Part shown: positions 1-32,429 of the stretch, one piece after another
Numbering within the stretch: the first letter of the stretch is position 1
How the letters are laid out: every line of letters starts with the position of its first letter
IMG/VR virus record: IMGVR_UViG_3300044568_003431
Location: 1-32,429 of that record
Reading direction: 5' to 3' (one strand)
DNA: 32,429 nucleotides
From: a virus
The notes under the pieces: model-generated
Database searches by the model: none
Told to the model about the DNA's origin: nothing
What the model saw: only the letters and a program-made list of their open reading frames with translations
Program-made: the position numbers and the translations under genes

Positions 1-1
1 A

Positions 2-535
2 AATGATAGAGAAAGAAAATTAGAAGAAGTTAAAACGTATGTAAGTAATAATTTCCTTGAAAACAATATTTTTAATTTGAATTTAAATTTTACAGATATA
101 AAAACAGAAACAGATAGTAATGTATCTTCTGTTAGTTTAAATTCGGACTCAGTTGAATTATATTTTAGAGAAACAAAAAGTCCATCTAATGGTCAGTATT
201 CCTATTCATTTGGAAATGAAATTAAAGCAAATTTGATAGATGATTATGATATCACTTCTACCTTTGTATTCAAGAATGGTCTTTCGGGAACATTGAGAAT
301 TAAAGTCAACCAAACATCATCTAGAACTTCGTTCATTCCATTACGAGCATTTACTACTACTGGAAATGAAATTGAGGGTGATTTTGGAAGAGTAAATATT
401 TCTAAAGGCACAATTGAAATTTATGATATTGCTCAAACTTCCTATGTGCTCACAATTCCATTTAAAAACAAAAATTTCAATTCTACATTGAATAACATAG
501 TGAATATCTATCAAGAGGGAATAGCAATAACATGA
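2..535 (+). CDS. gp6: Baseplate wedge protein gp6-like, C-terminal part (5' end outside window)
   Basis: The reading frame is open from base 2 to the TGA at 533-535, giving 177 residues of a protein that begins upstream of the window; a TTG at 77 is not a credible start because the frame continues to the window edge. In T4-like phages gp6 forms the dimeric wedge ring of the baseplate. The call rests on the pattern seen at the C-terminal end of gp6 proteins: an amphipathic stretch (KLEEVKTYVSNNF), then an acidic segment, a beta-rich stretch around FVFKNG, and a terminal 'GRVNISKGTIEIYDI' strand pair like the G-x-[IV]-x-x-x-x-G-x-[IV] ending of the family. Synteny agrees, since gp8 follows one gene later. 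The stop overlaps the next ATG by four bases (ATGA), indicating translational coupling. The family call is from memory of the pattern and is moderately sure. Confidence 0.6.
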   Translation, partial: NDRERKLEEVKTYVSNNFLENNIFNLNLNFTDIKTETDSNVSSVSLNSDSVELYFRETKSPSNGQYSYSFGNEIKANLIDDYDITSTFVFKNGLSGTLRIKVNQTSSRTSFIPLRAFTTTGNEIEGDFGRVNISKGTIEIYDIAQTSYVLTIPFKNKNFNSTLNNIVNIYQEGIAIT

Positions 536-1749
536 TTGTAATCAATCCAAATCCTGAGAATATAAATCACGCAATACGAACGCTTTCAACGGCAATTGCT
601 GATGAATTATTTGATTTGGATATCAGGTATAATACTAGAAACGAAATCCAGTCTATTGGGCCTACACAAACAACTGAAACCAATCAAAATCAAAATCCAA
701 ATTTAAATTATTCATTAAATTCTCAATTTTGCGGAACTAATTTTGATATCAGTCGGTACATACCACTATGGGTTGTTTATGAAAAGCAAGAAAGAATAAA
801 CAACGGAGAAACGACCCCAATAAGTATTTTTGACTTTTTACAGAAATACTATAACTGGTTGTACTGCGATCTTGAGGGCGGCGGTCAATATGATTTATCA
901 CAAGCACTAATAGATCTAATTGATATAGAAAAAACCAAAAGAGAATACTATAAAAGATTTTTGTTTTCCTTTGTACCGGGCGTAGAGGAAACTGTTCTTG
1001 ATAATGTAACAGATGTATCATTTGAAAGATTCATCAAAGATATACGAAAGAATCTTTATTTAAGAAAGACAAATGTAGATTCCATCATTTATTTCTTCAA
1101 AACACTTTTTGAGGTAGATGAAAACAACATTAAAATATATTTTCCAAAAGAAAATATTTTAAGATTAAATGGTGGTAAATTTTATAGTGATCTTTTTACC
1201 TTCGGTGGAGATACCGGAAACTATTCATCTATCAATAATTTAGGTGGTAGTTCTTTAAATTTGGCAAGATTACAGGACAGCGATTGGATACAAGATTTCT
1301 CTTATCTGCTCAAAACAGGTTTGGAAAAAGATGTTTATGTGGATATGTACAAAGAAGTCCTACATCCGGCAGGACTGAGGGTTGTATTTGAAAAGGAAAT
1401 TTCCGATTACGCTGGACCAGGTGAGGGAGAAGATACCAATCTTATCTGCGAGTTTCCTGCTCTCAAGAATTACACACCATATAGATTAGGCACAACTTAT
1501 AGCACATCAATTGGAACTATGACTGGAATTACTCTGTATGGTCTTACTTGCTGTAATGGGTTTAGTTCTGGGTTTACTTTGGGTTTTACTGGGCCAACAT
1601 ATCATTTTCCAAATTGGAATGGCTCCTCTGGATTGTATCGTTTTGATGATATAAATATATTCGACTTTTTTACAATGTGTTTTATTGGTGGATTTACTAG
1701 TCCAAACGAGGGAGTAACTTGCACCTCAAGTAGTTGTAGCGGTTCCTAA
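532..1749 (+). CDS. Structural protein in the gp7 position, function unassigned
   Basis: This 405-residue protein starts at an ATG overlapping the previous stop, with a good ribosome site (AGAGGGA) just upstream. Residues 98-215 contain FLQKYYNWLY, then a helical region (FERFIKDIRKNLYLRK) and the stretch VDSIIYFFKTLFEVDE followed by KIYFPKENIL. This series resembles a segment found in large baseplate-associated structural proteins of T4-like cyanophages, where 'LYRSKGT...LFRLLF' is followed by 'VDVYVPGEDVL'. The C-terminal 100 residues are rich in Gly, Phe and Cys (TCCNGFSSGFTLGF, CTSSSCSGS) and look like a surface appendage. It sits between gp6 and gp8, the place of gp7 in T4, but T4 gp7 is 1032 residues and no other gp7 feature is recognisable. 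A structural baseplate role is likely; orthology with gp7 is inference from position only. Confidence 0.55.
   Translation: MIVINPNPENINHAIRTLSTAIADELFDLDIRYNTRNEIQSIGPTQTTETNQNQNPNLNYSLNSQFCGTNFDISRYIPLWVVYEKQERINNGETTPISIFDFLQKYYNWLYCDLEGGGQYDLSQALIDLIDIEKTKREYYKRFLFSFVPGVEETVLDNVTDVSFERFIKDIRKNLYLRKTNVDSIIYFFKTLFEVDENNIKIYFPKENILRLNGGKFYSDLFTFGGDTGNYSSINNLGGSSLNLARLQDSDWIQDFSYLLKTGLEKDVYVDMYKEVLHPAGLRVVFEKEISDYAGPGEGEDTNLICEFPALKNYTPYRLGTTYSTSIGTMTGITLYGLTCCNGFSSGFTLGFTGPTYHFPNWNGSSGLYRFDDINIFDFFTMCFIGGFTSPNEGVTCTSSSCSGS
1650..1657 (+). promoter_or_regulatory. Possible T4-type late promoter inside a coding region
   Basis: An exact TATAAATA occurs near the 3' end of the upstream structural gene, 104 bases before the gp8 start. 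T4-like late promoters consist of little more than this octamer, recognised by a gp55-type sigma factor. It could drive gp8 and the genes after it. In AT-rich coding DNA the octamer can arise by chance, here across Asp-Asp-Ile-Asn-Ile codons, so the call is weak. Confidence 0.25.
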
Positions 1750-1761
1750 TACGAGATTAAA

Positions 1762-3486
1762 ATGTTAAAAAAATCAAATTCAGTTAAAACATATTTAAAT
1801 AGAATAGCAACCAAGGAACAACTTTACTTGTTGCTCGGATCTACACAATCCACGATTCAAGCAAATGATACAAATGATGCTGCCCTTACTATGTGGAAGG
1901 ACTCTGAAATTGCGTACAAAATTTCCAGAGCAGATACGGTTGCTGTTGTTCCCAATTACACATGGGCAAAAAGTAATGTTTATGTTCCTTGGTCATCAGT
2001 AAAAACCAATTCTTCGAAATACTATGTTTATAACAAAACACACGGAATTGTTTATCTCTGTATATCCAATAACAATTTAAACAGAATAGATTTAGAAACA
2101 AAAAATGCTTCAACTTCAATTCCTAATCACGAGTATGGTATATCTCGGTATGAAGATGGATACGAATGGCTGGCTTTATTTAAGATAACTCCATCTTTAT
2201 TGCGGTTTGTATCTACAAATTGGATTCCTGTTGTTTCATTGGATGATTTCTCGGAAGATGAATCATTGAATCAATATGGTGAACTTTCCAATTTCTGCAA
2301 CCAAGCACCAACAAATACGGGAAATTGTGGCGTATATTTTAAAGAAAACTATAGAGTTCCGTTTAGTTCAGTAACCGATACAGTATATGCACAGGGCGAT
2401 TTATATGCCACATTAGCAAACATGACATGTTCTCAGTGCTACATGCTTTTTCAAGATCCAGAAAGTTTATATGTTTCTGAGTTTTTTGGTTCTTCTACAC
2501 CCGATAGCACAATATCAATTACAACGACACAATCAAAAGTTAAAGATTTGATTGATAGAAGCATACTTTCGAGCGCATCTCCCTATTATTGGTTGTATTA
2601 TTCTACAGAAAATGGCGTAGAAGATGGTGCGATAGTTTCTTGTTTAATAGATTTGAGTAGTTATAGTGAAAGCGATTTGTATGTTACTTCTGCAAATCCA
2701 TCTCTGACTATAACAAGTAGCACAGGAACTGACGCAACTATTAATTTAAAAACATATGTCAATTCTTTAGGTGAATATGTAATTGAAGGCATCGAATTGG
2801 CAAATAGAGGGTCTGGTTATAAGGATATTCACTTACAAGTACCTTCTGGTGTTTTGAAAAACATAAGTTCGTCTACTCTAGTATCGTCAATAGAAGTCAA
2901 TTTGGATGAAGTAGATGGTCTAGGAATTGATCCAGTGAAGACACTAGATGCAAGACATGTATCAACTAGTGCAAGAATTTCACTGACCGAACTAGCAAAT
3001 AGCGATATACCAATACCAAGTAGCATAAATTTCTATGGAATAGTCAGAAATCCATTGGAAAGAATTTCAAATACAACCACTACCGCAGGAACCTCTGTTG
3101 GTAAATACAAATCATCGGTTTCGGAAACTGTCGTAAAGGTCACGGTCAGTGGTCTGGTAACAGAACCGGAAGTAAACGAGACTGTAATTCTCAAGTCAGG
3201 TGGTTCAATTGCGGCATATGAGTTAGCTGATGTTGAAGTTGCCGGCATAGGAACAGGATTTGTAGATACAACATTAAAATTAAAAACAATAGATGACCGT
3301 GGAATTGTCAATATGAATGTACTGGAATATGAGGGTGTGGATTACCCAATTACTGGGTATGAATTACCAGATTTAGTATTTTACAGTGGTTCTACCGAAA
3401 CCGTTAAAAAAATAGATCCAATATCCATTGGAACCGATACAGAAAATACTAAATATTTTAGTATAACATCAATCAAAGCACTATAA
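1762..3486 (+). CDS. gp8: Baseplate wedge protein gp8
   Basis: gp8 is a baseplate wedge subunit of contractile-tail phages and is part of the wedge that attaches around the central hub. This 574-residue protein shows the family series seen in marine T4-like phages. An early Trp and hydrophobic segment leads into VVPNYTWAKSNVY (residues 62-74), then a strand pair ending GIVYLCISNN (about 95-104), then EDGYEWLALFKITPSLLRFV (131-150). An ANRGSGYKD loop is near residue 345, and a 'STSARISL...INFYGIVRNP' segment lies around 401-433, equivalent to the conserved 'ND-F-R-Q-I-G-[IL]-[IV]-[RK]-[ND]-P' block. T4 gp8 is 334 residues; marine relatives are longer, and the extra length here is a beta-rich C-terminal tail. 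A short GAG-type ribosome site precedes the ATG, 12 bases after the previous stop. Confidence 0.82.
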   Translation: MLKKSNSVKTYLNRIATKEQLYLLLGSTQSTIQANDTNDAALTMWKDSEIAYKISRADTVAVVPNYTWAKSNVYVPWSSVKTNSSKYYVYNKTHGIVYLCISNNNLNRIDLETKNASTSIPNHEYGISRYEDGYEWLALFKITPSLLRFVSTNWIPVVSLDDFSEDESLNQYGELSNFCNQAPTNTGNCGVYFKENYRVPFSSVTDTVYAQGDLYATLANMTCSQCYMLFQDPESLYVSEFFGSSTPDSTISITTTQSKVKDLIDRSILSSASPYYWLYYSTENGVEDGAIVSCLIDLSSYSESDLYVTSANPSLTITSSTGTDATINLKTYVNSLGEYVIEGIELANRGSGYKDIHLQVPSGVLKNISSSTLVSSIEVNLDEVDGLGIDPVKTLDARHVSTSARISLTELANSDIPIPSSINFYGIVRNPLERISNTTTTAGTSVGKYKSSVSETVVKVTVSGLVTEPEVNETVILKSGGSIAAYELADVEVAGIGTGFVDTTLKLKTIDDRGIVNMNVLEYEGVDYPITGYELPDLVFYSGSTETVKKIDPISIGTDTENTKYFSITSIKAL

Positions 3487-3495
3487 GGATTATTA

Positions 3496-4155
3496 ATGCC
3501 ATTTCCATTTTCCATTTTACCTTTATCAGTTAGTCCGTATTATAGCAGAGTTACAAATTTAACTGCAAATAGCGCAACTCCATATAATTATCCTTTAATT
3601 GCATTTACTCCCGGATATGCTCTCCAAGCATCCGAATTAAATGAAATACAAGAAACTTTTTATGTTCAACAATCATTAACTCAGGGCATGTTTGCTAATT
3701 GGCCACTTACTGGGGAAGTAGGTCAAGTGGGTGCAACTTTAAAATATCCAATGTGGAATGGTGCTGTGCCATATAATCCAAATGCTGTAACATTTGCAGA
3801 TGGTATAGTTACTGTTGGAGCAGGTTGGTACTTGGTTACTGTGGGAAATGGTTTGAAGTATTGGTTATATAATCAAAATAATTTAACAGCAGCTGCAACT
3901 ACTGGTCAGCAAATTGGGTTTAGTCTTAGTTTTCAGTTTATTCCTTGTAGTGAATCGGAAAGTGCCGAAGGTTATGTTTTTACTGACAATTCTGCTGGTT
4001 TTAATAACGGCAATTCATGCGGCGCACACAGATATAAAGTAATAATAAACAATTCTTTGGATGTCTCAACAAATCCATCCAGACCAATAGCAGAACTGGT
4101 AACAGTTGGAACGACTACAGTTTGTCAGTACCTAAATAATCTTAAAATAGGATAA
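3496..4155 (+). CDS. Small baseplate/tail-fibre-connector-like protein
   Basis: This 219-residue protein starts 9 bases after gp8 with an AAGGA ribosome site. Residues 36-56 contain FTPGYALQASELNEIQ, which matches the 'F-[RT]-P-G-x-x-L-Q-A-x-E-L' motif at the N-terminus of a group of phage baseplate-associated proteins (the DUF4815-type N-terminus). The rest is beta-rich, with Gly, Val and aromatic residues and no transmembrane segment or signal peptide. Its position directly after gp8 is that of gp9 in T4, the connector between baseplate and long tail fibre, and the size is comparable (T4 gp9 is 288 residues). No sequence feature ties it to gp9 itself. A structural baseplate role is likely; the connector role is inference from position. 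Confidence 0.55.
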   Translation: MPFPFSILPLSVSPYYSRVTNLTANSATPYNYPLIAFTPGYALQASELNEIQETFYVQQSLTQGMFANWPLTGEVGQVGATLKYPMWNGAVPYNPNAVTFADGIVTVGAGWYLVTVGNGLKYWLYNQNNLTAAATTGQQIGFSLSFQFIPCSESESAEGYVFTDNSAGFNNGNSCGAHRYKVIINNSLDVSTNPSRPIAELVTVGTTTVCQYLNNLKIG

Positions 4156-4158
4156 TAA

Positions 4159-6432
4159 ATGCCAGTAACGAATAACACATATATAATACCGACTCTTCAG
4201 GGAAATACCACCTTTTACGATTGGTATGTAAAAGAGAACGATGAAATAATTGCAAAATTAAATCTTTTGCAGGTATATAGTGCAACTGGTGGGGATGGTA
4301 TTCTTGCTTCAACCAATACAAGTGGATTATTAAGTCTCAGTATCGGTGGAACTTCTGGTGTTATTCAATCTGGATTGACATTTAATGGTGGAGTTAGTTT
4401 TAAGGGTCTAGTAGATCTTCCAAATGTCAGTTATAAAATAACCGGATTGACCTCTGGTACATCTGGTATAAGTTTTGGTATGCCGGTAAGAATAACAAGC
4501 ACCGGATATACCGCAGGAAAAGCAAATAGTCAGGCGGCCGCAGAAACAATTGGAATAATCTCCAATCTTGATGCATCCGGTGTATATGTTACCATACTAG
4601 GAAAAGTAGATGGCGATTTTACTTCAGTAAATGCAGGAGCTACTCTTTCCGCAGGTTGCTTCTATTTCCTCTCACCCAGTGTAACAGGAGGAATAACACC
4701 AACAGAACCAACCACAACAGGTCAGGTTTCAAAACCAATTCTTCTAGGTCTAGGTGCAACTTCAGGTATGGTGTTGCCATATAGAGGACACTATTTAGAT
4801 TCGAGTGCATCTGGCGTTTCCGGTGCTACAGGTCTTAATAGAATATATGCTCTCATACCTACGGCATCTGCTGCTCAATTCACAGTAGGTCGAGCAATTT
4901 CATATAATCCAAAATTATCAGAAGCAATTTCAGACGATACAGGATCGAATAGAGTTTTTATAAATGGTTGGTTCCTAAGTAAATCCACAAATAGTTCGGG
5001 TATCGCTGGATTGAGTTATGAAGATGACTTTGTTGTTGGTCTAATTGTCGGAACAAGCACAGATGGTCTTGGAAATACATTACTAGAAATTGCAACAAAT
5101 GGTGATGTTGCTAGAAGTTCCACAGTTGGTGTATATTATATAAAAACAGATTTTAATGCATCCGTAGACCCTACGAATTTAGTGTCAGAGCAACCCACAT
5201 ATCCCGGAAAAATATTTGGTATACAATATGCAGCAGATAGATTTACAGTAGTAAATAATCCCAAGAAAGCATCAGGATTTCTTGGTGCCGCCGCATTAGC
5301 AACTTCTTCATCGGGATCAGGTCAAGGAGAAAATCTGGTAGTAAATGGAGATTTTGCTATATGGCAAAGACCAAGTACCGGAAGAGACTCACAGTATACT
5401 AGCACAGGAAGTCTAGTATTCGCTGACATGTGGAGAAGACATGATGGTGTATCTGGTGGAAGTGCAACAAAATCTTATTATATACAAAGACAAGCATTTG
5501 CCGATATACAATCTGACGTAGAAGGAAACCCCAAATATTATGTTGATATTAAAGCACTAGGACTTAGTGGTGGCACTGGTGCAACATATGGATTTGGTAA
5601 AGATTATCTAACTGTTGGACATGTCATACCAAATGCAAAAAGTTTAGATTCTCAAATAATAACTTTTAGTTTCTATGCAAAATGTTCGTATAGTGACTAT
5701 TCTCTTACATCTTATATTTCAAGATATAATGGTGCAAGTTTAATAGACTATAACGAAATAGAAGAACACGGATTAGACACAACATGGACAAAATATGTTG
5801 TTCAATATACCGTCCCAACCTTACCAAATCCGGGAAGTGCTCTAGCAGATGATTATTTTGAAATTGGGTTTAATTTCAAACCATTAATAAACGAAGCAAA
5901 TACAAATTCGGTTGCTTTGGGAACTAATCTATATGCAAGTATTGCATCTGTCTGCGTTTATCTGGGAAGTCAGACCTTGCCATATGACACGCATAAATCT
6001 CTACAAGAGAGATTAAATATTTGCAGAAAATATTATTACTCAACTTATGCATTAGATCAGACCCAAGGTTCGACTACAATGATAAATACAGAAGAACCAA
6101 CATATAATACAGAACATCATATGGTTCTTCCGAATGGTCTATGTAGATTCCTTCAATGGCCATTTGAACTAAGAACAACACCCACCGTGACAATATACTC
6201 CCCAAGTACAGGAACCGCAAATGATGCATATAATAGATCTTCTAACCGAGATCTTAGAAATAGTTCAGGTACAATTGGTTATGCTTCACAGAATAGAGTT
6301 GCGCGATTGGGTGTCGATACTCTACTCAAGGATGCAACAAAATACGGATTAAAACTTTGTGTTTCTGGTGGTGCTGTTGATTATGATAATATATTTTATC
6401 ACATAGTAGCGGATGCAGACTATCCAATTTAA
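4159..6432 (+). CDS. Tail-fibre-like protein with carbohydrate-binding-like domain
   Basis: This 757-residue protein has several recognisable parts. Residues 18-60 (FYDWYVKENDEIIAKLN then ATGGDGI) are typical of virion-attachment ends of fibres in marine T4-like phages. Residues 105-212 form a unit seen in many phage structural proteins, with VYVTILGKVDG, FYFLSP and VSKPILLGLGATSG; a second, more diverged copy runs from about 240 to 375. Residues 392-605 begin NLVVNGDFAIWQR and continue with the strands of a jelly-roll, carbohydrate-binding-like module (FADMWRR, ITFSFYAKCSY, TTWTKYVVQYTVP). The last 150 residues begin LQERLNICRKYYYSTY, a common receptor-tip segment of phage tail fibres. I infer a trimeric fibre that binds a surface glycan. 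It starts 3 bases after the preceding gene. Confidence 0.7.
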   Translation: MPVTNNTYIIPTLQGNTTFYDWYVKENDEIIAKLNLLQVYSATGGDGILASTNTSGLLSLSIGGTSGVIQSGLTFNGGVSFKGLVDLPNVSYKITGLTSGTSGISFGMPVRITSTGYTAGKANSQAAAETIGIISNLDASGVYVTILGKVDGDFTSVNAGATLSAGCFYFLSPSVTGGITPTEPTTTGQVSKPILLGLGATSGMVLPYRGHYLDSSASGVSGATGLNRIYALIPTASAAQFTVGRAISYNPKLSEAISDDTGSNRVFINGWFLSKSTNSSGIAGLSYEDDFVVGLIVGTSTDGLGNTLLEIATNGDVARSSTVGVYYIKTDFNASVDPTNLVSEQPTYPGKIFGIQYAADRFTVVNNPKKASGFLGAAALATSSSGSGQGENLVVNGDFAIWQRPSTGRDSQYTSTGSLVFADMWRRHDGVSGGSATKSYYIQRQAFADIQSDVEGNPKYYVDIKALGLSGGTGATYGFGKDYLTVGHVIPNAKSLDSQIITFSFYAKCSYSDYSLTSYISRYNGASLIDYNEIEEHGLDTTWTKYVVQYTVPTLPNPGSALADDYFEIGFNFKPLINEANTNSVALGTNLYASIASVCVYLGSQTLPYDTHKSLQERLNICRKYYYSTYALDQTQGSTTMINTEEPTYNTEHHMVLPNGLCRFLQWPFELRTTPTVTIYSPSTGTANDAYNRSSNRDLRNSSGTIGYASQNRVARLGVDTLLKDATKYGLKLCVSGGAVDYDNIFYHIVADADYPI

Positions 6433-6445
6433 AAGAGGGTAAAAC

Positions 6446-7600
6446 ATGCCTTGTTCAAGTAGCAGCAACATAAGATCATCACAAACTCTAGTAACAGTAA
6501 CACAAGGCGGTTCTCGTCTAACTGCAACTATACCCTCTGGAAGTTATGCAGCAGGTATAACTGCCGGAGATGTAATTTTTTATAATCCAATCGGTGGACA
6601 ATACGAAAAATCAAATGCCAGTGCATCTAATACTGCTGAAGTTTTTGGTTTAGTCGAAACTATTACTGATGTCGGCGGCCCATCATATAATTTAAATGTA
6701 GTAATATATGGTTCAATTGTATTACCCAGTTCTGCAATTAATACTATTTCGGGTGCTACAGGTGGTGCAGGAGGTGCTGATGTTTATTTCCTAAGCGAAA
6801 CTTCAGGAAAGATACAAGTTCAAGCACCAACTACTGTTGGGTCTGTAATCAAACCAATATATCAAGCAGCACCACACGGTGGTTCTTATACTGGAACTAT
6901 TATAAATTACATCGGTTATAGATTGGGTGGAGAAATACAAGCGTTTGATTCTACTGCACAATCATTAACTGGTCAACTCTCATTCATACCAATAATTGGT
7001 ACAAATTCCCCCGACATTCCAGACAACTTTATTGATGCAAGAACCTCACAAGAGTTGCTAGTAAGTCTGTATCCAAACTTTTATTCTAAATATGGAACAC
7101 AATTTGGTTTTGTCGAAGAAATTACTTTACAATCTGGATATATTGCAAATGCTTCAAACATTGGCAGAGTAACCGTCACAAGAACTGGCGACGAAACTAC
7201 AAGCGGATCAATAGTTGCTACGAGTGGTGACACCAAATATTATATCAAATGGCCAGGAGGAGCAGCATCCACTACTACATCTCAGCAATTAAAAATATCT
7301 GGAACTTTTTTGGGAGTACAATCAGTTTCAACATATTCAATTTATACACCAAAGGTCAGTTTAAATAATACATTTGGTGTCTTTGATACTGCTGGACAAT
7401 CTGTAAATGTTTCCATGATACCAATCATGAAATTAGATCCATCTGAGTTGTCTGTCAATATTCCACAAAATGTTGTAATATCAGAAGCAACCATATCAAC
7501 AATTAAATTAGGAACACAAGCATCTAATGATAATATTGGAACCATTTTGGATGATTTGGAAACAAGACTATCTGCTGTAGAAGCAAGATTGCTACTATAA
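6446..7600 (+). CDS. Virion structural protein with degenerate tail-collar-like segment
   Basis: This 384-residue protein is preceded by a clear GAGGG ribosome site. The N-terminal 160 residues repeat the unit found in the preceding fibre gene (AGDVIFYNPIGGQYEKS, FGLVETI, VYFLSETSGKI, GSVIKPIYQAA), so the two genes are partly paralogous. Residues 175-225 (GQLSFIPI, IPDNFIDART, LLVSLYPNFYSKYGTQFGF) follow the layout of the phage tail-collar domain, in which 'P-x-G-[WF]-L-x-C-D-G' precedes 'Y-P-x-L-[FY]-x-x-[IY]-G-x-x-[FY]-G'. The usual 'LCDG' is lost, so this is a weak match. The C-terminus ends in a short coiled coil (ILDDLETRLSAVEARL, 367-382), suggesting trimerisation. A short tail-fibre or collar-type role near the baseplate is plausible but unproven. 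Confidence 0.55.
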   Translation: MPCSSSSNIRSSQTLVTVTQGGSRLTATIPSGSYAAGITAGDVIFYNPIGGQYEKSNASASNTAEVFGLVETITDVGGPSYNLNVVIYGSIVLPSSAINTISGATGGAGGADVYFLSETSGKIQVQAPTTVGSVIKPIYQAAPHGGSYTGTIINYIGYRLGGEIQAFDSTAQSLTGQLSFIPIIGTNSPDIPDNFIDARTSQELLVSLYPNFYSKYGTQFGFVEEITLQSGYIANASNIGRVTVTRTGDETTSGSIVATSGDTKYYIKWPGGAASTTTSQQLKISGTFLGVQSVSTYSIYTPKVSLNNTFGVFDTAGQSVNVSMIPIMKLDPSELSVNIPQNVVISEATISTIKLGTQASNDNIGTILDDLETRLSAVEARLLL

Positions 7601-7601
7601 T

Positions 7602-10493
7602 ATGCCAAATTTTATATACGGAAGTAGTAATATACCAGTAAAGACAGTCTCGAATATTTCGGGACTTACTGGTGCTACTGGTCCAACCGGCCCTATTGGT
7701 GTTACGGGAAATACTGGACCAGATAAAAGAGGAAGTACAGGAAACACTGGACCTTCTTTGATCTTCATTTCAAAAGATTCCAACAACTACTTACAGCATT
7801 ATTTTAACGATAATACAATTATAAACAGTACAGGTAAGATACAAGGAATTACTGGCAATTTTCAATTACAAATTGCAGGAACCAGTTTAGATATTTACAA
7901 TGTACTAAAGTCTGATTTAAATGATCAATTATATACAAGAAATGACGGTTCTACTTACACGGTAGATATGGTCACTTTCAGAAATATATCAACAAATAGT
8001 AATCCATATATTACAATCGTTGAGAATGATGGAAAGACAATTGAGATTAAATATAATCTTATTGGTATTTCTTTCTTGGGCATAAGCGGTGGAAGCGACG
8101 GTCAGTTACTAAAAAATACACTAGGAAATTACCAAACAGGCGAAACTGGTACTGCTTATAATACATCATCTAAAACAATAGATGCTCAAGCAAGTAACAT
8201 AACTCAGAGATTTTTAATAACTACTCCATCTGTTGCAACTGGTACAACTAATCAAGTAAAATATTGGGAAATAGATCCATCAGTTGGAAATGCTTTTTAC
8301 TTATCGCCGACTACAATTTCTGGTGGAAATGTATCAACTAGTAGATATTTTATAGTACTCAAAGCACCACAAAATACAAACAATTCACATTCTATTACTA
8401 TAATAATTCCTCCGGGAAATACAACAACCCTTCCCGTGGAATACGCGACAGTAAATTCGTTTAGTGATATTAGTAATTGGTCACTGAAGGACATATCACC
8501 TGTGGTATGGCCTTTAGGTGAAGTTCCTTGTTTTTCTAGTACTGCAAATGCATACACCTTTTTAAATTTTGTTTCAATAGGTGGAATATGGTATGGTAAT
8601 GTAATTGGTTTTAATATTACCAATATGTCTAGCGTTGGAGCTACTTTTAATAATTCAAGTACAACGGATAGAACAACATTATATTCCTGTCGTAGTGAAG
8701 TTGGTACTGTTTTCACAAGAGCATTACAACTTCCATACGGAACAAACGCCGGAGTTACCGCAGGAATTTGTTGCAATTCAGATTGTACTATATCTGATAC
8801 TTTAAATATTCTATGTGATGGATTCTTTATTGCTGGTCTTACTTCTGCACAAGGAACTACATTCTGTGGTAAATTGGGTGCATGTTGTTTGCGCGATTCA
8901 AATAATAAAGTTTTACCATGTCAGAAATTAAAATTTTGTGACTGTGCAAGCATTGCAGATAATTCTGGATTGCAATATTCTTGGTATGAGTTTAAAAATT
9001 CAAAGCAATCCTGCTTGGATTTTAATTGTGCAAATGCACTAGAGTCCTTTGGTGCTTGCTGCGATGGTAATGGAAACTGTCAATCCTTAACTAAAGACCA
9101 ATGCATTTCAATTGGTGGGTATTATCAGGGAGATGGAATTAATTGTATATCATCAAAACAAGTTCCCGTTTGCTATGGAGGCACAGGATCCTGCTGTGAT
9201 TCTGGAATAACTTGTGAAAATTCTGTATATGGTCCTGATTGTATTTCCAATAATAAAACATATTTTGGAGATGGAACTTCTTGCATAGATTTCGATTGTC
9301 GCATTAAGGGAATTCCTTGTTATGGAATAATTCCAAATGAAACATTAAATTTTGGTGATATCTATGAAAACGGAATGGTCTGTGGAATCTTTAATCCGAA
9401 GGGAACTAAGTGCTTCGGTAATCCAATATTTGGATCAAATCAATCTGCAACATATGCAGAATTAACTGAGGAATTAGAAGAAGAAATAAGTTGTTCTGAT
9501 TATAAATCAATTTATGATTTTGTGGGTTATGGATTTACAGGAGATAGCATTTGTGATGCAGAATCGGATTCTTACATTGTTCTGATGTCTTTGCATCCAA
9601 TCACAATAAATGAATCAAATGAAATTGTAGAATATACCGGAACCAGTTCTGATACCACAGAATTTATATGGAGTCACGGTGGAAACTATTGGGGTCCACT
9701 AGTAAATCCATTTACTGGTTTAGTTTCCGAATTAACTTCAGATAAATTAAACTACAAGGAAGGTTACATTTACGATTATACAGACGAAAACACAAAACAA
9801 AATCTAACAATAAATTCGTTTATAGATTGTGGATTTGTAAGAAAGACAAATGAACCAAGTTCTTGGCTCACAAATAATCCAAATAGTTCATTTAATGGTA
9901 AATGGTTCCGTAATTATGGATTAATGAATACCATAAGAATGGTAAATTCTGAATATGCATACTACTATGGTCTAACTGGTTCTAATTTTACTCAAACCAC
10001 ATATACACCAACACAAGACGCAACTGAAATTACAAGTGCAAGAGCATTGTCTTTATTCAATAAAGCATACGAAGAAACCAATAATTTCATATCAGATTGG
10101 TTTATTCCAAGTTACGATGAATTGGCATTTATTGCTAAGAACTGTTTGTCTGATTCAGAAGATAATGTAAATGCAAAACTATTACAAAATGGTGGAACTC
10201 CAATGGACGGATGGTATTGGTCTTCTACCGGAACATTTGATGGAACCACAAATGAATATGTACTGAATCATCCATCTGGTCTGACCCACGGCACAATGTC
10301 TTGGGCAATTAAATTTGATTCTGATGGATTAACTGATCAGTTTACCACTAAAAAGGCACACAGAATAGAAAATAAATATAAAGTCAGACCAATCAAATTA
10401 ATAAGATGTGATAAAAGTTATTTTAATAATACGTCTTCAGATAATAAATACTGGAGAATAACTAGACTAGATGAGAATGTGATAAATGACTAA
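7602..10493 (+). CDS. Collagen-like, Cys-rich adhesin with C-terminal Lcl_C/DUF1566-type domain
   Basis: This 963-residue protein begins NFIYGSSNI, followed by collagen-like Gly-X-Thr/Pro triplets at residues 21-52 (broken once at DKR). A beta-rich domain runs to about 380 and includes a WPLGEVPCF...GGIWYGNVIGF segment shared with the other long genes here. Residues 426-566 carry three Cys modules of the form G-[AS]-C-C...C...C...GG-x-Y-x-G-D-G...C. The C-terminal domain, about residues 680-937, has the DUF1566/Lcl_C series SDWFIPSYDELAFIAKN (831-847), WYWSSTG (871-877), SWAIKFDSDG (900-909) and YKVRPIKLIR (926-935). Collagen repeats plus this domain is the layout of the Legionella collagen-like adhesin Lcl, which binds host glycans. 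No signal peptide is present, as expected for a virion protein. The start lacks a clear ribosome site. Probable tail-associated adhesin. Confidence 0.75.
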   Translation: MPNFIYGSSNIPVKTVSNISGLTGATGPTGPIGVTGNTGPDKRGSTGNTGPSLIFISKDSNNYLQHYFNDNTIINSTGKIQGITGNFQLQIAGTSLDIYNVLKSDLNDQLYTRNDGSTYTVDMVTFRNISTNSNPYITIVENDGKTIEIKYNLIGISFLGISGGSDGQLLKNTLGNYQTGETGTAYNTSSKTIDAQASNITQRFLITTPSVATGTTNQVKYWEIDPSVGNAFYLSPTTISGGNVSTSRYFIVLKAPQNTNNSHSITIIIPPGNTTTLPVEYATVNSFSDISNWSLKDISPVVWPLGEVPCFSSTANAYTFLNFVSIGGIWYGNVIGFNITNMSSVGATFNNSSTTDRTTLYSCRSEVGTVFTRALQLPYGTNAGVTAGICCNSDCTISDTLNILCDGFFIAGLTSAQGTTFCGKLGACCLRDSNNKVLPCQKLKFCDCASIADNSGLQYSWYEFKNSKQSCLDFNCANALESFGACCDGNGNCQSLTKDQCISIGGYYQGDGINCISSKQVPVCYGGTGSCCDSGITCENSVYGPDCISNNKTYFGDGTSCIDFDCRIKGIPCYGIIPNETLNFGDIYENGMVCGIFNPKGTKCFGNPIFGSNQSATYAELTEELEEEISCSDYKSIYDFVGYGFTGDSICDAESDSYIVLMSLHPITINESNEIVEYTGTSSDTTEFIWSHGGNYWGPLVNPFTGLVSELTSDKLNYKEGYIYDYTDENTKQNLTINSFIDCGFVRKTNEPSSWLTNNPNSSFNGKWFRNYGLMNTIRMVNSEYAYYYGLTGSNFTQTTYTPTQDATEITSARALSLFNKAYEETNNFISDWFIPSYDELAFIAKNCLSDSEDNVNAKLLQNGGTPMDGWYWSSTGTFDGTTNEYVLNHPSGLTHGTMSWAIKFDSDGLTDQFTTKKAHRIENKYKVRPIKLIRCDKSYFNNTSSDNKYWRITRLDENVIND
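7662..7757 (+). repeat. Collagen-like Gly-X-Y codon repeat, first adhesin
   Basis: Nine-base units encoding Gly-Leu-Thr, Gly-Ala-Thr, Gly-Pro-Thr and similar triplets, interrupted once by Lys-Arg. In phage tail proteins such runs form short collagen-type triple helices that hold a trimer together. Confidence 0.8.
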
Positions 10494-13400
10494 TTTTATA
10501 TACGGAAGTTCAAATATCATAATGCAGTATTCCGGTGTTACCGGATTTACTGGTATAACTGGACCTACCGGCCCTACAGGACCCACTGGACCGACGGGTG
10601 GTGGCATATTGGGTTATACCGGAAATACTGGTTATGGTATTACCGGGGCAACTTCCACATCAAGTGGATATATTACATTTTACATTGGCGGAACCGGAAC
10701 GGTAACAATCGGGATTACTGGTTCTGCTGGAACAGATGCAACCAATTCTTTTGTCGTGCTTTCTGGTTCTACTCTTGATAATAATAATGCAAGTGGTATA
10801 ACTTTATTCTCTCCGTTCTATACAACGGATGATCTTGAAAAAGACACAAATAAAATTGAAATAGGATACAACGAAACACCAAAAGTAAAATCTTTACTAT
10901 TCACTTCATTGAATGGTGAGATTGAAAGTGTGGTTGAAAACACCAATCAAATAATTATAAGAGGCAAGACATTCGACACATATCCAATAGGAAATACAGG
11001 AGAACTCTTGTATTTGAGCAATGGTGTTGCAATTGGAGCAAGAGAGACATTTTATAATGATATTATAAATCAACTTACTGTTGGTTTTGATACATTCAGA
11101 CAACCTATTTCTGGAAATACTGGAAACATTTGGAGTTATGGAAATACCCAAATTTTCAGTACATATTCTCAATTTGGTCAAACTCTTTCCGGTGGTTTCA
11201 CTGCCGGTAAAATGCAAATAATAGAAAAATGGAATGGATCGGATTCTTTTGTATCAAATAATGGTGTTTACGATATTCCGAATAATCAGTTTGATATTCA
11301 ACAAAAATATTTCTTTGGAACGACCGGAAGCGGAAGCGGTACTAAAGTACAATTCTTGTCTCAGGGAATTACATTTACCAAAGGTTTATTTCAATTCCTT
11401 CCACAACTTTTAACAGACGATAAATTTGGTTCGTGCTGTTTCTGTCCTCAAGGCACAAACGACAAACTATGCATAGATTACTGCAATAGAGATTATTGCG
11501 TTGATATAGGTGGTCAATTTAGTAATAGATCTTGTGTCGAACGTGCAGGAACTACAGATTGTTTTCCAGAAGGTGCATGTTGTGTAAATGGAAAGTGCGT
11601 AAATACAAATCTTGAATCTTGCACAAAATATGGTGGAGTTTTCTTCCCTGATGAATTGTGCTCTACAACAATCATAGAAGGAGAACCAGCGTTCTCTTGT
11701 CCGGATGCTTGCTCTACTGGTCTTGGTTCCTGCTGCTATAAGGGAAGATGTCTAAATTTAAATCAAGCAGAATGTAATGCAATTCCAGACACAGTATTTA
11801 TTCTTGGAAAATCGTGCGACGAATTACCGAAGATAAATGATACTGATTATTGTTGCAGCGTTTCTAATTATGTTGGTGCATGTTGCTTCTCTGATGGTCA
11901 GGGTAATAGTAACTGTGAAGGCGGAAAAAGACCAGAAGAATGTTCTAGTGCTGGTGGTGTATTCATGGGACTGGGAACACTATGTGAAGAAATTAATTGC
12001 TGTGGTGTTTCGTATTCTCCAGAATATTACAAAGAATCCACCACATGCAGACAAACATCAAACGATCCGTGTAATGCGCCGGGTACAAGAATTGGTGGTG
12101 GATATCTAGTTGCAATAATAGGAGCACCAAATTCCTGCACCACTTTCTCACAACCACAAACTGCACTTGGAGAACCACTTGAGTGCCTATGCAATCCAAG
12201 AGGTGAAGTTGCAGGCGACCAATCCGAAACTTGGAAATTTAAAAACTGCAAAACATATCAAGGCGAAATACCATCAACAAGTGCATACTACCGTGAATAT
12301 TTCAACAGAACACATCCAAGAGTACCGACTCTCAAAATGTATGCAAACAAATGCTTGTTGAAAGCAGGAGCACCATATATCACACAATTGGTATCTGGTA
12401 CTACTGATATCGGAAATGATGTGTCTTGGCCAAGTCAAACTATGTTCGAGGGAACAGATACTTATCAACCAACAATGTATCTTTCCTTCGATAATCAAAC
12501 TTGCAATATAATGACTGAAGTTGTTGGATTGGGCACACCATCTTCTAGTCTATACAAATATATGGCAGAGCAGTTCTATGGTAAAAGAGCAATTCATATT
12601 TCATGGGCATTGATCTTAGCACCAAGAGATCTATATACAAATTATGCCGGTGTTACATTTGGTTATATGAAGTGGTCTAATATGTTTGAGTCTCGCGTAG
12701 GACCGGGTTCGGAAGCAAAGTTACCAAACTATTTCATCGAACCCGTTGCAACTTCGCCTGTGGATGGATTGCTCAATACAAGAATACACGATTCATATTC
12801 TAAGAGCAAACCAGAATTCTGGTTTAGAGATTATGATGGTGATGGAATAGATGAATTGGCATATAATCGATTCGTTTCGCAAAATATAAATCAATGGAAC
12901 TTGGTCGAAAACGAAGTCAAACAAGAAATCGAAACAGATAAAGATACATTTGCATATTACTATTCTCAATTGTGGGAAAAATTAAATCCAGAAAATACAG
13001 CAATAAGACAAATATCAAAAGCAAATGAAATCAATTTCTATGGATACGATGATTGGTATATTCCAAGCATAGTAGAAATGAATTATATTGCAAAGTATAT
13101 TGGAGAGATAAACCAATCTATTCTTACAATTGGCGATGATGATCACGAATTAATGCGTAATTGGAACTTTGAGGGTTCTGGTACTTTCTATGATAATGAT
13201 AACGACACACGAGATACCATTTATTGGACATCGACAAGTGTTTGCAGAGTTAAATCATGGAATAATCAAAACCACACAATAAAAGATTTGTATACTTTAG
13301 AATCAACAAGTGACACCATAAACAATAAATCTAGATTCTTATCTATTGATTTTGGACTATCTGATGCCCAAGCATTTGACCTTTCTCATCAAATTTGCAA

Positions 13401-13617
13401 TGGTCAAAAAATGTTAGCACAAAACTTCGGCAAAGCAGCTAATGGTGCGTATGGTCAAGTATTGAGTCTCGATAGACAGACTCTGTGCAGACTAAGACCT
13501 GTCCGAAGAATACCAATAGTTGTCGGATGCTCCGATATAGAAATAATTGATGCATACAGTGAATATAATTTCCAAACATGTCCGTCTTGCTTCGATTATG
13601 ATAATTGTTCTTCCTAA
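10486..13617 (+). CDS. Collagen-like, Cys-rich adhesin with Lcl_C/DUF1566-type domain, second copy
   Basis: This 1043-residue protein is a diverged paralogue of the preceding gene, overlaps its end by 8 bases, and shares an 18-base identical run just inside the start (encoding NFIYGS). Collagen-like triplets occupy residues 17-40, with further Gly-rich repeats to 55. Four Cys modules lie at about 315-350, 363-392, 414-445 and 464-505 (for example EGACCVNGKC, GSCCYKGRC). A GGGYLVAIIG strand near 537-546 begins the C-terminal region. It contains an EF-hand-like RDYDGDGIDEL loop (781-791), YDDWYIPSIVEMNYIAKYIG (854-873), TIYWTSTS (911-918), FLSIDFGLSD (951-960) and LCRLRPVRRIP (1000-1010), the DUF1566/Lcl_C series. 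The tail adds a last Cys cluster (CPSCFDYDNCSS). Probable tail-associated, disulfide-stabilised adhesin; the ligand is unknown. Confidence 0.74.
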   Translation: MTNFIYGSSNIIMQYSGVTGFTGITGPTGPTGPTGPTGGGILGYTGNTGYGITGATSTSSGYITFYIGGTGTVTIGITGSAGTDATNSFVVLSGSTLDNNNASGITLFSPFYTTDDLEKDTNKIEIGYNETPKVKSLLFTSLNGEIESVVENTNQIIIRGKTFDTYPIGNTGELLYLSNGVAIGARETFYNDIINQLTVGFDTFRQPISGNTGNIWSYGNTQIFSTYSQFGQTLSGGFTAGKMQIIEKWNGSDSFVSNNGVYDIPNNQFDIQQKYFFGTTGSGSGTKVQFLSQGITFTKGLFQFLPQLLTDDKFGSCCFCPQGTNDKLCIDYCNRDYCVDIGGQFSNRSCVERAGTTDCFPEGACCVNGKCVNTNLESCTKYGGVFFPDELCSTTIIEGEPAFSCPDACSTGLGSCCYKGRCLNLNQAECNAIPDTVFILGKSCDELPKINDTDYCCSVSNYVGACCFSDGQGNSNCEGGKRPEECSSAGGVFMGLGTLCEEINCCGVSYSPEYYKESTTCRQTSNDPCNAPGTRIGGGYLVAIIGAPNSCTTFSQPQTALGEPLECLCNPRGEVAGDQSETWKFKNCKTYQGEIPSTSAYYREYFNRTHPRVPTLKMYANKCLLKAGAPYITQLVSGTTDIGNDVSWPSQTMFEGTDTYQPTMYLSFDNQTCNIMTEVVGLGTPSSSLYKYMAEQFYGKRAIHISWALILAPRDLYTNYAGVTFGYMKWSNMFESRVGPGSEAKLPNYFIEPVATSPVDGLLNTRIHDSYSKSKPEFWFRDYDGDGIDELAYNRFVSQNINQWNLVENEVKQEIETDKDTFAYYYSQLWEKLNPENTAIRQISKANEINFYGYDDWYIPSIVEMNYIAKYIGEINQSILTIGDDDHELMRNWNFEGSGTFYDNDNDTRDTIYWTSTSVCRVKSWNNQNHTIKDLYTLESTSDTINNKSRFLSIDFGLSDAQAFDLSHQICNGQKMLAQNFGKAANGAYGQVLSLDRQTLCRLRPVRRIPIVVGCSDIEIIDAYSEYNFQTCPSCFDYDNCSS
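10534..10605 (+). repeat. Collagen-like Gly-X-Y codon repeat, second adhesin
   Basis: Eight consecutive Gly-X-Y triplets, including four Gly-Pro-Thr in a row. The repeat DNA is GC-richer than its surroundings (GGACCTACCGGCCC), which makes it a likely site of slippage or recombination with the sister tracts. Confidence 0.8.
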
Positions 13618-13627
13618 ATAATTAATC

Positions 13628-15169
13628 ATGTACAGCAGCGCAATATCTAAAAATTCTTTATTTGGCCCTCTAGGCCCCACCGGCCCAATTGGTAGAACTG
13701 GTGCAACTGGAGCGACGGGAACAACCGGAGCAACAGGAAATACAGGACCATATGGCAAATATGTAATTTCTGCTATAGGTGCAACTACCGGAATAATATT
13801 AACTTTCTCAGATGGAACCACAAGCGGAGTAACCGCAAACCTAAAGGGTGTTACTGGTTATGGTAATACAGAAACTCCAGAATCGGTAGGAGAAGGAATA
13901 TCAATAGTTGGTTCTTCCTCCGAAGGTCAACTGAACATAAAAGGCATAAGTGCCATTGGATCGTTAGCAATAACGGTTGATGATAGTAACCTAAAAATAG
14001 ACACGATATACAAAACAACTGTAGGAAATCTTTATTCCCTCGGTCTATCCGCAGATACTTTAATGTATCTAAAGGGATCTAATCTGGCATCAAGTACCAG
14101 AGTAAAATTGGATGGTACTGGAAATATGAACTTCCAGAACCAATTCTTTTTAAATGATTCTGCATACATAAAACAAGTTGGACCTGTAAAGAAAAATCAA
14201 TATGTCGGCATCACCGGAGCCTTAGAAAACTTTACTATAGGAACCACGGGGGGAATCTATATTGATTTAGAGAATGGCGGTCTATATCTGGTAAAGACAC
14301 CAATCGGTATTGCAGGATTTACTGGTTCATTCAGACGAAATGAAATTCTAAATGCAACATTAATAATAGAATCAGATGAGATATGGAAGTTCCCTGAAAA
14401 TGTATACTTCAGTGAAAACGAAAACTACTTTACATGTGGCAAAAGCATAGTCAATATATTCACATTTGATGCAGGAAACAATTGGTATGCTACCGTTTCT
14501 CAGCGTGGGTTGGATGTAGAATTCCTGAATGCATGTAAGTCTTCCTTTGGTAAAGGATCTTGCTGCTATACAAAATACCCAGAAAACACGAAGAACTGTG
14601 TTGAGTATGTAACAAAAGATGAATGTCAATTGTTGAGTGGTGAATTTACCGCACTTTCTTCATGCAGTCAGACTTGTGCTCAAGGCGGTATTTGCTGTTC
14701 AAACGGTCAGTGCTTGGCTGACGTAGATGTCGAAGAATGTACATTCTTTGGTGGTAGATTCTATTCAACTATAAATTGTTCGTTTTATCCAAATAATCCA
14801 GCAGGCCCTAATTATGGTTATCCGATAGAAGCAGGAAGACTATGCTTTGATGCTTGTGAAACTGAAAAATTGGCCTGCTGTAAAGATGGAAATTGCATAG
14901 GCGATGATCTCTCAAGAATACAATGTGAATTAATACTTGGTGGTAAATCTTTTACTGGTGGAGATTGTTCCACTATAAATTGTTGTGAAAATAATATAGG
15001 TACGGGTGCTTGCTGTGTATGTAATAACAGCGCAGGAAAGTCAGTTGAATGCAAAGATGACTTAACAAAATCTCAATGCACAAAATATGCAAAGTCTATA
15101 AATTCTGCATACACCGGAATATTCATGGGTGAAGGTGAGCGGTGTGAGAATTTAAATTGTGATTGTTCT
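13628..15169 (+). repeat. Paralogous gene-front copy A (partner 17173-18714)
   Basis: The first 514 codons of this gene match the first 513 codons of the next one at protein level nearly end to end, including the collagen run, the conserved beta domain and four Cys modules. Two stretches are identical in DNA: 14048-14097 with 17593-17642 (50 bases) and 14114-14151 with 17659-17696 (38 bases). Tandem duplication, with later gene conversion or strong local constraint, explains the pattern. Confidence 0.8.
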
Positions 15170-17155
15170 TGTGCTAATATCCCACCAGAAGATCCAAATG
15201 TTCCCTGCTGTAAGACCGATGGAAGTTGCGTTGATGTTCCTCGTTCTCAGTGCATATCACTAGGTGGAATTCCGGGTCAAGCAGGAGATGTTTGTAGCGA
15301 TACAGAATGTGAACAACGAAAAGGTGCATGTTGTATTGGAACTACTTGTAGTACAAAAACATATGCAGAATGTTCTAGTGCCGGTGGTGTATATAAAGGA
15401 GATGGCGTAATATGCGGATCAACCACATGTGAAGGTGAAACTGGCGGCACAGGTGGAGAAAGTGGAGAAACTGGAGGAACAGACAACGGAGATGGAGATC
15501 CCAGTAATCCCTCAGGTCCGGATGATGGTGGTGGCACAGATACTGGAGGAGAAGACGGCGGCACACAGACAGGTGGTGGGCAGGGTACAGGATCAGGCGG
15601 AGGTGCAGGCCCGGGCGAAACGGGACCACCCAAAAATATATGTCCAAGTTGCAACTATACTGGTTGGGGCAAAGAAATTATTAAAGATGAACCATTAGAT
15701 GGTGGTGCTACTGGACCTTTAAAAAATCCAGACGGCTCGCCCAATCCAGCTGGCGATCTTGGAAATCCAGATAATTACACAAACAGATGCTGCTATCGCC
15801 ATAAGAATCCGTACCACTTCAAAGACGGTAAATATGTTTCACCATGTAAAAATGGGGACGATTCACATATTCCTTTCTGGAAAAAACAAGCTCCACCGGC
15901 TGGAGGACCATCATCTGGTACTCCAGCAGGTGAAGAGGAAGGCGCACAGTTTGCTATAATGCCAAATTGTGGAGTTGATGCTGGCTGTCCAGATTTCAGT
16001 AAGGTTCTTTGTCGCATGGATTGCTACGAAGAGATGATGAAATTCTTTGTTTGCTGTAAAGCTAAGAAAACAATGACATCTGGAACGAATGAAGAAAAAG
16101 ACGCATTATGTCCTGGCCACGGAGGTTGTCCATTTAGCGGTGCCGTGCCTGGTGAAGATTGTTCACAGATATTGAATAATGCTAATACTAATTTAAGCTG
16201 TCCATTTAATTTTGGTTCCGATCCGTGCAAATATGCAGAAAACCTACCAGATAGTTTTGTTGATATATTTAAAGGCAAAAATAGTAATGTAAAATTTGAA
16301 TGCTATTGCCCAAAAAAGGTTGGAGCTAACTGTACTCCTTTTCCGTGTGCGCTATATAAAGACCCCCCATGCAAAGGTTTAAATGATCCATCACAAAAAA
16401 ATCTTGGACCATCTGGAGATAAAGGACCAGGTGGAGGAGGGGATGGTACAGACTGGGAAGTGGCCCCAAATGGACAACCCCGATGTAAGGGTGGAAATAA
16501 AAACGGAGAAGGTGGCGGAAAGGGCCAAGGAAGTGGCAATGGAAATATTGATTATGGTAAATGCTGTGGTAATCCAGATAATGGTGGAGTCATAAACGCC
16601 GATGATAAACCCGCACAAGAAAACAATACAGGATATTGTCTTGCAAATGGTATTTGTGGAATGTTCTGTCAGGGCGATACTGTTTGTATGTTTATGAAAG
16701 ATCCATGTTATAATCAGTATATAAAAGATTGGGATAAAACTGTACCCGGAGGCAATGACGATGAAATTCAAACACCGAAAACATTTCCAAATCCGGGTAC
16801 TTCAGATAGTCCACAAGAATCACCGCCAGTATGGCATGTAACTGGATGCCCAAAATGTGCGCCAGGCGGTTGGACAAAGGAAGCAACTTATCCTGATTGG
16901 TTCCCAGGCACATCAGGAAGTGGCCCTTATAATCCAAATTCTCCAGGCAAAGGTGTTCCTACGATTAAAATGCCCGGAAGAATGACAATATCTTGCAATG
17001 GAGACTTTGGTTCCCCAGTACCACCAACAACATCTTCACCATTTACTACAATTAATACACCAATAACATTTGTAAAAATATATAATATCGATGAAACTTA
17101 TGATTGTGTTCCTATAGTTACAGAAACAGATATGTCATCATATGAACTTTGCTGA
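13628..17155 (+). CDS. Collagen-like, very Cys-rich structural protein with Gly/Pro linkers
   Basis: This 1175-residue protein starts with MYSSAIS and a collagen-like run at residues 13-45. A conserved domain (about 46-300) includes VGEGISIVGSSSEGQLNIKG, LYSLGLSADTLMYLKGSN and WKFPENVYF...FDAGNNWYATVSQRG. Six Cys modules follow (310-346, 354-384, 415-452, 460-511, 525-561, 566-601). A low-complexity Gly/Asp/Thr linker lies at 602-665, followed by a long Cys-, Pro- and Gly-rich part with no recognisable family and a second Gly-rich linker at 925-975. The protein ends in VKIYNIDETYDCVPIV...SSYELC, which recurs at the end of the next gene. The first 514 residues are strongly similar to that gene, so the two share a scaffold with different middles. 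No Lcl_C domain is seen. There is no clear ribosome site before the ATG. Probably a virion surface appendage; its ligand is unknown. Confidence 0.7.
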   Translation: MYSSAISKNSLFGPLGPTGPIGRTGATGATGTTGATGNTGPYGKYVISAIGATTGIILTFSDGTTSGVTANLKGVTGYGNTETPESVGEGISIVGSSSEGQLNIKGISAIGSLAITVDDSNLKIDTIYKTTVGNLYSLGLSADTLMYLKGSNLASSTRVKLDGTGNMNFQNQFFLNDSAYIKQVGPVKKNQYVGITGALENFTIGTTGGIYIDLENGGLYLVKTPIGIAGFTGSFRRNEILNATLIIESDEIWKFPENVYFSENENYFTCGKSIVNIFTFDAGNNWYATVSQRGLDVEFLNACKSSFGKGSCCYTKYPENTKNCVEYVTKDECQLLSGEFTALSSCSQTCAQGGICCSNGQCLADVDVEECTFFGGRFYSTINCSFYPNNPAGPNYGYPIEAGRLCFDACETEKLACCKDGNCIGDDLSRIQCELILGGKSFTGGDCSTINCCENNIGTGACCVCNNSAGKSVECKDDLTKSQCTKYAKSINSAYTGIFMGEGERCENLNCDCSCANIPPEDPNVPCCKTDGSCVDVPRSQCISLGGIPGQAGDVCSDTECEQRKGACCIGTTCSTKTYAECSSAGGVYKGDGVICGSTTCEGETGGTGGESGETGGTDNGDGDPSNPSGPDDGGGTDTGGEDGGTQTGGGQGTGSGGGAGPGETGPPKNICPSCNYTGWGKEIIKDEPLDGGATGPLKNPDGSPNPAGDLGNPDNYTNRCCYRHKNPYHFKDGKYVSPCKNGDDSHIPFWKKQAPPAGGPSSGTPAGEEEGAQFAIMPNCGVDAGCPDFSKVLCRMDCYEEMMKFFVCCKAKKTMTSGTNEEKDALCPGHGGCPFSGAVPGEDCSQILNNANTNLSCPFNFGSDPCKYAENLPDSFVDIFKGKNSNVKFECYCPKKVGANCTPFPCALYKDPPCKGLNDPSQKNLGPSGDKGPGGGGDGTDWEVAPNGQPRCKGGNKNGEGGGKGQGSGNGNIDYGKCCGNPDNGGVINADDKPAQENNTGYCLANGICGMFCQGDTVCMFMKDPCYNQYIKDWDKTVPGGNDDEIQTPKTFPNPGTSDSPQESPPVWHVTGCPKCAPGGWTKEATYPDWFPGTSGSGPYNPNSPGKGVPTIKMPGRMTISCNGDFGSPVPPTTSSPFTTINTPITFVKIYNIDETYDCVPIVTETDMSSYELC
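13664..13762 (+). repeat. Collagen-like Gly-X-Y codon repeat, third adhesin
   Basis: Eleven consecutive triplets from Gly-Pro-Leu to Gly-Lys-Tyr, mostly Gly-Ala-Thr. The amino-acid pattern is almost identical to the tract in the next gene (GPTGPIGRTGATGATGTTGA in both). Confidence 0.82.
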
Positions 17156-17163
17156 TATAGATA
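17156..17163 (+). promoter_or_regulatory. Weak late-promoter-like octamer before the giant gene
   Basis: TATAGATA differs by one base from the T4-type late consensus TATAAATA and ends 9 bases before the ATG. If used as in T4, transcription would start about four bases before the ATG, giving an almost leaderless message; this would fit the absence of a ribosome site. The evidence is a single near-match in AT-rich DNA. Confidence 0.15.
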
Positions 17164-17172
17164 CTTTATACC

Positions 17173-18714
17173 ATGTATAGTAGCTCAATTTCATCAATCA
17201 AAATGCTAGGCCCGGATGGCCCCACTGGTCCTATAGGACGAACTGGTGCTACTGGTGCTACTGGCACAACAGGTGCTACTGGAGCAACAGGTACATATGG
17301 TAAATATGTAATTTCTATTCAAGGAATAACCACCGGAGTAGTATTAACATTTTCTGACGGAGTGACTTCTGAAATAAAAGGAACATTTCGCGGAACGACC
17401 GGATATGGTAATACTGAAATACCAGAATCTGTAGGTGAGGGTATTTCTATAGTCGGATCTTCTTCTGAAGGTCAATTAAATATCAAAGGTATCAGTGGTG
17501 TTGGTTCTCTTGTTGTCACTACAACGAATAACAATTTATTAATTGATACGACTTACACATCTACGGTGGGAAATTTGTACTCGCTCGGATTGTCCGCAGA
17601 TACTTTAATGTATCTAAAGGGATCTAATCTGGCATCAAGTACGCGGGTCAAACTAGACGGTACTGGAAATATGAACTTCCAGAACCAATTCTTTTTGAAC
17701 GATTCTGCTTATACAAAAAGAGTAGGGCCGGTTAAGAAAAATCAATATGTTGGTGTCAATGGAGAACTAGAAAATTTTACCATAGGAACAACTGGTGGAA
17801 TTTATATTGATCTAGAGAATGGTGGTTTTTACGTTCTACAAACACCAATTGGCATTGCAGGATTTACTGGTTCATTTAAACAAAATGAAATTATAACTGC
17901 AACCGTTCTATTTACTTCTGATGATATCTGGAAGTTCCCAGAAAATGTTTATTTTGAAGAGAATGAAAACTACTTTACTTGTGGTAAAAGCATAGTCAAT
18001 CTATTTTCTTTTGACGCAGGAAACAACTGGTATGCAGTAGTTTCTCAAAGAGGAATAGATTTAACCTATACAAATAGGGATACCTTTGCCAATATAGAAT
18101 CTTGCGTTCCTGCACTTTCAACTGGTTCTTGCTGCTATACCAAATATCCAGAAAATACATTAAATTGTTTAGATTATTCTACAAAAGATCAATGTGATTT
18201 ATTGGGTGGTAGATTCTCTCCTCTTGTTTCTTGTGTAGAATCATGTGGTACTGAATTGGGTCTTTGTTGTTCAAACGGACAATGCATAGAAAATGTAAGT
18301 GTAGAAGAATGTTCTTTCTTTGGTGGAAATTTCTATTCTGGCATTGCTTGTGGAACCTATCCAAACAATTCTAGTGGAAAAAATTATGAAAGCGTTATAA
18401 CAGAAGGTCGTTTGTGCTTTGACCCATGTGAAACTGAAAAATTGTCATGCTGTAAAGATGGAAACTGTATAGGTGATCAACTTTCCAGAATACAATGTGA
18501 GTTGATTTTGGGCGGTAGATCATTTACAGGCGGAGATTGTTCTACTACAAATTGCTGCGAGAAGAATATAGGAAGAGGTGCTTGCTGTGCATGTGCTGCT
18601 AAAGATCTTCTTTGCTTTGATGATTTGACTCCAGCAGAATGCAAAAGTGCCGAATATGATGGCATTTTTATGGGTGAAGAAGAGCGATGCGAGAATGTAA
18701 ATTGCAGATGTGTT
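17173..18714 (+). repeat. Paralogous gene-front copy B (partner 13628-15169)
   Basis: This is the second copy of the shared front module. It carries the partners of the 50- and 38-base identical tracts, at 17593-17642 and 17659-17696, while flanking codons differ mostly at third positions. Confidence 0.8.
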
Positions 18715-21700
18715 GGTGGCACAGACACACCCCCAGTAAACAATCCTCCGGTTTTTGATTTAGTATTAACGACACCAACTGTGTTGCCGAATGAAACTGC
18801 AACGATTAATATTCTAAATGCATCTGATCCAGAAAATAATGCACTTACATATAGAGTCATAGTAAATAGATTACAACCATCTACTACAGAAGTTTATAGA
18901 ACTGAATTTGTTTCTTTACCAAATTTACAACTTACATCATATACAACACAAGCATTGCAACAATTTGGTACAGAAACTACAAGTTATGAAATAATAGTGT
19001 CACTCAAAGATACTGGAAATAATGTAACAACAAAATCAGTATCTTTGAACATACAAACACAAAATCCGGTTATTGAATCCTTAACAGAATTTCCAGATGT
19101 AATAACGCTACAATCTCTACCAACCACAATTGAAAGAACAATTGCTGCCCAAGCATATGATCCAGATGGTGGAGATGTAACATATCAATTTGAAGTATTA
19201 ACAAATACAGGAAACTCTCAAACAACCATAACACCAATTACAGAATCTTCTGTTAAACTTTCTGTAGATGCTCCCTCGGATGAAGTAAATTCTTTCTTTA
19301 TTACAGTAAAATGCACAGTAACTGATGATGAAGGTCAGACTTCAACAAGAAATACTGTTCTGGCCTTTACAAGAGATTTATTACCAACATTCACATTAAC
19401 AGTAACACCCGCATCTGGAAATGTTGGAACTTCATTTACAGCAAAGGCACAAATAGATGCAAATCAAGGAAATTTAAAATATAAGTGGGATACGATTTAT
19501 CCTGATTCTTCTATAACCTCTACGGAATATGAAAATCTTCCACCACTATCTGGTGTTGCAAATATTCAAAAAATAATACCATCTACTATGGTTGGTACTT
19601 ATAAAGCAAGATTTACTTTACAACAAGATCCTTTTGATGCATTCAATACAGTTACAAAAGAAGTATCATTCATAGTAACAAATAATAATCCAGTAATTAC
19701 ATCACAAACACCAGATGAAACAATTACTGTAAATGCAACAGAAGCAGTAAATATTACAAGAACTCTTAGTATAACCGCAATCGATGATGAAACTTTAACA
19801 TATAATTGGGCTGTTATTTCGGGTACAGTAAACTCAATAACCGATCCAACTACTTCATCTATAACAGTAAATCTGAGAAATACAGGTACATATCAATTTA
19901 GATGCACGGTCACGGATCCATCTGGAGCAACAGCGCAGGCAACCATTTCGATTATAATAAATCGTAGTGGTGCGCCAATAATCACAACAATAAGTTCGGA
20001 TTTTAATGTAAATCCAGATACAAGTTTTACAGTTTTTGCAAGTGGAATATCGGATCCAGAAAACGATGCACTTGAATTTAAATGGGTTCTCACTAAAGAC
20101 ACAGTAGATGGTATTATAGACACAGAGATTCCATATGCTTCATTATTGTCATCTACTTCATCATATAACGTGGCGGGTGGTAGACCGGGTGGATTGACAG
20201 ATAAAATATACTATGCAACATTATATGTCAAAGATTCTCTTGGTAACGAAACAACAAAGAGTACAAAAATAACTGTTGTATCACAAATACCAACAATATC
20301 TGCAACCTATTCTCCTACAATTGACGCACCAATATATCGATTTACTGAAGTCCTTTCTGATGGTACTCTAACAACAAATTTAAGATCTAATTTTATACTA
20401 AATTGTAATTTAAACGCAACAGACCCAGATGGCGGGTCTATTGTTTCGTATAATACAACATGTTCTCCTGCTGGTGGTGTTGTTATTACAAATGCTAATT
20501 CTTCTACTCCTACTTTGACATTTGCAAGAACAGGAACATTTAATCTTTCCCATTATTCAATAGACAACGAAGGACAACAAAGTACAGTTTTAACTAAAAC
20601 TTTTCAAATTGTTAGAAATGAATTACCAGTAATTGACACTACCCAGACACAAACTTCCATATCTGCTAGTTGTTCTGAACTAATTACTGGAAAAAATATT
20701 GCAATTGTAGCAAATGTAACTGACGATTTAACGCCAGTAAATCAATTAATCACACAAATACAATTTGATGCTATCCAATCAACAGCAGGAATAAATGCTC
20801 AATTTGTCTCTACTAGTACACAAAATAATACAATAACTTCAATTTTTAACATTACTGGTGCTGGTACTTATGTATTTAAAGTATCAGTGACTGAACAGGG
20901 TTTTGCAAACACTTCAGATTCTACTATTTCTCAAAGTGTAACAAAAGATGTTTTCATTAGTGTAACACAAGAAATTAATAATCCACCAGTAATAACAAAT
21001 CCGACTTCTATAAATTTTTCAAATCCACTTCCTGCGACTATAGGACCATTTGATTTCAGTGCAGCAGATTCTAATGGCATATCAAATATTGCATTTGTTC
21101 TTGGGTCTTTACAACCAACGGGATATTTTACCCGTGGTGTTAATTCTTTCAATTCAGCAAATAATACTTTTAGTATTTTCTTAAATAAAGATCCAACTAA
21201 AACTGCTGCTGACTTTGTAAGTGTAACAAATGGATTTTCTTTTAAAGTCAGAGCAACTGATACTTGTACTGCATTCACTGACAGCACATATACATTTTTT
21301 GTTGTCAATACTGGTCCAACAGTTCAAATAACATCCCCGGCTAATCCAACATCATTAACATTACCAATAACATCACAATCAATAACAGCAGTTGCGACTG
21401 ATCCAGATCAATCCACATTTACATATAATTGGAGTTTGAGCGGGCCGAGTACAACATATACATTTACACCAAACAATTCTACAAGCGGAACAACTATTCT
21501 TTCTGGATTGAACAAAGGCGGAACACATGTTGCTACCGTTTCAGTAACAGATGCCTCTGGTTCAACATCAACCAGTACATTAACATTAAATGTGACTGAT
21601 CCAAATCCAATTGCAAATGCAGGAAACGATCAATCATACACATATGCAGCAAATACTTCTTGGCCAAAACAATTTAATTTAACTGGTTCAGGAACAGATC

Positions 21701-24700
21701 AATCTGGTGGTTCTATTTCTGCATATTCTTGGAGAATAATTACAAATCCCGGAAATGCTGCATCTTTAGTTCCTCCAATTTCTCAAAATACAGTAGTCAA
21801 TATTTCTACTTTTGGAGTGTATGTATTTGGTTTAACAATAACTGATAATAATGGAAATACTTCTTCGGAAGACACAGTTCAAATTCAATTAATATCTGAT
21901 GCTCCGCCGACAGTAAATCTTATTACTTCTACAAGCGATATAACTCTACCCAGTAATAGTGTTACATTAACTGCAACAACATCTTCCGATGTTACTTCTT
22001 TGAATATTGAGGAAACCAATGGTTATAGTGAATATACAGTAACACCAGTTTTAAATGGTCCAACAACATGGACAAGAATAATATCTGGATTAATACCAAA
22101 TACAAATGGGACTCCAAGAACATATTCTTTTGTTGCAAAGGCATCTGATGACTATCAAACTGTAACTTCCAATTCAGTAAATGTTGTAGTAAATAATCAA
22201 GCCCCAACGGCGCAAGTATTTTTACCTTCAATTCTAATTAATAATGTAAATTTTAATAATCCTTATAGTTTTGGTATTACTGGTTTTGCAAATGATCCAG
22301 ATGGAGGTTCATTAACTTCACCTACATTTACATGTGATGCATTCCCTTCTACTTATACTGGAAATATATCATTTACAAATCCAACCATATCATCTACAAG
22401 CGGCGCAGGAACAACATATAGTTCAACTTGTACTTTAGGACCAAGATTAATTCCTAGTGGAACAGCTAGCGGATATACTTTTTCTTTTAGAATAACAGAT
22501 GATGAAGGTCAGACTGTAATATCTTCAGGAAAAAACTTAGCATTTGCAAATTCTTCTCCATCTATAACAGAAACGACTAGAACATTAGTTCAAAATTTTG
22601 ATGGAGTTTCGACATCATTTAATACAAGTTTATTTAATATAACAGCAAACGATGTAAACGACCCCGCAGGGCCTTTCACCTTTAGTTGGATTGCAAGTAC
22701 TGCAATAAGACCCGCAGGGGCAGGAACTCCAAACATAATAACTCCATCATCAAGTGATGGAAAAACTAATATATTTTTTACAGATCCGCAAATAGGTGGA
22801 ACATATGGATTTACTTTAGTAGTAAGGGATCCAAATTCAACTGGAGCCTCAAGATCTTATACCATAAAAAGAAATGCAGCACCAACCGCAACAATTACTT
22901 CACCTGTAATTAACGGAACTTCTATAACTTTACCCGTAAACACAGTTTCATTGGCTTCTTCTGCATCCGATTCCGATGGATTTATCTCTACATACGCTTG
23001 GTCAATAACAGCAAAACCAAACGGAAGTAATGCATCATTGAATAGTACTAGTGTTTCTAATCCAACATTAACTGTAGATTTAGCAGGAAGTTATACAGTA
23101 CAACTAATAGTAACCGACAATAATGGAAGACAATCTACTGCTGTTACAAGACAAATAACAGTAAACGCAAATCCCGCACCAAGTATTAATAGTTTTACTG
23201 CAACCCCAACATCAGTAACTATATCAGACGGTTCTGCTGGTACATCATTAACTGTAAGTGCAACCGATCCTAATTCTCAACCATTAACTTATAGTTTTAG
23301 TCAAACTTCTCCGGCCACGCCATTAGCAACAATAGTACCCGGTTCTGGTACTAGTGCAAACACAGCAACAGTTTCTGGAATGACTGTGCCTTTTTCTTCC
23401 TCCACCACACCATCAAGTAGAACATATACGTTTAAAGTAGATGTTTCTGATGGCACAAATACAACATCACAAACAACAAATGTTGTAGTAAATAGTTCAT
23501 CCCCCACGATTAATAGTCTTAATAATGTTACTGATACTTATAGAGGATCATCACAATCTATAACAATTGGAAGTGGTGCAAGTGTTGCTGATCCAGATGG
23601 AGGATCAGTAACAACAGAATGGAGTTATGTTAGTGGTGCTGGATCTACACCAACAATAAATTCATCGACTAGTTTAAATACAACTGTTACCGGATTTAGT
23701 GTAGCAGGAACATATACATTTAGATTGAGAGTAACAGACAATGAAGGAACATATACAGAACAAAATATAACTGTTACTTTAAATGCGGCAATAACTCCAA
23801 CTGTTGCTTTTACGTCAACCGCTGCGGTTGTTGTTGCAAATGAAACAACGAGTTATAGTGGATTTAGTGTTAGAATATCAAATGCTTCAACTGCCGGCCC
23901 TTGTAATTTGACATTTAGTATTTCTCCTCCTGGTCCAACAATAGCAAATACAACATATTCAAATATTACAAATAATGCTTTAAATTATTCTACTGGTATA
24001 ATATCAAATTTAACACCCGGAATAACCTATACGATATCCGCAACTGCAACAAATCCGTCAACTTCGGCAACCGCATCAACATCACCAAATCCTACTTTAA
24101 GAAGAAATGCATTACCAAGTACACCAGCAATCTCTGGTTCAACAACTGGTTCTTCTGGAACCAAATTAACCTATACAATTACTGGCGGTTCTGCAACTGA
24201 TTCAGACGGATCAATAACAAACTATCTTTGGTCAACAACTCCGTCAACTAGTACTATATCGCCAAATAATACACCTACGGTTGGCATAACATTCAATGCA
24301 GACGGTCTTTACACTATTAAGTATACTGCTACTGACAATGATGGTGGTACATCTACTAGTGGTAATTTTACTACAACAATATCAACCGCCGTAGATGTAT
24401 GTGCTCTTAAAAACTATGCAAGATCAGGAGCAAACTCGCAAGCGTATAATTTAATAATTCCCAATGATAAAATTGCTGGATCATCAAAAACTTCTACTAC
24501 ATCTTGTTCGAGTAGTAGTGCTTTATTTACCAAATTTAGTAGTGGTGGTACAGATGATTACGATTATTTAGGTACAAAAACAAGTGCAATATCATGGAAA
24601 ATTAATCCAGTACAACCTACAGGAAACGACGATACAGGAACAAAATGGCCTTATTCTAATTTTGTATTAAGAAGAGGAAATTTTGCTACTCAAAATGTTG

Positions 24701-25893
24701 ATATTATAGTAGAGTCTGTAGGTGGATGGGATAGTTCGGATTATCACACATTATTCCGTAGCAACGCAAACAAAGTAGCCAGACCATTTGATTTGACTTT
24801 TGCTGATGTATCGAGTACTTTCTATTTTCCAAACTTTACAAATCGAGAGTTATATTCTAATAGATTTATACAATTCATGTCAGATGATTATGGTTTCAAT
24901 GCAGGAGGAGATTTTACTTTAGATTTGGCATTAGGAATTCCTTTTATATTTAAATGTTCATGTTGGGATGCCACCGATAAATTGGTCTATACAAAGTGGT
25001 ATGACTATGTAAACCAAACAGGCACTCAAGGGTTTAATTTAGCATGTCCCGCAGGAAGTACACGACAACCTAGATCATTAATTGTAGTTCGATATAGACA
25101 ACCAACACCATTAAGTGGCGCGGTTACTAATAATACAGTCGGTGCTAATATAATTAACAGCACAAATTGTCATAGTATCGATACTACGGGTGCAGCAGTA
25201 ATAACAACAGATATAACTGCATATTATGTTTCAATTGACAACGATGTCTCTAGAGTTGGCACCACCGACACTTGCAAATTGGGTATTGGTAGATATCGAT
25301 TGATGAAATATGAACTCAATTTTCCTGCAAATTTAAAAAATGATTTAAGTGGCGAACTTACAACAACAAATTGTGAGAGCAATGATTCAGTTCCCGGAAC
25401 ATGCGAAGGGGCCGCAAATAGATACAGACCTGTTCCAAGCGGTCCTACAGTAAATTATCAACCTTTATTTAATAGCGACATCAGTTACGATAGAATAACA
25501 AATGTACCAGAAACATGCAATACCTGCACAGTCAACCCCGGAGTATTGACAGGAAAGATGAAAGAAAGAACTTGGGCTAATAGAAACGAAACTACTAAAT
25601 TAGGATTAGTAGCAAATACTGCATGGCAACCACCGGAATTTATATGTGTTGCTGATTGTGAAAATTCAAGTTATCAAAATGGTGGAGTTTGTATATCAAC
25701 AATGACAGGGCTTTGTGCTCCCCCTCCACTCAATTTTGTACCAGAAGGCGTACCACCTGTTATAAATTCCTCTGGAAACGATAATCTAGTTTATATTAAA
25801 ATATATAATACAGAGGATCCTACACAATACGAATGTGTTCCTGTTCTTTATGATCCAGATTTAATAAAACAATACGAACTTTGCGAGAGTTAA
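17173..25893 (+). CDS. Giant collagen-like, Cys-module and Ig/PKD-repeat surface protein
   Basis: This is a 2906-residue protein. Residues 1-45 are the leader and collagen-like run, about 46-300 the conserved beta domain, and 319-513 four Cys modules; all of these are shared with the preceding gene. From about 520 to 2405 there are roughly 18 tandem Ig/PKD- or cadherin-like domains of about 100 residues, marked by repeated cores such as SDPENNALTYRV, YDPDGGDVTYQF, TDPDQSTFTYNW, SDSDGFISTYAW and ADPDGGSVTTEW, with closing strands of the type GTYxFRxxVTDxxG. The last 500 residues (from VDVCALKNYA) are a non-repeated domain with scattered Cys and an ending, KIYNTEDPTQYECVPVL...QYELCES, homologous to the preceding gene's. 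The Asp-rich repeats are compatible with calcium-stiffened rods. I infer a long extended virion fibre or adhesin. The reading frame is uninterrupted over 8.7 kb, so it is under selection. No clear ribosome site precedes the ATG. Confidence 0.75.
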   Translation: MYSSSISSIKMLGPDGPTGPIGRTGATGATGTTGATGATGTYGKYVISIQGITTGVVLTFSDGVTSEIKGTFRGTTGYGNTEIPESVGEGISIVGSSSEGQLNIKGISGVGSLVVTTTNNNLLIDTTYTSTVGNLYSLGLSADTLMYLKGSNLASSTRVKLDGTGNMNFQNQFFLNDSAYTKRVGPVKKNQYVGVNGELENFTIGTTGGIYIDLENGGFYVLQTPIGIAGFTGSFKQNEIITATVLFTSDDIWKFPENVYFEENENYFTCGKSIVNLFSFDAGNNWYAVVSQRGIDLTYTNRDTFANIESCVPALSTGSCCYTKYPENTLNCLDYSTKDQCDLLGGRFSPLVSCVESCGTELGLCCSNGQCIENVSVEECSFFGGNFYSGIACGTYPNNSSGKNYESVITEGRLCFDPCETEKLSCCKDGNCIGDQLSRIQCELILGGRSFTGGDCSTTNCCEKNIGRGACCACAAKDLLCFDDLTPAECKSAEYDGIFMGEEERCENVNCRCVGGTDTPPVNNPPVFDLVLTTPTVLPNETATINILNASDPENNALTYRVIVNRLQPSTTEVYRTEFVSLPNLQLTSYTTQALQQFGTETTSYEIIVSLKDTGNNVTTKSVSLNIQTQNPVIESLTEFPDVITLQSLPTTIERTIAAQAYDPDGGDVTYQFEVLTNTGNSQTTITPITESSVKLSVDAPSDEVNSFFITVKCTVTDDEGQTSTRNTVLAFTRDLLPTFTLTVTPASGNVGTSFTAKAQIDANQGNLKYKWDTIYPDSSITSTEYENLPPLSGVANIQKIIPSTMVGTYKARFTLQQDPFDAFNTVTKEVSFIVTNNNPVITSQTPDETITVNATEAVNITRTLSITAIDDETLTYNWAVISGTVNSITDPTTSSITVNLRNTGTYQFRCTVTDPSGATAQATISIIINRSGAPIITTISSDFNVNPDTSFTVFASGISDPENDALEFKWVLTKDTVDGIIDTEIPYASLLSSTSSYNVAGGRPGGLTDKIYYATLYVKDSLGNETTKSTKITVVSQIPTISATYSPTIDAPIYRFTEVLSDGTLTTNLRSNFILNCNLNATDPDGGSIVSYNTTCSPAGGVVITNANSSTPTLTFARTGTFNLSHYSIDNEGQQSTVLTKTFQIVRNELPVIDTTQTQTSISASCSELITGKNIAIVANVTDDLTPVNQLITQIQFDAIQSTAGINAQFVSTSTQNNTITSIFNITGAGTYVFKVSVTEQGFANTSDSTISQSVTKDVFISVTQEINNPPVITNPTSINFSNPLPATIGPFDFSAADSNGISNIAFVLGSLQPTGYFTRGVNSFNSANNTFSIFLNKDPTKTAADFVSVTNGFSFKVRATDTCTAFTDSTYTFFVVNTGPTVQITSPANPTSLTLPITSQSITAVATDPDQSTFTYNWSLSGPSTTYTFTPNNSTSGTTILSGLNKGGTHVATVSVTDASGSTSTSTLTLNVTDPNPIANAGNDQSYTYAANTSWPKQFNLTGSGTDQSGGSISAYSWRIITNPGNAASLVPPISQNTVVNISTFGVYVFGLTITDNNGNTSSEDTVQIQLISDAPPTVNLITSTSDITLPSNSVTLTATTSSDVTSLNIEETNGYSEYTVTPVLNGPTTWTRIISGLIPNTNGTPRTYSFVAKASDDYQTVTSNSVNVVVNNQAPTAQVFLPSILINNVNFNNPYSFGITGFANDPDGGSLTSPTFTCDAFPSTYTGNISFTNPTISSTSGAGTTYSSTCTLGPRLIPSGTASGYTFSFRITDDEGQTVISSGKNLAFANSSPSITETTRTLVQNFDGVSTSFNTSLFNITANDVNDPAGPFTFSWIASTAIRPAGAGTPNIITPSSSDGKTNIFFTDPQIGGTYGFTLVVRDPNSTGASRSYTIKRNAAPTATITSPVINGTSITLPVNTVSLASSASDSDGFISTYAWSITAKPNGSNASLNSTSVSNPTLTVDLAGSYTVQLIVTDNNGRQSTAVTRQITVNANPAPSINSFTATPTSVTISDGSAGTSLTVSATDPNSQPLTYSFSQTSPATPLATIVPGSGTSANTATVSGMTVPFSSSTTPSSRTYTFKVDVSDGTNTTSQTTNVVVNSSSPTINSLNNVTDTYRGSSQSITIGSGASVADPDGGSVTTEWSYVSGAGSTPTINSSTSLNTTVTGFSVAGTYTFRLRVTDNEGTYTEQNITVTLNAAITPTVAFTSTAAVVVANETTSYSGFSVRISNASTAGPCNLTFSISPPGPTIANTTYSNITNNALNYSTGIISNLTPGITYTISATATNPSTSATASTSPNPTLRRNALPSTPAISGSTTGSSGTKLTYTITGGSATDSDGSITNYLWSTTPSTSTISPNNTPTVGITFNADGLYTIKYTATDNDGGTSTSGNFTTTISTAVDVCALKNYARSGANSQAYNLIIPNDKIAGSSKTSTTSCSSSSALFTKFSSGGTDDYDYLGTKTSAISWKINPVQPTGNDDTGTKWPYSNFVLRRGNFATQNVDIIVESVGGWDSSDYHTLFRSNANKVARPFDLTFADVSSTFYFPNFTNRELYSNRFIQFMSDDYGFNAGGDFTLDLALGIPFIFKCSCWDATDKLVYTKWYDYVNQTGTQGFNLACPAGSTRQPRSLIVVRYRQPTPLSGAVTNNTVGANIINSTNCHSIDTTGAAVITTDITAYYVSIDNDVSRVGTTDTCKLGIGRYRLMKYELNFPANLKNDLSGELTTTNCESNDSVPGTCEGAANRYRPVPSGPTVNYQPLFNSDISYDRITNVPETCNTCTVNPGVLTGKMKERTWANRNETTKLGLVANTAWQPPEFICVADCENSSYQNGGVCISTMTGLCAPPPLNFVPEGVPPVINSSGNDNLVYIKIYNTEDPTQYECVPVLYDPDLIKQYELCES
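17209..17307 (+). repeat. Collagen-like Gly-X-Y codon repeat, giant gene
   Basis: Eleven consecutive triplets (Gly-Pro-Asp to Gly-Lys-Tyr), with GGTGCTACTGGTGCTACTGG-type nine-base units. It is the counterpart of the tract in the preceding gene. Confidence 0.82.
18730..24390 (+). repeat. Array of about 18 Ig/PKD-like domain repeats
   Basis: Within the giant gene, about 1885 codons encode successive domains with the motif [ST]-D-x-[DE]-x-x-x-[IVL]-x-x-[FY]-x-[WF] and linker starts such as NNPPV, NNNPVI, NSSPTI or NANPAPSI. The DNA is not an exact tandem repeat. Copies are clearly diverged, so the array is old or diversifying rather than freshly amplified. Counting is by eye; two or three weak units could change the total. 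Confidence 0.75.
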
Positions 25894-25894
25894 T

Positions 25895-27397
25895 ATGGCA
25901 ATACAATTTAGAACAAGAACAAAAAGCACAATAGACTATTCTGGGGATTTAAAATCTACTGGAGTATGTTGTGATTTTCTGGGAAATAAAACCCAAAAAA
26001 CATTAGTTGAATGTTTTCAATCTGGCGGAAACTTCCAATATGGAGATATTGAAACAATTACTTGTCCGCAACGCGGTGAAATAGGGTGTTGTTGTTCTTG
26101 TAATTCTTCATTTTTAGATGTAGAGGGATCTACTGTTAGTTGCGGAAATCCAATAACTTATAGCACAACAGGACTTACACCAACAACTCAATGTGAATGT
26201 GATCGATTGGGTGGTAAGTGGACAAATTCACCATGTCCTACTGATACCAGCATGCAAGATATCAATGTAGCAAGACGATTTTGTATTAAAACATATCCAC
26301 AAAATGAATTAAACGGGTCTTGCGATACTCTTGATGCCCGAATTCCAAGATCCTGCTGCTACATGGAAAGAAATGAAGCAAATGTTCCAACAGGAATTGT
26401 ATGCAAAAACGTATGTAAAAGTTCAGATTGTCTTGGATATACACTCTCAAACGAACCAGCAATATATTCAAAAAACAAATTATGCGAAGGCAGTATGTTA
26501 GGAAATGGTGTTGCAAACTGCGGTTCTTCTAATTTCGCTAGTCTGATGACCACAAAATCAACACTATTTGAAGGATTTGAGCATGGAAGTTGTTATTCTC
26601 TGAACAAAACAAATAGCACATATTCATATAATTGTAATTTTTCAATAGAATCAGATTGTTCTGAATATTGGGTTCCTATGAGAACGGATATGAAAGTTTG
26701 TGATCACATATATTCACCACAAACTCCGACAAAAATAGGAAGTAGGTTAATAGAACCAGAAACTATGTCCGAAACCGAATTTGATTCATTAGACCTTCCT
26801 ATTGGAGAATTGTATAAAGGTGGATTTTATATCGGAAAATTTGAACCCGGTTCACCAATAACACCAAGAGGTTCTTCGATATATGGGTCTTCACAAGTTT
26901 CTTTTGCTAAAAACTATTTTTCAGAAGCAATAGGGCCTGGAAATAAATCAAACAATAAATGGGCATTGGTAGTTGAACCTGCGACTTATATTACAAGATT
27001 TTTGGATACAGATGAAAGATTCCAAACAAATTATACCAATTTGTCAAATTACGATGGTTTCTATAATTTTTATGGAGACAATAAACAATTTAATGGTATA
27101 AAAACAAAATTGACAAATACTATTGCGGGCAAAAACAGAAAAGGATTTGTTGATTTTTATCTACCATCAATCAAAGAATTGCAATTCTTTGCGTATCAAT
27201 ATAAAAAATATACGGGAGCGTTCGAAGAACATATTGCTCCGATTGGTGCATTTATGACATCAACAATGAAAACTGATAAATTGATATATTGTCAATATAT
27301 GTCAATTGCAGATAGTAGCAATTATGGAAGAATGATATTGTCTTCTGTAAATACCAGAGTGTCTATGTTGTTTTTTAGAAGAATTTTGTTGACATAA
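25895..27397 (+). CDS. Cys-rich surface protein with degenerate Lcl_C-like C-terminus
   Basis: This 500-residue protein starts one base after the giant gene; GAGAG serves as the ribosome site. The N-terminal 25 residues lack collagen triplets. Cys modules follow (about 23-57, 63-114, 152-180), with CC pairs and even a CCC (IGCCCSC), and the GG-x-[FW] element of the neighbouring genes (SGGNFQYGD, LGGKWT). The C-terminal half has KGGFYIGKFEPG (308-319), WALVVEP (356-362), VDFYLPSIKELQFFAYQYKK (419-438), GAFMTSTMK (451-459) and VSMLFFRRILL (489-499). These occupy the positions of the 'DW-[FY]-[IL]-P-S', 'YWSST' and 'VRP-[IV]' motifs in the two Lcl_C genes, but the Trp-Ser-Ser core and the VRP are altered. 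I infer a diverged member of the same adhesin family. It closes the surface-protein cassette. Confidence 0.65.
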   Translation: MAIQFRTRTKSTIDYSGDLKSTGVCCDFLGNKTQKTLVECFQSGGNFQYGDIETITCPQRGEIGCCCSCNSSFLDVEGSTVSCGNPITYSTTGLTPTTQCECDRLGGKWTNSPCPTDTSMQDINVARRFCIKTYPQNELNGSCDTLDARIPRSCCYMERNEANVPTGIVCKNVCKSSDCLGYTLSNEPAIYSKNKLCEGSMLGNGVANCGSSNFASLMTTKSTLFEGFEHGSCYSLNKTNSTYSYNCNFSIESDCSEYWVPMRTDMKVCDHIYSPQTPTKIGSRLIEPETMSETEFDSLDLPIGELYKGGFYIGKFEPGSPITPRGSSIYGSSQVSFAKNYFSEAIGPGNKSNNKWALVVEPATYITRFLDTDERFQTNYTNLSNYDGFYNFYGDNKQFNGIKTKLTNTIAGKNRKGFVDFYLPSIKELQFFAYQYKKYTGAFEEHIAPIGAFMTSTMKTDKLIYCQYMSIADSSNYGRMILSSVNTRVSMLFFRRILLT

Positions 27398-27400
27398 ATA
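27393..27400 (+). promoter_or_regulatory. Late promoter, T4-type near-consensus
   Basis: CATAAATA overlaps the stop codon of the preceding gene and lies 16 bases before the ATG of the next one. It matches the relaxed NATAAATA late motif described for T4-like cyanophages. Expected initiation would be at about 27406, at the GGAG ribosome site (27406-27409). Confidence 0.5.
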
Positions 27401-27416
27401 GAAATGGAGTTATATT

Positions 27417-27953
27417 ATGGGGTGCAATTGTAGGAAAAATAATATGAATAATGATGAACCTGAGTTTCGTAAAGACGAAATAAAAGAAACCAATAGTTTA
27501 AGTAAAAAAATAAGCATGGTGCAGAGTTTTGCTACTGCTTTGACTTCTCGTGGATTGAAGAACGAAAGAGTAAACAAACCAATAAAGCAACTCAGAGTAT
27601 TGAGTTGTTTTGGTAATAAAGACCAAGATGGTCAATTACCTCCCTGTGAATATTTAAAGCAAAGCACCACCGATGGTAGATTTTTCTGCGGTGGATGTGG
27701 ATGCGGCGATAAGAAGGGAACTTGGTTAAATGCCGAAGGCAATGAATATAGCAAATTGGACTATCCAAAATTAAATTGCCCATTGCAAATGCCAGGGTTT
27801 ACTAATTACAAACCATCAAGTCCAGAGGAAGCAGTTTCACCTATAACCAGAAGATATTATATTGAAAACATATCATATAAAGAACTGGAAAAAATAAAGG
27901 TTTCGACTCACGAACCTCCGAATAAACCAGAAGAACAGGCAAAACCAGAATAA
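27417..27953 (+). CDS. Small Cys-rich, probably metal-binding protein
   Basis: This 178-residue protein starts at an ATG with a GGAG ribosome site. Cys residues are at 3 and 5 (GCNCRKN), 64, 77, 91, 94, 96 (FFCGGCGCGDKKGTW) and 121. The CxxCxC cluster with additional spaced Cys suggests a zinc-ribbon-like or other metal-binding fold. The first 50 residues are charged and helical, and the C-terminus is Pro/Glu/Lys-rich and probably disordered. It differs from the upstream adhesin modules, which use CC pairs. Similar small 'GCNCRK' proteins occur, from memory, near neck genes of other T4-like phages, but I know no function. It stands between the adhesin cassette and gp13 and has its own putative late promoter. 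Virion assembly, chaperone and regulatory roles all remain open. Confidence 0.6.
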   Translation: MGCNCRKNNMNNDEPEFRKDEIKETNSLSKKISMVQSFATALTSRGLKNERVNKPIKQLRVLSCFGNKDQDGQLPPCEYLKQSTTDGRFFCGGCGCGDKKGTWLNAEGNEYSKLDYPKLNCPLQMPGFTNYKPSSPEEAVSPITRRYYIENISYKELEKIKVSTHEPPNKPEEQAKPE

Positions 27954-27959
27954 TATAAT

Positions 27960-27991
27960 AAAATCTCCTTATAAATAAGTAAGGAGATTTT
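27960..27991 (+). promoter_or_regulatory. Perfect 12-bp hairpin enclosing a late promoter and masking the gp13 ribosome site
   Basis: Bases 27960-27971 are perfectly complementary to 27980-27991 (12 pairs) around an 8-base loop. The 3' arm contains AAGGAG (27981-27986), spaced 8 bases from the gp13 ATG. In RNA from upstream promoters the stem would hide this site. A late transcript from the octamer in the loop would start near 27983 and lack the 5' arm. The same logic is established for T4 gene e. The run of T after the stem also allows a weak terminator reading. Confidence 0.7.
27970..27977 (+). promoter_or_regulatory. T4-type late promoter, exact TATAAATA, for the neck-terminase operon
   Basis: An exact TATAAATA lies in a true intergenic gap, with the octamer ending 17 bases before the gp13 ATG. 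With the T4 spacing (octamer at -13 to -6), initiation is expected at about G27983, giving a 12-base leader that keeps GGAG. It would drive gp13-gp14-gp15-gp16-gp17, which follow without further gaps. Confidence 0.8.
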
Positions 27992-27994
27992 TAA

Positions 27995-28795
27995 ATGGCA
28001 ATAAATTCTAAGGAATCAATAATTGACTATTCACTCAGGAATCTGGGTCATCCTGTCATACAAATCAATGTTGATTATCAGCAATGCGAAGATCGTTTGG
28101 AAGAAGCTCTTCAATATTTTGCGGAAAGACACTTTGATGGTGTCGAAAGAGCATATTTTAAATATCAATTAACCCAGACAGATATCGATAATGGTTATGT
28201 CGATACATCCACTCTAGGTCCTACAAATGGCCCCGGTGGCGATGGCCCCACTGGTAATGATATATTGAGCATTGTTAAAATCTTCCAATTTGGTATGTTA
28301 ACCACCGTTGATATGTTTGACATTCGTTATCAATTAGCACTGACTGATTACTTTGGTATCAATCGTGGATTGGGTGGAAGTCCATCTATGGGTCTTGCAT
28401 CCTATGATTCTGCTAAAAGATATATTAAATTGATTCAGGATTTCTTCCAACCCGAAAAATCAATAACATTTAGCAAAGTTACTAATAGAGTACATATTAC
28501 CGGAAGAAAAGCAGATATGGTTGTCGGACAATATATTGTTTTGGAAGCGTTTGTTCTTCTAGATCCAGAAAAATATACAGAAATTTATAACGACCGTCTA
28601 CTCAAAAAGTACCTAACAGCCCTCATCAAAAGACAATGGGGAGCAAACATGGCTAAGTATGACGGCGTACAGCTCCCTGGCGGTATAACCCTAAAGGGAG
28701 CAGCAATATACCAAGAAGCACAGGCAGAACTCCAAGCAATAGAGTTAGAAATGCTAACAGCATATGAATTGCCTATAGATTTTATGGTAGGATAA
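27995..28795 (+). CDS. gp13: Neck protein gp13
   Basis: gp13 helps close the head after packaging and forms the neck to which the tail joins. This 266-residue protein carries the family's characteristic elements: an N-terminal SIIDYSLRNLGHPVIQINV, then DRLEEALQYFAERHFDGVER, a Gly-rich loop at 75-88, the hydrophobic block VVGQYIVLEAFVLLDPEKY, and the highly conserved RQWGANMAKYDGVQLPGG followed by AIYQEAQAEL and the C-terminal YELPIDFMVG. Length is close to T4 gp13 (309). The AAGGAG ribosome site is in the hairpin described above. It opens the neck-terminase operon and gp14 follows after 4 bases. Identification is firm by motif and synteny. Confidence 0.92.
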   Translation: MAINSKESIIDYSLRNLGHPVIQINVDYQQCEDRLEEALQYFAERHFDGVERAYFKYQLTQTDIDNGYVDTSTLGPTNGPGGDGPTGNDILSIVKIFQFGMLTTVDMFDIRYQLALTDYFGINRGLGGSPSMGLASYDSAKRYIKLIQDFFQPEKSITFSKVTNRVHITGRKADMVVGQYIVLEAFVLLDPEKYTEIYNDRLLKKYLTALIKRQWGANMAKYDGVQLPGGITLKGAAIYQEAQAELQAIELEMLTAYELPIDFMVG

Positions 28796-28799
28796 TTAA

Positions 28800-29738
28800 A
28801 TGGCAACAAATCCTTTTTTCCGTGATAGTACTGCCGAGCAGCGATTAGTAAACGATTTAACCATCGAAACTATTCGTTCTATGGGCAGAGACATGATTTA
28901 CATACCAAGAAACTATGTAAACATTGATGAATTATTTGGCGAAGATATACAAAATAAATTCACGGATGCATATACAATTGAGATGTACATAAAGAATGTT
29001 ATGCAGTTTGATGGACAGGCAGATGTAATTAGTAAATTTGGAATAAACATTACAGATCGCGTTACTCTTATATTGTCACGGACTAGATTCGAACAAGAAG
29101 TAACAACAAAGGATTCCGACATTGTTTATCCAAGAGTAGGTGATTTAGTTTATTTTTCACTTAGCGGTTCTTTATTTGAAATCAACCATGTAAACAAAAG
29201 AGATCCGTTTTATCAATTTGGAGCACTCACGACATATACTCTTGAATGTGAACTGTTTACTTATAGCAACGAAGAAATCAGTACAGGAATTACAGACATC
29301 GATACAATTGAAAGCGATAAGAAAGAGTACGCCCTTAAGATGTTCATCGGTGTTACTGCAAATGATCCGGTTGTTGGATACTATACAGCAGGCGAAATAT
29401 TATATCAAGTCGCTGGTATATGTGGTGCAGGATCGACGCTTGCAGATGCAACTGCAACTGCAACTCTTATAGAACAACAAGATGGTGTCACTTACGACAT
29501 ACTTTATCTTGGAAATGTTTCTGGTACATTCCTCACCGGAAATCAATCTATAAAGGGTGCATATTCAAACGCAGAGTTCTCTGTAATTGGTGTTACTGCA
29601 ACAAATATTATAGTACAGAAAGATCCACAAAATACAATATCACCAAATCTAGATAATGATGTGATTCAGTATAAAAATACAAGTGGATCGCTATTCGACT
29701 TTACAGATAAAGATCCATTCTCGGAAGGTAAATACTAA
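28800..29738 (+). CDS. gp14: Neck protein gp14
   Basis: gp14 acts with gp13 in the neck, completing the head so that tails attach. The 312-residue protein begins NPFFRDSTAEQRLVNDLTIE and IRSMGRDMIYIPRNYVNIDE, then has FTDAYTIEMYIKNVMQFDGQ, FGINITDRVTLILSRTRFEQ and VGDLVYFSLSGSLFEINHV, the usual gp14 order. Residues about 170-290 form an additional beta-rich segment, which makes it somewhat longer than T4 gp14 (256). The terminal DFTDKDPFSEGKY is also typical of marine relatives. An AGGATA ribosome site overlaps the gp13 end. The stop overlaps the gp15 ATG by one base (TAATG), indicating coupled translation. Confidence 0.92.
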   Translation: MATNPFFRDSTAEQRLVNDLTIETIRSMGRDMIYIPRNYVNIDELFGEDIQNKFTDAYTIEMYIKNVMQFDGQADVISKFGINITDRVTLILSRTRFEQEVTTKDSDIVYPRVGDLVYFSLSGSLFEINHVNKRDPFYQFGALTTYTLECELFTYSNEEISTGITDIDTIESDKKEYALKMFIGVTANDPVVGYYTAGEILYQVAGICGAGSTLADATATATLIEQQDGVTYDILYLGNVSGTFLTGNQSIKGAYSNAEFSVIGVTATNIIVQKDPQNTISPNLDNDVIQYKNTSGSLFDFTDKDPFSEGKY

Positions 29739-30499
29739 TGTTTGGAATTGACTCAAGTTATTATAACGAAAGTGTAAGAAAATTAGTTTTAGCGTTTGGA
29801 TCGCTATTTAACGAAATATATCTTTCCAAATTCGATGAATCTAATAATGTTACAGAAAAGGTAAGAGTTCCAATAACTTACGGACCCAAGGAAAAGTTTT
29901 TACGAAAACTAAGAGAAGATAACACAATAACAGACAATCAGCATGTGCAGATAACTCTTCCTAGATTGGGATTTGATATAACAACATATCTGTATGACCC
30001 AACAAGAAAAGTAAATAAACTAAAAAACATTGCAAAACAAATTAATGGAACAGAGTATTCCATGTGGTCTGAAGTTCCCTACAACATCAATTTTAACTTA
30101 TATCTGTTCACAAGAAATGTAACAGACACCTTACAAATAGTAGAGCAAATATTGCCAAACTTTGCTCCAGATTTTACGGTAAGTTTAAATATGAATCCTT
30201 TGTCCAGTAAAGTTGATGTTCCTTTTGTTTTGAACTCTGTCGCAACAAATGAAGATTTTGAAGGCGATTTTTCTACAAGAAGATTGATAACATCTGTATT
30301 TGATTTTACAGCAAAAACATATGTGTATGGACAAATCAAAGAAAGAACGCCGGTTTCTATCGAAACATCCGAAGTCAATTTCTTCGATTCTTTCTTGGGT
30401 TCTACTGCCGCTCCATCCAATTTTATTACGGACTTTGGTTGGACAGGAAATGCCACAACTGGAAGCGTCACAATGACAGATGGGTCTTCTGTAATATGA
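29738..30499 (+). CDS. gp15: Tail sheath stabiliser and completion protein gp15
   Basis: gp15 forms a ring at the top of the contractile tail, locks the sheath and tube, and provides the surface that meets the neck. The 253-residue protein shows the family start, YYNESVRKLVLAFGSLFNEI, followed by VRVPITYGPKEKFLRKLRED (with the R written as in KVRVPITYGPKEKF), VQITLPRLGFDITTYLYDP, and TRKVNKLKN. A central NFNLYLFTRNVTDTLQIVEQ and FAPDFTVSLN follow. T4 gp15 is 272 residues. The start overlaps the gp14 stop by one base and has an AAGG ribosome site. Gene order gp13-gp14-gp15 confirms it. Confidence 0.92.
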   Translation: MFGIDSSYYNESVRKLVLAFGSLFNEIYLSKFDESNNVTEKVRVPITYGPKEKFLRKLREDNTITDNQHVQITLPRLGFDITTYLYDPTRKVNKLKNIAKQINGTEYSMWSEVPYNINFNLYLFTRNVTDTLQIVEQILPNFAPDFTVSLNMNPLSSKVDVPFVLNSVATNEDFEGDFSTRRLITSVFDFTAKTYVYGQIKERTPVSIETSEVNFFDSFLGSTAAPSNFITDFGWTGNATTGSVTMTDGSSVI

Positions 30500-30509
30500 G
30501 GTTTAAATT

Positions 30510-30983
30510 ATGTCTGAAGAAAAAATATCAAAAGCACTTGAAATAAAATATGAACCTACGGATTCTCCAAAAGAAGCCATAGTTGATAAAAAACAATTGT
30601 CGCAATTAAAACGCGAAAGAAGAGAGCAATTACTTAATACAGATTTTGATTCTGCCCGAGATGGTATCAAGGAATTGATAGGAACGGGTATGGACGCGGT
30701 AGATGGAATTATGCGGGTTGCGACCGCAGGTGACTCTCCAAGAGCGTATGAGGTCGCTGCGACCCTTCTAAAAACACTCAGTGAGATGAACAAGGATCTT
30801 CTAGATCTGCACACAAAAGCAAATGAGGCAGATAAAGATAAAGTTTCTATTAAAAATACAACAAACAATTCAATATATGTCGGTTCTACTACCGACCTAC
30901 AGAATTTGTTAAATAAATCAAGAAGTCAATTTAAATCAGGTGAAAATTTAATTGATGCAGAAAGCGAAGACGATGCCGGTTAA
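30510..30983 (+). CDS. gp16: Small terminase subunit gp16
   Basis: The small terminase recognises concatemeric DNA and stimulates the packaging motor. This 157-residue protein is mostly helical and strongly charged, with a central coiled-coil-like region (IKELIGTGMDAVDGIMRVA, then ATLLKTLSEMNKDLLDLHTK), and ends in an acidic tail (NLIDAESEDDAG). The central helices, the YEVAATLLKT segment, the NTTNNSIYVGSTTDLQNLL stretch near the C-terminus, and the size (T4 gp16 is 164) match the family. A GAGG ribosome site precedes the start. The last 11 bases overlap the large terminase gene, so the two subunits are translationally coupled. Confidence 0.88.
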   Translation: MSEEKISKALEIKYEPTDSPKEAIVDKKQLSQLKRERREQLLNTDFDSARDGIKELIGTGMDAVDGIMRVATAGDSPRAYEVAATLLKTLSEMNKDLLDLHTKANEADKDKVSIKNTTNNSIYVGSTTDLQNLLNKSRSQFKSGENLIDAESEDDAG

Positions 30984-32429
30984 ATATAACAGAAAAGGTT
31001 ACTTAGGAAACAGCAATTTAAAACCAGTTGGTGTTAAAATAGACTTTACCAAAGAACAGGTAGAGGAATATTTAAAATGCGCCAACGATCCTATACATTT
31101 TGCTAAAACTTATATCAAAGTAGTGTCACTAGACTCCGGTATCGTTCCATTTAATTTGTATGATTATCAAGAAACAATAATTAATACTCTTTGGAATAAT
31201 AGACATGTTATTTGTAAATTACCAAGACAGTCAGGAAAGACCACAACTGTAGGTCCTGGATACTTGCTACAAAAAGCATTATTCAATCAAAATATGAATA
31301 TCGCAATTCTTGCAAACAAGCAATCTGCTGCAAGAGAAGTTTTAGCAAGAATTAAAATGGCATATGAATATTTGCCATTATGGTTACAGCAGGGAATAGT
31401 AGAATGGAATAAACATTCTATTCAATTAGAGAACGGATCAAGAATAATCGCCGCCGCAACAAGTTCAAGTGCGGTGCGTGGTGGTTCTTATAACATTATT
31501 CTACTGGACGAGTTTGCTCACGTTCCTACAAATGTATCCGAAGAATTCTTTAGTTCCGTATATCCAACAGTAACCTCTGGTCAAACAACTCAAGTTATTA
31601 TTATTTCAACACCAAACGGATTGAATATGTTTTATCAATTTTGGAAGGGTGCTATTAATAATAAAAACGAATACAAAGCAATAGATGTACATTGGAGTCA
31701 GGTTCCAGAATATCCGGGTGGTCCTCTGAGAAATGAAGCATGGAAACAAAAAACAATTCAAAACACATCGGATAGACAGTTCCAGCAGGAGTTCGAATGT
31801 GATTTTATTGGTTCAAGCAATACGCTGATATCTTCAGCTAAATTGAATTCCATGTATTGGAAACAACCGCTCGTGAGAAATAAAGACGGTTTCTGGATTT
31901 ACGAAGAACCCGTAAGAAAAGAAAACGACGAAGAGGATGTTAAAAAAGATCATGTCTATTTCATGACCGTGGATACATCACGGGGACAGGGAAAGGATTA
32001 TAGTGCGGTGGTAGTATTGGATGTCACTCAAACTCCATATAAAATTGTTGCTAAGTATCGAAATAATATAACATCCCCCTTGGTGTTACCATCTATAGTC
32101 CGATCAATTGGTAAAAAGTATAATGATGCCTATTGCTTAGTCGAGGTTAATGATATAGGTGGTCAAGTCGCAGATATTTTACATACTGATCTCGAATATG
32201 AAAATTTAATCAAAGTTAATGTTTTAGGCAGAAAAGGTCAAATTATTACTGAGTATGGAAACCGAAACCAACAAATGGGCGTTCGAACCACTACTCTTGT
32301 TAAAAAACTAGGATGCTCGGTTTTAAAGAATCTGATTGAGCAAGATAAATTAATAATTGAAGATATAGATATAATAGACGAGCTCACAACCTTTATTGCC
32401 AAACGAACAAGTTTCGAAGCAGACGACGG
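30973..32429 (+). CDS. gp17: Large terminase subunit gp17 (3' end outside window)
   Basis: gp17 is the ATP-driven motor and nuclease that packages the genome. The frame starts at ATG 30973 inside gp16 and stays open to the window end: 485 residues, against 610 for T4. Seen: adenine-binding YDYQ (64-66), Walker A LPRQSGKTT (83-91), Walker B ILLDEF (175-180, with Asp178 and catalytic Glu179), and the coupling motif STPNG (211-215). The C-terminal RuvC/RNase H-type nuclease domain has TVDTSRGQGKDYSA (331-344, Asp333) and LVEVNDIGGQVAD (388-400, Glu390). The third acidic residue lies past the window edge. The ending RTSFEADDG is the start of the conserved segment before it. No intein or intron interrupts the visible part. 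Identification is certain. Confidence 0.97.
   Translation, partial: MPVKYNRKGYLGNSNLKPVGVKIDFTKEQVEEYLKCANDPIHFAKTYIKVVSLDSGIVPFNLYDYQETIINTLWNNRHVICKLPRQSGKTTTVGPGYLLQKALFNQNMNIAILANKQSAAREVLARIKMAYEYLPLWLQQGIVEWNKHSIQLENGSRIIAAATSSSAVRGGSYNIILLDEFAHVPTNVSEEFFSSVYPTVTSGQTTQVIIISTPNGLNMFYQFWKGAINNKNEYKAIDVHWSQVPEYPGGPLRNEAWKQKTIQNTSDRQFQQEFECDFIGSSNTLISSAKLNSMYWKQPLVRNKDGFWIYEEPVRKENDEEDVKKDHVYFMTVDTSRGQGKDYSAVVVLDVTQTPYKIVAKYRNNITSPLVLPSIVRSIGKKYNDAYCLVEVNDIGGQVADILHTDLEYENLIKVNVLGRKGQIITEYGNRNQQMGVRTTTLVKKLGCSVLKNLIEQDKLIIEDIDIIDELTTFIAKRTSFEADD

Follow-up and report, generated by a model that had tools for sequence, protein, structure and literature searches.

Two neighbouring genes, g1 and g2, encode proteins that join a short collagen-like tract near the N-terminus to a C-terminal region distantly related to Lcl_C (DUF1566), the sugar-binding head domain of the Legionella adhesin Lcl. 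We consider it likely (roughly 60%) that they are trimeric fibres on the baseplate or tail of a phage, with Lcl_C tips of C-type-lectin-like fold that bind a host ligand. The window, that is, the whole stretch of 32,429 nucleotides analysed here, is a fragment of an uncultured virus contig with the gene set of a T4-like myovirus, and all features described below lie on its + strand.

Anatomy of g1, g2 and their neighbours

The coordinates and open reading frames that the sequence-only reading had given for the two genes were exact. The product of g1 (7602..10493; 963 aa) consists of a segment with the motif FIYGSSNI, collagen triplets, a stalk, Cys modules and an Lcl_C-like C-terminal region, and that of g2 (10486..13617; 1043 aa) has the same layout. 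Their N-termini, MPNFIYGSSNIP and MTNFIYGSSNII, run into collagen triplets within 20 residues. FIYGSSNI is found near the N-terminus of both proteins and a GSS-like form in relatives, and simple inspection of the N-termini revealed neither a signal-peptide-like start nor, as Lcl has, an amphipathic anchor helix in either. The collagen-like tract of g1 (residues 21-52, 7662..7757) has one interruption, with seven uninterrupted Gly-X-Y triplets at residues 21-41 and a second part at 44-52, and PHROG tail-fibre matches extend across it. The interrupted tract of g2 (residues 17-54, 10534..10647) includes eight triplets at residues 17-40, identified by regular expression, plus residues 46-54, and matches a PHROG collagen-like minor tail family. 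Such runs were attained in 0/5000 shuffles of the first 80 residues of g1 and in 2/5000 of those of g2, and the triplets previously noticed near both N-termini are thereby borne out. The tract is short in both proteins (~25-35 residues); the stalk proper is beta-rich and spans 250-320 residues.

Cys modules had been placed between stalk and tip, and both proteins have them there: CC-type modules at residues 390-566 of g1 (8769..9299), which are kept in A1, and modules at residues 317-506 of g2 (11434..12003), where the g2 orthologue of the relative L088 stops. The Lcl_C-like tip regions follow, at residues 582-936 of g1 (9345..10409, with a PF07603 match at 10023-10286) and 533-1010 of g2 (12082..13515, match at 12994-13245). 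These heads measure ~360 and ~480 residues, respectively, compared with ~130 in Lcl, and contain insertions that separate the first strands (GDxYxxG...) from the DWxIPS core. The net charge of the tips is -23 in g1 and -19 in g2, and the tip regions are as conserved as the stalks or more so.

Three further genes follow g2, and they add two elements that were absent from the sequence-only reading, collagen and Cys proteins without Lcl_C (g3 and g4) and a third Lcl_C copy (g5). The 1175-aa product of g3 (13628..17155) has a collagen tract (13664-13762), many Cys modules and a Cys/Gly/Pro-rich C-terminus, and the 2906-aa product of g4 (17173..25893) has a collagen tract (17209-17307), Cys modules and a long array of repeats that by eye resemble cadherin/PKD repeats. 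g5 (25895..27397; 500 aa) combines an N-terminal Cys part with an Lcl_C-like domain recognised by a viral Lcl_C HMM (about 26801-27385) and has no collagen. All of g1 to g4 start with 7-11 uninterrupted Gly-X-Y triplets, above the level of shuffled N-termini, followed by a stalk and CC-type Cys modules.

Assignment to Lcl_C and predicted fold

When the Pfam profile PF07603 (Lcl_C; gathering cut-off 34.9 bits) was compared with the window proteins, g1 scored 17.5 bits (E 0.005, residues 808-895) and g2 23.1 bits (E 9e-5, residues 837-921), both under the cut-off, and g5 gave no match. Since these scores are too low, the assignment rests on the orthologues: two orthologues of g2 cleared the cut-off, at 35.4 and 35.3 bits, while those of g1 and g5 all stayed under it. 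The C-termini matched Lcl_C in 11/11 sequences aligned for g2 and 9/12 aligned for g1, and the sole other family match in them was a weak one to GHL15 (E 0.007), in one g2 member. An HMM of 93 other viral Lcl_C domains detected all three heads (E 5.8e-12 for g2, 8.8e-12 for g1, 1.7e-8 for g5), and shuffled decoys yielded nothing at E<=1; as the 93 domains were gathered by the motif DW[YF]xP, agreement at the motif itself adds no independent support. In hhalign, the comparison of g1 with g2 gave 95%, of g2 with g5 92%, and of g2 with canonical collagen-bearing phage Lcl_C domains 96.5%. On sequence grounds, the C-terminal regions of g1, g2 and g5 are divergent PF07603/Lcl_C domains. The DUF1566/Lcl_C domain proposed earlier is thus upheld by the two g2 orthologues and by the viral HMM (E ~1e-11); the PF07603 search proposed along with it succeeded for those orthologues and fell short for g1 and g2 themselves.

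The model of the g1 head reached a mean pLDDT of 46, with most of the core at 65-80, and that of g2 (38.8) was too poor for use. Against 4EPS the g1 head model gave Z 6.7 and rmsd 4.3 over 150 aligned residues, a weak match given this pLDDT and given that Z under 8 counts as weak by the tool's own note. Further weak matches were to PvdO, Treponema TvpA (Z 4.8) and formylglycine-generating enzymes (FGE; Z 4.7). All of these matches fall in the C-type-lectin/FGE group and hint, weakly but consistently, at such a fold in g1; 4EPS and TvpA are structures earlier linked to DUF1566 and to the C-type-lectin/FGE fold (PMC4159848). The C-terminal domain of Lcl (8q4e) is missing from the structures matched by the g1 model, which is uninformative either way. 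Among viral proteins, the model came closest to one from a phage that is annotated 'Collagen triple helix repeat' (Foldseek probability 0.98, E 0.012). Sequence searches of the PDB with g1, g2 or their profiles returned nothing meaningful.

Genome setting, modularity and proposed role

The five genes are enclosed by baseplate wedge genes on the left, where two ORFs that match baseplate wedge PHROGs (532..3486) form the upstream border of the cluster, and by gp13, gp14, gp15 and gp16 homologues on the right (27995..30983), and they occupy the same slot in many relatives. The gp13 of the window is ~40% identical to those of Pelagibacter phage Mosig, Synechococcus phage S-CAM9 and Methylophilales phage Melnitz, its gp14 ~35% identical to cyanophage gp14, and gp16 is followed by an ORF resembling the terminase-large-like ORF of relatives. 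The g1-g2-g3 order, or as much of it as the contig shows, was found again in ~12 contigs. In pelagi- and cyanomyophages the slot between baseplate and neck genes is the 'host recognition cluster', in whose structural operon collagen repeats and tropism-type domains have been reported (PMC7029224), and in the cultured relative Melnitz-3 annotated tail fiber genes lie directly ahead of the neck gene.

In L088 the gene order is that of the window up to gp13-gp16. Its orthologues of g1 and g2 have 471 and 472 aa and end after the Cys modules, and the counterpart of g5 is a pair of adjacent ORFs, one for a Cys protein and one for an Lcl_C protein of 211 aa; L058 has this split too. As the shafts of L088 end before the tip and Lcl_C is a separate ORF there, the domain behaves as a detachable module; the more distant lineages L235 and L239 have heads on collagen chains too. 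Judging from these sequences, the difference may stem from a gain of Lcl_C on one side or from its loss on the other. Our search of cultured phages found nothing related to the three tips, to the stand-alone Lcl_C protein of L088 or to the g2 shaft, and a search for genomes with g1 relatives that might point to the host found none.

Gene position, between the baseplate wedge genes and gp13, and the presence or absence of Lcl_C as a module make a role as phage fibre tip, which had been suggested from the outset, the best reading. The short segment at the N-terminus, with its FIYGSSNI motif, would dock the fibre to the virion, the short collagen triple helix would put the three chains in register, and the stalk and the disulfide-rich Cys modules would form a stiff shaft. 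The expanded Lcl_C domain, with its predicted C-type-lectin-like fold, would be the outer tip and would bind a carbohydrate or another ligand on the host cell. In g5 the same type of tip would sit on a Cys shaft without collagen, and Lcl_C would be a detachable module common to phage fibres and bacterial adhesins. One point against this explanation is the conserved tip, unusual for a host-range determinant; as the tip varies no more than the stalk does, a simple role of this kind is doubtful. The acidic tips, the loss of two of the ligand-binding positions of Lcl in g1 and g2, the weak structure models and the lack of relatives among cultured phages also count against it.

A tip at least as conserved as its stalk would also suit a domain that serves mainly for C-terminal trimerisation or capping of whisker or fibre proteins, in the manner of a foldon and with no host binding. 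We regard this as unlikely, though worth keeping in view. The charged ligand-binding positions are lost and g5 adjoins gp13, near fibritin's place in T4, both consistent with capping. However, in L088 and L058 the collagen proteins do without Lcl_C, which is the separate 211-aa ORF, and the large insertions ahead of the core in g1 and g2 would be unexpected in a minimal foldon. Somewhat less probable still, though also to be taken seriously, is a lectin tip directed not at host range but at a conserved or non-host ligand such as mucus, particles or a widespread host glycan. The genes lie within the host recognition cluster, which speaks against it, but three tips per genome, a tip conserved across lineages whose stalks differ, and the existence of bacterial secreted proteins with collagen and Lcl_C would all agree with it. 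Homologous bacterial proteins mostly have signal-peptide-like starts, and g1 and g2 might accordingly, like Lcl, be released from the infected cell or exposed on it instead of being virion parts; lacking such a start, and with tail and neck genes around theirs in every relative, they are very unlikely to be so. A chance resemblance of motifs in C-termini unrelated to Lcl_C would fit the sub-threshold Pfam scores of the window proteins but is practically negligible given orthologues above the cut-off and an independent HMM with E ~1e-11 and clean decoys.

Comparison with known systems

Lcl has the structure of a trimeric lollipop (PMC11162425; PDB 8q4e). In g1 and g2, as in Lcl, a collagen tract lies N-terminal to an Lcl_C/DUF1566 end in one chain, g5 being without the collagen, and the architecture proposed as shared with Lcl is therefore present in both proteins; a C-type-lectin-like fold family may be common to them too, as a weak model of g1 hints. 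Compared with Lcl, g1 and g2 have a shorter collagen tract, Cys modules and an additional stalk; their tips are acidic, 3-4 times larger and without conserved R342/K369, and the proteins have no secretion or anchor helix. Among the basic residues for glycosaminoglycan binding that we compared (R342, K369, K380, K385 and K391), only R342 and K369 are clearly alignable, K380, K385 and K391 having no certain alignment to the phage tips. The equivalents of R342 and K369 are Y and T in g1, I and V in g2, and I and K in g5. As both alignable positions are non-basic in g1 and g2 and the heads are acidic, the glycosaminoglycan binding ascribed to Lcl in the sequence-only reading should not be carried over to the phage proteins.

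A motif scan of viral contigs gave at least 120 stretches, and among the 120 viral matches listed the domain was preceded by a collagen-like or GTS-type tract of triplets in ~8 ORFs. Of these, the nearest architectural matches to Lcl were two phage proteins from IMG/VR, L041 (PF01391 at 125 bits and Lcl_C at 29 bits) and L105 (Lcl_C at 49 bits; E 3.4e-12 for this domain against the sequence of the Lcl head crystal structure, 8q4e). Like g1 and g2 they carry collagen and Lcl_C in one protein; unlike them they belong to other phage lineages, lack Cys modules and have long collagen or GTS-type tracts. Lcl_C is abundant in viral contigs and in Bacteroidota, to which most of the bacterial loci belong; the bacterial proteins mostly have signal-peptide-like starts, with collagen in 5 of ~75 ORFs. 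In a weak tree built from 174 Lcl_C cores, the phage and bacterial collagen fusions fell on several separate branches, and apart from g1, g2 and g5 the smallest clade containing them (0.77 support) held viral domains only; the signal in this tree does not suffice to tell which way any transfer between phages and bacteria went. We read the collagen and Lcl_C fusions, from their sequences, as the repeated joining of common modules.

As g1 and g2 also begin with a short collagen-like stretch, the lollipop design is one common to phage fibres and bacterial adhesins. We tentatively suggest that this combination of collagen stalk and Lcl_C head is recurrent, that its modules may have passed between phage fibres and bacterial adhesins, with some Lcl-type adhesins derived from phages or the reverse, and that Lcl_C heads could be widespread phage tips outside diversity-generating retroelements (DGRs). 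The result is a probable phage-fibre family whose head belongs to the domain family of a solved bacterial adhesin. The role of DUF1566/Lcl_C was called unclear by the authors of the Lcl work (PMC11162425), and because the domain occurs three times per genome here and a sister lineage has the same fibres without it, that role becomes testable in phages. C-type-lectin-like phage tips, mostly described in DGRs, are also linked in this way to a stable, non-diversified class.

The fibres of the pelagi- and cyanomyophage host recognition cluster share with g1 and g2 the genome slot, and collagen repeats and tropism-type domains are reported for them; Cys modules like those of g1 and g2 are not mentioned in the paper describing that cluster (PMC7029224), and the corresponding regions of three cultured members had no match to Lcl_C or collagen. 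DGR targets with DUF1566 or C-type-lectin ends, namely Mtd of BPP-1 and those of Bacuni phages (PMC8143477) and Zeta crAss-like phages (PMC12386605), resemble g1 and g2 in having C-type-lectin-like fibre tips and differ in that these are hypervariable, whereas the tips of g1 and g2 are conserved. No reverse transcriptase (RVT_1) was found in the window or in 16 related records, all of them fragments, the largest of 157 kb, and with the tip conserved a DGR acting on g1 and g2 is not supported by these records. Collagen triplets occur in tail fibre proteins of E. coli prophages, from which g1 and g2 appear to differ by their Lcl_C tips and Cys modules (PMC3368898). The literature searched, with most subscription papers outside it, contained nothing joining collagen-like, phage and DUF1566 and no mention of PF07603, which is weak evidence of novelty. 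Already known separately are collagen tail fibres (PMC3368898), phage tips of the DUF1566 C-type-lectin-like kind (PMC8143477) and bacterial adhesins that combine collagen with DUF1566 (PMC11162425).

N-terminal start and Cys modules of the collagen proteins

The products of the adjacent genes g1 (7602-10493) and g2 (10486-13617) and the collagen proteins of the related viral contigs L088 and L235-L239 have in common a GSS-type N-terminal start (FIYGSSNI, YGSSRI, MGSSSI), possibly a virion docking segment. The repeated Cys modules of g1-g4 and the relatives take the form G[AS]CC-x-G-x-C-x-T-x-C-x-GG-x-F-x-G-x-C, and no Pfam match covered them in the proteins scanned. Upstream of the g1-g5 start codons in the window, no clear Shine-Dalgarno sequence was seen.

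The downstream genes g4 and g5

g4 (17173-25893; 2906 aa) has collagen and Cys modules and, judged by eye, many cadherin/PKD-like repeats arranged in a long tandem series. Its C-terminal 30 residues are similar to those of g3 (13628-17155). A third Lcl_C-like domain follows the Cys-rich N-terminal part of g5 (25895-27397), which is without collagen; directly downstream lie a 178-aa conserved ORF and the T4 neck-gene homologue gp13.

Dockerin-like insertion in g2 homologues

Dockerin-type-I-like calcium-loop repeats are absent from the window. Two are present in the g2 homologue of the related contig L003 (10528-13776; residues about 270-320, with the sequence DFNKDGSVNGNDLGILL...), and two also occur in those of L005, L008 and L009, the insertion site lying after the stalk and before the Cys modules.
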